From positions 1-64,000 of the forward strand of contig JADHXR010000008.1 in assembly GCA_016782865.1 (NCBI GenBank): a stretch of DNA of 64,000 bases, written 5' to 3'. Numbering within the stretch: the stretch's first letter is position 1; every line of letters begins with the position of its first letter. A program made the position numbers and the translations under genes. Below are positions 1 through 64,000 of the stretch, one piece after another. Below the pieces are notes generated by a model. The model was not told the DNA's origin, did no database searches, and saw nothing but the letters and a program-made list of their open reading frames with translations. The stretch comes from Phycisphaerae bacterium (lineage in GTDB: Bacteria > Planctomycetota > Phycisphaerae > Sedimentisphaerales > Anaerobacaceae).

Positions 1-216
1 GGCCAACTTGTCGATATTGGGCGTTTGAATGATCTTGTTGCCCATGCAGCCCAGGTCGTCGAACCGCTGATCGTCGGTGAGTATGAAGAGGATGTTGGGC
101 CGTGACTGCCCGTATGCACCCTTGTCCATATGTGACGGAGCATCCACGATAGCTTGCGCTGTTGTTGCGGTAACGAGCAGGACCGCAGAAAGCACGAAAC
201 AGGATTTATTCATCAT
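1..216 (-). CDS. Sulfatase, N-terminal part (cut by window edge)
   Basis: Only the first 72 codons lie in the window; the gene continues beyond position 1. The reading starts at ATG 216 (a second ATG follows directly) behind a GGGAGA-like ribosome site. A signal peptide of about 25 residues (hydrophobic core ending in TTAQA) is followed by the family signature [18 protein letters not shown], whose paired aspartates bind the active-site metal, and by the conserved TPNIDKLA segment. These are the opening motifs of type I, formylglycine-dependent sulfatases, which remove sulfate esters from polysaccharides. The catalytic C/S-x-P-x-R motif lies outside the window, so activity cannot be judged. 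The signal peptide implies export. Confidence 0.9.
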
Positions 217-639
217 CTTTTAGTCTCCCAGCGTGAACTCCTTCGCGAAGTCCGCAGGCCGGCAGATAGGGACAGTAGTCAGAGCCGATATTTCCCATTT
301 GCCCTGCTGAGCGGCGCTCCGGCACTATATGCTATTCTACCTTAACTGCCTGCTCCCTTTCAAGCACCGTGTGACCAACGTCAATTATGAGTTCGCGTGA
401 GGCCAATGTTCTTCCATCTATAGGATGGCGCGCCGTGCATTGAATGAATTAAGAACCTATGTGTCGCGTAGCCGACACAAATGCTCTATTGGACTGAACC
501 GGGGACAGGTCCTTTGGGATTTTTATATACAGTTTTTAGATGGCACAATGGTCAAATCAGGGCGGCTGGGTGGAAGACTGCCCAAATTGAACATCAGGAG
601 ATGGAGGCAGGAAAAACATGAGCATTCAGACGGTGGACG
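217..639. other. Intergenic stretch without a recognised gene
   Basis: About 420 bases lie between the sulfatase start and the 3' end of the DUF5916-type gene. Short open frames exist on both strands, but none has a convincing start, ribosome site or recognisable motif. I see no tRNA or strong hairpin. It must carry the sulfatase promoter. Confidence 0.5.
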
Positions 640-2757
640 CTAAAAACGGTGAATGTACTTTGCCGCAATCCTTTCGCGAATTTCCTGGGCCAGCGGATCG
701 CCAAGGATAAGAAAGAACTCGTTGCCGGAGGCCTTGTGGATTCGGTATGTCATGCTCAGGTTGTCGATGTCCTTGTCCCCACTCCGTGTGAACCAGCGGA
801 GAGACAACCAGTGCTCGGCGCTGAGCAGCCACGTGAGTCCCACCTCGATGATCTCCGCAGTCGTCCCGGGCCCGTTATCGAAGTCTTGTCTGCGCTGGCT
901 GTATCCGATATCCGTCCGCAGATCCCAGGCTGGTTTGCGCCAATCCAAGTTCACAGAGTACTGGTTGAGCCGGGAGTCCTCTACGGTACCGAATTTGTAG
1001 GAGGCTCTGCCGCTGACATCTTTTCCACGGCCTGCGTTGCCGATCAGTGTGAGAGTCCGGTCATCGAATGGCTCTGGGCGAATGTTCTCTTCCAGATGGC
1101 GATCGCGATTGGCTATGAGCCCTATGCGGTCTCGGTCTGTGATGTTCAATATGCCCCCGACACCGTAGTCACGAGCATAGAAGTCTGCCCCCCAGGTTTC
1201 ACCTTGCCCGTAGTGAGAGAACAACTCGTAACTGCGGTAGAACCGCGAGCCTTGCTCCGGCTCCCACAGCTTCCACGCGTTGACGGTCCCTTTGCGAAAT
1301 CCCCTCCGAGGATTGAATCCACTAATGGGATCAAAATTCGGACTGACCTGCTCATATTGGATGCGGCCACCGGATTGCCCGTGGCCGCCTTTGTATAACA
1401 AACCTGCAGATGTCTGGTGGCCTTCACGAGTTGACACGTCGGACAGACTATGAGCGTGATCCAGATCCAGATGCCAATGACTATCGTCTTTGAAATCAGT
1501 CCCAAAGCCACCCGCCAACGTCGTGCCGTAGAAGTCGGGCTTGCGAACGTCAACAAGGGAGAACTTCGCATCCGTGTGCTGGTCCAGTTGCCGGGTTACA
1601 TGAGTCACGAAGTCGTTCTGCGATTCATCTTTGCCATATGCGTCCAGTATGCCAAGTCGGTAGTCGCCCCATGCCCCGGTTATCTTCGCTCCGCCCTCGA
1701 AGTCTCCGATCCTCCCGGAGTGAAACAGCTTTCGCTCGGGAAAGAACTCCGCCTGGTTGACGAAGAAGTCGCGCGTATCGGGCAGAAACTGCTCGCGATA
1801 CGACACGTCGATGGATTCAAAGGACGCTTCCACATTGGTCAGATCAGGAAAAAGCGTGAATCGTGAGGTTACGCTCGGCGTCAGTGGATACTCGACGTCC
1901 ACTCCTGCCTGCACCGAGGATCCTTCGGCGCCCGATTTGGACTCGTTCATTGCCACCACATAGGTATCTACCTTCGCCGACCTCTCGGCCAACTTCTCCG
2001 GCAGTAAAAGGCCCGCCAGATGAGGAAAGCACCGTGAGTCTTCTGCGCCAAGCCGCTCATCAACCATCCACCCCGTGACCTCATACGGATCCATGCTGGA
2101 CCGTATGAGGTTGATGCCGAATGTCTGGCCCTCTTGTTTCTCATAGGTGAGCGAATTCAGATCGAGGTCTATCTCGACGATATAGCATGACTCATAGACC
2201 TTCACAGCAGTATCCCACACTGCATCCCATTCGCTGTTGCCCCAGCGCTTGTCGTAGCGCGATCCACCGGCAGACACGCCCAGTTCGATGACGCGCCGAT
2301 GGTCGTGAAGTGTATCGAGAAGGATTCGGACGTGATCTTCTGAAAAGAGCCGTGCGTCCTCCCGCGTCTCCGAGGCCTGTAGCTTAGAGGCATCGTCGAT
2401 CTCGCACTTGAAGGCAACGTACAACCGTCCATCCGCGCCCATCAAGTATGCAGTCGTCTGAACCGCGGCCGGAGTGCCACGGAATGTCCAACAGCGGCGG
2501 AAGCCGGCCAGTTTGACCGCCTTGTCCCATTCGCCCTCGCCCAGAGCGCCATCGATGATCGGTGATGCATTCACAAGAAGGGGAACAGTGACTGCTAAGT
2601 TGCCGTCCGCGCCGTCCACGGGATAGGAAGGTTTCTCGTGGGCAGTTGCAGACCGGGTGCACACAACGGCCGCCACGAAAATCAGCAGGAATGCACCCAA
2701 ACGCACAAATGAGGCAACTGGCAGACTTTTCAAAGTATAGCGATCGTGCAACGACAC
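640..2757 (-). CDS. CBM9-like domain plus DUF5916 outer-membrane barrel protein
   Basis: This 705-residue protein starts at GTG 2757 with a hydrophobic signal segment (about residues 18-38). Residues 50-240 resemble a family 9 carbohydrate-binding domain (SPIIDGALGEGEWDKA, then a Trp-rich strand and LYVAFKCEIDD). The remainder resembles the DUF5916 barrel: the FFPERK and GGAKITG motifs near residue 345 are followed by alternating amphipathic strands. It ends in phenylalanine (KYIHRF), as outer-membrane barrels recognised by the BAM machine do. It probably sits in the outer membrane and contacts glycans; no enzymatic role can be assigned. Its start lies 17 bases after the stop of the Asp-box protein, so the two are probably co-transcribed. 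Confidence 0.8.
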   Translation of the reverse strand: MSLHDRYTLKSLPVASFVRLGAFLLIFVAAVVCTRSATAHEKPSYPVDGADGNLAVTVPLLVNASPIIDGALGEGEWDKAVKLAGFRRCWTFRGTPAAVQTTAYLMGADGRLYVAFKCEIDDASKLQASETREDARLFSEDHVRILLDTLHDHRRVIELGVSAGGSRYDKRWGNSEWDAVWDTAVKVYESCYIVEIDLDLNSLTYEKQEGQTFGINLIRSSMDPYEVTGWMVDERLGAEDSRCFPHLAGLLLPEKLAERSAKVDTYVVAMNESKSGAEGSSVQAGVDVEYPLTPSVTSRFTLFPDLTNVEASFESIDVSYREQFLPDTRDFFVNQAEFFPERKLFHSGRIGDFEGGAKITGAWGDYRLGILDAYGKDESQNDFVTHVTRQLDQHTDAKFSLVDVRKPDFYGTTLAGGFGTDFKDDSHWHLDLDHAHSLSDVSTREGHQTSAGLLYKGGHGQSGGRIQYEQVSPNFDPISGFNPRRGFRKGTVNAWKLWEPEQGSRFYRSYELFSHYGQGETWGADFYARDYGVGGILNITDRDRIGLIANRDRHLEENIRPEPFDDRTLTLIGNAGRGKDVSGRASYKFGTVEDSRLNQYSVNLDWRKPAWDLRTDIGYSQRRQDFDNGPGTTAEIIEVGLTWLLSAEHWLSLRWFTRSGDKDIDNLSMTYRIHKASGNEFFLILGDPLAQEIRERIAAKYIHRF

Positions 2758-2774
2758 TCGAGTTTCCCATACGC

Positions 2775-5700
2775 CTACTTATCAATGATCCCCGCAATAT
2801 CGACCCGCCACGCTCCGTGAGCAGTAATCCCGAGAACGAGGTATTTGTTGTCCGGCGTGATCTTGAGGTTCTCCGCGACATTGTCCCGGATGTAAAAGTG
2901 TTCCACGGGCAGGCCTTTGTTGAAGGGCCCCCAGGATGCCCCTGCGTCATTGCTTGTAAAGACCCCGAGGGTTGAACTGACGAAAAGGCGATCATGATCT
3001 TCCGGGTGAATGATGAGTTGATAGTACTCGCACATGACGGGCAGCCCGTCCATGATTTTGAACCAGGTCCGGGCGCCGTTGGTGGACTTCATGACAACCC
3101 CGCCGAACTCGTTGCGGCCCATGAATCCTTTGTTCATGCCGTTCTTGGTGGCAGTATACATGACGGATGGGTTCTGATCGTCGATGACCACACAGAAGGG
3201 CCACTGCTCGTCAGGCATGCCGGCGGAAGTTTGGGACCAGCTTGCGCCCTGGTTGTCTGTCTTCCAGATGCCGTTGTATGTGCCGGCAAACATGAGTTGC
3301 GGGTTATGAGGATGCATGGCAAGAGAGAAGATGCCGTCATTACCCAGACCGAGGCTGGAACACTTCCAGGTCTGCCCGTCATCGTTGCTCACGAAGAATC
3401 CCCCGGGGAAGTTGCCCAGGTAGATGCGACCCTGGGTTGTCGGATCGAACAGCAGCGCTGTGTACATGTACAGACGTCTCTCCCAGGGCGCCCATTGACC
3501 GAATCCGGTGGTCCTGTTCATTTGGGTCCAGGTCCTCGTTTCCTTGTTCAAAGCGTATACTCCGTATCCGTTGGAGCCGGCAAACACTGAACCGTCGTCG
3601 GAGATTTCCAGGGAAATGATGTCGAGAGTGTCCAAGCCAGCGTTCAGGGCCTCCCACGAGTTCCCGAGATCCGGGGTAAAGAACACACCTTTGTCTGAGG
3701 CCGCATAAACGTGGTTCACGTGGGCCGGATCAAAGGCCACGCGTTTGGTCTTCAGGTCTCGGAGAAATCGCTCAGCAGGATTGAAGGCGTATATCGGGAC
3801 CCAGGTCGGGGCACCATCACGGGATATATATATCCCGTGATCGTAGATACCCAGGAACAGGATGTCCGGATCGTCCGGGTGCACAGCGAGATCGTAGTAG
3901 CCCTCAAGAAACGGATCGACAACCTGGAAACTGGGCAGGCCAAAATTACACTCGACCCAGGTCGTTCCCCTGTCAGTGGACTTGAATACCCCGCCAGGGT
4001 AGGCAGTGGCGTAGATCACCTGAGAATTGGAGGGATCGAGAATGATCCTGATGTTGTACAGGTTGGGGGTTGGGCCTGTGGTCCCCGACCAGGTAAGAGC
4101 GGCCTGGTCGATGGCTCCTGTAAACACGCCCCCGCCCAGGCTCCCAGCGTATACCTTGTCTTGCCCGACCGCAAGTGCCCCCAAATTCCTGAAGGCTAAG
4201 CCATCGTTCTGTTCGTTCCAGGTTTGGCCGTGGTCTCCGGAGAGGAAGACGCCGTTTTGCGTAGCTGCAATAAGCCTGCCCTGTTCCATAGGATGAGCCA
4301 GCACCTTCTTGATTGAGCCGCCGACGGCATTTCCTCTGAGCAGAGGTTCCCATGTCTCGCCCCGGTTCGAGCTTCGGTATATGTTGTTAACGACCGCCGG
4401 ATCATTAACACGCGGCGATCCATCGAGGCTAATGTCGCACCCGCCGGCCAGGTAGAGGGTCCCGCTGTTATCCCTCGTAATGCTGTTGAATCCCATGTCC
4501 GGGAGATTGGCAGAGACATCGACCCAGGCATTGCCTTCCAGCTTGAACACACCACGGATGTGGCTGACCGCGTAGAGTGTCTCGCCCGTTGAAACAAGGC
4601 CAATGGCAGCCCTGGCCATAGCGCCTTGCAGCTCCTCGACTTGTCTGTCCCTGAGTCTAAAGGTCGTGCCGCTCATGGGGCCTTCGTCGAAGAGCGATAT
4701 CTTTTTGTCCAGGCGATTGAACACCGAAATGATTAATGCCCCCTGATGAAGTGTCATGGCACTGACCCGGTAGAGCATATCTGTGTTCAGATGCACGGTC
4801 GGGACCCATTCGGTTCCCCCATTGTGGGTCTCGAACACATACGGCCGCGTCCGGTCTCCGATATAAATGTGTTTCGGGTTATCCGGATCGATCACGATTG
4901 AAGCGACCGATACGGTAGGAATGTCCAGAGCGGTCCACGTGGTTCCGCCGTCTGTGGTCTTGAAGAGCCCTCCACCCCAGGGGGCGGCATAGAGCACTAA
5001 ATCATTGGCGGGGTCGATGGCCATCTCGTGGATAGTGGAGAAGGTCAGGCCTTCGCACAAGGGTTCCCAATGCTCTCCTCGATCGCCACTGGTCAGAATC
5101 CTGCCGCGTTGGCCTATCACACCGGCATACAGCTTGTCGCGATTCCGCGGGTCAATGGCAATGGACGAGATACCGGCGGCATTCTCCACCGTGAGGATGT
5201 TCTCCCATGACCCGGCTTCATCAGTGGAACCGTCATAGCGAAAAATCGAGGCGTCGGTTTCGAATAGCTTGGGGGAATAAGACGCATACAGTATCCGGCT
5301 GTCCTCAGGGTCCAGTTCGATATCATAGGCATAATCCGAAGAGCCGTACATGTGCTCCCACTGGAACCGGGCCTCGGGGCCTGATAGGAGTTCTTCGTGT
5401 CTGTTGAGGTTGGGAAATTGGGAGATTCCGGTGCCAAACAGCGATGCAAATAAATGCCCATTGCCGTCGCTTGAGGCCGCCAGATCGAATATCCGGGCCG
5501 CATGGAAGCGCTCAGACAGGTGATCCCATGTATGGCCCATGTCCCAGGTCTGAAACAGATCCGTGAGTTCCGAGACCAGAACCATGTGGTTTGGGTTGTG
5601 AGGATCGAAAACCAGTTCATCACCCATGCTGGTTGCTTCGAGCAGACGCCGCCAGGTTTGTCCGCCGTCCCGGGTGATGTGGGGGTAATGTGCGATATTC

Positions 5701-6959
5701 CCGGAGGTGATCAGGATATCACCATTGCTCGGATGGACGTCGATATTGGACGGCTGCGACGAGGGGATGCCCGCCCCGATGATCTCCCAGGTCTGCATGC
5801 CGTCATTGGAGCGGACAAGGCCCGTAGAACCGGCTTCAATATCAAGACTCCCATACACGACGCCCGTATCCTCTGCGTCGAAACTGAGCCATTCGAGCCA
5901 GGCGACAGCCTGAATCGGACTGCCGAACGAAGGCATATTCATGTGTTCCCAGGAGGACTGGTCGCTTTGATCTACGGAGAGAATCCAGTCGCCGACATGC
6001 GGAAAGAAGATGCGCCCCTCGTGGAAATCAATGTCCTTGATCATGTAAAACTCATAGAACGTATTTTTCGTGAAATCACCCCAAGTGACTCCACCGTCCG
6101 TCGATTCATAAATCAATTCGGCGATGGGCCGGGCTGCATCATCCCCATTGATCTTGTTTCGCACAGAAAGCACGAGGTGCCGTGGTTCAGCAGGATCCTG
6201 GGCTATCTTGGTTAACACCAGGTCCTCGGGAAGATTGGGATCCTCTATCCGGTAAGAGCCGTCTGTCGTATCAATGGCAATGATCTCATGGCCCGCATAG
6301 GTATAGAGTCCGGCGTGATCGACAAAAGCGACCGTCAGCAGCAGCGAATCCTCCACCATCATGATATTGGGAATCCTGATCTCAAAAAGTGGTTGAGGCT
6401 CCATGACCGGCATATTAACGGGTATGACCGAAATTGGTGTCAGGGTATCCAGGTTGATCTGCAGGGACGGATTCAATCCGCGGATGCAGAAAAGGGCCAA
6501 TTCCAGCTTGTTGTCCACCGGTGTATAGGCAACTACATATAGATCTTCTCCGTGAAGAAATGTCCTGACAGGAGATTCAAGAAGGACCTGCATGATCTCG
6601 GTCTGGTAATCATAGGAATAGACCTTGGCAGCCGTGACCACGGCAAAGTCTTCTAAGAACTGGATGTCAGTGACTTCTGTCAGCGTCGGATCGCCCACTC
6701 GCTGAAAGGTTGTTCCCTGATCATGGGAGACGAACAATCCAGGAGTGGCCCCTGCATATAAGTCATCCCGCACATAGGGACTCTGTGCAAGGACCATCAC
6801 CCCACCCCCGGGAGGTCCGCCCATGGATTTCCAAACGTATTCATTGGTCTGTGGCTCATCGGCACGTCCGACGGATTGGCCGCATGGCAAAAGACCCACG
6901 ACAATAACAAGCACGACACAGTGGGAGAATACCATCGTAATCCCGCATCTTTGTTCCAT
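2775..6959 (-). CDS. Giant exported Asp-box (BNR/sortilin-like) beta-propeller protein
   Basis: This is a 1394-residue protein starting at ATG 6959. The signal peptide (hydrophobic residues 9-30) is followed by repeated Asp-box motifs of the S-x-D-x-G-x-T-W type, such as VSHDQGTTFQ, TRDGGQTWRR, TTDGGTTWTA, SSNRGETWEP, STDRGTTWVE and SNDDGQTWKC. These mark several seven-bladed propellers in tandem, as in sortilin/VPS10 domains, sialidases and xyloglucanases. I see no clear catalytic acid arrangement, so binding is as likely as hydrolysis. No sorting tail or membrane anchor is visible at the C-terminus. It lies upstream of and close to the DUF5916-type gene, which suggests a surface polysaccharide-handling pair. 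Confidence 0.85.
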   Translation of the reverse strand: MEQRCGITMVFSHCVVLVIVVGLLPCGQSVGRADEPQTNEYVWKSMGGPPGGGVMVLAQSPYVRDDLYAGATPGLFVSHDQGTTFQRVGDPTLTEVTDIQFLEDFAVVTAAKVYSYDYQTEIMQVLLESPVRTFLHGEDLYVVAYTPVDNKLELALFCIRGLNPSLQINLDTLTPISVIPVNMPVMEPQPLFEIRIPNIMMVEDSLLLTVAFVDHAGLYTYAGHEIIAIDTTDGSYRIEDPNLPEDLVLTKIAQDPAEPRHLVLSVRNKINGDDAARPIAELIYESTDGGVTWGDFTKNTFYEFYMIKDIDFHEGRIFFPHVGDWILSVDQSDQSSWEHMNMPSFGSPIQAVAWLEWLSFDAEDTGVVYGSLDIEAGSTGLVRSNDGMQTWEIIGAGIPSSQPSNIDVHPSNGDILITSGNIAHYPHITRDGGQTWRRLLEATSMGDELVFDPHNPNHMVLVSELTDLFQTWDMGHTWDHLSERFHAARIFDLAASSDGNGHLFASLFGTGISQFPNLNRHEELLSGPEARFQWEHMYGSSDYAYDIELDPEDSRILYASYSPKLFETDASIFRYDGSTDEAGSWENILTVENAAGISSIAIDPRNRDKLYAGVIGQRGRILTSGDRGEHWEPLCEGLTFSTIHEMAIDPANDLVLYAAPWGGGLFKTTDGGTTWTALDIPTVSVASIVIDPDNPKHIYIGDRTRPYVFETHNGGTEWVPTVHLNTDMLYRVSAMTLHQGALIISVFNRLDKKISLFDEGPMSGTTFRLRDRQVEELQGAMARAAIGLVSTGETLYAVSHIRGVFKLEGNAWVDVSANLPDMGFNSITRDNSGTLYLAGGCDISLDGSPRVNDPAVVNNIYRSSNRGETWEPLLRGNAVGGSIKKVLAHPMEQGRLIAATQNGVFLSGDHGQTWNEQNDGLAFRNLGALAVGQDKVYAGSLGGGVFTGAIDQAALTWSGTTGPTPNLYNIRIILDPSNSQVIYATAYPGGVFKSTDRGTTWVECNFGLPSFQVVDPFLEGYYDLAVHPDDPDILFLGIYDHGIYISRDGAPTWVPIYAFNPAERFLRDLKTKRVAFDPAHVNHVYAASDKGVFFTPDLGNSWEALNAGLDTLDIISLEISDDGSVFAGSNGYGVYALNKETRTWTQMNRTTGFGQWAPWERRLYMYTALLFDPTTQGRIYLGNFPGGFFVSNDDGQTWKCSSLGLGNDGIFSLAMHPHNPQLMFAGTYNGIWKTDNQGASWSQTSAGMPDEQWPFCVVIDDQNPSVMYTATKNGMNKGFMGRNEFGGVVMKSTNGARTWFKIMDGLPVMCEYYQLIIHPEDHDRLFVSSTLGVFTSNDAGASWGPFNKGLPVEHFYIRDNVAENLKITPDNKYLVLGITAHGAWRVDIAGIIDK

Positions 6960-7383
6960 CGTTACAATCCTCCGGCAGATAGATAATCGACCTTCAATGA
7001 ATGAAAGGGAATTTGATTTCTACACACAAAACAGAGTATACCATCACCGATACGACGATTCAAGTGAAGAAGACCGCCCGACGACCGCCACAGAAGTCAC
7101 TGGGCTGTTGCGTTCGTAGTCCACTTGGGCCCAAACAGCATGAAAAAGCTCCAATCAGGCGTGAAATCAGAACCCGACCGTAGCGGTCGTTCCGTACCCA
7201 GGTGCAGCTTCTGTTCGCAGTGGTCCTATTTCCGACTGATAAACGCACACAGGCCCGGATCTTAGGTTGGGGTCACTTCATATCAAGCCTGTAGCGTGCA
7301 GGGGCGCTATTTGTGAAGTCATAGGGAAAATGTCGGCCAAAAGAAGAAGAAAAGCACCACACGGCTGTTACCTTTTTGGAAAC
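6960..7383. other. Intergenic stretch, no gene recognised
   Basis: This 424-base stretch lies upstream of the Asp-box gene. Short open frames of 60-98 codons have no family resemblance and no good ribosome sites. I see no structured RNA. It should contain the promoter of the operon at 640-6959. Confidence 0.45.
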
Positions 7384-7695
7384 TCAGCCACTATCCTGTC
7401 GAGAAGACCAAAATAGGGATTTCGAAACATCGAACCCATCGTCGTTGACGTCGCCGGAGAGAATATCGTGTCCCTTACCGCCATATTCGTGGGCCTGCCA
7501 CGGCGTGTCGGGCTGGTCGGAGAGTCCGCCGGGATTCCTCAACCACACCAGTGAATACGCGACATCCACCAGGCCGTCGAGGTCGCAATCGACCGCCACC
7601 GCTCCGAGCTGCGTGTCAAACACATCGCCAGTGGCGATCTTATGCCGAACCCAGGTTGAGTCACTCACTCTTTCGAACCAGTAAGCCGTCCTCAC
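7384..7695 (-). pseudogene. Fragment of a VCBS/FG-GAP repeat protein
   Basis: A 103-residue open frame contains IATGDVFDTQLGAVAVDCDLDGLVDVAYS and VWLRNPGG, followed by HDILSGDVNDDG. The calcium-binding DxDxDG-like loops and the WLRNPGG phrase are typical of FG-GAP/VCBS propeller proteins of several hundred residues. Here only about two blades remain, with no signal peptide and no intact ends. It is therefore probably the remnant of a larger exported protein. It could instead be expressed as a short peptide, but nothing in the sequence supports that. Confidence 0.6.
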
Positions 7696-7945
7696 CTCCC
7701 GGCGAGACAGACTGATATCCAGCCACCATCTGGTTTAGGACGAAAGAACCTCTTAGTTCACAAAGGTCCGGCTAACGCTTGACAAACACAACAGATTTCT
7801 CTACCCAATTCAAACTTCGTCACTGATAATCGCGGTCCCAATAAGTTAACAATATAGAGAAGTATTTGGAATAGCAATATGCAAGTATAAGTTAGCGGTA
7901 CGAGTCGTCAGCCAAATTGTTGTCTATTGTCTGAAGGTGTCAGGT

Positions 7946-8359
7946 ATGAAAGAAGGGAAGAAGAAGCCGGTAATGATCGGTTTTATCGTGGTGTGCTTAG
8001 GTTTGGCCAGTGCAATAGCCTATATGAGCAGACCCAAGAGATCCGGCCTTGACAGCGTTCCGCGCGGCCAGATGATTTGGGTCAAGTGTCGCAATCCGGA
8101 CTGTGGAGCAGAATATCAGATAGATAATAAGGACTACTGGGAGTACATAGAAAAACACCGAAACCCTATGTTATTGTCCGCACCGTCGCTGATTTGCAGA
8201 GACTGTGAAAACAAAAGTGTTTTCAGAGCTGTCAAATGCGAAAAGTGCGGGCTAATCTTCTTTCATGGCACCGTTCATGGGAACTTCGCAGACACCTGCC
8301 CCGAATGCGGCTTCAGCAAAATGGAGGAGCAAAGAAAATCAGGTCATGAGCAAAGGTAA
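7946..8359 (+). CDS. Membrane-anchored zinc-ribbon protein of unknown function
   Basis: The protein is 137 residues from ATG 7946; a GTG at 7937 in the same frame would add three. An N-terminal transmembrane helix (about residues 8-26, VMIGFIVVCLGLASAIAYM) leads to a soluble part with three CxxC-type pairs: KCRNPDCG, ICRDC and KCEKCG, then TCPECG near the end. These could form two zinc ribbons. I do not recognise a named family. It stands alone between divergent or convergent neighbours. Confidence 0.7.
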   Translation: MKEGKKKPVMIGFIVVCLGLASAIAYMSRPKRSGLDSVPRGQMIWVKCRNPDCGAEYQIDNKDYWEYIEKHRNPMLLSAPSLICRDCENKSVFRAVKCEKCGLIFFHGTVHGNFADTCPECGFSKMEEQRKSGHEQR

Positions 8360-8413
8360 CAAATCGAAACACACAGCGAAGTTGATGAACTGCTCTTTAC
8401 TCTTCGGCTGAGC

Positions 8414-9190
8414 CTAGTCTCTGAACCTTCTCATCCATCTCGGCCAGACCGGCAATGGGGCATTTGTGTCGTAATGTCGATGCCACTTCAACTTCCACAA
8501 CTCCTTAAGTCCGATCTTTCTGGCAGACCAATCCAAGAAGATGCCGTTTACATATCCGTTGTGCCGGTTGAGGCAGAAAGCCGTCATGTAATCTGAAACA
8601 CCGACGTATGGCTGACCATCATAGTACGGAGGTTCATCCGACATCAGTGGATAGCCAGCATAATACTGCTCACCCAAAAGAAGAGGCACCCTGCTTGCAC
8701 CTCTAACATTAGGACTCCTCCAGTTATTCGTAGTCGGTCGCTCTGAGCGATCCGGCATCACTTCCTGTTTTATCGGTGGATTACGAACCCAGGCATTTAT
8801 TCCGTAGCTGCCGGAAAGACCTTCAAAAGACGGACGCTCACTCCCATAGACGCCCCAGGCTGCGAACGGATGTCGGCCCTCTTCGGTCAGAGGTTTGGTG
8901 GCGACCGGGCACAAGAGTAGTTTGCTGTCTTTGTAGTACGGCCGCAATATCGCCACCCAAGTGCCCCGATAATCCCTTCCTGACCACCAGCCCTCCTGGA
9001 AATGGCCATCGTTATCTTGCGTGTACATCGAAAAGTAAAGACCCCATTGTTTCAGGTTTGACCGGCAGCCAACTGCCTGCGCCTGTTTCTTCACCCGCTG
9101 TAGTGCCGGCATCAATACCGCCATCAGTAATGCTATGATAGCAATCACAACCAGAAGTTCTATTAGCGTGAAACCTCTTGATCTGTCCAT
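8414..9190 (-). CDS. Pseudopilin-like protein, planctomycete DG-tail type
   Basis: The start is ATG 9190, behind AGGAG at a spacing of 8; an upstream in-frame extension to 9307 has no ribosome site. The 258-residue protein begins [15 protein letters not shown], a type IV prepilin cleavage and methylation site followed by a 20-residue hydrophobic helix. A soluble domain follows with [21 protein letters not shown]. Near the C-terminus [17 protein letters not shown] matches, with a degenerate DG, the H-X9-DG tail of the planctomycete pseudopilin family. Such proteins are thought to be processed by a prepilin peptidase and are very numerous in this phylum; their role is unknown. The neighbouring gene at 9323-12349 lies 132 bases upstream on the same strand. 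Confidence 0.85.
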
Positions 9191-9322
9191 AGTACTACTC
9201 CTGTGTACCTGTTTTGGCGAGTTTTCACCGAAACAAGAACACAATGCGCAAAACCAAGCCCTTCTTTGCACAACGGCGGCCAGCCCGGCAGGCCCCGCAG
9301 CAAGCACATTCGCCAGCGCCGT

Positions 9323-12300
9323 TCAGTCAACGTCGTCCGTAATCACGATGGCGTCAAGCAGCACACCATCTTCACGCTTAGCGATTTCCAGCGTGTGTGC
9401 TCCGGCCGGCAGCGTATAACTCATAACCTCGTAAACCTGCATGCCGCGACTCATCTCGCTGTAAACCTCGTCCCAGCCCCATTCGCCTCTCGGGACATCC
9501 ATCGCATCAAACCTCACCCAGCCGGTGCCAGGCAGATCTTGATCTTCAAGGTTTTGACTCGTAGCACTCGGGATCCGGACCCAGAATGAGTCACTGTTGG
9601 CCTGCTGGGCGCGAAACAGGATCTTGTAGGTTCCGCCGGCAACATCAAAATTGTAAGCAGCAATCCATTCAACTCCCGGCGGAGTGCTATTGTCGTCGCC
9701 GTCTCCGTCTTCTGAGCCGATGTGCTGTCCGCCCGATGAGGTCGGATCATCATAAATCCGCAAGCTCGCTCCCATGGTGCTGGCAGCTTCTGCTTCCAAC
9801 CATATCTCCTCAGGAGGCTCAGGAGCCGATGGATACAGCCGAATATCGTCAAAATACACCACGCCTGAACCGCCAGCCGTCAGATTCGTCTCGTCGCCAA
9901 AGCCAATAGCAAGCTTTGTGATACTCTGCAGATCCACGCCGAACGAGGCAAGGTCGATGTTCCACAGCTTCCACAATCCTCGCTCTATGTGCATTATGTC
10001 GGCCGGCTTCATGTCAGTCGAGTCACCGTCGTATAGCACCTTAGAGCCGTTGACCTTCACATACATCTGCTCAACACTATTTTCCGGGTCACCGTGAAAG
10101 TATAGTGACAGTACTTTGACACCATGTTCTGTCCAATCCTGCGGCGGGCTCAGCAACAACACTGCCTCTGAATACTTGAAGTTGTTGTCGTACAGGAACG
10201 GTACTGACTGACTGGCGCCATGCACTATCCTGGTCTCCATGGAAGGCTGGAACGCCTCAACATAACCTATGGTCGAGCCGTTTGCCGACGGGTTGTCAAA
10301 TCCATCTGCCCATGTCGCATATACCGGATTGCTGCCCTCTTCTTCAACAGGAATATCATTGTAGGACTCGAAATCATCCACCACCACGAAATCACGTGTC
10401 GTAAAGCTCCAGATGTCGCCTTCCAACATCGCAGGAGTCTCGGCAATATTGACCTCGCTTACCTTCCAGTAATAGGTCTGGCCTAGATCGAGCGATATGA
10501 GATCTCTGGCCTCGGTAACAACACTGACCGGTACAGTACCGTCTGCCACTGCCTGCTCATCGGTGCCGATATAGACATTGTGCTCGGCCGCCTCTCTTCC
10601 GACTCTCCATCTGAGGGTCACATCCGGGCCCACGTCTGTTGCAGTGGAGTCCGGCTGTGGCTCTCTTGCACGCAGAGGTATGTACAGAAAGCGCACCTCG
10701 CTCAGACCGTATCGGTCAAAGACACCACCACCCCAATTGCTGTTGGCGGTAAGCTTGACGTACTTCGCTGGGACACCATCAAAAGCAACGGTTGTATTGT
10801 GGGCATAATCCGCTGCCCCGCTTGCCTGAGCCAATTCAGAGACATTACCCAATTGCGTCCAGTTGGTGGCGTCGGTTGAATACTCAATAGTGACTTCCTT
10901 TAAACCGTAACTGGTAAGAACCATGCTTCCGTTATAGTTCCATACCTGCATCTGATGCAGCTTGTAGGGTCTATCGAACTCATATTGGATCCAGGCCGAC
11001 CCTGGTTCGCCACTGCTGGTAAGCCACATATCTGCAAGGGTGGATGAGTGCCTGTCATCTGACAAACCTGAACCGTTCACTGTGTTCTCAGGCCCTTCCT
11101 CTGCGCTGTTCGAGCTGGAGGCGGTGGCGCTGATATTCTCACCGGCGATAGGATAAGCGAACGGCTCGGCCGTAAATTGCCAGACACTGCCTTTAGATAT
11201 CGCATTGTCAGGCGGAGCGCCGACATCGTCTATTCGCCAGTAGTAGGTCCGACTCATTTCTAAACGAGCGGTCTCATAGGTGTTGACGTTTTGCGAACCC
11301 ATGTAAACGCCCGCAGGATCGGTTGTCGCAGTCGCACTGTTCACATCATCGAAGCTGGTTCCGAAGTACACATCATGCTTGACAGCGTGGAATCCTGACG
11401 ACCAGCTAAGGATCGCATCCACCGGCACATCTGTTGCTCCATCCTTTGGGCTGGGGTTCCACGAAAGTCCCGCGCTTACCACGGTATTGAGGCCAGCAAG
11501 TCCTACGTTTACTCCGCCCCCGCCGCTGCCGAAGGCACTAATCCAGCCATTGGCAACGTACCTATTGATTTTGTCGGTCTTATCGCCATTTATTACCAGT
11601 ATGCCACCGGTAATATCCATTGTGGCTGGTCTGCCGCTGTTTTCAGGGTCCATCTCGAGATCATCGGCGGTGATAGTCCCGCCATCCAGTTGGACATGGC
11701 CGGCCGTAGTGGCACCGCCGCTGTTTCCCCTCCTGACGATAAAAAACGTGCCGCTAACGTTAATTGTGCCGCCGCTCATATTCAGAACAGCCTGCCCGAC
11801 GTCCGGACAGCGAAACATAGTGCCAACATTGATGGTGCCGCCACTCATATTGAGTTCACCATACTCACCATCATGAAGCCCCAATGTGAGAGACTGTCCT
11901 GTGGTAATAGTGCCGCCGCTCATGGTCATGTAACCTTTTCCAGGGCTGTTTCTGGGAAGATACACGTGCTCGGCGACAATCGTACCTCCGCTCATATCGA
12001 AATACCCTGTTCCTCGGTTGCTAATCCACAGGCCTGGACCACCGCCTCCGGTTTGATGAACAGTCAGACTTCCGCCGGTCATGACAACTCTGCCCGTGGA
12101 ACCAGCAGCGTCGGCTATCCTGACGTTAAGAGCATCCGCGGTTACGGTAGCATCAATGGTCGCACCAGGATCCATCTCGATGATAGCGTCGTCGCCGGCC
12201 GTGGGAACCGTATCGCTACTCCAGTTTGCTGCCGTACTCCATAGGTTGTCCGTGCCGTCATCATCCCAGCTTACATCCGCCGCCAAAGCGTTGCCAACCA

Positions 12301-12349
12301 GGCCTAGCACCAAGACAACAAGAATCAACCGTGCCAATTTCTTGTACAT
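9323..12349 (-). CDS. Large exported beta-solenoid / discoidin / CBM protein
   Basis: The start is ATG 12349, preceded by a near-perfect AGGAGGTG site; the protein has 1008 residues. In order: a signal peptide ending GNALAA; a beta-solenoid region (about residues 20-240) with repeated MSGGTI units of roughly 25 residues, as in autotransporter-like coils; a fibronectin-like Ig domain (HDVYFGTSFDDV); an F5/8C discoidin domain (WIQYEFDRPYKLHQMQVWNYNG); a second HNVYIGTDEQAV-type domain; a jelly-roll region (ARIVDDFESY-like); and a CBM6/35-like C-terminal module (IWLEAEAAS to HTLEIAKRED). It is an extracellular glycan-binding protein without an obvious catalytic domain. Its central architecture matches the protein at 50288-52480, so the two are paralogues. 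Confidence 0.85.
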   Translation of the reverse strand: MYKKLARLILVVLVLGLVGNALAADVSWDDDGTDNLWSTAANWSSDTVPTAGDDAIIEMDPGATIDATVTADALNVRIADAAGSTGRVVMTGGSLTVHQTGGGGPGLWISNRGTGYFDMSGGTIVAEHVYLPRNSPGKGYMTMSGGTITTGQSLTLGLHDGEYGELNMSGGTINVGTMFRCPDVGQAVLNMSGGTINVSGTFFIVRRGNSGGATTAGHVQLDGGTITADDLEMDPENSGRPATMDITGGILVINGDKTDKINRYVANGWISAFGSGGGGVNVGLAGLNTVVSAGLSWNPSPKDGATDVPVDAILSWSSGFHAVKHDVYFGTSFDDVNSATATTDPAGVYMGSQNVNTYETARLEMSRTYYWRIDDVGAPPDNAISKGSVWQFTAEPFAYPIAGENISATASSSNSAEEGPENTVNGSGLSDDRHSSTLADMWLTSSGEPGSAWIQYEFDRPYKLHQMQVWNYNGSMVLTSYGLKEVTIEYSTDATNWTQLGNVSELAQASGAADYAHNTTVAFDGVPAKYVKLTANSNWGGGVFDRYGLSEVRFLYIPLRAREPQPDSTATDVGPDVTLRWRVGREAAEHNVYIGTDEQAVADGTVPVSVVTEARDLISLDLGQTYYWKVSEVNIAETPAMLEGDIWSFTTRDFVVVDDFESYNDIPVEEEGSNPVYATWADGFDNPSANGSTIGYVEAFQPSMETRIVHGASQSVPFLYDNNFKYSEAVLLLSPPQDWTEHGVKVLSLYFHGDPENSVEQMYVKVNGSKVLYDGDSTDMKPADIMHIERGLWKLWNIDLASFGVDLQSITKLAIGFGDETNLTAGGSGVVYFDDIRLYPSAPEPPEEIWLEAEAASTMGASLRIYDDPTSSGGQHIGSEDGDGDDNSTPPGVEWIAAYNFDVAGGTYKILFRAQQANSDSFWVRIPSATSQNLEDQDLPGTGWVRFDAMDVPRGEWGWDEVYSEMSRGMQVYEVMSYTLPAGAHTLEIAKREDGVLLDAIVITDDVD

Positions 12350-12579
12350 GGTACACCTCCTCAAAGAAATAGACCGCAACTATGGTTTCATCTGGCTATA
12401 GGCCAGAACATTTGTTGTTTTGAACGGATACCCAATTTCATTTTTCGCGGCAGACGCCACACGTCAGTCCTGCACTCTAACGTCTCTACAATAGCACAAT
12501 AAGCGGTTTGATGTCAAGCTGTTTGTCCAAGTGTATTGGGCGTCTATTCTGGTTTAGCCAATTTGGCACGGCTTCATCT

Positions 12580-14202
12580 TCACCGATACAGAACCTGCTC
12601 TTTCCGCCAGTTCTTGTTCTTATCGTAGCCGAAGGCTTTGACCCGAGGCCGGCGTTCGCGCAGGCGGACAGAGTTGATGCCAATGTAGTGACCCGTGGAG
12701 TCCCGATTCTTACCAACACATTCGAGTCGCAGCGTGTAGGCACCGGGATCGGGCCAAAAGTCCAAAAGGTGAAACTCCCAAAGGTCGGTCTCGGCACGAT
12801 AGAGATCCAAAGGTTTGCCGATCTTGACACCGTTCAGGTAGGGCTGGTACATGCCGTAGTCGTAGGACCGGGTCAATTCCAGGATCAGTCGCAGTGGCTC
12901 CTTCTGTTTCACCTTGAACGGAATCTCAAGCCAGCCTTGCCCGACAGAACCAGGCTGGAAGAGAAGCTGCCCATCTGATTCCAGATAGCGGGCGCCCTTC
13001 TGCACAGTTGCCTTCCCCTCACCGTGGTACCGGGCATCTGCATGGTTCTTACCCCACGCAAGAATCCGTTCCAGGCTCGGGAGCTTCCGCTGCTCGGCCG
13101 GCGGAACTTCGGTGAACTTCTTGGTTGGTCCCATCTGGTACCATAAAGCCACGCTGGTAAAATCGTCTTCTCGCTCGTTCCATGAGTGAGCTTTGTGCTC
13201 CTTGTTCTCGTCTGCGGACATCCAGCCGAAGGTCTCGAAAGTCACGCGGATTCTGGTGTTAAAGACAAGCGGATCGTGGATATGCCATCGGTAAGAGCAG
13301 GTCATCTGCCCAACAATGCGGTCGGGGTGGTTAAGGTAAGGCACGCCGAAGTACGGCGTGCTGTTTTTCTTGAGGCCCCAGGCTGAAAGAAAATAATCCT
13401 CCGTGCCTGTGCCGCGAATCGATGGCTTTCTCTCGCCGTCAATGTATATCTTTTCGTCGCCCTCGCCAAACCAGGCCGGGCTCCTCGTCCGCACCGCATA
13501 GACAGTGCCTACGTAGTAGCCCTTACCCTCGGCATCGAGTACGAGATAATCTTCACCGTTTAGCGCAGGGTACTCCTGCCGGTACTGGGCGCAGAAATAC
13601 ATGGTGTTCTCCGGCAGGGATTCCTTCTTGATCCAGTCGATATTGTTATAGAGCTTGCGGATCGGCTTGGTGCTTTGGTTCACCACCTCAATGCGCGCGG
13701 ACTTGCGGAAGGGCATATGCCAGAAACAGTTGTACGAATCCCCATCTTCGACGACCACCGGATAACTGATTAGCTCCATGCGCTTGCCGAAGCAGCACCC
13801 AAAGAAATCACCCACGGGTGCCTCCACGTCTGGTTCTTCTCGATCGTCCCAGTAGATCCTCAGCAGCATCTCCTGGTGGTTTGCCGCCCCGTCCGTGACC
13901 CAGAAATGTGGCTCACGCAGAAAGGTCATCCAGATATGGGTAATCACGCCAGGACCTTCGAGGTCAGCCAGCACGTGCGTCTGCCCGGCTTCGATTCGGT
14001 CCGGGCGATCCATGTTGTTCTGGCCGTCGTACAAGTCGCCCTCGATCCACACATTAGACCCAACGCGCATGCTCCGTCCCTGCTTCCATTGAGTCAGGTC
14101 CTCCAAGCCCTGGGCGTAGGATGAAGAGGTTACGGGCCAACCGATCACAAAAACGGCAGCACACAAAAGATACGTGCTATCCAGGACGCTTCCAGTCTTC
14201 AT
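12580..14202 (-). CDS. DUF2961 / GH172-family glycoside hydrolase
   Basis: This is a 540-residue exported enzyme (ATG 14202, AGGGAA ribosome site, signal peptide ending in SYAQG). The family core is clear: ITHIWMTF, LRIYWDDREEPDVEAPVGDFFG, then GEGDEKIYIDGE and IRGTGTEDYF. DUF2961 proteins were reclassified as GH172, whose members act on fructofuranose and D-arabinofuranose linkages. The Glu of GEGDE and the Glu of GTGTED are 21 residues apart, the spacing I recall for the catalytic pair in the characterised bifidobacterial enzyme. A beta-sandwich follows to the C-terminus. The substrate is unknown. It stands close to the discoidin and sulfatase genes on the same strand. Confidence 0.88.
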   Translation of the reverse strand: MKTGSVLDSTYLLCAAVFVIGWPVTSSSYAQGLEDLTQWKQGRSMRVGSNVWIEGDLYDGQNNMDRPDRIEAGQTHVLADLEGPGVITHIWMTFLREPHFWVTDGAANHQEMLLRIYWDDREEPDVEAPVGDFFGCCFGKRMELISYPVVVEDGDSYNCFWHMPFRKSARIEVVNQSTKPIRKLYNNIDWIKKESLPENTMYFCAQYRQEYPALNGEDYLVLDAEGKGYYVGTVYAVRTRSPAWFGEGDEKIYIDGERKPSIRGTGTEDYFLSAWGLKKNSTPYFGVPYLNHPDRIVGQMTCSYRWHIHDPLVFNTRIRVTFETFGWMSADENKEHKAHSWNEREDDFTSVALWYQMGPTKKFTEVPPAEQRKLPSLERILAWGKNHADARYHGEGKATVQKGARYLESDGQLLFQPGSVGQGWLEIPFKVKQKEPLRLILELTRSYDYGMYQPYLNGVKIGKPLDLYRAETDLWEFHLLDFWPDPGAYTLRLECVGKNRDSTGHYIGINSVRLRERRPRVKAFGYDKNKNWRKEQVLYR

Positions 14203-14378
14203 TCGATTCCCTTTCAGAATTCAGGCAGTCAGAACGCTACATTGGCCTTATCATCTCATAGGCGAGTGATCCAGCGGCCGCTCATACCAGTAGACTATAA
14301 GTTCCTGTCCATGTTTCCTACAGTATTTTGCGACAATTCCTCCCGTTCGTCCCCACACAGATCTACAGCAAATGCCTG

Positions 14379-15299
14379 TCACTTTCCAGAATGAGGAAGA
14401 ATCGGTTTGGGATTTTCGACAAAAGCGGCGGGACGACTGTTCTTTTCCAAGTCGTCAACATGCCGTTCCAGCAGATTTCGCAGCCGCTTGACATTGTCCG
14501 GACGCCTGGATGCGACATTGTTTCTTTCACCAATATCTTCTTCAAGATCGTAGAGTTCGCCTTTGCCCTTGTCGAGAAATTTCCACTTTCCCGACCTCAC
14601 TCCCATAGCCTTGTAGAAGAACACATCGTGGGGTGATTTTGCGCCTGGTTCTGCGAACAGAAGTGCTGATATATCCTTACCGTCGATAACGCGGTCTGTC
14701 GGTATCTCTGCGCCAGCGAGTTTTGCGAATGTAGGCAGGAGATCTATCGTGCTGGCAATCTCGTCACCGACAGATCCGGCGGGGATTCTGCCGGGCCACC
14801 AGGCAATGGTTGGCTCGCGCATATGACCTTCGTAAACCGGCCCGCCCTTGCCTCCCCGCAAAGGCCCCATGCTTGTGCCGCTGGACCCTCCATTGTCAGA
14901 CGTGAATATGACCAGAGTCTTCTCCTCAAGGTCTAACTCACGCAATGCATTCAGGATTTGCCCTGTGCTCCAATCCGTTTCCTCGATCTGGGCCTCGGTT
15001 TCGTTTTCCGCCCTTTCCATGAATTCCCGGCGGGCGAAACGAGGATGATGAATGAAGGCCTGAGGCAGATAGACGAAAAACGGGCGATCCTTGTTCTTGC
15101 GGATGAACGACACTGCTTCATCGGTAAACTGCTTGCAGAGCATTGCCTGATCGTCGCCGTCTTCCACTACCCCAATTACATCGTCATTTCGCAGCAGCGG
15201 CAAGGGTGGGAAATTGTACTTGTCATTGAGCCTATGGAACCGCCACATATCATTTGACTATGGGATGCCGTAGTAATAATCAAATCCTCATCTGCCGGG
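14379..15299 (-). pseudogene. Broken sulfatase: C-terminal 289 codons intact, two stops upstream
   Basis: From ATG 15248 to 14379 the frame encodes the C-terminal part of an arylsulfatase (FFVYLPQAFIHHP, FTSDNGGSSG, GGKGGPVYEGHMREP, LPTFAKLAGAEIP). The same frame continues upstream as GFDYYYGIP, then a TAG codon (15258-15260), then SNDMW, which sulfatases normally read as GIPYSNDM. A TGA lies before GFD (15288-15290), where an arginine is usual (CGA to TGA). Further upstream only frameshifted traces remain, and no C-x-P-S-R motif is found. The gene has therefore lost its active site and is a decayed sulfatase. Confidence 0.85.
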
Positions 15300-15726
15300 C
15301 ACTGAGTGATTTTAGCGTGGCGTCCTTTCCGAGGCTCTTCAGAGATACCCCAACGCTGTCTTTGCGACCCGAATATCTGCAAGACATTAGCTTTGGACAA
15401 TTATATGGCATGGAATCGAAATGTCCATCTATGAAGTGGTCAAGGTCAAACACTGAAGTTCCTGTCGTCACAGACCTTCTCTGAGGCGTCTTGGTTATGA
15501 CATGTCAGTCAACGTGCGCCGCTCAAGGATTTGCTGGCCTGAATCCAGCAGCTAATAGGACTATGTCAGATCTCAATTATATCAGGGGAGAGACCAAGAT
15601 AGTTGCAGTCTCAGAGTGGATTTGCTATCCTGGGTGGTCCAGTGAACATGGCATTGTAGATAATCGAATGAATTGGAAACGTCAGCAAAGGGCCTATTTC
15701 ACAACAATTCAATTGGGAGGTCACTC
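15300..15726. other. Degraded intergenic stretch
   Basis: The left part (to about 15480) probably contains frameshifted remains of the broken sulfatase on the minus strand; the rest is the 5' region of the GH116 gene. I see no intact gene, RNA or clear repeat. Confidence 0.4.
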
Positions 15727-18261
15727 ATGTGCACAAATCTCACTAACCCTCGGCGGTATCTGATTATTGCTCTGGTTGCGGTCCTCGGCTTGACTGAAAC
15801 GTCAGTTGGCCAGGCCCAAAATCGCGAGTATAACGGCTTGTACGAAGGTCCCTATTTGAATAGAGTGGCTTTCCCTATCGGCGGAATCGGTGCCGGCATG
15901 ATTTGCCTGGAGGGAACCGGTGCTGTTTCCCATGTTTCCGTCAGAAACAAGATGGAGGTTTTCAATGAACCCTGCTCATTCGCAGCATTGAGTATCAAGA
16001 AGACAAAAGGCAACGTAGCAAAAGTGCTTGAAGGCCCCGTACCAGCCTGGAAGGTGTTCGGTGCCCCCAGCACTGGAAACGGTGCAGCCGGAACCAGCTT
16101 CGGCTTGCCGAGATTTGACAAGGCCTCTTTTCTGGCACGATTCCCATTTGGGATAGTCACTCTCGAAGACCGGCAAGTCCCTCTACAGATTAAGGTGACC
16201 GGCTGGAGCCCATTCATACCTGGTGATCCGGACAATGCTTCTCTGCCGGCCGGGGCGCTGGAATACAGTTTCAGCAACACTTCAGCCGAGACCGTCGACG
16301 CCGTTTTCTCCTACAATACGAAGAATTTCAGGGCTGTCGACGGAGGAGGTGACACGATCCTGCCCATACGAAACGGTTTTGTCCTCCATCAGGAAGGCAC
16401 CAAGGAAAATCCCGAAAATCTGGGTTCTTTTGCGTTCTTCGTCGATGATAACAGTGCAGTTGTTGACCACTGCTGGTTCAAGGGAGGCTGGTGGGATTCT
16501 CTCACTCTGGCCTGGAAGAACATTCAAGAGGCACGATTACTTGAGAATCCTCCGGTTGGCGGACCATGTCCCGGCGCATCTCTTTTTGTGCCGTTCACAT
16601 TAAGACCCGGCCAACAGAAAACAGTGCGCTTAATGTTGACCTGGTATGTGCCTAAGACCGACCTGCGTCTTGGCAAGAATGTCCCGGATGCCCCTGTTCG
16701 CGAGGACAGTAAGTCTTCTCCTTCCCCCACCTACGTTCCCTGGTATGCCGGCCGGTTCAAGGATATCAAGGAAGTCTCCCAGTACTGGCGTCGAAATTAT
16801 GATGATCTGCGCCGCAAGACATCTCTGTTTACAGATACTTTTTATGACTCGACGTTACCTCCCGAGGTTGTAGAGGCCGTCGCAGCCAATCTGACCATTC
16901 TTAAATCCCCAACAGTTCTCAGGCAGACTAACGGCCGTCTCTGGTGTTTCGAGGGTTGCAGTGATGAACGAGGTTGCTGCAATGGTTCCTGTACTCACGT
17001 TTGGAACTACGCCCAGGCAATACCTCACCTATTTCCTTCTCTTGAACGGAGTCTGCGTCAGACCGAGTTTGACGAGAGCCAGGACGAACGCGGACATCAG
17101 ACTTTTCGCTCAGCCTTGCCCATTCGTCCCACTACCCATGATTTTCACGCCGCTTCCGACGGACAGCTCGGCGGGATTATGAAGGTCTACCGTGAGTGGC
17201 GCATCTCGGGGGATACGCTCTGGCTCAAAGAGTTGTGGCCCAAAGTCAAAGTCAGCCTGGAATATTGTATCAACACCTGGGATCCAAGGGGCAAAGGTGT
17301 TCTGGAGGAACCCCATCACAATACGTATGATATCGAATACTGGGGACCGGATGGGCACTGTTCCAGCTTCTACCTCGGGGCGCTCGCTGCGGCCATTGAA
17401 ATGGGTACAGTTCTTAACGACGATGTCTCCCGCTATCGTGACTTGTTGGCTAAGGGAAAGAAATTCCTCGAGACAGAACTCTTCAACGGTGAATATTTCT
17501 ACCAGAAAATCCAAACTGAAGGTCTCAACGCTGAGTTTCGCCCACTCGCCAGTTCGAACAACGGTCCTGGGTACAGCCATATTGTGAAAATGCTCAATAC
17601 AGAGGGGCCTAAGTACCAATACGGTACGGGTTGTCTCTCAGACGGAGTCTTGGGTTTCTGGATTGCACATATGGCCGGCATAGGTGAGATAGTAGATGCC
17701 GACAAGGTAAAGAGCCATTTGAGGGCTGTTCATAAGTATAATCTCAAGCACGATCTTTCCGATCATGCCAATCCGCAACGGCCTGCTTTCGCCTTGGGTA
17801 GAGACGGTGGCTTGCTTCTCTGCACCTGGCCGCGCGGCGGGCAACTATCCATCCCGTTTGTCTATAGCGACGAGGTCTGGACCGGGATCGAATATCAGGT
17901 TGCTTCACATCTGATGCTCGAAGGTATGGTTCAAGAGGGGCTTGAGATCGTACGCGTCTGCCGCGATCGATATGATGGGCGTATTCGAAATCCCTTCAAT
18001 GAATATGAGTGTGGCCATTGGTATGCACGAGCCTTGTCCAGCTACGGCCTGTTGCAGGGCCTCACGGGACTACGGTATGATGCGGTCGATCGGAAACTCT
18101 ATGTCAACTCGAAGATTGGCGACAACTTCCGCTGTTTCTTCTCGACGGAGACCGGCTTTGGAACTGCTGGCCTGAAGAACGGAAAACCGTTTGTGGAAGT
18201 GAAATCAGGTGAACTCGATGTTACACAAGTATATGTCTCGGGCCGGAAAATATCCCTGTAA
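15727..18261 (+). CDS. GH116-family glycosidase (GBA2/DUF608-like), exported
   Basis: The start is ATG 15727 behind GGGAGG; an upstream in-frame ATG at 15673 has no ribosome site. The 844-residue protein has a signal peptide (LIIALVAVLGL to VGQAQ), an N-terminal beta-sandwich (LNRVAFPIGGIGAGMICLEGTG, the GBA2 N-terminal signature) and an (alpha/alpha)6 barrel. Key barrel segments are WCFEGCSDERGCC, HVWNYAQAIPHLFPSLER and NTYDIEYWGPDGHCSSFYLGAL. By position, the Glu of CFEG and the Asp of NTYD correspond to the catalytic pair of GH116 enzymes; this is alignment by eye. Family members hydrolyse beta-glucosides, beta-xylosides or glucosylceramide. It is probably secreted for glycan breakdown. 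Confidence 0.88.
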   Translation: MCTNLTNPRRYLIIALVAVLGLTETSVGQAQNREYNGLYEGPYLNRVAFPIGGIGAGMICLEGTGAVSHVSVRNKMEVFNEPCSFAALSIKKTKGNVAKVLEGPVPAWKVFGAPSTGNGAAGTSFGLPRFDKASFLARFPFGIVTLEDRQVPLQIKVTGWSPFIPGDPDNASLPAGALEYSFSNTSAETVDAVFSYNTKNFRAVDGGGDTILPIRNGFVLHQEGTKENPENLGSFAFFVDDNSAVVDHCWFKGGWWDSLTLAWKNIQEARLLENPPVGGPCPGASLFVPFTLRPGQQKTVRLMLTWYVPKTDLRLGKNVPDAPVREDSKSSPSPTYVPWYAGRFKDIKEVSQYWRRNYDDLRRKTSLFTDTFYDSTLPPEVVEAVAANLTILKSPTVLRQTNGRLWCFEGCSDERGCCNGSCTHVWNYAQAIPHLFPSLERSLRQTEFDESQDERGHQTFRSALPIRPTTHDFHAASDGQLGGIMKVYREWRISGDTLWLKELWPKVKVSLEYCINTWDPRGKGVLEEPHHNTYDIEYWGPDGHCSSFYLGALAAAIEMGTVLNDDVSRYRDLLAKGKKFLETELFNGEYFYQKIQTEGLNAEFRPLASSNNGPGYSHIVKMLNTEGPKYQYGTGCLSDGVLGFWIAHMAGIGEIVDADKVKSHLRAVHKYNLKHDLSDHANPQRPAFALGRDGGLLLCTWPRGGQLSIPFVYSDEVWTGIEYQVASHLMLEGMVQEGLEIVRVCRDRYDGRIRNPFNEYECGHWYARALSSYGLLQGLTGLRYDAVDRKLYVNSKIGDNFRCFFSTETGFGTAGLKNGKPFVEVKSGELDVTQVYVSGRKISL

Positions 18262-18377
18262 AAACCGCTGATGGACTCCCGGCCGGTTGCGGACCGCAAC
18301 CTTGAAGTCGCTTTTCATCGTTTGCTCGTAACAGTGCTGTTTGCGGCTTTCTGCAACCGGGCAGATCCCCGCGCAGC

Positions 18378-19007
18378 ATGGCCGGATGGGGCAAGACCGA
18401 CACCGTTGCCGCCGGCTATCGCTGGCTAGCGGCATACGGTACGGCCAGCACAAGCCAGGCGATGTTCATCGGGATGAATGGCACGAGTCTGTACGGCGGA
18501 GGCTACGGTGACGATGTCCTGCTGAGTGATTTCTGGGAGGTGGGCGTCTGGCATCACATCTGCCTGACGTATGATGGAACCGCGGCCAGGCTGTACGCCG
18601 ACGGAATTCAAGTCGCATCGGAGGCGAAGACCTGGGACCTGGCTTTGGGCCGTGCCCACATCGGCCGGCAGGTCAATAACGCGGCTGAATTCTGGGATGG
18701 CGTGATTGATGATGTTCGCATCTACAACCGCGTTCTGACACCTGAGGAGATCCAGCAGGCGATGAGAGGCGATCCGCTGCTTGCATGGGGCCCGAGTCCG
18801 GCTGACGGATCAACTCCGGACGTCCTTATTGCTACGCCTCTTAGCTGGTCGCCAGGAGATAATGCATCCGAGCATGATGTGTATTTCGGCACGGATAAGG
18901 ACGCCGTCACCGACGCTGACGCATCCGACACGATGGGCATTTATCGAGGTCGTCAGAGTGGCACGGTATATATTCTATCCGAAGGTCTCGGGTGGGGCCT
19001 ATGCTAG
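18378..19007 (+). pseudogene. LamG-domain protein fragment
   Basis: The 209-codon frame holds the second half of a LamG/concanavalin domain (VGVWHHICLTYDGTAARLYADG, FWDGVIDDVRIYNRVLTPEEIQQ) and part of a following Ig-like domain (EHDVYFGTDKDAV, GIYRGRQSG). The N-terminal half of LamG and the signal peptide are missing. At the end, where such proteins read GQTYYWRID, the frame is disrupted after EGLGWG. It is a remnant of a much longer exported protein of the type seen at 9323 and 50288. Confidence 0.75.
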
Positions 19008-19145
19008 TCGACATAGAAATAGCCATCCATTAGAGGCTCGAAGCCAAACACTCAGATCCCTGTTGCCATATTTCTGCTGTATTGAGCTGTCTCTTGCGTC
19101 GTTATTGATAAGAACGTGTTTAGCTATTCAGGGGAGTGCTCCGTC

Positions 19146-19499
19146 ATGGCTCGTTTTCTAATTCTGACTTTTCCGGTTGATGGACATGTCGCGCCCTCGA
19201 TTGCGATTGTGCGGAAGCTCGTTGAACGCTGGCGCAAAGTCAGGTGGATCACAGGGCGCATTTACGAAGACAGAATCAAGGCGATTGGCGCACAATTTCA
19301 CCCTTTGCCGAAAGAAATTGACCCGGAAGGAAAGGGAATCTACTACATTTTTCCTCAATTGACCGACGCCCAGTCCATATCGGTTGGACTATTGCCTTTC
19401 AATCGAGCTGTGCGCTCGGCAAAAGAACCGATAGTTTCGCCATTGACAATGTTCTTCGGCTTGCCTATATTCAAATGGAAGAATCTGAGAACTGCCTAA
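19146..19499 (+). pseudogene. N-terminal fragment of a GT1-type glycosyltransferase
   Basis: From ATG 19146 the frame reads MARFLILTFPVDGHVAPSI, the start of the MGT/UGT family of nucleotide-sugar glycosyltransferases, followed by VRWITGRIYEDRIKAIGAQFHPLP. Family members run to about 400 residues with a C-terminal nucleotide-sugar binding half. Here the frame ends after 117 residues, and the last 25 do not fit the family. An internal deletion that removed the donor-binding half is the simplest reading. Confidence 0.7.
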
Positions 19500-19512
19500 A
19501 GAGGTTGTAGAG

Positions 19513-20085
19513 ATGGATAAAGTGCTTATCATAGTCGGTGACGCCACCGAGACCGTGGATACGCTGTATCCTTACTATCGCTTGCAGGAGGACGGCTTTG
19601 AGCCTGTGGTGGCCGGGCCCGAGAAGCGGCGATACCACATGGTCATGCACGAGATTCCCCCGGACTGGGATGGCCACGTTACCCGTGAATGGGCCGGCTA
19701 CACGCTCGATGCGGATATCGCCTTTAAGGATGTCAAGTGCGAAGAATACGTGGGGATATTTTTCTCGGGCGGTCGTGCACCAGAGTATATACGATACGAC
19801 GAGGACCTCGTCCGCATTACCCGGTACTTCTTCGACCAGAACAAACCCATCGCCTGCGTGTGTCACGGCGTGGAGATACCGGCCTACGCCGACCGCGTCA
19901 GGGGCCGGAAGATGGCGACCGTCCCCAAGTGCAAGTTCGATCTGGAGGTTTGCGGCGGGACTTTCGTAAACGAAGCCTGCGTCGTGGACGGCAATCTCGT
20001 CAGCGGACGGACATACCACGACCACGGCTGCTATGTCGGCGTATGGATCAAGATGCTGATAGAGGCGCGACAAGAGACTGAATGA
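19513..20085 (+). CDS. DJ-1/PfpI-family protein
   Basis: This 190-residue cytoplasmic protein has the class I amidotransferase-like fold. IFFSGGRAPEYIR and the nucleophile elbow ACVCHGVEI place the reactive cysteine at residue 117, with a following histidine. The family includes proteases, glyoxalases and deglycases, so the reaction is not predictable. It starts the local plus-strand run DJ-1, Gfo/Idh/MocA oxidoreductase, sulfatase; the 115-base gap to the next gene is larger than in a tight operon. It is full length for the family. Confidence 0.88.
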   Translation: MDKVLIIVGDATETVDTLYPYYRLQEDGFEPVVAGPEKRRYHMVMHEIPPDWDGHVTREWAGYTLDADIAFKDVKCEEYVGIFFSGGRAPEYIRYDEDLVRITRYFFDQNKPIACVCHGVEIPAYADRVRGRKMATVPKCKFDLEVCGGTFVNEACVVDGNLVSGRTYHDHGCYVGVWIKMLIEARQETE

Positions 20086-20200
20086 GCTTGAATATTTAAG
20101 AATGTTTCCTGATGTCCCGAGACCCTGATGTGCTGCGTCCTGATAACCAGGTAACCTGATAGCCTTGATCGTAATCTAATATCCGTAAGGGACACTGGCC

Positions 20201-21535
20201 ATGAACCGAATACACCAGATTGTAGGGCGGCGAGTTTTTCTCAGAGGCGGTATAGCAGCCGTCGCTGTACCCTATTTTGTCCCTTTCTCAGCTCTCGGCC
20301 AAGGCGATCGGCCGGCGCCGAGCAACCGACTGACGATGGGCCTTATCGGCCTGGGCAGCATGGGGATGCGTCACGTCAAAGGTTTCCTGCAGGAAGAGGA
20401 TTGTCAAATAGTCGCCGTCTGTGACGTTGATGCCCTTCGCAGGCGCGATGCGGCCAAGGAGATAAACGCACATTACGGCAATGACGATTGCGCCCAATAC
20501 AACGATTTTCGAGAACTGCTCGCGCGCGCCGACATTGACACGCTTTGCATATCCGCCCCAGATCATTGGCATGCGTCCCTTGCGCTTGCAGGCATACGCG
20601 CGGGCAAAGACATCTACGGCGAAAAACCATTGGCGCTGACGATAGCCCAGGGCAGGGCGATTGTCGACGAAGTGGATCGATACAATTGCCTCTGGCAAAC
20701 CGGGAGCTGGCAGCGCTCGACGGACCACTTCAGATTTGCCTGTGAGCTGGTCCGCAACGAGCGCATCGGTCGGTTGAAGAGAGTGGAAGTAGGCATCGGT
20801 CCGGGGTTTAAATCTCCCGGCGTCAAGGATACGATTTACAGGATAGACCCGCAGCCGGTCATGCCGGTTCCGGATGGGTTCGACTACGAGATGTGGCTCG
20901 GTCCCGCGCCGGCGGCTCCTTACACGGAGAAACGCTGTCATTGGAACTTCCGCTGGATACTTGACTATTCGGGCGGGCAGGTTACCGACTGGGGCGCCCA
21001 TCATATCGACATCGCGCATTGGGGCATGAACTGCGACAACACCGGCCCGGTCGAGGTCGCCGGCAAAGGTGTGTTCGGCGCCGACGGATTGTGGGATGCG
21101 GCTGTCGACTATGACTTCGAGTGCACCTACGGCAACGGTCTTGTGATGCGCGTCGCCAGCAACAACCATTGCCAGCAAGGGGTAAGGTTTATCGGTGAGG
21201 GCGGCTGGGTGCACGTGACACGAGGCGGTGTAACGACCGACCCGCCCGAGCTGCGCAAAACCAGGATAGGCCCCGGCGAAATACACTTACCCCGACCGGC
21301 GGGCGATCACCGCCAGGGACATCGCCGCGATTTTCTGGATTGCGTCAAGACGCGCAAGAGAACAATAACGCCGGCGGAGATTGGCCACCGGTCTGCGACG
21401 GTTGCGCACCTGGGGAATATTGCGATGATCCTCGGGCGCAGGATTCGATGGGACCCGAAGCGCGAGCAGGTCATAGATGACCCCGCGGCAAATCGTATGC
21501 TCGGCCGTGCGATGCGGTCCCCCTGGCGCATTTAG
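20201..21535 (+). CDS. Gfo/Idh/MocA-family oxidoreductase with Tat-type signal
   Basis: The 444-residue protein starts with a twin-arginine-like signal (GRRVFLRGGIAAVAV). The NAD(P)-binding Rossmann domain follows (LTMGLIGLGSMGMRHVKGF, then VAVCDVD), with the EKPLAL segment carrying the conserved lysine. The C-terminal half (SGGQVTDWGAHHIDIAHWGM) is the planctomycete-rich C2 domain. Such enzymes oxidise or epimerise sugars and cyclitols; the Tat signal indicates a periplasmic enzyme exported with bound cofactor. The following sulfatase starts 34 bases after its stop, so they are probably co-transcribed. Confidence 0.9.
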   Translation: MNRIHQIVGRRVFLRGGIAAVAVPYFVPFSALGQGDRPAPSNRLTMGLIGLGSMGMRHVKGFLQEEDCQIVAVCDVDALRRRDAAKEINAHYGNDDCAQYNDFRELLARADIDTLCISAPDHWHASLALAGIRAGKDIYGEKPLALTIAQGRAIVDEVDRYNCLWQTGSWQRSTDHFRFACELVRNERIGRLKRVEVGIGPGFKSPGVKDTIYRIDPQPVMPVPDGFDYEMWLGPAPAAPYTEKRCHWNFRWILDYSGGQVTDWGAHHIDIAHWGMNCDNTGPVEVAGKGVFGADGLWDAAVDYDFECTYGNGLVMRVASNNHCQQGVRFIGEGGWVHVTRGGVTTDPPELRKTRIGPGEIHLPRPAGDHRQGHRRDFLDCVKTRKRTITPAEIGHRSATVAHLGNIAMILGRRIRWDPKREQVIDDPAANRMLGRAMRSPWRI

Positions 21536-21569
21536 CGCCGCTTATTACAGAGCAGGAGGAAAAGACATT

Positions 21570-22985
21570 ATGAGTACACGTCGCAACTTTCTGAGAGCCG
21601 TCGGTTTGGGCGCAGCATCACTTGCAGTCTCGCCGAGCATTAGCCTGTCCGGGGGATCCGCAGGCAGGGCGTCCGGCAGTAAACCCAACATTGTATTCCT
21701 ACTGGCTGACGATCTGGGTTTCAAAGACGTGGGTTACCACGGGGGCGCGATCAAGACGCCCAACATTGACAAGCTCGCCGCCGAGGGGACGCGACTCGAT
21801 CAGTTTTATGTCCAACCGGTCTGTTCGCCGACCCGGTCGAGTCTGATGACGGGGCGATATCCCATGCGTTACGGGTTGCAGGTAGGCGTCGTGCGCCCGT
21901 GGGCGCAGCATGGGTTGTCCCTGGAAGAGCGCACCCTGGCCCAGGCACTTAGAGAAGCCGGCTACGCAACCGCAATTTGCGGCAAATGGCATTTGGGGCA
22001 TTTGGATGCGAGATACCTTCCGACCTCTCGCGGATTCGACCACCAGTACGGGCACTACAACGGCGCCCTCGATTACTTCACCCATATTCGCGACAAGGGC
22101 TTGGACTGGAACCGTGACGACAAGCCTATCCGTGAAGAGGGCTACACGACCAACCTGATCGCCGATGAATCGGTCCGGCTGATCGAGCGGCACGATGTCT
22201 CGCGTCCGCTGTTTCTTTATGTTCCTTTCAACGCCCCGCACTCGCCGTTCCAAGCGCCTCAGTCTTATCTCAACATGTACAAGCACATCAAGGCCCGGAA
22301 CAAGCGCGCATTCGCAGCGATGGTGACATGCATGGACGACGCCATAGGGCGGATAGTGACGGCGCTCGACAGACGCGGCCTGAGGCGCAATACCCTGATA
22401 TTCTTTTGCTCGGACAACGGCGGAGTAGGCGACGTTGCCGACAACGGACCTCTGCGAGGCCAGAAGGCGCAGCTTTACGAAGGAGGCATACGCGTGCCCG
22501 CGATTGCAGTCTGGCCCGGCGCGCTCAAGGCCGGCGCTCTTGTCAGAGAGCCGCTCCATATCGTCGATATGTATCCAACGCTGCTGAAACTCGCCGGCGC
22601 CAGTCTCGAACAACCTCTGGCCCTTGACGGCAAAGACGCCTGGCCCACAATCGCCCGAGGAAGACCTTCGCCGCACGAAGAGATTTTGCTGAACGTGACA
22701 CCTTACAACGGGGCAATAAGATGCGGCCACTGGAAGCTGATCCACAACGGAGAACTCGGGGCCAATTACACAGACCCTAAACCCAGCGAGGACACCTTCG
22801 AGCTTTTCAACCTGGCCGAAGACCCTTACGAAAAGAGCGACTTGAGCGAGAAGAATCCGCAGAAGCTCAGGGAACTCAAACGCCGCCTGGAATCTTACGC
22901 CCGCCAGGCTTCCAAAGCGAACATACCGCCGAACAGAATGCCCAAAGACTTCACGACCCCCAAAGCGTGGGGACATCCGGACTGA
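21570..22985 (+). CDS. Tat-exported type I sulfatase
   Basis: The start is ATG 21570, preceded by CAGGAGGAAAA; an in-frame upstream extension overlaps the previous gene. The 471-residue protein opens with MSTRRNFLRAVG, a Tat-like signal, then NIVFLLADDLGFKDVG (metal-binding aspartates at 47-48). The sulfatase signature CSPTRSSLMTGRYP puts the formylglycine-forming cysteine at residue 85. GKWHLGH, SRGFDHQYG and FFCSDNGG follow. All catalytic motifs are present. It most resembles arylsulfatase B/N-acetylgalactosamine-4-sulfatase-type enzymes, but the substrate is not determinable. It needs a formylglycine-generating or anaerobic maturase enzyme that is not in this window. Confidence 0.93.
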   Translation: MSTRRNFLRAVGLGAASLAVSPSISLSGGSAGRASGSKPNIVFLLADDLGFKDVGYHGGAIKTPNIDKLAAEGTRLDQFYVQPVCSPTRSSLMTGRYPMRYGLQVGVVRPWAQHGLSLEERTLAQALREAGYATAICGKWHLGHLDARYLPTSRGFDHQYGHYNGALDYFTHIRDKGLDWNRDDKPIREEGYTTNLIADESVRLIERHDVSRPLFLYVPFNAPHSPFQAPQSYLNMYKHIKARNKRAFAAMVTCMDDAIGRIVTALDRRGLRRNTLIFFCSDNGGVGDVADNGPLRGQKAQLYEGGIRVPAIAVWPGALKAGALVREPLHIVDMYPTLLKLAGASLEQPLALDGKDAWPTIARGRPSPHEEILLNVTPYNGAIRCGHWKLIHNGELGANYTDPKPSEDTFELFNLAEDPYEKSDLSEKNPQKLRELKRRLESYARQASKANIPPNRMPKDFTTPKAWGHPD

Positions 22986-23015
22986 ATCCACTCGCGGAAG
23001 GAAACGGGCCCATTG

Positions 23016-23071
23016 TCATTGCGAGGAGCCCTTCGGCGTTGCTCAGGATAGACTGCGCGACGCGGCAATCT
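23016..23071 (+). repeat. Interspersed repeat copy 1 (TCATTGCGAG...GCGGCAATCT)
   Basis: This copy starts TCATTGCGAGG and ends GACGCGGCAATCT, with a longer middle than the other copies. It is in direct orientation immediately upstream of the GIY-YIG gene. The inverted copy lies just downstream of that gene, at 23422-23455. Confidence 0.8.
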
Positions 23072-23091
23072 AAAACCCTGAGCGAAAGAAT

Positions 23092-23382
23092 ATGAACACG
23101 TATTGGGTTTACATAATGACAAATGTCGACAATGTTGTATTGTACACTGGCGTCACAAACGATCTTCGCAGAAGAGTTGCCGAACACAAGAGTAGGAGAG
23201 GCTCGAAGTTCACATGCAAATACAATGTTACGAAGCTGGTCTTCTGCGAATCCTTCGGTCGCATACAGAACGCGATAGCTGCAGAAAAGAAAATCAAGGT
23301 AGGCTCACGTGCCAAGAAAGTGAAATTGGTGGAGAGTGCCAATCCTCAGTGCCAGGATTTGTACGAACAAGCGTTTGGATGA
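23092..23382 (+). CDS. Small GIY-YIG nuclease-domain protein
   Basis: The 96-residue protein opens YWVYIMTNVDNVVLYTGVTNDLRRRVAEHK, which is the GIY-YIG fold: first motif VYI, second YTG, catalytic arginine in DLRRR, and histidine in EHK. The glutamate region (QNAIAAEKKIK) is present. These stand-alone domains are single-strand nickases or structure-specific nucleases by family; many genomes carry numerous copies. The gene sits alone inside a repeat-rich, gene-poor stretch and is bracketed by inverted copies of one interspersed repeat, which suggests it moved with them. Confidence 0.88.
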   Translation: MNTYWVYIMTNVDNVVLYTGVTNDLRRRVAEHKSRRGSKFTCKYNVTKLVFCESFGRIQNAIAAEKKIKVGSRAKKVKLVESANPQCQDLYEQAFG

Positions 23383-23421
23383 GATTTGCAGGTGGGCATC
23401 AAAGCTGCGTCGTGAAGATTG

Positions 23422-23455
23422 AGATTGCCACGTCGCTGCGCTCCTCGCAATGACA
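23422..23455 (-). repeat. Interspersed repeat copy 2, inverted
   Basis: Read on the minus strand this is TGTCATTGCGAGGAGCG, a short middle, then GACGTGGCAATCT. It matches copy 1 at both ends but points the opposite way, closing the bracket around the GIY-YIG gene. Confidence 0.8.
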
Positions 23456-23471
23456 GAAGGGTGCATTCCCA

Positions 23472-23510
23472 TGTCATTGCGAGCGATTCGAAGAATCGCG
23501 CGGCAATCTC
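23472..23510 (+). repeat. Interspersed repeat copy 3
   Basis: A third copy starts TGTCATTGCGAGCG and ends GCGCGGCAATCTC. The middle is a short hairpin (GCGATTC, GAA, GAATCGC). It is in direct orientation and follows copy 2 by 16 bases, making an inverted pair that could fold into a long hairpin. Confidence 0.75.
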
Positions 23511-23516
23511 AGGCCT

Positions 23517-23552
23517 TTCAAAATCCCCAGGGCCTGGGGTCATCCAGACTGA
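23517..23552 (+). pseudogene. Remnant of a sulfatase C-terminus
   Basis: The frame 23517-23552 reads FKIPRAWGHPD and a TGA stop. The intact sulfatase ends FTTPKAWGHPD and TGA at 22985. The two tails match in protein but differ in several bases, so this is the last scrap of a second, diverged sulfatase gene. The GIY-YIG/repeat block now stands where the rest of that gene would have been. Confidence 0.6.
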
Positions 23553-23882
23553 GTGCAGAGCCTCAAAAGGACGCTATACCGACCCAGTAAAACCCCATCC
23601 TCGGCCCCAATCCGCCATTTACGCACAGATAATCTCATTTATGGGGATTTCCTTTGACAAATCTACCTCAGCCATGTAGATTATTTGTGTAGTAGTGTCG
23701 AGGCACGAGCTACTATATGTTTCACCAAGTTTTCCTACCAAAAAAAGATGTTGTTTGTAAGTTCGTGTTGCAACAAGAATCTGGAAGGAAAGGAAGTTGG
23801 ACAACATACCCGCCCAACACGATTATTGCGGAACTCGCCGGCTAAGAAGACGCGGAACTTAACAACAGTATTATCAGAATGC
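23553..23882. other. Gene-free stretch
   Basis: About 330 bases without a supported gene. Open frames of 60-100 codons on either strand lack family resemblance. Base composition is more AT-rich than the flanks near 23,640-23,760. Confidence 0.4.
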
Positions 23883-23930
23883 ACACTTAAGAAGGGCTGT
23901 GAGCATCCACTTGCAGCCCTTCTTAAGTGT
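23883..23930. terminator. Perfect 17-bp inverted repeat (hairpin)
   Basis: Arms 23883-23899 (ACACTTAAGAAGGGCTG) and 23914-23930 are exact reverse complements with a 14-base loop. The hairpin lies 36 bases beyond the 3' end of the minus-strand PQQ-type pseudogene. It could be its former terminator or the end of a lost mobile element; there is no T-run. Confidence 0.55.
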
Positions 23931-23966
23931 CGGCCTCCGTACCGTTTTTTGATCGGCCTTTGGCGC

Positions 23967-24945
23967 TCACTTGTCCGGTTGGAAACATAGAAGCTCGCCA
24001 TCGACAGTGCTCATGTATAACCGTCCGGCCGCGGCGGCCATGCCGTCGAAGACGGGCGGGCTGTCGAGCTTGTATTGCGCCAGGTCCCTGCCGTCGGCTG
24101 CCGAGACGGCCCTGAGCAGGGCGCCCCTTTTGCCTTCGAGCGCGGCTGCCTGGTCGGCGAAACTCTGTTTGGTTTTCGGGTCATCTATGCACCCACTTTC
24201 CGAGGACCTTCGTCTTTCCCGCGACCGAGGCCGATTCTCCGCCTGTGCGGACGGTGAATCTCGGTTGGCCGTTCTGGAGGTACGGCACGTAGCCCTGGGA
24301 GCCGCCGTCCCGGGCCAGGACCACACCGCCGGGTCTCTCGGACTTGATCCACGCCTGGACTGTCACCGCCTTGCCGGTGGGGTTGAGGCTCTTGGATTTC
24401 TCGACCGCGATCAGTGACTTTCCGCCTGTTGCTTCGTCCGCCTCGCCTGTCGAATCCTTATCCGCGGCGAACAACTGATGTTCGATTGGCGTTGTCCAGC
24501 GGTAGTACTTTGGCTTGCGACCGTACCCGTAAACCTTCGAATCGTCGAAGACGATAATCTTTCCCGCCGGGGCGGTTTTGCCTGCAAGAAAATAACCGCA
24601 CCAGCCGCTGACGAATCTGCTGCCGTACATCCAGTAGCTCCTGTGCCACGCATCGTCATCGAGAAAGCCAGTCGGGCTGAAAAGATGCGCATGCTCGGCT
24701 CGCTGCGTAGCGGGCGGCGCACCGCGATCGGCGTCCGCTCCGGCGGGCATCTTCTCCAACGGTAGGCGTGTCCCGTCCAGGTTGAACGGTTGTGACCGCA
24801 TGTAGATCAGCCACGTCGTCAGGGGCGCGTCGAAGGCGAGCGTGACATAGACGCGGTCGCCCGTTGCGACCAGCCGGCGAGGCAACTGCGCCGGTCCGCT
24901 CTTGAGCGGCTACAGATATGTACGCAGTTGGCTCTTCTCGTTCAT
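23967..24945 (-). pseudogene. Decayed PQQ-type beta-propeller protein with LamG insertion
   Basis: On the minus strand the remnant begins near 24945 with MNEKSQLRTYL. It meets a TAG at 24913-24915 where tryptophan is likely (TGG to TAG), and continues PLKSGPAQLPRRLVATGDRVYVTLAFDAPLT. An internal deletion follows, then LFSPTGFLDDDAWHRSYWMYG and KIIVFDDSKVYGYGRKPKYYRWTTP, typical of planctomycete BamB-like propellers. A half LamG domain (AVTVQAWIKSERPGGVVLARDG) then breaks, and a second frame ends the gene (DDPKTKQSFADQAA to GELLCFQPDK). A nonsense codon, a deletion and a frameshift show it is dead. Confidence 0.8.
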
Positions 24946-25176
24946 GATTGCATGTTCTCGCCAGACCACCATCAGTTTTGAGTTTTAGGCTGCCTGAACT
25001 GTACCGACCCCCAAGAACAGCACAGCCGGAGGCGCACGTTTATCGTATCTTAGGCAGAATGCGGGTGATTTTCAATTGAATTTCCCGCGCGATGCGCATT
25101 GTCCGGGTGCGTTTTCTCGAGGAAATTGCGGGCGGGGTGACTGGCGGAATAGTGGGTGTCTTTAGTGAATCGCGTG

Positions 25177-25536
25177 CTATTCGTCGCGTACTTCTACGTC
25201 CGGGTAATTGACGCCCCATTCCAGGGTCTCCTGCTGGGTGTCAAAGGATGTGTCGAGATGGTTTTCCTTGACGGCGCCGCCCCTGTCGAGGACTTCTGCG
25301 GTTTGTTGCTGGCCGGGTTGCTCGGCTCGGTCGGGCGCAGCGTTGAGATTAGCCGCGTTCGACAGCGAGAGAACGTTTCTTTCAGACCTGGTCACCGAGG
25401 CATTGAGCAAGGTTACCGGCCTGCCTGGTTTTGTGTAAGTGACGCCGGCGATGAAGCTCGGGACACAGACAACGGCCATCAAGCCCATCCAACAAAGAAA
25501 AAGGCCACTTGTGCCTTTGACTGTTTTCTTTGCCAA
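25177..25536 (-). CDS. Small membrane-anchored protein, unknown
   Basis: The preferred start is TTG 25536, preceded by GGAGGG at good spacing; a GTG at 25563 in frame has no ribosome site. The 119-residue product has one transmembrane helix (about residues 10-32, GLFLCWMGLMAVVCVPSFIAG) and a polar, glutamine- and aspartate-rich C-terminal part without cysteines. I do not recognise a family. The strong ribosome site is the main reason to accept it. Confidence 0.5.
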   Translation of the reverse strand: MAKKTVKGTSGLFLCWMGLMAVVCVPSFIAGVTYTKPGRPVTLLNASVTRSERNVLSLSNAANLNAAPDRAEQPGQQQTAEVLDRGGAVKENHLDTSFDTQQETLEWGVNYPDVEVRDE

Positions 25537-25789
25537 CGGATACCCTCCGCAAAATCGGTTCACCTGGATCTAACGAACATCTTGATTCGGCGCCTTCTTG
25601 GCCAAGCCCTCATCCCTGAATTGTATATATATTGTACCTGAAAAGCCGCTCCAACTCAACGCAAATGATGGCCAAACCGCCGTTCCATCGCCCGCTACAA
25701 GCGCCCCGGAAACATCTGGGAGGTATTATAGGTCGTGCGCGAAAAGTTTTTGCGGTTGCAAACTCGGCGATAATCCCTAACATGTCGCT

Positions 25790-26251
25790 ATGCAAAACTT
25801 TCTCAACAAGATAATATGCGGCGATTGCATTGAGGTCCTGGGCCGGGCCCGTGAGCCTTTTGCCGATCTTATCTTTGCCGACCCGCCGTTCAACATCGGG
25901 TACAAATACGACAGATACTACGACAAGGTCAAGAAGAACTTCACTTTCAACGACCTCGCTGTTCGCGTTCCATCGGACCGGCAGCTCATCTATTCTGAAA
26001 AGTATGTCGAGCATTCTAATGAGCGGCTGGCTGAGCTCAAGAAGCAGCGCTGCGGGAACCCGTATTTCAACGCCGCCGAGATGGAGGAAGTCAAACGACT
26101 GTCGCGCGATACGAGAAGGACGCCAAGGGACATTTCCGCCGACAGCACGCTTTTGAAGTACTTCGCAAATCAATTTGCCGTGGGAACGAACGGTGAGAAG
26201 CGATACAGCGCGGAAAAAATAGCGACGGCTTTGGAGGATTTGGCTGGTTGA
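25790..26251 (+). pseudogene. DNA methyltransferase with two in-frame internal deletions
   Basis: The N-terminus (NKIICGDCIEVL, then FADLIFADPPFNIGYKYDRYYDKV) is that of an N4/N6-type DNA methyltransferase; DPPF is catalytic motif IV. After residue 47 it jumps to KNFTFNDLAVRVPSDRQLIY and then to SEKYVEHSNERLAELKKQRCGNPYF, segments that in full-length enzymes of about 400 residues are widely separated. The region with the SAM-binding FxGxG motif is missing. Both junctions keep the frame, so a 153-residue protein could still be made, but it should be inactive. The C-terminal extension (DISADSTLLKYFANQF) is retained. No partner restriction gene is adjacent. Confidence 0.7.
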
Positions 26252-28083
26252 AAAAAGACGGGAGACAGAAAACGGAAGGCGGAAAACAGAAATCAGATGG
26301 TCTGTCCTCTGCCGTCTGTCCTCTATTCCTTGTCGCCAGCGCGGCGATGCTGACGGTGATTCAGTCGCCGATAAACTGGGCCCCGTTGGCGTGGGTTGCG
26401 TTTGTGCCTTTCATCCTTGCTATTTGTCGACAGGCCAAACCAAGGCGCTTGTTTCTGGTGACCTATGTTATCTCACTCTGCTACTGGATGATCAATCTGT
26501 ACTGGGTATTTCCGGTGACGATCGTCGGGTGGGTGACTATCTGCCTGTATACAGCCTTGCTATGGCCCGTGCTGGCGATGTGCCTGCGGTACTGTCGGAC
26601 AAAGCGAGTCCCACTGTTCATGGCCGCGGGCGTGCTCATCGTCGGCATCGAGCGCATGCAGGGCCTTTTCCTGGGCGGCTTCTTCTGGCGCTTCCTGGCG
26701 CACAGCCAGTATCAGAATATTACGATAATCCAAATCGCCGACGTATTCGGCGCCGGCGGGGTCTCGTTTCTGATCGCGATGGTAAACGGGCAGGTGGCCG
26801 AGTTGGTTCTCGATTCTCGATGCTCGATTCTCGATGCTCGATTCTGGAAGGGTGTGTTCAAGCCCGGCAGTATTCTTAAAGCCGCTCTGGTCGGTGCTGC
26901 GCTGATTGCAAGCATTGTGTACGGGCGGTGGAGGATCGGCCAGGCCGAGCAGTTCATCGAGCCCGGTCCGTTGGCGGCGTCATTACAATCGAATGTCCCC
27001 CAGTCGGTCAAGCGGTCGTTCGAGTCCGGCGACGATTTGTTCAACGACTTGATGGAGCACAGCAAAGCCGCGGTCGAGGCCGGGGCCGAGCTGATTGTCT
27101 GGCCCGAAACAATGGTGCAGGCGATGCTTGATACGGAGGTGTGGCCCTTCTTGACTTTGCCGGAGCCCAGCATGGCTCTCGACAAGGCGCTTCGAGAACA
27201 TTCGATGGAGAACGCTTTTGTGCTTGTGGGAGCTTACGGTTCCGAGATCCGCGAAAATGCCTCGGAGCGTTACCTCGCCCGGTACAACTCGGCGTTCTTC
27301 TACAGGCCTGACGGACAGAAAGACAAAAAGCGGTATGACAAGATCCACCTGGTGCCCTTCGGGGAGGTGCTGCCTTTAAGAAGAAGCCTGTCCTGGTTTT
27401 ATGAACTGCTCATGAAGATCAAGTTCATACCGTACAATTTCGATTACTCTCTCGACTATGGCACCAATTACACCGTCTTTGAAATGACCGGCGGTCGCCG
27501 GAGCGATCCTTTGCCGGTGCCTGACGATGACCGGGGCCAAGTCCAGGACTACAAATTCGGCGTGATCATTTGTTACGAGGGCACGGTCCCGGCGATTGCG
27601 CGCCAATTCGCCCTGGACGAGCAGGGCGTCAAAAGGATCGACTGGATCGTGAACATAAGCAACGACGGGTGGTTTGTTCGGTTCAAAGACGGGAAGGTCC
27701 GGCCGAGCACGGAGCTTGCTCAGCACGCGGCGGTTTGTGTCTTCAGAGCGGTTGAGAACAGACTTGCCGTGCTGCGAAGCGTCAACACGGGCATAAGCTG
27801 TCTGATCGACAGCATGGGGCGTATAAAGGACGGCTTCGCGCAGGGCACGTTGCCCGCCGAGGCCATGAATCGGACGGGCATGCCCGGATGGTTTACCGAC
27901 AGAATCCCGATAGACAAGAGAATAAGTTTCTTCAGTAAATACGGCGAGTGGCTGGATTATTGTTGTGAACTCTGTGTCATTCTGCTCATAATAGCGCTGC
28001 TTTCGGTGGAATTTTTCAGAACAACAAAATGGAAGGCTCGTTTGTCAAGGTGGTCAAATGAAGAATCAGCCCGGCGAAGCTAA
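26248..28083 (+). CDS. lnt: Apolipoprotein N-acyltransferase
   Basis: The protein has several N-terminal transmembrane helices (about residues 25-225) followed by a nitrilase-fold periplasmic domain. It would transfer an acyl chain to the N-terminal cysteine of lipoproteins. The catalytic triad is visible: Glu287 (LIVWPETMV), Lys365 (YDKIHLVPFGE) and Cys442 (GVIICYEG), numbered from TTG 26248. That TTG overlaps the preceding stop, and the first 20 residues come from a low-complexity DNA repeat, so the native start may be later, for example ATG 26347. A final helix lies at about 575-593. A second repeat is inserted in frame at 26813-26846. The downstream HEAT gene overlaps by 26 bases. Confidence 0.9.
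   Translation: MKKDGRQKTEGGKQKSDGLSSAVCPLFLVASAAMLTVIQSPINWAPLAWVAFVPFILAICRQAKPRRLFLVTYVISLCYWMINLYWVFPVTIVGWVTICLYTALLWPVLAMCLRYCRTKRVPLFMAAGVLIVGIERMQGLFLGGFFWRFLAHSQYQNITIIQIADVFGAGGVSFLIAMVNGQVAELVLDSRCSILDARFWKGVFKPGSILKAALVGAALIASIVYGRWRIGQAEQFIEPGPLAASLQSNVPQSVKRSFESGDDLFNDLMEHSKAAVEAGAELIVWPETMVQAMLDTEVWPFLTLPEPSMALDKALREHSMENAFVLVGAYGSEIRENASERYLARYNSAFFYRPDGQKDKKRYDKIHLVPFGEVLPLRRSLSWFYELLMKIKFIPYNFDYSLDYGTNYTVFEMTGGRRSDPLPVPDDDRGQVQDYKFGVIICYEGTVPAIARQFALDEQGVKRIDWIVNISNDGWFVRFKDGKVRPSTELAQHAAVCVFRAVENRLAVLRSVNTGISCLIDSMGRIKDGFAQGTLPAEAMNRTGMPGWFTDRIPIDKRISFFSKYGEWLDYCCELCVILLIIALLSVEFFRTTKWKARLSRWSNEESARRS
26811..26847. repeat. In-frame micro-repeat inside lnt
   Basis: CTCGATTCTCGATG-type units are repeated nearly three times (GATTCTCGATGCTC). 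They encode VLDSRCSILDARFWK between the last N-terminal helices and the catalytic domain of Lnt. A related AATTTAGA array lies at 59898-59940. The insertion keeps the frame and all catalytic residues. Confidence 0.65.
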
Positions 28084-29101
28084 ATCGCGAGAGCACAAGA
28101 GAGTGGCCGCTGCTGCCGCCGATGCCTTGCTTTTTGCCTGCCTGGTTGCGTTTGTCCTCGGATGTAATGAGACGCCTGTTCCGACCATGACGGATTACGG
28201 CACCGGCAACATGGATCCCATCGGGGCCGAAGCCTTCGGAATTATCCGCGATGGCCTGGCCGATGCCAGTCCGCTGATAAGGGTCAAGGCCATCGAAGTG
28301 GTTGCCACTACCGGCCAGATCAAATTGATGCGCACCGTGCAACGTCTGCTCGAAGACGAATCCATGCCGGTCAGATTTGCGGCCGCTGTGGCCATTGGGG
28401 ATCTGCAATATTCTATCGCGAGAACGTCGATGAGCCGAGCGTTGGGAGATCGGGATGCAAACGTCGTCATTGCCGCCTCTTACGCGATGGGTCGGCTCGG
28501 GGACACCGAGTATTTCGAGGTTATCCGCAAAATGCTGAACAGCGACGATCAGACGGTCAGGGCAAACGCGGCGTTACTGCTCGGCAAGACGGGGGATCCA
28601 AGTGCTATCAATCTGCTGAAACGGGCGCAGCAAAGCAATGATTCCAGTGACAAGGTGAGGTTCCAGGTGTTGGAGGCCAGGGCCCAGCTCGGGGATGAGC
28701 AAGTACTGCGGAAGCTGTGGGCGATAGTTTACAGCGGTTACTCCGACGACAAGATTATGGGCGTGCGAGCGATGGGGGCGCTCGGGAACCGAGATGCCAG
28801 AGATATCCTGGTTACCAAGCTGGACGACGACATACTGGAAGTCCGGCTGGCCGTCGCTGAGCAGCTCGGTAAGCTCGGAGACGTATCCGGTGAGCCCGAG
28901 GTCCTCGATGTTTTCGAGAAGAAGCTGACTGCCGGACTGGACGAACGGGCTCTCGCACGAACAAATGTGCTGACAGCACTGGCAATCGGGCAAATCTGCA
29001 CGCCAGGCCTGACAAAACATCTGCCCAAGCTCATGAAAAATGAGTCGAAATCCGTTCGTCTTGCGGCCGCCAAGGCGGTTTTTCTGTGCGGAACGAGGTA
29101 G
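28058..29101 (+). CDS. HEAT-repeat lipoprotein
   Basis: The 347-residue protein has an N-terminal hydrophobic segment ending in the lipobox-like VLGC (cysteine about residue 36), so it is probably lipid-anchored. From residue 55 on it consists of HEAT/PBS-lyase-like helical repeats (LIRVKAIEVVATTG, MPVRFAAAVAIGDL, QTVRANAALLLGKTGD, EVRLAVAEQLGKLGD, SVRLAAAKAVF). Such repeats bind proteins; no enzyme motif is present. It overlaps lnt by 26 bases, implying co-transcription and translational coupling. Placement after lnt fits a lipoprotein with an envelope role, but that link is inference. Confidence 0.85.
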   Translation: MKNQPGEAKSREHKRVAAAAADALLFACLVAFVLGCNETPVPTMTDYGTGNMDPIGAEAFGIIRDGLADASPLIRVKAIEVVATTGQIKLMRTVQRLLEDESMPVRFAAAVAIGDLQYSIARTSMSRALGDRDANVVIAASYAMGRLGDTEYFEVIRKMLNSDDQTVRANAALLLGKTGDPSAINLLKRAQQSNDSSDKVRFQVLEARAQLGDEQVLRKLWAIVYSGYSDDKIMGVRAMGALGNRDARDILVTKLDDDILEVRLAVAEQLGKLGDVSGEPEVLDVFEKKLTAGLDERALARTNVLTALAIGQICTPGLTKHLPKLMKNESKSVRLAAAKAVFLCGTR

Positions 29102-29189
29102 GCCGGGTCCCGAAAATCATATCTTATCAGACCTGATATCGCCGATTTGCCCCCAACCATTTTAATTTGGGCTATTTGCCAAAAATAAC

Positions 29190-29218
29190 TTGACCTTTCC
29201 GAGTTTTAAGCGTAAAAT
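29190..29218 (+). promoter_or_regulatory. Sigma-70-type promoter of the mre region
   Basis: TTGACC (29190-29195), a 17-base spacer and TAAAAT (29213-29218) lie in the 267-base gap after the HEAT gene. This gives a leader of about 140 bases before the coiled-coil gene at 29369. The surrounding gap holds no convincing gene. Confidence 0.6.
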
Positions 29219-29368
29219 GTTAGCATACACGTGTGTCAGGGCTTGTGTCCAGACTGTCGCCGGATGGAGTGAAGCTTTTGCGATGCCTTGGCATATGTGT
29301 GGAATGCCCTTTCTTGAGGTAAGGGGTGTGTTGAGAAGAAAGCACAGATTTACTGAAAGGAGCTTGTT

Positions 29369-30250
29369 TTGAGCACGCTTACGAAGGTCTTAATAGTCCT
29401 GCTGACAATAGCCTCGATTTTTCTCTGTGGCATTGTAGTGACGTACGTGGCCAGCGCCGACAACTACAAGGAAAAGTACGACAGCCTGTTCAGTCGTTAT
29501 CAGACTGCGCAGGATAGGAAGGAAGATGCCGAAGCGCAACTGAACGCATTGAAGACGCGAACAGACGAGGAAAAACTCAAACTCAACGGCGAGATTTCGC
29601 AGCGCACACAGGAAGTCGCGGCATTGAAGGCCAATCTCACGAAAATTGAAATCGAGAGGGACACGGCGCTTCGAAAGGAAGGCAACTGGGCGAGCATAAC
29701 GAAGGACCTGACGGCGACCAATGATAATCAGCGTCAGTTGCTGGAAAACGCCCTCGACGGGCAGAAGAAGCTCAATGCCGAACTGATCAAGGAGCGCAGG
29801 CAGCTCGACGATACGACGGCCGCTCTACTTGAGAAAGGTGCGATAATAGCACAGTTGGAAGGCAAGTTAAGAAGCCTGATCGAAGACAGCACGACGCTGC
29901 AGAACACGCTGGACAAGTACCTGCGGCAGTATGGCAAGGCTTTTGTTCAGCCGTCGCCGGTCACGAGGGTCAGAGAGGCCGCTCGGGTCGCGCCCCTGGT
30001 CGCGGATATCGACTTGAAGGGATCGCTGATCGCTGTCAACCTGAAAGATCTTCTGGCCGAGATATCTATCGGCGCCGCAGACGGTGTCAAGGAAGGTATG
30101 AGGTTCCATACCACTCGCGAAAGCGCCTTCGTCTGTGACGTTGTGATCCTGGAGGTTGAGCCGGAGAAGGCGGTTGGCTGGATCGAGTTGTTGCAGGAAC
30201 AGCCGCAGAATCAGCCGAGAGCCGGCGACGCCGTGAGCACCAATCTGTAA
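29369..30250 (+). CDS. Membrane-anchored coiled-coil protein upstream of mreB
   Basis: The start is TTG 29369, with AAAGGAG 8 bases upstream. The 293-residue protein has one N-terminal transmembrane helix (residues 5-27), a long coiled coil (about 30-190, heptads such as KEDAEAQLNALKTRTDEEKLKL) and a small globular C-terminal domain (LKDLLAEISIGAADGVKEGMRFHTTR, VCDVVILEVEPEKAVGWIEL). The C-terminal part resembles beta-barrel domains of envelope scaffold proteins, but I cannot name the family. It leads the run to mreB-mreC-mreD-pbp2, so a role in cell shape or wall synthesis is likely (inference). Confidence 0.75.
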   Translation: MSTLTKVLIVLLTIASIFLCGIVVTYVASADNYKEKYDSLFSRYQTAQDRKEDAEAQLNALKTRTDEEKLKLNGEISQRTQEVAALKANLTKIEIERDTALRKEGNWASITKDLTATNDNQRQLLENALDGQKKLNAELIKERRQLDDTTAALLEKGAIIAQLEGKLRSLIEDSTTLQNTLDKYLRQYGKAFVQPSPVTRVREAARVAPLVADIDLKGSLIAVNLKDLLAEISIGAADGVKEGMRFHTTRESAFVCDVVILEVEPEKAVGWIELLQEQPQNQPRAGDAVSTNL

Positions 30251-30286
30251 GAAACGTAATTGTCCGTTGCAATACGAGGTTGATAT

Positions 30287-30445
30287 ATGAGTCCTGCTAT
30301 GTCCAGTCGCGGTAAAAAAGTGAGTGTGCCCGATAATCTCTACACCGTCATTCTTGCTGTGGCGTTGTGTGCAGTCCTGGCTACGGCGGGGTATGTAGCT
30401 TTTCAATGTCTCACGCAGTACGGGGCAATTTTTAAAATTCAGTAG
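30287..30445 (+). CDS. 52-residue single-helix membrane protein
   Basis: ATG 30287 to TAG 30445 encodes 52 residues, 36 bases after the coiled-coil gene. A basic N-terminus (SSRGKKVSVPDNLYT) precedes a transmembrane helix (VILAVALCAVLATAGYVAF) and a short polar tail. GAGG stands 6 bases upstream of the ATG. The position inside the mre run and the orderly basic-helix-tail layout support a real gene. Its function is unknown; it may be a small partner of the elongation machinery (inference). Confidence 0.6.
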   Translation: MSPAMSSRGKKVSVPDNLYTVILAVALCAVLATAGYVAFQCLTQYGAIFKIQ

Positions 30446-30456
30446 CCAAATCACTG

Positions 30457-30485
30457 TTGACAATACTGCTCTCTACGATTATATA
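30457..30485 (+). promoter_or_regulatory. mreB: Sigma-70-type promoter of mreB
   Basis: TTGACA (30457-30462), a 17-base spacer and TATATA (30480-30485) lie about 80 bases before the mreB start. It suggests that mreB and the genes after it can be transcribed apart from the coiled-coil gene. Confidence 0.6.
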
Positions 30486-30565
30486 GGAAAATATCCGGTC
30501 TGTGTCTATAGCTTCTCAGGGGGCCGGAAAGTGTTGTAATTGGAAAGTTTGGAAAGGAGTCGCAA

Positions 30566-31621
30566 GTGCTACTGGACACAGTCCTTGGTTGGTTCAGCAC
30601 GGATATGGGTATCGACCTCGGAACCTGTAGTACCCTCGTTTGTGTCCGCGACAAAGGTATTGTTCTCAACGAACCCTCCGTAGTTGCCGTCCGCAAAGGC
30701 ACGAACATCGTCCTCAACAACGGTGAAGCTGTCGGGTTGGTTGCCCGCGAAATGCTGGGCAAGACGCCTGGTTCGATCAGCGCCATAAGGCCTCTCAAAG
30801 ACGGCGTCATCAGCGATTTTGAAATCACCGAAGCGATGTTGGGCTATTTTATCCGGAAAGTCCACGGCCGCGGCGGGCTTGTCAGGCCTCGCGTCGTAAT
30901 CGCGGTTCCCAGCGGTATTACTGCCGTCGAACGTCGGGCGGTGATAGACAGCGCCGAGCGAGCGGGCGCCCGAAGAGTCTACCTGGTCGATGAGCCGATG
31001 GCCGCGGGAATTGGCGCCGGGCTGCCGATCACCGATCCGACCGCATCGATGATTGTCGATATAGGCGGGGGAACGACCGAAGTGGCTATCATGAGTCTGG
31101 CCGATATCGCAACGTCCGAATCGATCCGCATAGGCGGCGACGATATGGACGAAGCGGTGATCAGTCATCTCAAGAAGACGTATAACCTTCTCATCGGCGA
31201 GGCAAGAGCTGAAAAAGTCAAGATTCAGGTCGGCTCTGCCGCTTCGCTCGAAGAGGAGCTGACAATGGAGATTGCAGGCAGGGACACCATCTCGGGCCTG
31301 CCGAGGAAAATTGTCATCACGAGTGAGGAAATCCGTGAATCTCTCCGCGACCCCATCGCTGCGATTATCGAGACCGTGACGCGAACGCTGGAAAAGGCTG
31401 AGCCGGAGCTGGCTGCGGATCTAATTGACAACGGCATTCACATCTGCGGCGGCGGATCGCTGCTGCGCGGCATGGATACCGTTCTGGCAAATGCGACCGG
31501 CCTGAGGGTCGAGATTGTCGATGATCCGCTGAGCAGTGTGGCGCGCGGAACCTGCGTATACCTGGAAAATCTGGAGTTATGGAAAGATACTATGGACCAC
31601 AACCACTACGGGTGGGAGTAA
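30566..31621 (+). CDS. mreB: Rod-shape-determining actin homologue MreB
   Basis: The 351-residue protein starts at GTG 30566 behind GGAAAGGAG. The actin-fold motifs are present: phosphate 1 (GIDLGTCSTLV), connect region (PSGITAVERRAVIDSAERAGA), phosphate 2 (IVDIGGGTTEVAIMS), EPMAAGIGAG, and the adenosine motif (GIHICGGGSLLRGMD). MreB polymerises under the inner membrane and guides elongation-phase peptidoglycan synthesis. mreC follows after 53 bases. Length is normal. Its presence with mreC, mreD and PBP2 argues for a rod-type wall machinery in this planctomycete. Confidence 0.97.
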   Translation: MLLDTVLGWFSTDMGIDLGTCSTLVCVRDKGIVLNEPSVVAVRKGTNIVLNNGEAVGLVAREMLGKTPGSISAIRPLKDGVISDFEITEAMLGYFIRKVHGRGGLVRPRVVIAVPSGITAVERRAVIDSAERAGARRVYLVDEPMAAGIGAGLPITDPTASMIVDIGGGTTEVAIMSLADIATSESIRIGGDDMDEAVISHLKKTYNLLIGEARAEKVKIQVGSAASLEEELTMEIAGRDTISGLPRKIVITSEEIRESLRDPIAAIIETVTRTLEKAEPELAADLIDNGIHICGGGSLLRGMDTVLANATGLRVEIVDDPLSSVARGTCVYLENLELWKDTMDHNHYGWE

Positions 31622-31674
31622 CTCGTCGCGAGCGGGGCGTCATTTGTTGCGCAAAACGCTGACGGCATTGGGCA

Positions 31675-32502
31675 ATGGCAAGGAAGCATACAAAAGTCTC
31701 CAGGCGGATGTTATTTACATGGCTCATGCTGTGTGGATTCATTCTGCTGCTTGCTCCGCAAAACCTGACAGGCAAAATCCAGCTTGGTTTCGTACGTGTT
31801 TTTCGCTGGCCCCTGAGCATTGGCGGGGATTTTGCACTTACGGCAAACACGCAACAAACGCTTGAGGACGCGGTCCCCCGCAGAGAGTACGACAAACTCC
31901 AAAACCACCGTGACAACCTCGAAGAACTGGTGAGGGTGCAGCGTGAAAAGATCGAAAAGCTTTACGGTCTGTACAATACTTACCCGTGGCAAGGTGCGGA
32001 TCTTATGGTAGCCGACGTCATCACGGCCAGCATCAGTGAGCTGACAGTGAAATACGGCAAGGGCACAGGTCTGGTTAAGGGCCTGTACGTCTTGGGCGAC
32101 AACAGCATCATCGGGACCATATCCGATTTCTCATCCGGGACGGCACATGTCAAGTTGTTCACGGACCCCACTTCCAAGATGCCGGTGAGGATTGGCAAAA
32201 GTGTTGAAAGGATGATGCAGGGCAATGGCGATAGCTCAGCCAAGATTCCGCTGCTGCCCAAGGTTCACAAGGTAAAGGTCGGCGACAAGGTTTTTGCCAG
32301 CAACAAAAAGATGGTCGGCGACGAGGTTTTTGCCAGCAACAACCAGGTCAGGTTCCTGGACACCTCCATGATCGTAGGAACAGTGGCGCAGGTCAAGACG
32401 AGCCGTAAGGACCCTCTACTGCTGGACGTAACGGTCAGGCCGGCTTGTGACATCGAGAAACTGGAAAACGTAGCCATTATCATAATAAATCCGCCAAAGT
32501 AG
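31675..32502 (+). CDS. mreC: Rod-shape-determining protein MreC
   Basis: This 275-residue bitopic protein has an N-terminal transmembrane helix (residues 11-28), a coiled coil (DKLQNHRDNLEELVRVQREKIEKL) and the beta-barrel MreC core (GLVKGLYVLGDNSIIGTISDFSSGTAHVKLFTDP). It links cytoplasmic MreB to periplasmic PBP2. Residues 202-225 contain a tandem duplication of twelve codons (VGDKVFASNKKM then VGDEVFASNNQV) inside the second barrel. mreD follows after 28 bases. Confidence 0.93.
   Translation: MARKHTKVSRRMLFTWLMLCGFILLLAPQNLTGKIQLGFVRVFRWPLSIGGDFALTANTQQTLEDAVPRREYDKLQNHRDNLEELVRVQREKIEKLYGLYNTYPWQGADLMVADVITASISELTVKYGKGTGLVKGLYVLGDNSIIGTISDFSSGTAHVKLFTDPTSKMPVRIGKSVERMMQGNGDSSAKIPLLPKVHKVKVGDKVFASNKKMVGDEVFASNNQVRFLDTSMIVGTVAQVKTSRKDPLLLDVTVRPACDIEKLENVAIIIINPPK
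32278..32349 (+). repeat. 36-bp in-frame tandem duplication inside mreC
   Basis: Units 32278-32313 and 32314-32349 share almost all of their first 28 bases (GTCGGCGACAAGGTTTTTGC against GTCGGCGACGAGGTTTTTGC). The low divergence indicates a fairly recent duplication that keeps the frame. Confidence 0.8.
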
Positions 32503-32530
32503 TCTGGTTCGAGTCGACTGAGGAAATGAG

Positions 32531-33022
32531 ATGCGATGGTTTCGGTTTGCAGTCTTGATTCTTGCCGCTACTATTCTGCAAAAGGGCATGCTGGCGCGTT
32601 TCGGATTCAAGCCCGATCTGCTGTTGGTCCTTTTGGTATTCTTTGCCGTTCACTGTAGCACCTCCGAGGCGATCATAAGCTCCTTTGCGATAGGTTTAGC
32701 CGCCGATCTTATAGGGTCGCCCATGCCCATGGGTCCGCACACGATCGGTTTCGGTGTTTGCGGCACCGTGCTGGCCCATCTGCATCGCGTAGTTGCCATA
32801 AGAAAGATGCCCCATCAGGCGCTTGCGATCCTTGCTGCAGCACTTCTGGCCGGCGCCCTGACTCATCTGCTGGCGGTTCTGATACAGAGCGAGCCGCTTG
32901 CGCCAAACATCTACTCCGTTCTGTTCTGGACATCCGTCTGCTCGAGCATCGTGGGGCCGCTTCTGTTCATGCCCCTGGCCTGGTGCATGAACATGAAGAT
33001 AAATCGTTTACGGCGACGTTAG
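32531..33022 (+). CDS. mreD: Rod-shape-determining protein MreD
   Basis: The 163-residue protein has four or five predicted transmembrane helices and family features: start MRWFRFAVLILAATILQ, then KPDLLLVLLVFFAVH and the glycine-rich AIGLAADLIGSPMPMG. MreD is an integral partner of MreC. It stands between mreC and pbp2 with short spacings. The final RLRRR faces the cytoplasm by the positive-inside rule. Confidence 0.88.
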   Translation: MRWFRFAVLILAATILQKGMLARFGFKPDLLLVLLVFFAVHCSTSEAIISSFAIGLAADLIGSPMPMGPHTIGFGVCGTVLAHLHRVVAIRKMPHQALAILAAALLAGALTHLLAVLIQSEPLAPNIYSVLFWTSVCSSIVGPLLFMPLAWCMNMKINRLRRR

Positions 33023-33058
33023 AAACGGTGTATTGTCGACTGGCATTAGCAGCTAAAC

Positions 33059-35203
33059 ATGTACGAGAAGCGAATCAGAATTTTTGTTGTCTTCAGCTTG
33101 CTGCTGCTGGCGGTTTGCGTGCTGCGCCTGGCGCAAATGCAGTTGCTGAGCGCCTCGTCCGTGCAAAATGAAATCGCAGAGTTGAAACGCCGAAGAGGTC
33201 AATCCGCACAATTCAAGACAATCAGAGGCAGAATACTCGACAGAAACGGCAGAGTCCTGGCCACGGACCAGGCCCGATTCTGGGTGCACATCGATTACGA
33301 GCTTAGCTGCTTTCTGGATGAGCGCGTTCGCCGGGGCATGCTCCTGAGAGCATCCGAGAGAGCCGATCCTGAGGTCGTGAAAGCCGAAGTCAATGAGAAA
33401 ATACGCGAAAAGGTTGATGAGGATTTGCGGCAGATAATCGACAAGTGCGCGCAATTCAGGGCGGTCGAACCTGACGTGATATCGCGAGAGATTCAGAGCA
33501 TCAACGAAGAAGTCTGGAACAAGCGGATCATCCAGGCCTGGCGAAAGCAGTTCCCGAACTCTAAAGTGCGCGAGTACTACGAGAGCATAAAAAGAAGTGT
33601 CCCGATCTCCAAAGCAAGGGCGGATTTTGAACAAAAGCTGCCCGATCCGAACGAACGGCTCATGCTCGTTAGCAAGGTCGATATCATCGAAATGCATCAG
33701 AGCAGCCCGCTGCTGGAGTTGAAGACCGACGACGATATTTTCGCGGCTCAACTGGAATTCATGGACACCAACGGAATCCATATTTCGTCAAAGGAGCAAA
33801 GGTTCTATCCTTACGGTTCGGTTGCCGCCCAGACGATAGGTTGGGTCGGCCCGGCGATGCGGAAAAGCGACAAAGAGTTCTTCGCCGAGGAGAAACTGGC
33901 AACCTATCTGGACGGTGATGTGTGCGGCCGCAGGCCCGGCGTAGAATACGTCTGCGAGGCGATCCTCCGCGGCCGGCGCGGGGAAGAAGCCACCGACATT
34001 GACGGTCAGCTCACGAGCGATATCGACACTCAGCCCGGCAAAGACGTCAAGCTCACGCTGGATATCGAGCTTCAGGGTGACATGGAAGACTACTTGTTCA
34101 GATATCCGCACGATCCGAACCTGGGCGAGCCCGGAATATCGGCGGTGGTCATCGACGTTGTGAGCAGTGAGATCCTCGCCCTGGTCTCGCTGCCGGTTTA
34201 TGATTTGAATCGCGTCCGGTACGACTACGGCGCCCTGATCAGCGACCCCAACAGGCCGCTGATAAATCGAGCGATAAAAGAGCAATATCCGCCCGGTTCG
34301 GTCGTCAAGCCGCTGATTCTCATCGCGGGGCTCGAAGACGGCCTGATAACCCCCGAGGAAGCTATCGACTGTCTCCCCGAGCCGGCCCCGGTGGGCTGGC
34401 CCAACTGCATGATATTCAGGGCTAATTCCGCAGCAGGTCATACTCTCAGATGGAACAACGATGCGCGCAACGCCGTCAAGGGCAGTTGCAATATCTATTT
34501 TTCCCGCCTCGCCGATCGCGTCGAGCCGTTGGCTTTGCAGCAGTGGCTCTTCGAGTTCGGCTACGGGCAGCACGCGCTTGCTCCGCCGTATTCGATCGCC
34601 GAGGTAGACGGTGCCGAACTGCGCAGAAACTTCCGCCAGTCGCCCGGCGAAATATCGAGCAGCATTGTCGGCAGGGCGCTTCGCTTCGAAGAAATGCCGC
34701 CGCTGAATCCAGGCGAAAGAAAATATTTCGGCATAGGCCAGGGCAGTCTGCGTGTCACCCCCTTGCAGGTGGCAAATACGATGGCGACCATCGCCCGGGG
34801 GGGCGTGTTTAAGCTGCCTCGGCTGTTCGGCGATCCTCAATCATCGGCGGGCGTCGATCTCGGCATCTCACCTGAAACTTTAGCCATCGTCCACGATGGA
34901 ATGAGTGCCGTCGTCAGCGAGCCCGGCGGAACCGCGTTCAAGCCGTTCGAGCCGTTCCTTACTTTGTTCGCCGCCGCAGGCGTGAAAGTCTACGGCAAGA
35001 CCGGCTCGACCGAAAGACCCTTCCACGCCTCGTTCGCGGGCTTCGCCGCCGACAGTGACGGCCGCAAGATCGCAGTCGCAGTCGTCGTCGAGGGTGGCCA
35101 GAGCGGCTCAAGAGACGCCGCCCCGTTAGCTCGTGACATAATCCAACTTTGTATCAATAGCGAATACATCGGCGAATCCTACTTCGACGACCAGGCATTC
35201 TGA
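33059..35203 (+). CDS. mrdA: Penicillin-binding protein 2 (elongation transpeptidase)
   Basis: The 714-residue class B PBP has one N-terminal helix (residues 8-25), a dimerisation region beginning RGRILDRNGRVLATD, and a transpeptidase domain. Catalytic motifs: S414-V-V-K in PPGSVVKP, S476-C-N, and K647-T-G in YGKTGST. It crosslinks peptidoglycan during elongation. The order mreB-mreC-mreD-mrdA is the classic one; rodA is not adjacent. An inserted, charged helical stretch (about residues 85-230) makes it longer than the E. coli protein (633 residues). The downstream gap holds repeat hairpins. Confidence 0.93.
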   Translation: MYEKRIRIFVVFSLLLLAVCVLRLAQMQLLSASSVQNEIAELKRRRGQSAQFKTIRGRILDRNGRVLATDQARFWVHIDYELSCFLDERVRRGMLLRASERADPEVVKAEVNEKIREKVDEDLRQIIDKCAQFRAVEPDVISREIQSINEEVWNKRIIQAWRKQFPNSKVREYYESIKRSVPISKARADFEQKLPDPNERLMLVSKVDIIEMHQSSPLLELKTDDDIFAAQLEFMDTNGIHISSKEQRFYPYGSVAAQTIGWVGPAMRKSDKEFFAEEKLATYLDGDVCGRRPGVEYVCEAILRGRRGEEATDIDGQLTSDIDTQPGKDVKLTLDIELQGDMEDYLFRYPHDPNLGEPGISAVVIDVVSSEILALVSLPVYDLNRVRYDYGALISDPNRPLINRAIKEQYPPGSVVKPLILIAGLEDGLITPEEAIDCLPEPAPVGWPNCMIFRANSAAGHTLRWNNDARNAVKGSCNIYFSRLADRVEPLALQQWLFEFGYGQHALAPPYSIAEVDGAELRRNFRQSPGEISSSIVGRALRFEEMPPLNPGERKYFGIGQGSLRVTPLQVANTMATIARGGVFKLPRLFGDPQSSAGVDLGISPETLAIVHDGMSAVVSEPGGTAFKPFEPFLTLFAAAGVKVYGKTGSTERPFHASFAGFAADSDGRKIAVAVVVEGGQSGSRDAAPLARDIIQLCINSEYIGESYFDDQAF

Positions 35204-35208
35204 GCCCG

Positions 35209-35269
35209 TTCGGCTTCGCTCAGAGCCTCCCCTCAGCGAAGCCGAAGGGTCCCGACTTGCATCGGGACT
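35209..35269. repeat. Double-hairpin intergenic repeat after mrdA
   Basis: A 12-bp perfect inverted repeat (35209-35220 TTCGGCTTCGCT with 35235-35246) is followed by a 7-bp hairpin (GTCCCGA to TCGGGAC, 35250-35269) and CTTCGGTCGAGATGACTT. A related GAGTGAAGTCGAAGG segment lies inside the regulator gene at 62003. It is a dispersed REP-like family and may also end mrdA transcription. Confidence 0.65.
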
Positions 35270-35410
35270 TCGGTCGAGATGACTTGACTCCAGACAAAGG
35301 AATTGAAGAACAATCGCCAATCAGTCATAATTGACACCAATGGACGAATCAGAGGAAAACGATCCGAAGCGTGAGAGTGACTGTGTGAGTAGATCGAAGG
35401 GAGAACGCAA

Positions 35411-35845
35411 GTGCAGTGCCCAAAATGTGGAAACGAGAATGCCGACAACGTTTGGATCTGTGGGTCCTGCCGACACGTCCTCAGAGACCATAGTGGCCAA
35501 ACTGAGTTCGTTGAATCAAGAACCAGCAAACTGGCGGTCCTCTCTCTGGTGTTGGGTTTTTGCAGTCTGTTCCTTTTTGTGCTGGCCGGGATACCGGCAA
35601 TAGTTATCGGGATTATCAGTATTGTCAGGATCGGTCGCAGCGGCGGCATGCTCAGGGGTAAGCGCATCGCTATGGCCGGCGTTCCGATTTCGATCTTCTT
35701 GATGGGCACTTTTTTTCTGTTGTGGAGCCTCGATGCGCCGCCGATACCGAATGATTATACGATCGCCGACTTGCGCTCGGCCCCGGCGGAATGTGCCGAG
35801 AGCTTCGAAATCCTGAAAACCCTGGTGCATGACGGAAAACATTAA
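35411..35845 (+). CDS. Zinc-ribbon plus DUF4190-like membrane protein
   Basis: The start is GTG 35411, with GGGAGAACG upstream. The 144-residue protein begins MQCPKCGNENADNVWICGSCRHVL, a two-CxxC zinc ribbon, then two transmembrane helices (LAVLSLVLGFCSLFLFVLAGIPAIVIGIISI and AMAGVPISIFLMGTFFLLWSL) around a basic IGRSGGMLRGKRIAMAG loop typical of DUF4190. The function is unknown. The next gene overlaps by 17 bases, so they are coupled. Confidence 0.8.
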   Translation: MQCPKCGNENADNVWICGSCRHVLRDHSGQTEFVESRTSKLAVLSLVLGFCSLFLFVLAGIPAIVIGIISIVRIGRSGGMLRGKRIAMAGVPISIFLMGTFFLLWSLDAPPIPNDYTIADLRSAPAECAESFEILKTLVHDGKH

Positions 35846-36485
35846 AACGGCCAATGCTATTGTCAACGACGCAAGGACCCCGATGAACACAGTTGAACTG
35901 TTAGTAGAGCACTTTGTGCCTTTCACAGACGACCAGATATCGTTGCGAAATAGCGCGCTGTCGGAATATCTTCTAGTGAAAAGCGCCATCTCAGAGGGGT
36001 TGGGCTCAAGTGCCGTCGGAAAGACCCCACTAGTCAAACCAAACTCAACGCTACGGTTGTTCAAGAACTGCTGTGACAACTGGTTGAATACGCGGCACCG
36101 CTCCGGAGGTGCTACGAGTACGAGACTTTCGGTGTGGCCGGCTTTCTACCCTTTCGATGAACCCGATCCGCTGCAAGATCGGGTGTTGCTGTCCTTTGTC
36201 TACAGATGCTACAACCCTATCGGCTCACCGTTCATGAGGGTGGGGGGATTCTTCCGCCGTGCAGAACCGGACAGAAGTACCAACATATCCGTGCAGGATG
36301 ACCTTCTGCAAATTGTTCTAAACAGAAGGCTCGGCAAAGAAGTAAGCCTGAAAGCCCGTGCTTACGGTGATGAGTATGTTGTTGATGTTGAGAACAAGAA
36401 GATTCTCAGTCCCGGGCCGGACGGTGAAGCCGACACGAAGGACGACATAACGCTGCCGATCAATCCGGTACTGTTGGGCTGGTAG
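35829..36485 (+). CDS. Hypothetical protein coupled to the DUF4190 gene
   Basis: The 218-residue protein starts at ATG 35829 inside the 3' end of the preceding gene. No signal peptide or transmembrane segment is evident; the central part is mixed and the end reads VVDVENKKILSPGPDGEADTKDDITLP. That GPDG-x-x-x-T-x-DDI tail recurs in planctomycete pseudopilin-like and hypothetical proteins. I cannot assign a function. The overlap makes co-expression with the zinc-ribbon gene likely. Confidence 0.65.
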   Translation: MTENIKTANAIVNDARTPMNTVELLVEHFVPFTDDQISLRNSALSEYLLVKSAISEGLGSSAVGKTPLVKPNSTLRLFKNCCDNWLNTRHRSGGATSTRLSVWPAFYPFDEPDPLQDRVLLSFVYRCYNPIGSPFMRVGGFFRRAEPDRSTNISVQDDLLQIVLNRRLGKEVSLKARAYGDEYVVDVENKKILSPGPDGEADTKDDITLPINPVLLGW

Positions 36486-36537
36486 AGTGGCGGAATCCAC
36501 ACTCTCTACCCACCTGGATTCCTGCTTTCGCAGGAAT
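36481..36537. terminator. Paired hairpins between convergent genes
   Basis: Two hairpins lie between the stop at 36485 and the convergent gene ending at 36562. The first has arms GGTAGAG (36481-36487) and CTCTACC (36504-36510). The second is a perfect 8-bp stem with a 4-base loop, ATTCCTGC-TTTC-GCAGGAAT (36518-36537), a common dispersed repeat. They could act as a bidirectional terminator, but no T-run follows. Confidence 0.5.
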
Positions 36538-36561
36538 GACAACTTAAGCTGTCAGTGAGCG

Positions 36562-37638
36562 TCAGAGTTTGAGGCTTACCGGCGTATCGAGTTTGTTCAG
36601 TTCGGTCTGGAGGATGTCGAAGAATCTCTCGTTGTCGGGCCAGATGATTCTTTCGTCTCTCGGCGCGGGTTTGTCGAGTTCGTTGAGGAATCGGGCAATG
36701 GTCGCTTCATCGAGTTTGTCGGAGGAGATTCCCAGGCCCAGCTTCTGAATGTAGCGTGCGTTGATTATCTGCTCATACTGGCCGGCCAGAGGCAGCATGA
36801 GCATTTTCTTCTTTAGGTACATGCACTCGCTTATCAGCGAAAAGCCGGCCGAGGCGATAACTCCGCGTGCGGCCGCCAGGTCCGCGAGAAAGCCATCGGT
36901 GGAGCGTTTCTTGAAGAGGCAGTTTTGATGTTGAGCGTCCTCGTCGAAGCCGTAAATGACAAAGGTTTGTCCGGCAAATGTGCCGAGCGTCTCTCGCAGC
37001 CGGTCCCGGCAGGTCCCGGTGGTCGAATACAGCAGAATGTGTTCATCGGCGGTTGGGTCGAGCCCGCTGATAACTGGCCTCACGATGGGCGGCGCTAGGA
37101 CAGCGGAATCGACTCTCAGCGGCGCCCTGAAGAAATTCAAAATAATGTACGCAACCGCTCCGGTGTAGTGACATTCGGTGACGACGCTGGCCGTCAGACG
37201 CGAGAACCAGTTCCTGACGGGGTGCTCCAGCTTGCAGAGTGTGAGCATGTGCTCATGGTCGATGCTGATGAACGGGACGTTGTTGCGCCAGGCCCACCAT
37301 GCGCTGAAGGGCTCGAAATCCGATATTACCAATTCCGGCTCGAACGGCTCGAAATGCTTCTTGAAAAGCTCGTCGTTCAGTCTGTTCGCCTCGGGCAGCT
37401 TCAAGAGGTTCCGCTTGAGGGTTTCGGATTTGTCTATCCGTTCGCCCTCGAATGCGAAGGAAAGCCCGAAAACTTCTTTGACCCTGTCGGCGAAATATTG
37501 CTTTAGATACAGAAGTGACTTCTGCGAGCCCACAAACATCACATCGTGGCCGGCGTCAATCAGTCGTTGCCCTGTCAGGTGTGACCGGCTGCTGTGTCCG
37601 AAACCTTCCCCCGCGACAGCGTAAATTATCCTGGCCAT
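36562..37638 (-). CDS. MJ1255-type glycosyltransferase (GT-B fold)
   Basis: The 358-residue protein starts MARIIYAVAGEGFGHSSRSH, the conserved glycine- and histidine-rich opening of the MJ1255/VC2487 glycosyltransferase family. It continues with VISDFEPFSAWWAW and a C-terminal donor-binding segment (GVIASAGFSLISECMYLKKKMLMLPLAGQYEQIINARYI). These resemble MurG/GT28 enzymes; substrates are mostly unknown. It is the last gene after ftsI (46-base gap), so it may share the dcw transcript and act on envelope glycans (inference). Confidence 0.85.
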   Translation of the reverse strand: MARIIYAVAGEGFGHSSRSHLTGQRLIDAGHDVMFVGSQKSLLYLKQYFADRVKEVFGLSFAFEGERIDKSETLKRNLLKLPEANRLNDELFKKHFEPFEPELVISDFEPFSAWWAWRNNVPFISIDHEHMLTLCKLEHPVRNWFSRLTASVVTECHYTGAVAYIILNFFRAPLRVDSAVLAPPIVRPVISGLDPTADEHILLYSTTGTCRDRLRETLGTFAGQTFVIYGFDEDAQHQNCLFKKRSTDGFLADLAAARGVIASAGFSLISECMYLKKKMLMLPLAGQYEQIINARYIQKLGLGISSDKLDEATIARFLNELDKPAPRDERIIWPDNERFFDILQTELNKLDTPVSLKL

Positions 37639-37684
37639 TTTTTCACAGGCGCCAAAGCCGAGACCGGAGGCGCAAGTCCCGGCT

Positions 37685-39385
37685 TTACTCGACGCCGAGG
37701 TACTTTAGGGTTCTTTCGATTATCTTGGCCGCTACGGGGGAGGCAACGACTCCGCCGGTATAGTTTTTGCCGAGCGACCGGTTGGGTTTTCGCACCGAGA
37801 CCAGCACGACGATAGCGGGGTCCTCAGCCGGGGCGCCGGCGATGAAGGACGCAACGTAGTCGCGGTTGTTATATCCTTTGCTGTCGCTGTTTGCTATGTT
37901 TGCGGTGCCGCTTTTGCCGAACACCTGCCAGTCGTCAAGCTGTGCTCTTTTACCCGTTCCCTCATTGATCACGCTGGCCATGGCCTCGCCTACGACCCAT
38001 TTGGCAACTTCGGGTTTGACGAGGTAGCCAACCGGGGGCGGTGGCCGTTTCAACTCGGTGACTTTTCCGTTGCTGTTGACAACCGCTCTGACCAGAAACG
38101 GGCTGACCAGGCGGCCGCCGTTGGCGAGTATACAGAAGCCTCGGACCAATTGCATGGCGGTGACGGATATTTCCTGGCCGAACGGTATGCGGGTGACGCT
38201 GTAACCATCCCATTTATGGAGGGGCCTGAACAAGCCCCGGATTTCGCCGGGCAGCTCTATTCCCGTTTTCTCACCGAAGCCGAAAAGCCTGAGCCCTTCA
38301 TAAAGTTTCTCCTTGCCGAGCCTCTGTCCGATCTTGGCCATCCCAATGTTGCTGGAGTGCATCAGAATCTCACGCACCGTCAGGTCGCCGAAACCGTTCT
38401 TGAACTCGCCGATCCGGCCAAAGCTCTTGCCGTTATGTTTGCCGCTATAGCTTCCGTTTTCGCAGAATATTTTTTCCGTCGTGTTGACGACCCCGGCATC
38501 GAGGGCGATCGCGGTGACGATCGGCTTGAGGATGCTGCCCGGCTCGTAGCAATCGGTAATCGCCCGGCTGCGGAAGTTGTTCGGATCGGTCGTGCCAACA
38601 TTAGCAGGGTCGAAATCGGGCAGTGAGACCATCGCCAGAATCGCTCCGCTTCGCGGCTCGGCCACAACCGCTACTGCGGATTCGGCCTCGTAGGCTTCAT
38701 ACTGCTTGATAAGTTCGTCCCGCACAAACTGCTGGATGGTCGAGTCGATGGTCAGGATGATTCCGACGCCATTGGTCAGAACGCCGTCCTGCTGTTTGGG
38801 ACGAATGGGCCGGCGGCGCACGTCGGCAAAGAATATGTTCCGAGCCCCCGAGCCGCTGAGAGCCTTGTCATACTTCAGCTCGATGCCTTCGAGGCCGTGA
38901 TTGTCGAGACTCGTAAAGCCGACAACGTTCGACACAAGGCGTCCCATCGGATAATGTCTCTGCCAGCCGGAGTTGGTGCCTATCCCGTGAATTCCGCGTG
39001 CGGCGCTGCACTCATTGGCGTCGGTGGTGTTTTTTATTCTCGCAAAGCGCGGGCTGTTGCTTTCCAGAATGAGCTTGCAGATTATGTGTGCGCCCATGTC
39101 CACGATCGGGGCAAGCTCAGTGGACGTTTCCTTGGCGTCTTTTATCTCTGCCGGGTCGGCAAAAATGGTCTGTATCCCATTGCTCGCGGCCAGCACCCTG
39201 CCCCGGCAATCGAGAAGCACGCCCCGCTGAGGTTGCCGGCTCCGAAATGCCCGCTGCTGTGTGAGAGAAGCATCCAGATAATGCTCGGCCATGACGGACT
39301 GAAGATAGAAACACCTTGCGCCCAGTGCCAGGAATGACACGATCAGAAGCAATGAAAAGAAGATGGTTACTCGTACGTTTCTCAA
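37685..39385 (-). CDS. ftsI: Division-type penicillin-binding protein (FtsI/PBP3)
   Basis: This class B PBP of 566 residues starts at TTG 39385, three bases after the ftsL stop. An N-terminal helix (residues 6-26) precedes the dimerisation domain (RGVLLDCRGRVLAASNG) and transpeptidase domain. Catalytic motifs: S284-I-L-K in EPGSILKP, SSN in HSSNIGMAKIG, and K491-S-G-T in FGKSGTAN. It crosslinks septal peptidoglycan. No PASTA domain is present. Its location downstream of mraZ-rsmH-ftsL identifies it as the division enzyme rather than a second elongation PBP. Confidence 0.92.
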   Translation of the reverse strand: MRNVRVTIFFSLLLIVSFLALGARCFYLQSVMAEHYLDASLTQQRAFRSRQPQRGVLLDCRGRVLAASNGIQTIFADPAEIKDAKETSTELAPIVDMGAHIICKLILESNSPRFARIKNTTDANECSAARGIHGIGTNSGWQRHYPMGRLVSNVVGFTSLDNHGLEGIELKYDKALSGSGARNIFFADVRRRPIRPKQQDGVLTNGVGIILTIDSTIQQFVRDELIKQYEAYEAESAVAVVAEPRSGAILAMVSLPDFDPANVGTTDPNNFRSRAITDCYEPGSILKPIVTAIALDAGVVNTTEKIFCENGSYSGKHNGKSFGRIGEFKNGFGDLTVREILMHSSNIGMAKIGQRLGKEKLYEGLRLFGFGEKTGIELPGEIRGLFRPLHKWDGYSVTRIPFGQEISVTAMQLVRGFCILANGGRLVSPFLVRAVVNSNGKVTELKRPPPPVGYLVKPEVAKWVVGEAMASVINEGTGKRAQLDDWQVFGKSGTANIANSDSKGYNNRDYVASFIAGAPAEDPAIVVLVSVRKPNRSLGKNYTGGVVASPVAAKIIERTLKYLGVE

Positions 39386-39388
39386 ATT

Positions 39389-39616
39389 TCAGTCGTCGGC
39401 GTCCAACTCTTCAAGACGCTTTGAAAGAGCGGAAGGATTTATCAGGCTCTCCAGTTGCAACTGCTTGGCGCCAAGCTTCTGTTTCAGTTGATTCTGCAGC
39501 GCATTGTACTGGGAAAGCTTATAGAAAACGCGATTGTTGGCGCCGCGCAGATAAACGGCAAATATCAGAACCGCCGTAAAATAAAAAACAACAAGAACAA
39601 AACGAAACTGGGACAT
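39389..39616 (-). CDS. ftsL: FtsL-like divisome protein
   Basis: The start is ATG 39616 (a GTG lies one codon earlier). The 75-residue bitopic protein has a short cytoplasmic end, a transmembrane helix (about residues 4-22) and a leucine-zipper-like periplasmic coil (LSQYNALQNQLKQKLGAKQLQLESL). Sequence conservation is low in this family, so the call rests on topology, size and position between rsmH/LysM and ftsI. Confidence 0.7.
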   Translation of the reverse strand: MSQFRFVLVVFYFTAVLIFAVYLRGANNRVFYKLSQYNALQNQLKQKLGAKQLQLESLINPSALSKRLEELDADD

Positions 39617-39704
39617 CACATGTGTCTACTGATTTTTCATTTGGTACTCGGTTGCTAATATCCGATATTCAGTCGGCGGCTTGTCCTGAGTCTCTATCGG
39701 CGGC

Positions 39705-40655
39705 CTACTGAGCCGGCAAGGTCAAATGCAACCCGATGGTGAGATTGTTCTCGTCCGGCAGAACGTTGGCATTTAGCTTGCATATTTCTTTGTATCGGCT
39801 GGCATCTCCGAGTTGTGCGGCAGCGACCCGCCATAAGGTGTCTCCGTCCTGCACAACGTATTGTCTGGGCTGTTTTGCTTTAGGTTCGCCCTTGTCACCG
39901 GAGAAGAGTCTTCTGCCGATCTGATTTGCTTTCTCGAATATAGAATTCGCAGGAGTGCTCTCGGCTTTGATCTCATCCGGTTTCGACGTTCTCGGCGGCG
40001 GCACGATAATCCTTTGGCCGACGTCAATTTTGTGCATTGACTCGAGCGATTTGCGATTGGCTTCGAACATTCTTAGGACATTTGCTATCTTGTTGCCTTC
40101 TACGGGTCCGTAGAACTTCTTGGCTATCGAACCCAGGGTGTCGCCATCGGAGACGACGTAGACCTTCGGCATAACTCCCCTGGCGGGCCTGGGCTTGGGT
40201 TTCTTCTCAGCAGGCGGTAGCTCGATCACAATCGTTTCGACGGGCTCCGGGGCAATCTGCTCGGTTGCGGGCTGAATCACCGGATCGCTCGATTGTGTCA
40301 ATGTCCGCTCGATCAGCTCGGGGGTAATCTCAATCGAGGTCTCTTCTACGATTGTGATGTTCCCCGGGATTGGCATTTCAAAGCGAACATCTTCTTTTTC
40401 CTCTTCCGCCGCCGGCGACGGGACTTCTTCTTCGACAGGCTTCTCGATCGGCTGGCCGGCCCAATCGAAACCGTCCTGAACCTTGCGCTCATTCGTGCCG
40501 ATGCCCCAGTTTTCGTGCTGCGAGCTGACCATATTTGTGGTCAATTCGCTGTTGTTTGTGGCGTTTCTGAAAGAGGGCAGACCGTTAATGATAAATGCGA
40601 TTACAAATATGAATATCAAACCCAACAATAATCCGATCTTTGCATCTGAAGTCAT
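39705..40655 (-). CDS. Membrane-anchored LysM protein in the dcw cluster
   Basis: The likely start is ATG 40655 (MTSDAKIGLLLGLIF); a longer reading to 40694 overlaps rsmH more closely but lacks a ribosome site. The 316-residue protein has an N-terminal helix, an acidic, proline-rich linker (about 60-160) and two LysM domains: VYVVSDGDTLGSIAKKFYG to RIIVPP, and YVVQDGDTLWRVAAAQLGD to LTLPAQ. LysM domains bind the N-acetylglucosamine backbone of peptidoglycan. A LysM protein between rsmH and ftsL is not the usual proteobacterial order and could be a planctomycete divisome factor (inference). Confidence 0.85.
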   Translation of the reverse strand: MTSDAKIGLLLGLIFIFVIAFIINGLPSFRNATNNSELTTNMVSSQHENWGIGTNERKVQDGFDWAGQPIEKPVEEEVPSPAAEEEKEDVRFEMPIPGNITIVEETSIEITPELIERTLTQSSDPVIQPATEQIAPEPVETIVIELPPAEKKPKPRPARGVMPKVYVVSDGDTLGSIAKKFYGPVEGNKIANVLRMFEANRKSLESMHKIDVGQRIIVPPPRTSKPDEIKAESTPANSIFEKANQIGRRLFSGDKGEPKAKQPRQYVVQDGDTLWRVAAAQLGDASRYKEICKLNANVLPDENNLTIGLHLTLPAQ

Positions 40656-40696
40656 AAAGAAAGACACTCCATTTTCTTGTGCAATGCACGACAAGG

Positions 40697-41602
40697 TTAC
40701 TGTTTTTGTGCTATCCTCAGTTTTGCGCTTCTTGCCCGCCGGTTATCGAGGACCTGCTGCCGAGTGGGCACAATCGGCTTCTTCGTGAGAATCCTGTAAA
40801 TGCCGGCGTCTGCATTCTGCTTGAAATCGTTTTTCACCAATCTATCTTCGAGGCTGTGAAAGCTGATGATTGCCACATAGCCGTCCTTGTTCAGCAGCCT
40901 CGGCGCCGAAGCAAGCAGTTGCTTCAAATTCTCCAACTCGTTATTGACTGCAATTCTCAGCGCCTGAAAGGTCCTGGTTGCCGGGTGCATCCTGCTTCTT
41001 CGCCCCGGCTTCTTTCTTCCCAGCGCCCTGCAGACTGTCTGTGCCAGCTGGCCTGTTGTAGTGATCGGCTCAATCCTGCGCTGACGCACGATAGAGCGAG
41101 CGATCCGTCGCGAGGCCCTATCTTCGCCGAACTGGTAAATAAGATCGGCCAGCGATTTCTCATCCTCCTTGTTAACTATATCGGCAGCGGTGTGCTCTAA
41201 TCTTTTATCTAATCTCATATCAAGCGGCATATTTGCCTGGAAACTCAGTCCGAACTCGGCATCGGCCAACTGCGCCGAGCTTACACCCAGATCGGCCAGG
41301 ACAAAGTCGACTCTCTCTATACCAGATTCGCGCAGCTTCTCACTGACGTGTGAAAAATTCGAATTAACCAGAATTGCCCTGCAGGCAAGCTCCTCCAATT
41401 TACTTCGGGCCCGTCGGAGAGCATCGTTATCAACATCAAAACCCACGATTACCGCCTCGGGCCCCAAAGTCTTGCCGAGCAGAAAGCTGTGACCTCCTTG
41501 TCCTATGGTCGCATCGACCATCACGCCATCCGGTGGCAGGCTTATCTGCTCAGCCAGCGTTTCGGCAAGAACCGGAATATGCTCTATTGTCGAACCATTC
41601 AC
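40697..41602 (-). CDS. rsmH: 16S rRNA (cytosine1402-N4)-methyltransferase
   Basis: The 301-residue protein has the family signature from its start: HIPVLAETL, then MVDATIGQGGHSFLLG (SAM-binding motif I), FVLADLGVSSAQLAD, GLSFQANMPLDMRLD, and near the C-terminus HPATRTFQALRIAVNNEL and ISFHSLEDRLVK. RsmH methylates N4 of C1402 in 16S rRNA. It follows mraZ with one small gene between, the standard dcw start. Length is normal and all motifs are intact. Confidence 0.96.
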   Translation of the reverse strand: MNGSTIEHIPVLAETLAEQISLPPDGVMVDATIGQGGHSFLLGKTLGPEAVIVGFDVDNDALRRARSKLEELACRAILVNSNFSHVSEKLRESGIERVDFVLADLGVSSAQLADAEFGLSFQANMPLDMRLDKRLEHTAADIVNKEDEKSLADLIYQFGEDRASRRIARSIVRQRRIEPITTTGQLAQTVCRALGRKKPGRRSRMHPATRTFQALRIAVNNELENLKQLLASAPRLLNKDGYVAIISFHSLEDRLVKNDFKQNADAGIYRILTKKPIVPTRQQVLDNRRARSAKLRIAQKQ

Positions 41603-41693
41603 TTGTCTCGTGTGCCAAACATTTTTATGTTGCGTCGGGTAGGCGGCGCGTTGCGAGCCGCCGACGCTCTCAACATATGTCAGAAATCGCCAA

Positions 41694-41903
41694 TCAAACC
41701 GCAGCGATTGTGCTACCGCGGTTTCGAAGCTGCTCTACGGCGCGCGAAAACGCCACGCCGGAAAAGGCCTCGTCAAGTTTCTTCAATCGTTCAAGCCGAT
41801 CATCAAGTATTGCCAGCGAGGCAAGGGTTTCTTCGTCCACCCCCCTGGCTCCGGCGAGACTTTCAGCTACAATCCGACAATGGTTCGAATCCGTTCCAAT
41901 CAT
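41694..41903 (-). CDS. Small conserved-position gene between mraZ and rsmH
   Basis: The start ATG 41903 is preceded by GGAG at a spacing of 9; an ATG at 41936 overlapping the mraZ stop is also possible. The 69-residue product is mostly helical (SLAGARGVDEETLASLAILDDRLERLKKLDEAF) with no membrane segment or cysteine motif. No family is recognised. Tight placement between mraZ and rsmH on the same strand argues for a real gene with a role in division or its control (inference). Confidence 0.6.
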   Translation of the reverse strand: MIGTDSNHCRIVAESLAGARGVDEETLASLAILDDRLERLKKLDEAFSGVAFSRAVEQLRNRGSTIAAV

Positions 41904-41922
41904 TTTGTCTTGTCTCCAAAGG

Positions 41923-42396
41923 TCAGAGTTCGTCATTCTGGTTCTGCAGTACAATCTGCCGTGCCTGCGACATCTGTTTCTGGTACTGGGCCATGTGGTC
42001 CGAGACATATCGTTCCCAGTTTTCATTGTTCCACAATTCAATGTGGTCCCTGACGCCGACCAGTGTGATCTGGTCTTTCAGGCCGGCCCTTTTTCGCAAT
42101 CTTTCATTCAGGAGCAGCCTTCCCTGGCCGTCCAGCTCGACCTTGCTGGCTAAGGCAAAACTTATTCGCTCGAAGGCCACCGCCTCATCCGGCGCCGCAA
42201 CTCCGGGGGCGACCGCAAGGGCGATCTGCTCGAAATATCTTTCAGGGTACAGGCAAAGTATGCCGTTGGCGCCGAGGACGAGGTAGAAATTGCTGCCGTG
42301 CTCGTCGGCGTCGATCTGGCTCCTGAGCTTGGTCGAAATGAGGACCCGGCTTTTGCCGTCGACAACGTGCTGGTATTCGCCTGTTAACAATAGCAT
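41923..42396 (-). CDS. mraZ: Transcriptional regulator MraZ
   Basis: The 157-residue protein contains two SpoVT/AbrB-like halves: TGEYQHVVDGKSRVLISTKLR, and VELDGQGRLLLNERLRKRAGL with LVGVRDHIELWNNENWERY. MraZ forms a ring and represses or tunes its own dcw operon by binding short repeats in the promoter. Matching repeats and a consensus promoter lie directly upstream. Length is normal. Confidence 0.95.
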   Translation of the reverse strand: MLLLTGEYQHVVDGKSRVLISTKLRSQIDADEHGSNFYLVLGANGILCLYPERYFEQIALAVAPGVAAPDEAVAFERISFALASKVELDGQGRLLLNERLRKRAGLKDQITLVGVRDHIELWNNENWERYVSDHMAQYQKQMSQARQIVLQNQNDEL

Positions 42397-42431
42397 GGCA
42401 CTGGCCCCACTAAACTCAATCGAGATGGGGG

Positions 42432-42476
42432 ATTATACCACTTTCTCCCACATAGTCAACATTTGGCTACACTTTT
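42432..42476 (-). promoter_or_regulatory. mraZ: mraZ promoter with MraZ-box-like repeats
   Basis: On the minus strand TTGACT (42454-42459), a 16-base spacer and TATAAT (42432-42437) form a near-consensus promoter 36 bases before the mraZ ATG. Between 42438 and 42476 the minus strand reads AAAGTGT, AAATGTT, TATGTGGG and AAAGTGG, spaced by about 10 bases. This matches the GTGG-type direct repeats bound by MraZ and overlaps the core promoter, which fits autorepression. The upstream 290 bases (42477-42766) hold no gene I can support. Confidence 0.75.
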
Positions 42477-42766
42477 TTCCCATTTTTTGTCAAAATTCTA
42501 TTATAGGACTGTCACTCGGAGAGGCTAATTCCTGCCAAGACAAGTGCTTACAAACACGTTGGGGCTTTCGAGGTAAGCGTGGTTTTCTTCACCGATTCGG
42601 CGGGAAGAATAAACCGGCAGGCAGTTTTACAGAGATTCTCGACAGTCTTTGTCAGACCAGGGCTTGATTTTCGATATAGGCTTGAGAGGTCTTGTCACCG
42701 TCCCATCCTTCCTTGATCTTCGGTGAGTTCATTCAGCCGCGGCTTCATTGGCGCCGCTCTCGCTTT

Positions 42767-43882
42767 TTACGGGACGATGGCGAGCCACTTCTGGTTGCCG
42801 GAGATGCCGCGGTACGTGGCGAGGTTGTCGCCCGTGCTTGAATAGTGCAATATGCTCTTGCCGCCTGCGATCCATACCGAGCCGTCCGACGGGTCCACTT
42901 CGATTGATGTGCCGCCCTGGGTGTTCTTGACCAGCAGTTCACCCTCTGAGTCGTATTTGCAGGTGTAGCTTTCCACTGCGACTTCTATCAGCTTGTCCAA
43001 TTCGGCTGCAGTTTCCGGCCATTCGTCGCCGATTCGCGAGTAGTCCTGACGACGTACTCTGCCGGTAGTCCACACGCTGCCGTCAGATCTGTTTACCCGT
43101 ACGCGCTGTGGGCAAAAATCTAAATGAACGACTTTCAGAAGTCGGCCGTCCGGCGATATTTTCATCAACCGGTTCCCGTTAGTCTCTCGTCCATACGCAT
43201 TCCTGTCGGCGACCCAGACGGAACCGTCAGGGTTGAGGTCAATTGAAAAGGTGCCAGAGTTCATAGTACCGGATGGCAGCCTCACCTCGAATAGCAATTT
43301 CAGATCCATACTGTACTTCTTGATGTCCATGCCGACAGTCCAGAGGCATTTGCTCCGTGAGTCAAAGGCAATATCAATCGCCCAGCCAGTCCTGGAGTGC
43401 TTGACAATCGTTCCCGTGCGATCTATGGCATAAACGCTCTCGGCGGCCACGGCGTATATCATACCGTCTGCGAACACTGCTGATCGGAAAAAGCCCGCCA
43501 AAGACCAGAGCTTGATGCCGTTGGAAGTTCGGTACATGCTTATTCCTTCTCCTGAAAAGCCGCACACAACGAAGAAACGACCGTCCTGGGATACCGAGAT
43601 GCCCCTGCATCCGCCAAAGCCTTGGCTGGCGGAGAGTCTGGGGATTTGTCTGACGAGTTCGCCTCTTGAATTGAGCAGCAGTACCGCCTCGCTGTGCGGG
43701 GATGTTCTGTGATCGTTGTCGTTGTCATATTTGCCCAGAGCGAGCAGCGTGGTTCTGTCTGGGTCCCGTTCTTCTTTTGACGCAAGGCCGGTCTTGGGGA
43801 CCGAAATCGTGATTAACAGGGCTAAGAGAAGCCATACCGGGGCGGGTCTGGTCGAATCGGAAAATCTTGAAATGATAAGCAT
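42767..43882 (-). CDS. Exported NHL/YncE-type beta-propeller protein
   Basis: ATG 43882 is preferred, with GGAG 9 bases upstream; TTG 43897 is in frame. The 371-residue protein has a signal peptide (VWLLLALLITISVPKTGLAS) and repeated propeller strands with DGSVWVAD, DGSVWTTG and DGSVWIAGG motifs. Such folds bind ligands or proteins; streptogramin lyase-like and NHL proteins share the pattern. No catalytic residues are evident. It stands alone. Confidence 0.75.
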   Translation of the reverse strand: MLIISRFSDSTRPAPVWLLLALLITISVPKTGLASKEERDPDRTTLLALGKYDNDNDHRTSPHSEAVLLLNSRGELVRQIPRLSASQGFGGCRGISVSQDGRFFVVCGFSGEGISMYRTSNGIKLWSLAGFFRSAVFADGMIYAVAAESVYAIDRTGTIVKHSRTGWAIDIAFDSRSKCLWTVGMDIKKYSMDLKLLFEVRLPSGTMNSGTFSIDLNPDGSVWVADRNAYGRETNGNRLMKISPDGRLLKVVHLDFCPQRVRVNRSDGSVWTTGRVRRQDYSRIGDEWPETAAELDKLIEVAVESYTCKYDSEGELLVKNTQGGTSIEVDPSDGSVWIAGGKSILHYSSTGDNLATYRGISGNQKWLAIVP

Positions 43883-44117
43883 GAGACTGTTCTCCAATCA
43901 AATAACTGTAAACCGATAGATTCCGAACAACGCTATACACGTTCATCCTTGCGGCACAGAAAAATCCGAAAGCTCACAGCCCCTCGCTGACTATCTGTTA
44001 GTTTACACTGTGTTGTCGTCGTACGCAAGGGAAAAATGGGTAAAATGCAAAAAATAAGAGGTTTGTGCCAGATGGTCCGCAAAAGCCAGAAAAGGGATCG
44101 TCTTTAGAGCGATCAAG

Positions 44118-44139
44118 GCCTCGCCGGATGGGACGAGGC
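44118..44139 (-). terminator. Possible terminator after the GNAT gene
   Basis: A 6-bp GC-rich hairpin (GCCTCG, 10-base loop, CGAGGC) lies directly after the stop codon of the minus-strand gene. No clear T-run follows, so termination is uncertain. Confidence 0.35.
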
Positions 44140-44140
44140 T

Positions 44141-44677
44141 TCATTCTTCCAGCGGGCAAGCCATTAGAACGACATTTCTGGAAGTGCTTCCAACCGGATA
44201 CGGCTCATTGCCTAAAATGGCGAATCCTTTGTTCGTGTAGAAGTCTATTGCCTTCGTATTTTCATCCCATACTTTCAGCCAGCAGCTCTTATACGCCTTG
44301 TCCCTGGCCGCCTTGAGGCCGACGTCCATAAGGGCCGTACCTATTCCGCGATCTCTCCAGCCGCACAGCACGTACAGGCGCAACAATTCAATCTGGTTTG
44401 CTCCGCAAATGCATTCACGCACGGACGTGGGCTGTAGTTTTATGTACGCACAAAGTGTATTTGAAATCAAGCCAAGAAAGAGCAGAACGTCGGGATCTGT
44501 TATGTCTTCGAGCATCTGCTTGCGGCTGAACGCCTTATGAAGATAATCGTCCAGATCCTCAGCGGACAAAGTACGTGAGTATGCATCGGAAAAAGTACGG
44601 GTCCCGAGATCGGCAAGAAGATCGGCATCACGCTCTTCGGCGGGACGAATCGAGAGAGTTTTGTCACCGTTTGGCAT
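44141..44677 (-). CDS. GNAT-family N-acetyltransferase
   Basis: The 178-residue protein (ATG 44677; an ATG three codons upstream is also in frame) begins LSIRPAEERDADLLADLG. It has the acetyl-CoA binding motif LRLYVLCGWRDRGIGTALMDVGLKAA and ends with the typical WLKVWDENTKAIDFYTNKGFAILG. Substrates could be protein N-termini, polyamines or small amines; ring-type specificity is not readable. It is a single gene with no operon partners. Confidence 0.88.
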   Translation of the reverse strand: MPNGDKTLSIRPAEERDADLLADLGTRTFSDAYSRTLSAEDLDDYLHKAFSRKQMLEDITDPDVLLFLGLISNTLCAYIKLQPTSVRECICGANQIELLRLYVLCGWRDRGIGTALMDVGLKAARDKAYKSCWLKVWDENTKAIDFYTNKGFAILGNEPYPVGSTSRNVVLMACPLEE

Positions 44678-44867
44678 AGTCTTCATTCATGATAGGCTCG
44701 TTGTCTTGCTGGGCGTTGCCGATTCTCTCTGTTATCATACAGAATTGGCCCCAGAAGGGCAACCTCAGTGAATCCGGCAAGAGAAAATCTAAGAAAAGCT
44801 GAATTTTTTCCTGCAAATCTGTTGCTCTCGTTCGTCTGTTAAGCACAACGGCATTGAGGAGTTTTTA

Positions 44868-45068
44868 TTGAGCCTCTTATCGGATGTTTCCGCCTTGGTT
44901 CTGACCATTCGGGCGAAGAAATCGGACATAGATGCCTTCTCCAAGGGTGAGCTGGATTTCAACAAGTTCTATGAGCGGACGCAGCTTCTGGCCAACTGGA
45001 GTGGATCTACAGGCACAACATCGACACGTGGCACGACATCGACGAGTATCGATCCGTTCGGGAGGTGA
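44868..45068 (+). CDS. Short hypothetical protein
   Basis: TTG 44868 follows GAGGAG at a spacing of about 6. The 66-residue product has a helical N-terminal part (SALVLTIRAKKSDIDAFSKGELDFNKFYERTQLL) and a Thr/Ser/Gly-rich tail. No family is recognised. The good ribosome site is the only strong support. Confidence 0.4.
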   Translation: MSLLSDVSALVLTIRAKKSDIDAFSKGELDFNKFYERTQLLANWSGSTGTTSTRGTTSTSIDPFGR

Positions 45069-45088
45069 ATGCGGAATTCGTGCGATTC

Positions 45089-46021
45089 TTATGTACCATT
45101 TGCCTTCAGGATGTCGCTGAAAGCGGCGGCAGGATCGGGGAATCTAAATTCGTAGCCGGCATCGAGCAGTTTCTTCGGGACGACTCTCGTGCTGGGTAGC
45201 AGCAGTTCGGTGGCCATCTCGCCGAGCGCCAGCTTGAGTGCGAAGGCCGGCATCGGAAAGAAAGCGGGGCGGTGCATCGCTTTGCCCAGCAGATTGTAGA
45301 AATCCTTCGACCTGGTCGGTTCGGGAGACGCCACGTTGAACGGTCCCTCGCAATCGGCGCTTTCGATGAGGAATCGAACGACGCCGATGACGTCGTCGAT
45401 GTGGACCCACGGGAGCCATTGTCTGCCGGAGCCGGGATGGCCTCCGACGAAGAAGCTAAACGGTGGTATCAGCCGGCTCATGACGCCTCCGTGGGCCCCG
45501 AGCACGACGCCGAGCCTGATTGTTGCGAGCCTGACACCCATGCCTGCGACCTCCATGACTGAGGCCTCCCACTGCCGGGCTACGTCAGCAAGAAACCCGA
45601 CCCCGTTCGAGGAGTTCTCGTCGAGCAAATCATCACCTCGGTCGCCGTAGAAGCCGACGCCGGAGGCCTGAATCAAGACCTGCGGTTTGTGCTCGGCGCT
45701 GCGGATCGCCTCAGTGACAGCCGCGCCCGCGTTCAACCTGCTCTCGGAGATCAGCCGCTTCTTCTTCTCGTTCCAGCGCCCCGCGCCGATGTTATCGCCG
45801 GCCAGATTCACTATCGCCAGCGCCCCGTCGGCCCATTCGGACCATCGGCTCGCTGTGGTTGCGTCCCATTCGACAACCTTCACGCGCCCGGCAAAGATTT
45901 CTTGTGCCTCGATGCGCCGACGACTCAGCGCCACGACCTCGTACCCGGTCTCGGCCAGCGCAAAACTCAACGGCCTGCCGACAAACCCGGTCGCCCCGGT
46001 AATCAGGATTCGCTTTTTCAT
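45089..46021 (-). CDS. TIGR01777-family epimerase-like SDR protein
   Basis: The start is ATG 46021 behind AAGGGAAG. The 310-residue protein opens KKRILITGATGFVGRPL, the extended-SDR NAD(P) motif GxxGxxG. It shows the family markers VNLAGDNIGAGRW, ASGVGFYGDRGD, RLGVVLGAHGG and WVHIDDVIGVV. The C-terminal segment LPSTRVVPKKLLDAGYEFRFP is the conserved DUF1731 end. The family includes the cell-division-associated YfcH/SulA-like proteins; the reaction is unknown. Full length. Confidence 0.93.
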   Translation of the reverse strand: MKKRILITGATGFVGRPLSFALAETGYEVVALSRRRIEAQEIFAGRVKVVEWDATTASRWSEWADGALAIVNLAGDNIGAGRWNEKKKRLISESRLNAGAAVTEAIRSAEHKPQVLIQASGVGFYGDRGDDLLDENSSNGVGFLADVARQWEASVMEVAGMGVRLATIRLGVVLGAHGGVMSRLIPPFSFFVGGHPGSGRQWLPWVHIDDVIGVVRFLIESADCEGPFNVASPEPTRSKDFYNLLGKAMHRPAFFPMPAFALKLALGEMATELLLPSTRVVPKKLLDAGYEFRFPDPAAAFSDILKANGT

Positions 46022-46127
46022 TTTTCTTCCCTTACGCAAAAACCGAATTTTTTGACAAGTCCTGATACCGCCCCGTCATTTCGACCGAAGCGATGCACAG
46101 CATCGCGGAGCGGAGAAATCTGTTCTA

Positions 46128-46286
46128 GGCTCTGTCTGAAAACTCCGTCGTCGGCCCGAGAGCGAGCGGTTTTTCGCCTGACAAAGACGGCGAAGCAGGC
46201 GATATTGGTTATATCGTCGATGCAGCCGGATGCAGTCAGGCGGAGAATAAGCCGCTCGAAGCCAGATCGAGTTTTCCGACAGAGCC
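46128..46286. mobile_element. MITE-like long palindromic element with TA duplication
   Basis: The ends are inverted repeats: GGCTCTGTCTGAAAACTC on the left and its near-exact reverse complement GAGTTTTCCGACAGAGCC on the right (one mismatch). Inside, GAGCGG/CCGCTC and CGCCTGAC/GTCAGGCG pair in the same order, and the centre GATATT-GGT-TATATC-like region closes a hairpin, so the whole 159 bases can fold on itself. A TA dinucleotide flanks each side (46126-46127, 46287-46288), as for IS630/mariner-type insertion. No transposase is encoded. It sits inside another dispersed repeat (about 46075-46330, CATTTCGACCGAAGCG to CTCGGGGTGACGG). Confidence 0.75.
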
Positions 46287-46373
46287 TAACAGACCCCTCG
46301 GCTCGGCTCGGGGTGACGGCGGTGACGCACAAGGGCATCTTTCCCGCCTTCCCCGAGTGGCCCGCAACTTGGT

Positions 46374-46934
46374 CTATTCACTTAGCTTGACTGCCGTGCC
46401 GTAAGCCAATAGTTCCGCCGCACTGCCGACGACGCTCGTGGTCATATAGCGAACATTGATAATCGCGTCGGCTCCCAGCTCCGCCGCCTGGGCGATCATT
46501 CTGTCCGTTGCCATCGTGCGCGCCCGGCCCATCATCTCGGTGTATTCGGTCAATTCGCCGCCGAGTACGAGTCTGATCAGGGCCGACAGATCTTTGCCCA
46601 GCCAGATGGCGAACACCGTATGTCCCTGGACAACGCCGAGAACCTCGCGCGGCCGGCGGCCCGGGATTTCCGACGAATTCAGCACCAAAACCGAGCCGTC
46701 AGGCTCGAGAGGCGCCGGCGTTTCGCCCGGAACCTTGACCATCTTCTGCTCGAGCGCCACCGTCACCAGGACCACGAGAATCCCACCCAGCACCGAGAAT
46801 ATCGCGATCTGGAGCCAGGGGGGCACGGGCACCGGCTCCTCTGCAACAAGCACATGCCAGGGCACCCCGGCGAATATAGTGACAAACAACCCCAGCACAA
46901 ATGCCAGCGAACCAACATGTCGAAGTGTTTTCAT
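46374..46934 (-). CDS. YbjQ/UPF0145-domain membrane protein
   Basis: ATG 46934 is preferred because AAGGGAG precedes it. The 186-residue protein has two N-terminal transmembrane helices (about residues 8-28 and 42-62). The YbjQ domain follows: VLVLNSSEIPGRRPREVLGVVQGHTVF, ELTEYTEMMGRARTMATDRMIAQAAELGADAIINVRY and AYGTAVKL. YbjQ proteins form pentameric rings of unknown function. The membrane-fused form is less common than the stand-alone domain. Stands alone. Confidence 0.88.
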   Translation of the reverse strand: MKTLRHVGSLAFVLGLFVTIFAGVPWHVLVAEEPVPVPPWLQIAIFSVLGGILVVLVTVALEQKMVKVPGETPAPLEPDGSVLVLNSSEIPGRRPREVLGVVQGHTVFAIWLGKDLSALIRLVLGGELTEYTEMMGRARTMATDRMIAQAAELGADAIINVRYMTTSVVGSAAELLAYGTAVKLSE

Positions 46935-47130
46935 AGCGACTCCCTTAAAGTTTTCCAATTGACGCTTTGCACATAAATCTTCCGCGTTCTTGTTCCACTG
47001 TAGTATCAAAACCCTCGGCCAATTGCAACAATATGCTCTGTGTGGTACGCGGCAAAAGCTTGAGTTTTCGCGACGGAGTCGCTATCCTCGTTGCAGATGA
47101 AGCTCGGCTGCGTCAGCCGGGCGCCGGCAA

Positions 47131-47943
47131 ATGGATCAAGCGTTCGAACTTATGGAGCCACCGATACTCGATATTCGCCAGGTCAGTTACAGGATCGGCG
47201 GCAGGTTGATTCTTGATCGGATTTCCTGGCAACTGCGCGCCGGCGAGCACTGGGTCGTCCTGGGGCCCAACGGCGCCGGAAAGACCAGCCTGCTGAAAAT
47301 TGCCTGCGGCTACATCTGGGCAAACGCCGGCGGGGAGATTTATCGAAAGGGCAGGGCCCTCGTGAATCTGCGCCAGCTAAGAGAGAGCATCGGCTGGGTC
47401 ACAATTTCGCTCACGGATCAAATCCCGCCGGGCGAAGTTGTCGCTCGGACCGTCGTATCCGGCAGATTCGCACAACTGGGACTTCGCCAGTTCGCCGGAC
47501 AAAAGCCGGATGACGCCGACTTTGCGCGGGCCCGGAGGTATCTTGACGAGATGGGTTGTGCCCACATCGCCGAGCAGAGGTTTGGGACGCTCTCGCAGGG
47601 TGAGAAGCAGAGAGTACTGATTGCGCGGGCGCGAATGGCCCGTCCGCTCTTGTTGATCCTCGATGAGCCTTGTGCCGGATTGGATCCCGGCGGTCGCGAG
47701 CTCTTGCTGGCTTCAATCCATAATCTGGCCAAGATCCAGCGTGAAATGGGGCTGATACTTGTCACGCACCACATCGAGGAGATTATGCCCGTTTTTGAAA
47801 GATCCCTGATCCTCGCCAACGGGCGGATAATCGAGAATGGTCCGACGAAGGAAGTTGTCTGCCCCCAACTAATCCAGCGCCTCTACGGCATCTCCACAAC
47901 AATCAAACGTGCGGCAGGGCGGTATTGGATGATCTGCGATTGA
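47131..47943 (+). CDS. ABC transporter ATP-binding protein
   Basis: The 270-residue ATPase has Walker A GPNGAGKTS, Q-loop near ISLTDQIPPGE, signature LSQGEKQRV, Walker B LLLILDEPCAGLDPGG and the H-loop LVTHHIEEI. The ModF/molybdate-like 'PPILDIRQVSYRIGGRLILDRISW' opening and the lack of any adjacent permease or binding protein fit a solitary ATPase of the YbbA/ModF kind. An alternative start at ATG 47152 is possible. The partner and substrate are unknown. Confidence 0.88.
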   Translation: MDQAFELMEPPILDIRQVSYRIGGRLILDRISWQLRAGEHWVVLGPNGAGKTSLLKIACGYIWANAGGEIYRKGRALVNLRQLRESIGWVTISLTDQIPPGEVVARTVVSGRFAQLGLRQFAGQKPDDADFARARRYLDEMGCAHIAEQRFGTLSQGEKQRVLIARARMARPLLLILDEPCAGLDPGGRELLLASIHNLAKIQREMGLILVTHHIEEIMPVFERSLILANGRIIENGPTKEVVCPQLIQRLYGISTTIKRAAGRYWMICD

Positions 47944-48131
47944 CAGCTCGACAGAAGTTGCGAATTTCTTCATTACTCACCCAAGCCGGCGGTGGCGTTT
48001 TGACTCATTTGACTTTTTTTCCCCGGAGGGCCCTTTTTTTTGAGAAACAACTGTAACGTTTTCGTTCGACAAACGTCTTTATATGGTAAAAGAGCTTATC
48101 AGTAGGTTATGACCTGCTGTGCATAGACACT

Positions 48132-48180
48132 AAACCCCTGCTTTTCGTCTTCACCTACAAACTCCACCAGGCAGGGGTTT
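48132..48180. terminator. Long-loop hairpin AAACCCCTGC / GCAGGGGTTT
   Basis: Ten-base perfect arms at 48132-48141 and 48171-48180 enclose a 29-base loop, followed by GCTTTTCC. It may end transcription of the ABC gene, although it lies 190 bases downstream. The 235-base gap around it holds no gene. Confidence 0.4.
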
Positions 48181-48586
48181 GCTTTTCCTGCAAAAATTAT
48201 GTAGTCACCACAGTACGCGGTACGGCCTGTCTGTAGTCGAGCCCGGGGCGTACATCATCTATTTCATAGTGACAGGCGCTATCATGATTCCGGCCTTGAC
48301 CGCCGGCAGGCGGGGATTTTGTCACTACGGCTGCTGGATGGCGCCCTTTATGATAATCGGGACAAGGCTCGGGCGATTGCTGAAGGCGCCCGCCCTGCAT
48401 TTGAAATCGGACAAGAGCCAATGCTCCGAATGCAAACGATGTGAGAAAGTCTGCCCGATGAGTCTGGAGGTGGCGAAGATGGTCCAGGCCGAGTCGATGC
48501 AGCACAGCGAATGCATTCTCTGTGGCTCCTGCGCCGACAATTGCCCGCGCGGTGTCATCCGCTACTCATTCGGCAAGCCCGCTTGA
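48179..48586 (+). pseudogene. Truncated membrane 4Fe-4S protein (NapH/PceC-like)
   Basis: The frame encodes one transmembrane helix (AYIIYFIVTGAIMIPAL), then RRGFCHYGCWMAPFMIIG and two ferredoxin motifs, CSECKRCEKVCP and CILCGSCADNCP. Related polyferredoxin membrane proteins carry four or more helices and run to about 300 residues. The N-terminal half is absent, and no ATG or ribosome site precedes it (the first possible start is TTG 48179). It is therefore a 5'-truncated gene. The cluster-binding cysteines are intact, so a short product is not excluded. Confidence 0.6.
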
Positions 48587-48730
48587 GCAGGGGGGGCTTG
48601 CCCCACCGAAGGGAACTGTGTCTCTACTCGCGGCCGGATTTCTCCGCTCACTTTACTCGGTCGAAAAGACAGAATCTCTGGGATGGCATTAACGCTGTCC
48701 CTTAGGCCGGCAAGAGAAACAATAACACAT

Positions 48731-48760
48731 CCTTTTGCCAATTGGGGAAAATGCGTAATC
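48731..48760. repeat. 30-bp intergenic repeat, copy A
   Basis: The core CTTTTGCCAATTGGGGAAAA and the following TGCGTAATC match copy B at 52599-52628 in 27 of 30 positions. Copy A is downstream of the truncated 4Fe-4S gene and of the convergent pseudopilin gene. Confidence 0.65.
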
Positions 48761-48873
48761 TTAGCAGCCGCACTTCGCGTGTTAATCCGCATGCGTTTAT
48801 CGCATTAGGGCAGACAGCAGAGCTTGCAGGTTTGCGATTCTGCGGAAGGAGTCCTCATGCACCTTTAATTCTC

Positions 48874-49719
48874 TTAATATCCCAATCTGCCCCAGATGGC
48901 TTCCTGCATCTTCTGCAAATCAGCCAGGCCCTCGTCGGTAGTGGGCGTATAGTTATACGGCGGGTTTACCATCTTACCGGCCCGTATCGTCTCGGCTCCT
49001 CTGTACTTCCAGTAGTTGCTGTGGCCGTCGGCGAAAGAGACGTTCGTGCCGTCCCCATGCCGGACAAACGGAGGGTCCCACCATCTGGCCGTGGTGTAGT
49101 GAATCGCATAGCTGTCCGGGCTGATCCGCCCTTCATCAAGAAAAACGAGTCTATAGGCCGGAGCGGGGACGGAGATTTCCGATCGCTTCTTGACCATCAA
49201 CACCGTCCTGCCCACTCTCACTCCCCGGTTGCCTGTATACGTTCCAGTTGCATCGAAACAACCGTTCATCCCGTAGCCTGTGGAGTACGTGCGCATCTCT
49301 CCACGAATACCTGTCGGGCACCGGTACACTTTTTCGGCCGCGCAGTACGGAAACAGCGCTCCGGCTCGTATTGCCTGCCTTTGTATGTCAAGCGGTCGTT
49401 GTTCTCCCTGCGCGAAACCGGAAGCGCAGTCGTTGCCAACCCAGTAGGGCTCGCCCTTGTGAGGGCCCGATGTGGGCACAGGGGCGGCCGGGGCGCCGCC
49501 AGGGTTCCAATAGGCTTCGCCGTTGACAAGCCTGTCGTCGTTTTCATCAGCATACATCATCCAGCCGAGTGTAAGTGTCTTTAGATGATTAAGGCAAACC
49601 GCGCGTCTGCCCTGCTCTCTGGCCCGATTCAGTGCGGGCATGAGGACGGCCATCAGTATTGCGATGATCGCAATTACAACCAATAGTTCTATTAACGTAA
49701 ACCCTTTCCGCTTGCACAT
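48874..49719 (-). CDS. Pseudopilin-like protein with H-X9-DG tail
   Basis: The 281-residue protein starts [18 protein letters not shown], a prepilin peptidase site and hydrophobic helix. It continues [31 protein letters not shown], the usual planctomycete core, and ends with [22 protein letters not shown], the H-X9-DG motif. It is longer than and diverged from the pseudopilin at 8414 but of the same family. It stands alone on the minus strand. The role (minor pilin, secretion or surface structure) is unknown. Confidence 0.88.
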
Positions 49720-50287
49720 GACTGCTGCTCATCTCTCTCTCAAACAGAGGTAATGGGTTTCATTCGTGAGTTCATCAGCATTATTATGACACAAATAGGT
49801 GCCGGACTGCAAGTGTAAGACTAAATTTAAAGCGCCATCTCTGAAAACGCAGGACATTAGTCGCGGCGGGCCCTGAAAATCCACAGACTTCACCACCTCT
49901 CTCATACTATATTTTCCTGCCCTGCGTCAAGAAGAAGCTGAATTTCCCCCGGCTCCCGGCTTGCCGGCAGGGCAGGTTCAACCTGCCAGAATAGTGTTTG
50001 AATTGAGGTGAGATTACGGTATGATAGGACTTGTTAGGGCTTGCACAGACTTCCCAGTGAAGTGTAGACGGGAAATCCGAGTTTACAGTCACTCAACCTT
50101 CCGCGGCAGGAGAAAGGAGGAGCAAAAGGGCAATAACGAATCCGATCTAGTCAAATGGATTTCGGCCTGAATCAAAGGCCACGGACACTTCGCATCATTA
50201 ACTGCGGATGGAGTGCAACAAAATTGAGAACGCAAAAATGTGCTTGGGTGAGGTTATGTTTTTTTTCAATCTGGAAGGGGAAAAGTG
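49720..50287. other. Divergent intergenic region
   Basis: This 568-base region lies between the divergent pseudopilin and discoidin genes. It includes a GGCAGGTT-C-AACCTGCC hairpin near 49971-49987 and a purine-rich GGAGAAAGGAGGAG stretch near 50108 without a credible gene after it. Promoters for both flanking genes must lie here. Confidence 0.4.
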
Positions 50288-52480
50288 ATGTTTGAGAAGC
50301 TGTTCAGTATGTTGTCTTGCATTATAGTAACTGCCTCTGTGGTCTCAGCAGCGCCTGTTGTCCGCGTGGACCTGTCCCAAAGTGGAGACGTGGAACGTGG
50401 CTGGATTGACTGGAACACCGATAACGTTCGGCTGGGCAATGCCGACACGTCGCGGCAGTTCCTCAACGAGGCTGATTTTGATGTTGATTTCACGATCGAT
50501 TTCATCAGGATCGACAGCCGGAACCGTGCCGATATGGGCGATAGCATCCCGTTGCACGATCTGCTCGAAGATGCATTCAAAGAAAGCGATCCTTTTGACA
50601 TGGCGATCAAGGGCTTGTCCGCCGGGATCTATACCTTCAAGGGTTACCACCACGACACGAACGAAGATGTTACGAACGATGACGGGACGCTTAATATCAC
50701 CGTCCAGGACGCCGATGGGATGCGATTGGTGGCCGACCATCTGCAACAGTCGTGGGGGCCCAGACCTACATTTGTTGCCTCCTCAACTTTCAGGTTCCGC
50801 TCCGACGGCGTCCATGATGTCATTATCACGCTTGGCGACAACAACGATGGCATCCACAATGAGGCGTATTTGAACGGATTCGAATTGAGCGTCTGGATTT
50901 CGCGCGATCAGGCCAGCCGGCCAAGCCCGGAAAACGGCGAGAGCGATGTCTCGAAGGACATGGTATTGAACTGGCAGCCGGGGACATACGCGCCGGCAAT
51001 CGGCGGGCACCGAGTCTATGTGAGCGATGTCTTCTCCGACGTCAACGACGGGGCGCCAGCCACTCTTGCGGGAATAACGAGCGTGCCGGAATACGTACCC
51101 GCTGAACTTGGCTTTGGGACCACCTATTACTGGCGTGTCGATGAGGCCAACGACGTTACGGGCTGGAATAAGGGCCAGGTCTGGATTTTCACTACCGAGC
51201 CGCTCGCCTATGCCATGCCGGGCTCAGCCATCACGGCGTCGGCATCGAGCTGGCACGACGACACCATGGCGCCTGGCAAGACCGTGGACGGCTCAGGTTT
51301 GGATGCCGACGGTTTACATTCTGCGAGTGAGAACGACATGTGGCTCAGCGGGGCCGGCGACGTCAGCCCCTGGATCGAGTACGAATTCGACCGCGTGTAC
51401 AGCCTGCACGAGATGTGGGTGTGGAACTTCAACCAGACGTTCGAGTCAATTGTGGGGTTCGGGCTGAAGGACGTGATGATTGAGTATTCTGCGGATGGGA
51501 CTAATTGGGTCGCTCTCGCGGACAACCTGGAGCTGCCCGCTGCGGCCGGAGCGCCTGCGGCCGCTCACGATATTGCGATCGATTTTGGCGGCGCGGTCGC
51601 CCGTTACGTGCGGATCGCGGCCAAGGGCAACTGGGGTGGCTGGAACCGTTATGGTCTGAGCGAAGTACGATTCTTCTACATTCCCATGGCTGCGAGAAAC
51701 CCGCAGCCCGAGGCCGGCGCCGGCGGCATTAGTCCGGTTCCTCTTCTGACCTGGCGTTCAGGTCGAGTGGCCACCTCGCATGACGTCTATTTTGGCACGG
51801 ATGAACAGGCTGTCCTGACCGCTACCGAACCCGTCGCCACAGTCGCGGATCCTTTCTTCGATGCCGGCCACCTGTCCCTTTCAACCACCTATTTCTGGCG
51901 CGTCGATGAAACTAATCAGGCTCAGACACCTGCGGTTTGGGAAGGCAAGGTCTGGAGCTTCTCCACAAGTGCCTTCTTGGTACTGGATGACATGGAGGGC
52001 TACAACGACGAGGAAGGGCAGGGTACTCGGATCTATGAAGTCTGGGTCGACGGCTGGAACGTCGCCGGCAACGGCGCACAAGTCGGTTACCTCACAGTAC
52101 CGTCGGTCGAGAAGCTTCTCGTTCACGGCGACAGGCAGTCCATGCCGCTGCTGTACGACAACACAAGCGAGCCCCATTCGGAAGCGGCGCTGGCCTTTGA
52201 TCCTGCCTTAGACTGGACACAATTCGGCATCAGGACGCTTGTACTATATTTCCTTGGTAGCGAGGCAAATGCGGGCGGGAAGCTCTACGTGAAGGTCAAT
52301 GCGGTCAGAGCGGACTATGGCGGAGACGCCGGCGACATTGCCAGGCCCGAATGGACTCAGTGGAGTATCGACCTGGTATCGCTGGGGACGAACCTGCAAA
52401 ATGTCACGGGCATGACCATTGGAATCGAAGGCGGCGGCTCCGGCATCATCTTTATCGATGACCTGCAGTTGTGGCCTTAG
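50288..52480 (+). CDS. Exported discoidin / fibronectin-like surface protein
   Basis: The start is ATG 50288 after GAAGGGG. The 730-residue protein has a signal peptide (LSCIIVTASVVSAA), an N-terminal malectin- or CBM-like jelly roll (VVRVDLSQSGDVERGWIDWN to VHDVIITLGDNNDG), an Ig-like domain (GTTYYWRVDEANDV), an F5/8C discoidin domain (WIEYEFDRVYSLHEMWVWNFN, VRFFYIPMAARNPQP), a second HDVYFGTDEQAV domain and a C-terminal jelly roll ending FIDDLQLWP. The order and wording of the last four domains match the protein at 9323-12349, so they are paralogues differing in the N-terminal module. Likely extracellular glycan binding. Confidence 0.85.
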   Translation: MFEKLFSMLSCIIVTASVVSAAPVVRVDLSQSGDVERGWIDWNTDNVRLGNADTSRQFLNEADFDVDFTIDFIRIDSRNRADMGDSIPLHDLLEDAFKESDPFDMAIKGLSAGIYTFKGYHHDTNEDVTNDDGTLNITVQDADGMRLVADHLQQSWGPRPTFVASSTFRFRSDGVHDVIITLGDNNDGIHNEAYLNGFELSVWISRDQASRPSPENGESDVSKDMVLNWQPGTYAPAIGGHRVYVSDVFSDVNDGAPATLAGITSVPEYVPAELGFGTTYYWRVDEANDVTGWNKGQVWIFTTEPLAYAMPGSAITASASSWHDDTMAPGKTVDGSGLDADGLHSASENDMWLSGAGDVSPWIEYEFDRVYSLHEMWVWNFNQTFESIVGFGLKDVMIEYSADGTNWVALADNLELPAAAGAPAAAHDIAIDFGGAVARYVRIAAKGNWGGWNRYGLSEVRFFYIPMAARNPQPEAGAGGISPVPLLTWRSGRVATSHDVYFGTDEQAVLTATEPVATVADPFFDAGHLSLSTTYFWRVDETNQAQTPAVWEGKVWSFSTSAFLVLDDMEGYNDEEGQGTRIYEVWVDGWNVAGNGAQVGYLTVPSVEKLLVHGDRQSMPLLYDNTSEPHSEAALAFDPALDWTQFGIRTLVLYFLGSEANAGGKLYVKVNAVRADYGGDAGDIARPEWTQWSIDLVSLGTNLQNVTGMTIGIEGGGSGIIFIDDLQLWP

Positions 52481-52598
52481 TTTTCCGGAGAAAGTGATCT
52501 CCGGGTGGGCAATTCGCATAGTCCGCAAGAGGGGCTCGTGACAACGGGAAGCATCCATGCTTGCCCGACCGAACACAACATAACACAACACAACACAC

Positions 52599-52628
52599 GC
52601 TTTTGTCAATTGGGGAAAATACGTAATC
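52599..52628. repeat. 30-bp intergenic repeat, copy B
   Basis: It matches copy A at 48731-48760 in 27 of 30 positions (shared core CAATTGGGGAAAAT and CGTAATC). An ACACAACAC-rich stretch precedes it. The function is unknown. Confidence 0.65.
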
Positions 52629-52757
52629 CCGGAAGTCATACTCCGATCTCGATTCAAAGCGCGATCTCAGAAAATGTTGCCCTGTAATACCGTTCGAGTG
52701 CAGACCATCGATTCCACGAGCGCAGAACACCTCCGAGGTTGCCTTATGAGATTGCGT

Positions 52758-52930
52758 GGGCAGGAAATATGGGTATACGGAAACTATGTAAGCCAGGCCT
52801 CCTGCCGGTTAAAGTTGTTTCGGCTACAATGAGCCGTTAGCCGGCGGCTTTTTGCGCCACAGCGGCATGAACCTGGCGATGCCGAGGTACAGCCGCGGAT
52901 TGCGATGGGTCCGGGCAAACCGTTACAAAA
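52758..52930 (+). pseudogene. Left remnant of a tyrosine-recombinase module
   Basis: GGAAATATGGGTATACG (from 52764) matches the end of the small gene at 59943-60167. CCGTTAGCCGGCGGCTT (52833 on) matches 60161 on. The following bases translate HSGMNLAMPRYSRGLRW, which parallels RHNGVNLTTSRYSRGSRG of the integrase remnant at 60205-60627. These are thus the scraps of a second copy of the same recombinase module, in the same orientation. The two copies bracket the AT-rich island. Confidence 0.65.
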
Positions 52931-53079
52931 TGTAACGCTTTGAAAATGCCCTCGGTGGACCTTGCGGCCGCTGGAGTCGAGTGCGTGGACGGCGCCGGCT
53001 GATGTGGTGAACCTGTATAAGTATTTGTGCAACGAGCTGTCCACTGAATACCGTGAAATTTGCTGCTTTTTCTATAGAT

Positions 53080-53120
53080 TTTCACGATTATGTTGACAAA
53101 AGAGTGAAAAAGTACATACT
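53080..53120 (+). promoter_or_regulatory. Promoter and possible operator of the Fic gene
   Basis: TTGACA (53093-53098), a 16-base spacer and CATACT (53115-53120) end 6 bases before the Fic ATG, so the transcript would be nearly leaderless. The inverted pair TTTTCAC (53080-53086) and GTGAAAA (53104-53110) straddles the -35 box, a typical operator arrangement. Autoregulation is inference. Confidence 0.5.
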
Positions 53121-53126
53121 GTAGCT

Positions 53127-54014
53127 ATGGCAAAAGTATTACATGTTTTTAATTCAATCAATCGCTTAAGAGAGCGGTATTATGCCGCGTCTATCGGTAA
53201 ACAATCGCTTATGAAATTATTGAGTGAAGCAGAGGTTGCCGAGCAGGTGTATAACTCCAATGCCATCGAGAACAGCACGCTTACTCTCGAAGAAACAGAG
53301 AAAATCCTTCTGCAAATAGACCTTGATAGATACATCTCTGAAAGAGAAATTTTTGAAGCGAAAAACCTCGCGCGGGTGGTTTCTTATATCGATACAAAAG
53401 CCAGGGAACAGGAACTCACTCTTGATGTTATTCTATCGCTGCACAAAATGCTCATAGCAAATATCCGGGATGATGTCGCCGGAAGATTTCGCAAAGACGG
53501 TGAGTGGGTCAGGGTTGCCGGCCACATAGCACCCGACCCAAAAGAAGTAGCAGGAAGACTGGAAAAAATGATTGCGGGGTATAACGCAAACAGCCATGAA
53601 AATATTATAAAACGTATCGCGCTGCTGCATCTTACATTTGAACACACACACCCATTCGTTGATGGTAATGGCCGTATCGGAAGAGTGATAAACAATTATT
53701 TGCTCATACGAGAAGGCTTTGTGCCGATGAATATTAAATTCATTGACAGAAGAATGTATTACGATGCTTTCAAGGAGTTTGGCGAAAAAGGTAATACAAA
53801 AATCATGGAGGAAATAGTCGGCAAAGCGCTTACGAATAGTTATTACAAGAGGCTTGCGTATCTGGAAGGCGCGCACATTATGACGCTTGCCGAGTATGCG
53901 AAAAGGTACAAGGTATCACACTCTAATTTAATAAATAAGGCAAATCGCCAAACCATAGAAGCTTTTCTTGAAAAAGGCGTTTGGAAGATTCGCGTACATC
54001 AGAATGAAAAATAG
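53127..54014 (+). CDS. Fic-domain protein with N-terminal inhibitory helix
   Basis: The 295-residue protein carries the full Fic active site HPFVDGNGRIGR (His175 to Arg186), which transfers AMP from ATP onto hydroxyl side chains. The helix SNAIEN (Ser44-Glu48-Asn49) is the class II self-inhibition motif, whose glutamate blocks the ATP site. A winged-helix-like C-terminal segment (LAEYAKRYKVSHSNLINKANRQ) follows. Related Fic proteins are often linked to type I restriction loci, and an hsdR scrap follows directly. It is AT-rich compared with the chromosome and is the first island gene. The target is unknown. Confidence 0.93.
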   Translation: MAKVLHVFNSINRLRERYYAASIGKQSLMKLLSEAEVAEQVYNSNAIENSTLTLEETEKILLQIDLDRYISEREIFEAKNLARVVSYIDTKAREQELTLDVILSLHKMLIANIRDDVAGRFRKDGEWVRVAGHIAPDPKEVAGRLEKMIAGYNANSHENIIKRIALLHLTFEHTHPFVDGNGRIGRVINNYLLIREGFVPMNIKFIDRRMYYDAFKEFGEKGNTKIMEEIVGKALTNSYYKRLAYLEGAHIMTLAEYAKRYKVSHSNLINKANRQTIEAFLEKGVWKIRVHQNEK

Positions 54015-54017
54015 TCT

Positions 54018-54179
54018 ATGAACAAAGCGGAAACCAGAGCGGAACTGATTGACCCGAAGCTGAAAGATGCCGGCAACGGCAAAGAAATTTATCAGATTTG
54101 TATGAAGACCGGCGTCGAAGGTTTGATCGCAGGTTTTGGCACAGCGAATCTGGCTGATTTTGTGGCACTTCGATGTTAG
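54018..54179 (+). pseudogene. hsdR N-terminal scrap (type I restriction remnant)
   Basis: ATG 54018 to TAG 54179 encodes 53 residues. MNKAETRAELIDPKLKDAG is the typical start of type I restriction HsdR proteins, which run to about 800-1000 residues. The rest (GLIAGFGTANLADFVALRC) does not match the next HsdR segment. A large deletion is the likely cause. It follows the Fic stop by 3 bases, suggesting the Fic gene once headed a restriction operon. Confidence 0.6.
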
Positions 54180-54387
54180 GTTTGAGTTTTTGAGAGGTCC
54201 GCAGCGCACAGAGATATTTTAGGAAATGGCGTAATGGCGGAGAAATTGGCGTTCATAGTGAATGGGTAAATGCCCAAAATGGCTTGGCTCGCTCGTGGCG
54301 ACGCCGTAATACTTCGTATTTGTGCGGCGACTGTGATTCAGTCGATTGAGAAAATGGAGAACTTAACTCTTTGAAAGGATACGTATT
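54180..54387. other. Short gap with regional repeat, upstream of the island operon
   Basis: These 208 bases include CTCGTGGCGACGCCGTAAT and TGCGGCGACTGTGATTCAGTCG, which look like a dispersed repeat (GGCGAC, CAGTCG arms). No gene is supported. The promoter of the five-gene operon should be near its right end, although I see no consensus. Confidence 0.4.
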
Positions 54388-54978
54388 ATGAAAAAGGCAC
54401 TGGTGGTAATAGATGTTCAGAAACTCTACACGGATGAGGAATCGGACATGTACTGCGAGGATTCGGCAGCAACAGTAGACCAAATAAACAAACTGATCAG
54501 TGAATTTGAGAAGAGGAAAGAGCCGATTTATCTGATTCGGCATGTACACAAGGTCGATGGATCTGACCTCGGACGAATGTTTGATTTTTCTGGAGAACCA
54601 GAAGAAGATTTCAACTTCAAAGAGGGTTCAGATGAGGTTGAATATGACGATCGTCTGAAAATACCTAAGAGTTGTCTTGAGATTGTGAAGAATCGATATT
54701 CGGCCTTTGAAGGAACAGATTTGGAAAAACATCTCCAGAAAGCAAAAGTTGAGGGGGTTGTCATTTGTGGTTTTATGACTAACTTCTGCTGCGAGTCAAC
54801 GGCGAGAAGTGCGCACGACAAGGACTACTTTGTGGATTTCGTTCTCGATGCCACGGGTACCCCTGGCACGGAGAATATCGACGAGAAGGAGATGCGGAAA
54901 TTTGTCGGCGAGTGTCTAGAGAGTGGCTTTTCCCGTGTAATGTCCACGGAGGACTTCATGTCGGAGAGGAACAAGTAG
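54388..54978 (+). CDS. Isochorismatase-family cysteine hydrolase
   Basis: The 196-residue protein has AAAGGA upstream and is full length. Its catalytic triad is visible: Asp9 (LVVIDVQ), Lys101 (EIVKNRYSAF) and Cys134 (GFMTNFCCESTARSA). The family hydrolyses amides or the vinyl ether of isochorismate (nicotinamidase, carbamoyl hydrolases, isochorismatases). Within this operon it could cleave an amide or process the acid fed to the ligase. It is the first gene of the five-gene run; the ligase starts 27 bases after its stop. Confidence 0.9.
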   Translation: MKKALVVIDVQKLYTDEESDMYCEDSAATVDQINKLISEFEKRKEPIYLIRHVHKVDGSDLGRMFDFSGEPEEDFNFKEGSDEVEYDDRLKIPKSCLEIVKNRYSAFEGTDLEKHLQKAKVEGVVICGFMTNFCCESTARSAHDKDYFVDFVLDATGTPGTENIDEKEMRKFVGECLESGFSRVMSTEDFMSERNK

Positions 54979-55005
54979 TCGTGCTGCTGCAAGAGAGGTG
55001 CTTAG

Positions 55006-56520
55006 ATGCAATTTGGTGTTTCAGAGGCTGTTGCGCATTGGGGAAGATATAGAAGTCAGGTTTGCGCTGTGATTCAAGGAACTCGGAAGATTTCCTTTGG
55101 CGAGTTGAACAAGCTTGCGAACGGGATGGCTATTTCGCTCCAGGAAAAATATGCGACTGGTGAACGCATTGGTATTGCTGTAAAGCCGAAGTTAGATTTC
55201 TTGGTATCCCTACTCGGTATCCTAAGGGTGGGCAAGTCTGCCGTGCTCCTTAACACCGGCTTACCAGATGAAGCCCTTGCGGTCAACATGAAAGACGCTG
55301 ATCTGCGCTTCGTAATACATGATGACGTAACAGAGGCGAGGAAAGCGCTCTTTGCTGGTTCAGCGATGGTTCAGGGATTAGGAATAGACGCTGTACTCAA
55401 ACGGGTGAACGAGGAAAGTTACTGTGAGCCTGTGTGGCCATTGCGTGGACCCGGCGATGAATGGGGAGTTCTTTATTCGTCGGGCACAACAGGAATACCT
55501 AAAGGTATTGAACGAGACCATAACTCTATCGTCACGGAACTCCTTGGGTGGTGCCTTGAACTGGGACTTTCTCGAAAGTCTACTTTCTACATCGGTAGGC
55601 CTATATATTACACTGGCGGGCTCGTACTGGCGCTTTCGACTCTACTCGTTGGTGGGCGCATCGTCCTCAATGATTTCGCCAATGACAACGACCCAAATGA
55701 GGTATGGGAAGACTATCAGCAGACCCTAAAGGAAATGTCACTTGAATGGGCCTTCTTTGTTCCCGATCAGTTGAGGAGTTTTCTGAGAATAGCACAGACT
55801 CAGGCCACTCCTCTGCGGCAGGCCCAAACGATTCTAGTAATGGGCGCCCCCATTTCGGGTGACGATAAGGTTGCCGTGAAGTGCGAACTTGGTTCGGACG
55901 TCGTAGAATCTTGGGGCAATTCAGAGTCTCTAGGTACAATCACTGACCCTGATGATATTAAAACGCGACCAAATTCGATAGGAAGACCATTTCTGACGGA
56001 CGAGCTTTATATAGTAGATGAAAACTGCAAACAAATCATACAGCCAGATACTTTAGGGAGGATTGCCGGAAGTGAAGAAGCCGGCTTTTATAAATATTGC
56101 AACCGCCCCGATGCAACAAGACGAGTAAAACAAAACAATCTTATTATATCAGAAGACATAGGATATGTTGATAAAGATAACTACTTTTATATTAGAGGAA
56201 GACAACAGGACTGCATTGTAAGAAATGGTGAAACCTTATTTAAATCGGATATCGAAGGCAAGTTGAGACGAATAAAATCAGTAGCGGAATGTTCCATCAG
56301 TACGAGAGATATAAATGATACTTTATTTGAGCTTATTGCAGTGGTTGTTCCTTCGGATTCACATTCGGCGAACAAAGATGTATTCTTAGACGAAGTCAAT
56401 GCTGTTCTAACGCCAAATGAAAAATTGACCGACGTTCTATTGATAAAATCGATGCCACATACTTCCTCTGGCAAAATAGATAGGACTGCTGTTGACAAAT
56501 TAGTGAGAGGTCAACAATGA
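55006..56520 (+). CDS. Acyl-adenylating (ANL superfamily) ligase
   Basis: The 504-residue enzyme activates a carboxylic acid with ATP. Core motifs: LYSSGTTGIPKGIERDH (P-loop, A3), WGNSESLGTIT (A5), SEDIGYVDKDNYFYIRGRQQD (A7-A8) and, at the C-terminus, SSGKIDR with catalytic Lys490 (A10). No carrier-protein or condensation domain is fused and none is nearby, so it may form an acyl-CoA or pass the acyl-AMP directly to an amine. It overlaps the next gene by 4 bases (ATGA), indicating translational coupling. The gene becomes markedly AT-rich in its second half. Confidence 0.92.
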   Translation: MQFGVSEAVAHWGRYRSQVCAVIQGTRKISFGELNKLANGMAISLQEKYATGERIGIAVKPKLDFLVSLLGILRVGKSAVLLNTGLPDEALAVNMKDADLRFVIHDDVTEARKALFAGSAMVQGLGIDAVLKRVNEESYCEPVWPLRGPGDEWGVLYSSGTTGIPKGIERDHNSIVTELLGWCLELGLSRKSTFYIGRPIYYTGGLVLALSTLLVGGRIVLNDFANDNDPNEVWEDYQQTLKEMSLEWAFFVPDQLRSFLRIAQTQATPLRQAQTILVMGAPISGDDKVAVKCELGSDVVESWGNSESLGTITDPDDIKTRPNSIGRPFLTDELYIVDENCKQIIQPDTLGRIAGSEEAGFYKYCNRPDATRRVKQNNLIISEDIGYVDKDNYFYIRGRQQDCIVRNGETLFKSDIEGKLRRIKSVAECSISTRDINDTLFELIAVVVPSDSHSANKDVFLDEVNAVLTPNEKLTDVLLIKSMPHTSSGKIDRTAVDKLVRGQQ

Positions 56521-57716
56521 GAGCTTACTGGATGGAGCTAGTTAAGCAAGCTGTTTCAAAATGGGACACTCCTTTTTACTTATCAACGTGGCAACCAATT
56601 CAGAATGCTTTGGAAGAACTTAAAGGGCTTGCGACTGACTTGCCAATTCGGCACTGGTTATCTTTCAAAACTCATCCTGTGGCTCCTTTAATTAGGATGT
56701 GGCGCGATATTGGATACGGCGTGGAGGTTGTGAGTGAGTATGAGTTTCTTGCAGTTTTGAAAGAAGGTTTTAAGCCAGACCAAATATTAGTTAATGGTGT
56801 TGCTAAACAAAATTGGTTGCCCCGTCATAAAATCGCCGGGATTCGTGTACATTTCGATTCACTCAGCGAAATTGACACATTAATTGCGCAGGCTAAGGCG
56901 TGCAAATGGCGAATCGGTCTTCGTTGCAATACAAGTGAAGAATATGATCCTGACGAGCCTGCTTTTGGGACACAATTTGGAATGATTAGAGATGAGGTGG
57001 AAAGAGCTGCCGAAACTTTACGCAAGAAAGCGATAAATATCGAATCGATACACTTTCATTTGAGGTCGAACATTTCATCGCCGACCTCTTATGAGAAAGC
57101 TATAAAAGAAACTGCTCGAATATGTAAATCAACAAACTTGAATCCAACGTACATTGATTGTGGAGGGGGATTCCCGGTGTCTGGCGAGCGCTCTTATGAA
57201 CAAAAACAAGATCCTCCGCAATTTGATTTGAACGCACTTCGCAAGATTCTTCTAGATATACCGAACCAAATACCAAGCGTTTGCGAGATCTGGTTCGAAA
57301 ACGGTAGATATCTCACCGCAAGATCTGCGGTACTTGTTGTGCAAGTCATAGATATAAAAAGCCGCGATGAATCACGTTATCTCATTTGCGATGGGGGTAG
57401 AACTAATCATGCACTTGTGTCAGATTGGGAAATTCATGATTTTTTTACAATACCGAGACGAAACGGCCCCTTAAAGCTAACAACTATATGTGGACCTACT
57501 TGTATGGCCTTTGACAGGTTGGTAAGAGCGGATTTATCTTGTGATATCGCCATAGGCGATTACATTATTTGGATGAATGCAGGAGCATACCACATACCGT
57601 GGGAAACTCGGTTTTCACATGGATTCGCGAAGGTGATGTGGTGTGATGATAATGGAAATATGTCACTAACTAGAAAAATGGAAAGCTTTGCAAAATGGTG
57701 GGGTTGCTGGGAATAA
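56517..57716 (+). CDS. Fold-type III PLP decarboxylase (DAP/ornithine decarboxylase family)
   Basis: The 399-residue protein follows the alanine-racemase-like decarboxylase pattern. The PLP lysine is Lys51 (HWLSFKTHP, in place of the common YAxKAN). IDCGGGFPVSG binds the phosphate and FENGRYLTA matches the EPGR motif. The C-terminal GPTCMAFDRL and GDYIIWMNAGAYH correspond to the substrate-binding loop and GAY motif. Relatives decarboxylate diaminopimelate, ornithine, lysine, arginine and carboxy(nor)spermidine. In this operon it probably supplies an amine or polyamine. It starts inside the ligase stop and is followed after 22 bases by the GNAT-like gene. Confidence 0.9.
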   Translation: MRAYWMELVKQAVSKWDTPFYLSTWQPIQNALEELKGLATDLPIRHWLSFKTHPVAPLIRMWRDIGYGVEVVSEYEFLAVLKEGFKPDQILVNGVAKQNWLPRHKIAGIRVHFDSLSEIDTLIAQAKACKWRIGLRCNTSEEYDPDEPAFGTQFGMIRDEVERAAETLRKKAINIESIHFHLRSNISSPTSYEKAIKETARICKSTNLNPTYIDCGGGFPVSGERSYEQKQDPPQFDLNALRKILLDIPNQIPSVCEIWFENGRYLTARSAVLVVQVIDIKSRDESRYLICDGGRTNHALVSDWEIHDFFTIPRRNGPLKLTTICGPTCMAFDRLVRADLSCDIAIGDYIIWMNAGAYHIPWETRFSHGFAKVMWCDDNGNMSLTRKMESFAKWWGCWE

Positions 57717-57738
57717 TAATAAGTGGAACCTTAAATAA

Positions 57739-58632
57739 ATGAGTTTTAGACGAGTCTCACCTAATTTTATTATACGAATAGGAAACGGAAAGGCCCTCGG
57801 TGTATCTGTATTTTTTGCTTGTATTACTATTTCCGAATTTATTCTTCCAGCCATTGGAGCAGTAGGTACTACAGTCTCATCAACTTATTATATTATGGCA
57901 GGGACAATAAGCGTTTCACTCGCACTAATAGCGTCATACTTGCGTGGTCGCATGAAGCTTATACCAGACTCATTGATCGATGAGATGAGTTCAGATGGAT
58001 CGTATTCCTGTGAATTCTGTTCAGGCCCAAAGCTACGCGAAGCTTGTGATATGACCAAGCCGTACTATGGCAATGAATATGTTTCCGCGGATATCGCTGA
58101 ACAATGGCGAATGAAGAATCCTAAAGCATTTGTTCAAATAACTAATTCAACTGGGGAATTATGCGCTTGTTTCGGAATATTAGCTCTTAGCGACAGCTTT
58201 ATGGACCAATATATCAAAGGTAAAGTGGCCGACGCGCAACTCGGAGCAGAAGACATCTTATCATATGAAGAGTCAAAGAAATGTAACAGATTATATATTA
58301 GTGGAGTAATTACCCGCGACCATCCTAAATATGTTAGCCGTAAAAGGGCTTGTGTAATGATATGGGCAATGATCTTTTACGTGAAACACCTTTTTGCTCT
58401 TAGAAAGAATAGGGAATTATTCGCAGTAGCAGTAACAAAAGATTCTGAACGTATATTGAAACATTTGGGTTTTAAAATAGTATCTATAGCTAAGAATCGT
58501 AGGGATAAACATGATATGTATTGTTTAAACCTTACGAAAACAACTTGGAATGAAATGATGCATAAGGTTGGTGATTATTCAGCTATGTGTGAAATGCATC
58601 TTGATAATACCACCTCCAAAATTGAAGGATAA
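57739..58632 (+). CDS. Membrane-anchored GNAT-like acyltransferase candidate
   Basis: The 297-residue protein has two N-terminal transmembrane helices (about residues 18-40 and 48-66). The cytoplasmic domain reads PYYGNEYVSADIAEQWRMKNPKAFVQITNSTGELCACFGILALSDSF, then LYISGVITRDHP, and ends FAVAVTKDSERILKHLGFKIV. The last segment is the typical GNAT beta6-alpha4-beta7 pattern and the middle resembles the acceptor half of that fold. The classic Q/RxxGxG/A motif is weak, so acyltransfer is probable but unproven. It is one of the most AT-rich genes in the window. It could acylate the amine made by the decarboxylase or the last enzyme (inference). Confidence 0.65.
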   Translation: MSFRRVSPNFIIRIGNGKALGVSVFFACITISEFILPAIGAVGTTVSSTYYIMAGTISVSLALIASYLRGRMKLIPDSLIDEMSSDGSYSCEFCSGPKLREACDMTKPYYGNEYVSADIAEQWRMKNPKAFVQITNSTGELCACFGILALSDSFMDQYIKGKVADAQLGAEDILSYEESKKCNRLYISGVITRDHPKYVSRKRACVMIWAMIFYVKHLFALRKNRELFAVAVTKDSERILKHLGFKIVSIAKNRRDKHDMYCLNLTKTTWNEMMHKVGDYSAMCEMHLDNTTSKIEG

Positions 58633-58649
58633 TTTGAAGAGCATAATTT

Positions 58650-59681
58650 ATGAATTGTCGAACATCTATAAAACTCAAAAAACTAATACCCATTGATATA
58701 GATAACTGTGCTGATATATCTGATGTTCTCAGTTATATGTCTCAAGCATCCTTTGGAGGCAGATCTGTTGGAAAAGCTTTTTCGATTCTAAGGAATATTG
58801 TTGACGATCCAGACTGCGCCTTGATTCTTACCGTATCCGGAGCCATGACCGTAGCTAAGCTTGGACGTATATTCGGCAGTTTGATATCAAAATCTATTGT
58901 GAAAGTGGTTATTACAACTGGTGCGATTGTTACGCATAGTCTTGTCGAAGAGCTTGGAATGCATCATCATAAGGCACCTAGCAACCTTTCCGATGAGGAA
59001 TTATGTGTACGAAAACTAAACAGGATATATGATTCCATTGAGCCCGAATCCAATCTTGAGAAACTAGAGGAATTAGCACATCATGTGTTTTCGAGCATGG
59101 ATGCAACGAGTGAATACGCAAGTTTTGAGATTATACGCACGCTTGCATCGAGCATGTTAAAGCCAGGAGGGTCAACAGGATTCTTGCGGTCGGTTCTGGA
59201 ACGCGACATAAACGCATACGTTCCTGCTTTCACAGATTCGGAACTGGGTCTATACCTATTTCGTTACAATGAAGCTCTATGCTCGACTCAAATGAAGAAA
59301 CTCGTATATGATCCTATGCGAGATTTGGCAGAATACGCAAACTGGATCCGGTCTAAAAAGCGTATTGCTTTTTTGACCATCGGCGGCGGTGTTCCGCGAA
59401 ACTGGGGTCAACAGATGATTCCCTTTTTGAGATCGCAATCGGAGCGTGATAAGCTTCCTTGCAAGACTGTCCTCCCTGAAGTAGTGGCCGCTGTAAGGAT
59501 TTGCCCCGATCAGGAAAGCTTAGGCCATCTTTCAGGTTCCACATATTCAGAAGGCATTACGTGGGGCAAATTTCTACCTAGCCACAAGGAGAATTTCGTC
59601 GAAATCAAATGTGACGCCACCATAATTTTCCCACTTCTAGCCAAGGTGCTCATCGACTATGTCGACGAAGCCAGGAAGTAA
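58650..59681 (+). CDS. Deoxyhypusine synthase-family protein
   Basis: The 343-residue protein matches deoxyhypusine synthase across its length. TVSGAMTVAKLG and VVITTGAIVTHSLVEELG are NAD-binding segments; INAYVPAFTDSELG parallels the eukaryotic SPALTDGSLG; FLTIGGGVPRN is the glycine-rich loop; GHLSGSTYSEGITWGK carries Lys307, equivalent to the catalytic lysine that takes the aminobutyl group; and CDATIIFPLL ends the fold. Eukaryotic enzymes modify eIF5A, which bacteria lack; bacterial homologues are thought to make homospermidine-like polyamines. It therefore probably transfers an aminobutyl group from spermidine to a small amine. It is the last gene of the operon, 17 bases after the GNAT-like gene. 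Confidence 0.9.
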   Translation: MNCRTSIKLKKLIPIDIDNCADISDVLSYMSQASFGGRSVGKAFSILRNIVDDPDCALILTVSGAMTVAKLGRIFGSLISKSIVKVVITTGAIVTHSLVEELGMHHHKAPSNLSDEELCVRKLNRIYDSIEPESNLEKLEELAHHVFSSMDATSEYASFEIIRTLASSMLKPGGSTGFLRSVLERDINAYVPAFTDSELGLYLFRYNEALCSTQMKKLVYDPMRDLAEYANWIRSKKRIAFLTIGGGVPRNWGQQMIPFLRSQSERDKLPCKTVLPEVVAAVRICPDQESLGHLSGSTYSEGITWGKFLPSHKENFVEIKCDATIIFPLLAKVLIDYVDEARK

Positions 59682-59819
59682 TTCGGCATCCTAATCCGAG
59701 GGAAAGGACGGTGGGGCAACTTTCGGCCTGAGCTCAAGGCGAAGGAGCCCCACTCTGCCAAGTCGAAGCGAAAGAGAGATTGAAGGAATCGCCGCCCACG
59801 GCTTCTGGCGGATAAAGTA

Positions 59820-59834
59820 ATCACAATTTGTGAT
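59820..59834. promoter_or_regulatory. Palindromic site ATCACAA-T-TTGTGAT
   Basis: This is a 7-bp perfect palindrome with one central base in the 261-base gap after the island operon, about 110 bases before the small recombinase-module gene. It has the form of a dimeric regulator site; the regulator is unknown. Confidence 0.4.
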
Positions 59835-59897
59835 ATAAAGAGGAAAGCTGTATAGCGAAGAAAACACCCGCTGACCGTGGCGGTTGGCCGATAGAGT

Positions 59898-59940
59898 GAA
59901 TTCAGAATTTAGAATTTAGAATTTAGAAGTTAGAATTCAG
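59898..59940. repeat. AATTTAGA short tandem array
   Basis: GAATTCAG is followed by three AATTTAGA-type units and ends in TAGAATTCAG, forming direct and partly palindromic repeats directly before the ATG at 59943. It resembles the GATTCTCGATG array inside lnt. Confidence 0.6.
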
Positions 59941-59942
59941 TA

Positions 59943-60167
59943 ATGACATACGAGGGCAGTATTTATATGAGATATGCAGGTCTTACCGATGAGCCGGACC
60001 GAATCAAACGGGGCCGGGGCAACCCCGTGGATTTCCGCGTAATGCAACAATTCACGTCCGAGCCGGCTGCTCGGCAATGGGAAAGGCGAATGCTGGGCCA
60101 GGGCTGCGAGCAGGATACCACGGGCAAAGGCTGGAAATATGGGTATACGTTTTCAATGCGACGTTAG
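59943..60167 (+). CDS. Small GIY-YIG-like protein of the recombinase module
   Basis: The 74-residue product reads YEGSIYMRYAGLTDEPDRIKRGRGNPVDF, then EPAARQWERRMLGQG. The IYxRYxGLT, the R-x4-G-N-P step and the W-E pair fit a minimal GIY-YIG-like fold, though the family match is by eye. It ends GWKYGYTFSMRR, the segment also found in the left remnant at 52758. It precedes the integrase remnant in the same direction, so the two probably formed one module. The RGRGNP stretch, where EHGNP is expected, may signal decay. Confidence 0.5.
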   Translation: MTYEGSIYMRYAGLTDEPDRIKRGRGNPVDFRVMQQFTSEPAARQWERRMLGQGCEQDTTGKGWKYGYTFSMRR

Positions 60168-60204
60168 CCGGCGGCTTGTTGCGGCCGGGTGATAGAATGA
60201 TTGA

Positions 60205-60627
60205 GAAAGCTCTATACAGACACAAGAGAAGCGGCTATCTCTCGAGGTCGATGAGGGCGGGGCACTGCTGATAGCCGCGCGGCAAGGGCTGGCGGTTATG
60301 GGAGTAGCCGGACCTGAGCGGGCGAGGTTGTACGGGCTGGCTTGTGAATCAGCCTTGCGATTGACTGAGCTGAGGAGTCTGTGGGTGTCTTCGCTTGACT
60401 TTGAGGGCTGCGCGGGGAGCCTGTTGGTTGCGAGCGGGCGCCATCCGAAAATCGCACGGTGGATTATGCGGCACAACGGCGTGAACTTGACGACGTCGAG
60501 GTACAGCCGCGGCTCGCGAGGGCAGGAGTCTGAGGCGAGCGGCAAGCTGGCGGACCTTTCGGTCTTGCCGCAAGAAGAGCAAAGGCAACAGGAACGGATG
60601 ATGCGAACGCCAGTGAAAATGTCTTGA
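60205..60627 (+). pseudogene. Tyrosine recombinase (integrase) with N-terminal and central deletions
   Basis: The frame contains RQGLAVMGVAGPERARLYGLACESALRLTELRSL, holding the first catalytic arginine (ELR). Then, after a gap where about 90 residues with the Lys and His-x-x-Arg motifs should be, come GSLLVASGRHPKIARWIMRHNGVNL and SRYSRGSRGQESEA with the nucleophilic tyrosine. A TGA at 60202 precedes it and the N-terminal DNA-binding domain is missing. It cannot be active. It lies 148 bases from the 3' end of tRNA-Leu, the usual integration target side. Confidence 0.8.
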
Positions 60628-60774
60628 TGCTGCGTTTGGCGCGTGAATGCGAAAAACAGCATCTTCAGGCGAACGGCAATGAAGAGAAACATGCGGGTGA
60701 CATCGCAAAGGCGAATTGCTCCAAACACGGTTTAGAATCCAAGAAACCGCTGCCACAGCCGCACAGAAGTACAT

Positions 60775-60858
60775 TGCCGAAGGAGGGAGTCGAACCCTCA
60801 CCCTGTTGCCAGGACGGGATTTTGAATCCCGCGCGTCTGCCAATTCCGCCACTTCGGC
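60775..60858 (-). tRNA. tRNA-Leu (anticodon CAA)
   Basis: The minus strand gives an 84-base cloverleaf: acceptor GCCGAAG pairing with CTTCGGC, D-arm with GGCGGAATTGGCAGACGC, anticodon stem CGGGA/TCCCG around loop TTCAAAA (CAA), a long variable arm and T-arm GAGGGTTCGACTCCCTC. The long variable arm is the leucine class II feature. CCA is not encoded. Its 3' end faces the AT-rich island and the integrase remnant. Confidence 0.95.
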
Positions 60859-61024
60859 GACTCTTGCCGTTCGCGAACTGTTGCCGTTCGCGAGCAGGTC
60901 AATAATATAGCAGACCAAAATCCGGGCGTCAATCTGAAATAGCCGGCGGCGAGACTTTTCTCTGGCGTCACGCTGTTGCTACGCTGGTGGCCTCGGTGCT
61001 TCGATAGCATCTCGAGCGGGCGGC

Positions 61025-61993
61025 CTAATCCTTCGCGTCGATGTTTCTGGCCTGTCCAAACGCGGTCAGGCCGCCGATCGCCCCGAGGTTCATCGTCTCC
61101 AGCGCCGAACTCGGCACGATGATCATCGACCCCTTTTCCTTGAGCCCCTCGAACAGCATGTTCATCCCCCGCAGGTGCATCGGCCCAGGGTTCGACTCAT
61201 ACTGCTTGGCCGCCTCGGCGAAGTTCGCTGCGATCTCGGTCTCGGCCGTCGCGAGTATGATCCTCGCCTGCCGTTCCCGCTCGGCCTGGGCCTGCTTGCT
61301 CATCGCGTCCTCCAGTCCCTTGGGGATAATGATATCGCGGATCTCCACCGACTGCACGGTAGTGCCCCAGGGATTGGTCTTCTCGTCCAGAATCTCCCGC
61401 AGCCTCTTGCCAAGCTGCTCACGATGCGTCAGCAACTCGTCCAGCTTATGCGTTCCGATAATATCCCGCAGCGCAGTCTGAGCCGATAGCACAATCGCCA
61501 GATAGAAGTTCTGCACCTCCAGAATCGCCTTCTTCGCATCCCAGACCATCCAGAAGCATATCGCATCGACGTCCACCGGCACCGTATCCTTGGTCAGCGT
61601 CGATTCCGAGCTGAAATCCGTCGAGCGAATACGCATGTCCACCACCTGCGCCAGGGTCTCTATGATCGGAATCATAAGAAACGGCCCGGGCCCCTTGAGC
61701 CGGCTGAAATTGCCCAGCCGCAGCACGATCACCCGCTCCCACTGGTTGGCGATCTTTATCGAGAACAGGCATAACGCACTCAATAGCGTTGTTGGCACCA
61801 CTACGGCTGCATTCATCGCGAGCCAGTCGCCGGCCACAAGCCTGTTCACGACCGAACCAGCCAGGCCCACCACCGACGCCACCAGCAACGCTACCCAATT
61901 GATGCCCGGCTCCTTGACGTCCACCCAGGTAATATTCGCATCCTTGGTCTTCGCCCGAGCGCTCTCCTCGTACTCACGTGTGAGTTTCGACAT
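61025..61993 (-). CDS. Slipin/SPFH-family (band 7) membrane protein
   Basis: The 322-residue protein has two N-terminal transmembrane helices (about 32-50 and 60-82) and the SPFH domain: NQWERVIVLRLGNFSRLKGPGPFLMIPII, then VDMRIRSTDFSSESTLTKDTVPVDVDAICFWMVWD. A coiled region rich in alanine and glutamate (KQAQAERERQARIILATAETEIA) follows, then the conserved NMLFEGLKEKGSMIIVPSSA. Slipins organise membrane microdomains; a NfeD partner, which is common, is not adjacent here. The regulator gene at 62003 ends 9 bases upstream, so they likely form one transcript. Confidence 0.92.
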   Translation of the reverse strand: MSKLTREYEESARAKTKDANITWVDVKEPGINWVALLVASVVGLAGSVVNRLVAGDWLAMNAAVVVPTTLLSALCLFSIKIANQWERVIVLRLGNFSRLKGPGPFLMIPIIETLAQVVDMRIRSTDFSSESTLTKDTVPVDVDAICFWMVWDAKKAILEVQNFYLAIVLSAQTALRDIIGTHKLDELLTHREQLGKRLREILDEKTNPWGTTVQSVEIRDIIIPKGLEDAMSKQAQAERERQARIILATAETEIAANFAEAAKQYESNPGPMHLRGMNMLFEGLKEKGSMIIVPSSALETMNLGAIGGLTAFGQARNIDAKD

Positions 61994-62002
61994 CTGTTCT
62001 TT

Positions 62003-62572
62003 CTAGCCGCCATTTTCGATTCTCCTTTGCAAATGAGCCACAATTTCCTCTAACGTGAAGCCGTACTGATTGCCCCTCGCGACAAGTTCACTGCAGATCT
62101 GCTCGAGCATTCGCTCTTTCTCGGTCTCGGCGATTTCCACCTCCTTCTGCCCGACGAAGGTCCCCGTCCCCTGCTGAGTATCCAGAATCCCCAATATTTC
62201 CAGCTCCGAATACCCCTTTCGCACCGTATTCGGGTTGACCTGAAGGTGGACCGCCAATTCGCGCACCGTAGGCAACTGCTCGCCCGGCAGCAGCCGCCCC
62301 GAAGCGATCCCGTACTTGATCTGGTCGACCATCTGCAGCTTCTTCCTTTTCCCTCCTTCGACTTCACTCAGGGCTTGGGCCAATTCAGGACATCGTCTGT
62401 GGGAGATTCGTTTTTCGAGCTTGGTCAGCACCTCATCGCTCGGCGGATTCTTCGCCTTGCCTGTTTCGATGGTGGAAAGGCAAGGTTTGGAAAATCCGAT
62501 TCGGTTGCTGACTTCGTCCAGCGTGTAACCCAACTCCTCGCGCTTCTGTCTTAATATCGATCCCAGTGACAC
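62003..62572 (-). CDS. Apparent XRE-GntR chimeric regulator
   Basis: The first good start is GTG 62572; the open frame extends to 62671 but overlaps the DUF362 gene. Residues 1-60 are an XRE helix-turn-helix (LGSILRQKREELGYTLDEVSNRIGFSKPCLSTIETGK). Residues 78-145 are a YtrA-type GntR winged helix (VDQIKYGIASGRLLPGEQLPTVRELAVHLQVNPNTVRKGYSELE). The joint (RRCPELAQALSEVEGGKRKK) is encoded by a dispersed repeat with GAGTGAAGTCGAAGG. Neither family normally has the other domain, so a repeat-mediated fusion is likely. It probably controls the slipin gene. Confidence 0.75.
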   Translation of the reverse strand: MSLGSILRQKREELGYTLDEVSNRIGFSKPCLSTIETGKAKNPPSDEVLTKLEKRISHRRCPELAQALSEVEGGKRKKLQMVDQIKYGIASGRLLPGEQLPTVRELAVHLQVNPNTVRKGYSELEILGILDTQQGTGTFVGQKEVEIAETEKERMLEQICSELVARGNQYGFTLEEIVAHLQRRIENGG

Positions 62573-62601
62573 GGATGAATCTGCTTGTTTGATTTGAATT
62601 G

Positions 62602-63678
62602 CTAATCGACTTGCACTAACTCGTACGTGCTGGTGCCCAGCCCCATACTTTCGGCGTGTCTGATCTGGCACCGCGGATCGAGCCGTTTATTTCTTATTAG
62701 TGCCCCGAGTGTGCGGCCGGCCTTGTCTTCCACCAGATCTAACGCCGCCGCATCGACAGCCACCGGATCGGTCGATGCAAGTATGCCTATGTCATCGACC
62801 ATCTTGGGCATGTTCGGCGTGTCGAAGCAATCGCAGTCTTTGGTGACCGAGATCACAAAGTTGAAAAACGCCGCTCTGTTTTCCTTGCCCTTTAGCGCGC
62901 CGGCAGCATGCTCGGCGACGCTTTTCTGCATCACTTCGGTCTCCTGGCCCCAGTTGCATCTGACGGCGCCGAATCTGCACATTGCCATGCACTCTGCGCA
63001 GCCGATGCACTTGTCCTGATCGATGTATGCCTGGACGTCGTCAAGTGTGATCGCATCGGCGGGGCAGTATTCGCGGCAGACGCCACAGCTCGTGCAGCCG
63101 GCGCTGATCTCGAGCGTAAGAGCCGCGTGCTGCGCCATCTTGCCGTGCTTGCTCGCGCAGCCCATCCCCATTGTTTTGAGCGTAGCCCCGAGGCCCGCGG
63201 CGACGTGACCTGTGAAATGCGCCACCGAGAGAATCGACTGGCACCTGGCGATGCCGTGCGCGATGAAAACTTCCTTGTTGATCTCGCCGTTGACTTGGAC
63301 CGCCTCGGCACAAGTTCCCGACAACCCATCGGGCGCAATCCAGGGTACTCCCAATCCTTCCAGGCCGAACCCGTGCTCGGCAGCCAGGACGGCATGGTCA
63401 ACTGCGTTGTGCCTTCGCCCGACGTACAACGTGGTCGTATCGGTCACGAAAGGCTTTGTCTTCAATCCGAGCAACTCGTCGGCCAATCCCTTAATGCAGG
63501 GAGCTGTTATGTATGTCGTGTTGCCGTCTTCGCCTACGTGGACCTTTACCGCCGTAAGATCATTTTCCCTGAAGCAGTCAGAGAAGCCGCCGGCCTTGAA
63601 CAGAGTGCGTGCCTTCTCTGAGATCGCATCGTCCCCTTGGTCGCGGGAGGCTCTGATGAAATATACTTTTGAAGCCAT
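62602..63678 (-). CDS. DUF362-family protein with two 4Fe-4S clusters
   Basis: ATG 63678 is preferred (AGGTG upstream); a TTG at 63771 in frame adds 31 residues without better support. The 358-residue protein has the DUF362 domain (VYFIRASRD, KVHVGEDGNTTYI, LSVAHFTGHVAAGLGATLKTMGMGCASKHGK) interrupted by a bacterial ferredoxin pair, CTSCGVCREYCP and CIGCAECMAMC. The C-terminal DIGILASTDPVAVDAAALDLV is conserved. The role is unknown, probably redox or metal related. It is cytoplasmic. Confidence 0.9.
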   Translation of the reverse strand: MASKVYFIRASRDQGDDAISEKARTLFKAGGFSDCFRENDLTAVKVHVGEDGNTTYITAPCIKGLADELLGLKTKPFVTDTTTLYVGRRHNAVDHAVLAAEHGFGLEGLGVPWIAPDGLSGTCAEAVQVNGEINKEVFIAHGIARCQSILSVAHFTGHVAAGLGATLKTMGMGCASKHGKMAQHAALTLEISAGCTSCGVCREYCPADAITLDDVQAYIDQDKCIGCAECMAMCRFGAVRCNWGQETEVMQKSVAEHAAGALKGKENRAAFFNFVISVTKDCDCFDTPNMPKMVDDIGILASTDPVAVDAAALDLVEDKAGRTLGALIRNKRLDPRCQIRHAESMGLGTSTYELVQVD

Positions 63679-63785
63679 ACAAACCACACCTGCGATTAAC
63701 AGATCGGCTAACTTGCTTGCCGTTGCCAAATTCGACAAAACAGCAACGCCATTGTATTGTTCTTCCAACAAACCACAAGGATCTT

Positions 63786-64000
63786 TTAGAAGAACAAGTG
63801 CTCGATCAGGACTTTTGTGCCAATTCCTATGAGAATGACCCCGCCGATGGCTTCCATTTTGCTCTCGAAGAAATGTCCGAATCGCTTGCCTATGTAGACG
63901 CCGAGATAGGACAGGATGAAGGTTATCAGTCCTATGATTATTGCTGCAACGATGATGGAGCCGGCTATGAGCGAAAGAGTTATACCAACCGCCAAGGCGT
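63786..64000 (-). CDS. mntP: MntP-type manganese efflux pump, C-terminal part
   Basis: The frame runs to the window edge. It reads ALAVGITLSLIAGSI, then ITFILSYLGVYIGKRFG and GGVILIGIGTKVLIEHLFF, matching the second half of MntP, a six-helix exporter of Mn(II). The conserved aspartate of the DA(L/F)AVG motif lies just outside. It ends 108 bases before the DUF362 start. Confidence 0.85.
   Translation of the reverse strand, partial: ALAVGITLSLIAGSIIVAAIIIGLITFILSYLGVYIGKRFGHFFESKMEAIGGVILIGIGTKVLIEHLFF

Follow-up and report, generated by a model that had tools for sequence, protein, structure and literature searches.

What might a hydrolase, an acyl-activating ligase, an amino acid decarboxylase, a membrane-anchored orphan protein and a relative of deoxyhypusine synthase (DHS) be making together? 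Genes for these five proteins follow one another at positions 54388-59681 of the window, the whole stretch of 64,000 nucleotides of planctomycete DNA analysed here, which comes from a draft genome 84% complete with 5% estimated contamination. A first-pass annotation saw in them an operon in which a decarboxylase furnishes an amine, the DHS homologue adds an aminobutyl group taken from spermidine, and an ATP-activated acid is joined on as an amide. A product of the polyamine amide kind is indeed possible, and, as that annotation had held, no described pathway matching the gene set was found; the operon is best regarded as a variant, an undescribed combination of families whose chemistry is known. 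Several of the proposed roles have nevertheless had to be redrawn.

Layout of the operon and its three-gene core

The operon is made of five co-directional open reading frames (ORFs) on the + strand, with neighbours at most 27 bp apart (gaps of 27, -4, 22 and 17 bp). Ligase and decarboxylase ORFs share a 4-bp ATGA overlap at 56517, and coordinates and spacings alike bear out the tight run first described, whose members are probably co-transcribed. Core gene 1 (54388..54978, +) encodes an isochorismatase-family cysteine hydrolase of 196 aa (PF00857, E 8.9e-33), core gene 2 (55006..56520, +) an ANL-superfamily adenylating ligase of 504 aa (PF00501, E 9.5e-43), and core gene 3 (56517..57716, +) a pyridoxal-phosphate (PLP) decarboxylase of 399 aa with an alanine-racemase fold, matching the Orn/DAP/Arg decarboxylase families PF02784 and PF00278 (E 4.2e-21 and 2.3e-10). 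Gene 4 (57739..58632, +) specifies an orphan protein of 297 aa with an N-terminal hydrophobic anchor, recognised from its hydrophobicity, and a possibly GNAT-like C-terminus. The last gene (58650..59681, +) specifies the DHS homologue, 343 aa long with its lysine at position 307 (PF01916, E 2.9e-63, together with tree and conservation). Four of the five original family labels (hydrolase, ligase, decarboxylase and DHS) are upheld by Pfam, and the catalytic residues said to be intact in these four proteins are all present; the "GNAT-like" label of gene 4, on the other hand, was not confirmed, Pfam giving no GNAT match even at E 10. Across the operon region a scan for promoters and terminators stayed near background, and a search for conserved RNAs and riboswitches (Rfam) returned a tRNA-Leu alone. 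There is no carrier protein, transporter or regulator within the operon, which weighs against the pathway proposed below; the absence of a carrier, already remarked upon, holds for the operon, and the genome has two PF00550 carriers, both outside it.

Is this grouping more than an accident of position? In the genomes searched there is no second occurrence of the full five-gene set, but the three core genes are found together in a genome from another class of the same phylum (G033), with identities of 56% for the isochorismatase, 52% for the decarboxylase and 37-39% for the ligase. Since three of the five genes recur together there, the grouping appears to be more than chance, and the pairing of ligase with PLP decarboxylase, which had been singled out from the beginning, recurs with them. 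On the 16.6 kb contig concerned (L222), one strand carries in order the hydrolase, the decarboxylase (in which the assembled sequence has a short stretch of Ns), a partner protein and the ligase. The partner, at most 388 aa long, matches squalene-hopene cyclases weakly and has a hydrophobic segment at its C-terminal end, and this squalene-cyclase-like membrane protein stands where the window has gene 4 and the DHS homologue, neither of which is present on L222. Identical between window and L222 are the decarboxylase motifs CMAFD, SDWE and ENGR, the ligase motif ESWGNSE, and hydrolase residues D9, K101 and C134. To one side of the contig's core genes stand a serine recombinase gene and one for a DUF2924 protein, to the other a tRNA-Asn, and GC content falls to 45-51% over them from about 60% in the contig. 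The searches found the core in two genomes, with a gene order that differs between them, and both observations count against the pathway proposed below; more copies may exist, given that the scan of the genome_contigs collection was confined to the best 80 relatives. Viral contigs searched with decarboxylase and ligase alignments yielded nothing. From this comparison the DHS homologue seems to be a local add-on to the core.

The decarboxylase and its ligase partner

The catalytic set of the decarboxylase is present (K51, GGG216-218, ENGR261-264, C329 and Y358, along with the motifs HLRS and GPTCMAFD). Ornithine, arginine and diaminopimelate decarboxylases (ODC, ADC and DapDC) recognise the distal amine of their substrate through an acidic residue adjoining the catalytic Cys (PMC7857480). 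This residue is absent here, Cys329 being followed by Met330, likewise in the G033 ortholog: the ODC relatives compared read CDxxD and DapDC reads CExxD, against CMAFD in the window. On account of this Met, identity as an ornithine, lysine or diaminopimelate decarboxylase was rejected, and the plain diamine-producing enzyme of the first-pass annotation is unlikely. A Met at the same place is found in FigC, an N-citrylornithine decarboxylase acting on an already acylated amino acid (PMC7857480). By itself this Met is not diagnostic of the substrate, however, since two relatives from the same order (L187 and L188) also carry the CM motif in a different context. The tree places the window decarboxylase on a long branch outside the ODC group (support 99/98), and profile scores stay below their thresholds, with 127.9 bits against a cut-off of 297.9 for the lysA equivalog and, for this protein (P0003), 101.5 bits against the curated cut-off of 478 for TIGR03099. 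No close relative occurs in 161 genomes of the order, and among 392 genomes of the phylum the G033 protein (52%) is the one close relative, all others being at most 30% identical. Another residue, D303, is conserved in the G033 ortholog and may align with the Asp of the ODC specificity helix, which makes a substrate with a basic group conceivable. Such an ODC-like D303 would count against the pathway proposed below.

The ligase is complete as an ANL enzyme, with the A3 motif at 157 and the A10 lysine (Lys490) present, and its unusual A5 motif, ESWGNSE, is the same in the G033 ortholog. It is distant from everything found (22-39% identity), including a TIGR03098 ligase to which it is 22% identical. 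A weak match to a restriction-enzyme model was taken as chance.

Could this pair prepare an amino-acyl group for the cell surface? The ligase would then load an amino acid on a carrier encoded elsewhere, the decarboxylase would make the amino-acyl group, and the membrane protein would transfer it to a surface glycan or lipid, a scheme that may be suspected for the exosortase-A-associated ligase and decarboxylase too. The two better-scoring decarboxylase relatives that stand directly behind a TIGR03098-type ligase invite the idea: the Burkholderia locus (L097) scores 700 bits for TIGR03098 and 559 bits for TIGR03099, and the other locus (L076) has a ligase, a TIGR03099-like decarboxylase (423 bits, below the 478 cut-off) and a GNAT protein in a row. 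The membrane anchor of gene 4 and the two carriers elsewhere in the genome would suit the same scheme. Against it, the decarboxylase falls far short of the TIGR03099 cut-off, TIGR03098 (cut-off 592 bits) is not among the best 25 profiles of the window ligase (P0002), the weakest of which scores 84.7 bits, and the C-loop reads CMAFD instead of CTPxD. The operon is moreover without an exosortase, glycosyltransferase or carrier gene, and the DHS homologue would be left unexplained. Surface aminoacylation is consequently judged unlikely, even if it fares best among the alternatives to the pathway favoured below.

The deoxyhypusine-synthase homologue, the hydrolase and gene 4

The DHS family is known for hypusine synthesis in archaea and eukaryotes; its known bacterial products are homospermidine and caldomycin. 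The homospermidine synthase of plants, which serves the pyrrolizidine alkaloids, gives the family a precedent in specialised metabolism. In the window homologue, PF01916 covers residues 26-332 with 214 bits, and Lys307, correctly picked out earlier as the catalytic lysine, lies in the motif SEGITWGKF (WGK). The protein is 34.6-41% identical to 114 members of a single clade spanning Planctomycetota, Nitrospirota, Thermodesulfobacteriota, Acidobacteriota and others. Proteins encoded next to clade members belong to the arginase/agmatinase family in 10 of 41 cases and to the carbon-nitrogen hydrolases in 4 of 41, in keeping with speB/speY gene clusters serving homospermidine (PMC10407285). SpeY makes homospermidine from putrescine (PMC9992855, PMC10407285), and with the homologue in this SpeY-type clade, spermidine is not indicated as the aminobutyl donor that the first-pass annotation had supposed. 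In the tree the window protein falls within the agmatinase-linked clade (100/99), but its branch has a length of 1.8 where the median is 0.37. Of the 76 positions that are near-invariant in the clade it has altered 16, the other members at most 4 each. Judged by these sequence features, it is probably a very diverged enzyme of the SpeY (homospermidine) type and not a hypusine enzyme; a change of substrate would be the simplest reading of the divergence, with loss of constraint as the alternative.

Nor does the DHS homologue behave as part of a conserved set. The other operon genes are not near any of the 39 nearest relatives examined in the phylum, nor near the best 80 of 564 relatives from an alignment scan of the genome_contigs collection, and, as said, the G033 core lacks it. 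Three weak matches to operon genes close to relatives in that collection were judged unconvincing; a single-sequence pattern scan of the same collection with the homologue gave nothing, and none was found in the phages searched. The window genome, at its 84% completeness, has no match to agmatinase (PF00491) and no second DHS homologue. The missing agmatinase partner is a further point against the pathway.

The hydrolase has its catalytic positions D9, K101 and C134, which are kept in the G033 ortholog. Its closest relatives besides that ortholog are found on three Rhizobium plasmids (45-47% identical), next to a gamma-glutamyltransferase gene (ggt) in all three; in R. binae, hydrolase and ggt are followed by amidase, aldehyde dehydrogenase, histone-deacetylase-family and ABC transporter genes. 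These plasmid neighbours suggest a hydrolase that cleaves amides.

The same neighbours can be enlisted for a second alternative, a polyamine module in which the decarboxylase would supply a diamine, the SpeY-like enzyme would convert it to homospermidine or a relative, and ligase and hydrolase would only conjugate and deconjugate. Besides the Rhizobium ggt, and in R. binae the transporter and histone-deacetylase-family genes, it could draw on the ODC-type decarboxylases that adjoin DHS homologues elsewhere (in Sphingomonas, L101, and in L080-L092), on the homospermidine made by SpeY (PMC9992855) and on the possible alignment of D303 with the ODC specificity-helix Asp. We hold it to be quite unlikely, for the decarboxylase is outside the ODC clade and has no Asp beside its Cys, the L222 core does without a DHS homologue, and the genome does without an agmatinase.

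Gene 4 remains the orphan of the family. It has no match in Pfam, PADLOC or the PDB and nothing usable in plasmids or viral contigs, and its sole relative in the 392 genomes of the phylum is 22-25% identical; a weak match to a reovirus domain was taken as chance. The protein has one N-terminal hydrophobic segment (Kyte-Doolittle maximum 2.08, in windows starting at residues 18-26). Single-sequence AlphaFold models of decarboxylase and gene 4 both have a pLDDT below 40, that of gene 4 (36.5) being uninformative.

Genomic setting and proposed pathway

The operon lies in a variable segment with approximate limits at 48216..60772, drawn from synteny with two contigs (C39 and C45) of a sister species of the same genus (G475) and from GC content, which is 38-49% over the operon against about 55% in the surrounding genome stretch. 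The segment is bordered by a tRNA-Leu (CAA) at 60775..60858 on the - strand, identified by both ARAGORN and Rfam. In the sister species, which shares the flanks on both sides, the gene matching 47.15-48.2 kb of the window (the flanking ABC gene) has that tRNA-Leu as a neighbour at a distance of about 450 bp, and the counterpart of 33.4-44.7 kb abuts the SPFH-type gene of 61.0-62.3 kb; about 12.5 kb, from 48.2 kb to the tRNA-Leu, are missing at the corresponding place. Because the segment is low in GC, adjoins a tRNA gene and is absent from the sister species, the operon is, on this comparison, horizontally acquired cargo, and the genes held from the start to act as a unit behave as a single acquired segment. 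Together with the G033 island, this suggests a three-gene core that travels on islands with a variable partner. A repeat of the tRNA 3' end, sought at the left boundary as an att site, was not found. Between operon and tRNA, a degenerate ORF (60298..60627, +) resembles pieces of a tyrosine recombinase when its translation is read by eye; a Pfam search gave it no match. Upstream, in the low-GC segment, stand a Fic/DOC-family gene (53127..54014, +; PF02661, E 5.7e-22), which does not clearly belong to the operon, and a short ORF (54018..54179, +) whose translation, again by eye, is like a fragment of the HsdR N-terminus of type I restriction.

Such surroundings bring to mind weapons and defences. 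In microcin C, a decarboxylase related to ours, MccE, completes the aminopropyl decoration. By analogy, the product of the operon might be a toxin of adenylate-like or acyl-polyamine type, or else a signal of infection, and gene 4 might protect the producer: MccE and FigC share a decarboxylase subfamily (PMC7857480), both copies of the core are island-like, with a serine recombinase in one and the degenerate recombinase-like ORF in the other, and the Fic gene and HsdR-like fragment adjoin the operon. An island location fits any cargo, however; PADLOC gave only one weak, probably spurious match, no precursor peptide or exporter was recognised, and L222 has no recognised known defence gene, which together leave this idea improbable. 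Least probable of all is passenger DNA that arrived on an element and is now decaying free of constraint, as the long branches of decarboxylase and DHS homologue, the degenerate recombinase-like ORF and the HsdR-like fragment might suggest, given that all five frames are intact with their motifs kept and the core is 37-56% identical with G033, active-site motifs included without change.

The reading that we favour, if tentatively, is a small-molecule cassette: an acid is activated and coupled to an amino acid, the conjugate is decarboxylated, and in this genome a SpeY-like aminobutyl addition follows. The unit and its pathway are suggested by the tight spacing, the 4-bp overlap, the G033 core and the absence of the segment from the sister species. 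The ligase would turn a carboxylic acid into an adenylate, and the acyl group would reach the amino acid either directly, by way of CoA or on a carrier whose gene lies elsewhere. The decarboxylase would then remove the alpha-carboxylate of the conjugated amino acid to leave an N-acyl amine, and the hydrolase would trim or deprotect an amide. Here, the DHS homologue would bind an aminobutyl group as an imine on Lys307 and hand it on to the product's free amine, while gene 4 might be either the acyltransferase or the protein that holds the pathway at the membrane. The order of steps, this transfer and the part given to gene 4 are what we infer; the conjugated substrate is argued for by CMAFD in both orthologs, the Met of FigC, the split from ODC in the tree and the VinN/VinO precedent discussed below, and the part of the DHS homologue by its clade, its retained Lys307 and its divergence. 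The fast divergence of decarboxylase and DHS homologue could, against this pathway, also reflect relaxed constraint.

A bolder proposal, which we regard as doubtful, is that hydrolase, ANL ligase and FigC-like decarboxylase form a mobile, island-borne cassette within the phylum with exchangeable tailoring enzymes, one squalene-cyclase-like and the other a DHS homologue taken over from the homospermidine pathway, which would furnish an acylated amine with aminobutyl arms. If true, this would bring a DHS-family enzyme into bacterial specialised metabolism and extend the family beyond its hypusine and homospermidine roles. The motifs GPTCMAFD of the decarboxylase and ESWGNSE of the ligase make a searchable signature for more clusters, and the three-gene core is small enough for expression and testing.

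How does the operon compare with known systems? The DHS homologue is like SpeY in fold family, catalytic Lys, the GGGVPRNW and WGKF motifs and clade (100/99), and differs in its 34.6-41% identity, its 16 of 76 altered near-invariant positions and its want of an agmatinase partner. The decarboxylase recalls the FigC/SbnH/AcsE/MccE/BtrK subfamily (PMC7857480) in its alanine-racemase fold, its FigC-like Met beside the Cys and its position outside the ODC group; it differs in its C-loop, CMAFD, in an identity of about 27% to the one relative compared, from a siderophore cluster (L098), and in having an ANL ligase for partner where the subfamily has a siderophore synthetase. In the VinN/VinO pair of vicenistatin, also an ANL ligase and a PLP decarboxylase, decarboxylation takes place once the amino acid has been attached to a carrier (PMC11284099). 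The likeness, an ANL ligase followed by PLP decarboxylation of an amino acid, is drawn from the published description, and VinN/VinO needs the carrier VinL, whereas the operon has neither carrier nor polyketide synthase. The exosortase-A-associated pair TIGR03098/TIGR03099, set apart by the window proteins' scores far below cut-off and by an operon without exosortase, nonetheless shares with it an ANL ligase adjacent to a PLP decarboxylase, followed in L076 by a GNAT protein.

The operon region in the sister species

Over 44.7-61.0 kb of the window, comparison with contigs C39 and C45 of G475, a sister species in the same genus, revealed two differences: in G475 the ABC gene and tRNA-Leu lie on a separate contig, and the 12.5 kb segment bordering tRNA-Leu (48.2-60.8 kb in the window) is absent. 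Within the ligase gene of the operon (55006-56520), GC content falls from 0.52 to 0.35 at 55650-56400, with the reading frame unbroken.

The core triad and the DHS homologue elsewhere

A second copy of the core triad (hydrolase, ANL ligase and PLP decarboxylase) is found in G033, from another class of the same phylum, on the minus strand of contig 12 (L222, 6815-11235). Its host island, with a serine recombinase and DUF2924, adjoins tRNA-Asn, and its partner there is a squalene-cyclase-like membrane protein.

Four IMG/VR contigs (L182-L185), viral by listing, each carry a DHS homologue from the clade of SpeY, the agmatinase-linked homospermidine synthase, matching P0005, the operon's DHS homologue, at 30-36%. 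A published BLASTP search found no SpeY in virus genomes (PMC9992855).

Other decarboxylase neighbourhoods

In G511, of the same order as the window genome, a TIGR03098-like ligase, a TIGR03099-like decarboxylase and a GNAT protein are consecutive and overlapping (L076/L186, 3-2810). PLP decarboxylases with a CMEKD loop occur in G483 (L187, around 9.4-10.6 kb), beside genes for a sugar transferase, epimerase, GNAT and thiolase, and in G485 (L188, around 7.9-9.1 kb). On an Antarctobacter plasmid (L099, 5890-8927), two distant decarboxylase homologues stand in tandem; a 76-aa ORF comes next, along with a methyltransferase.

The window genome itself holds another cluster on contig C135 (L199, about 2881-6840), where an AdoMet-decarboxylase homologue, an Acetyltransf_6 protein, an ATP-grasp ligase and a PLP decarboxylase of the CTPxD type stand in tandem; it is resembled by an ATP-grasp/GNAT/decarboxylase set carried by Streptomyces plasmids (L095, L096).
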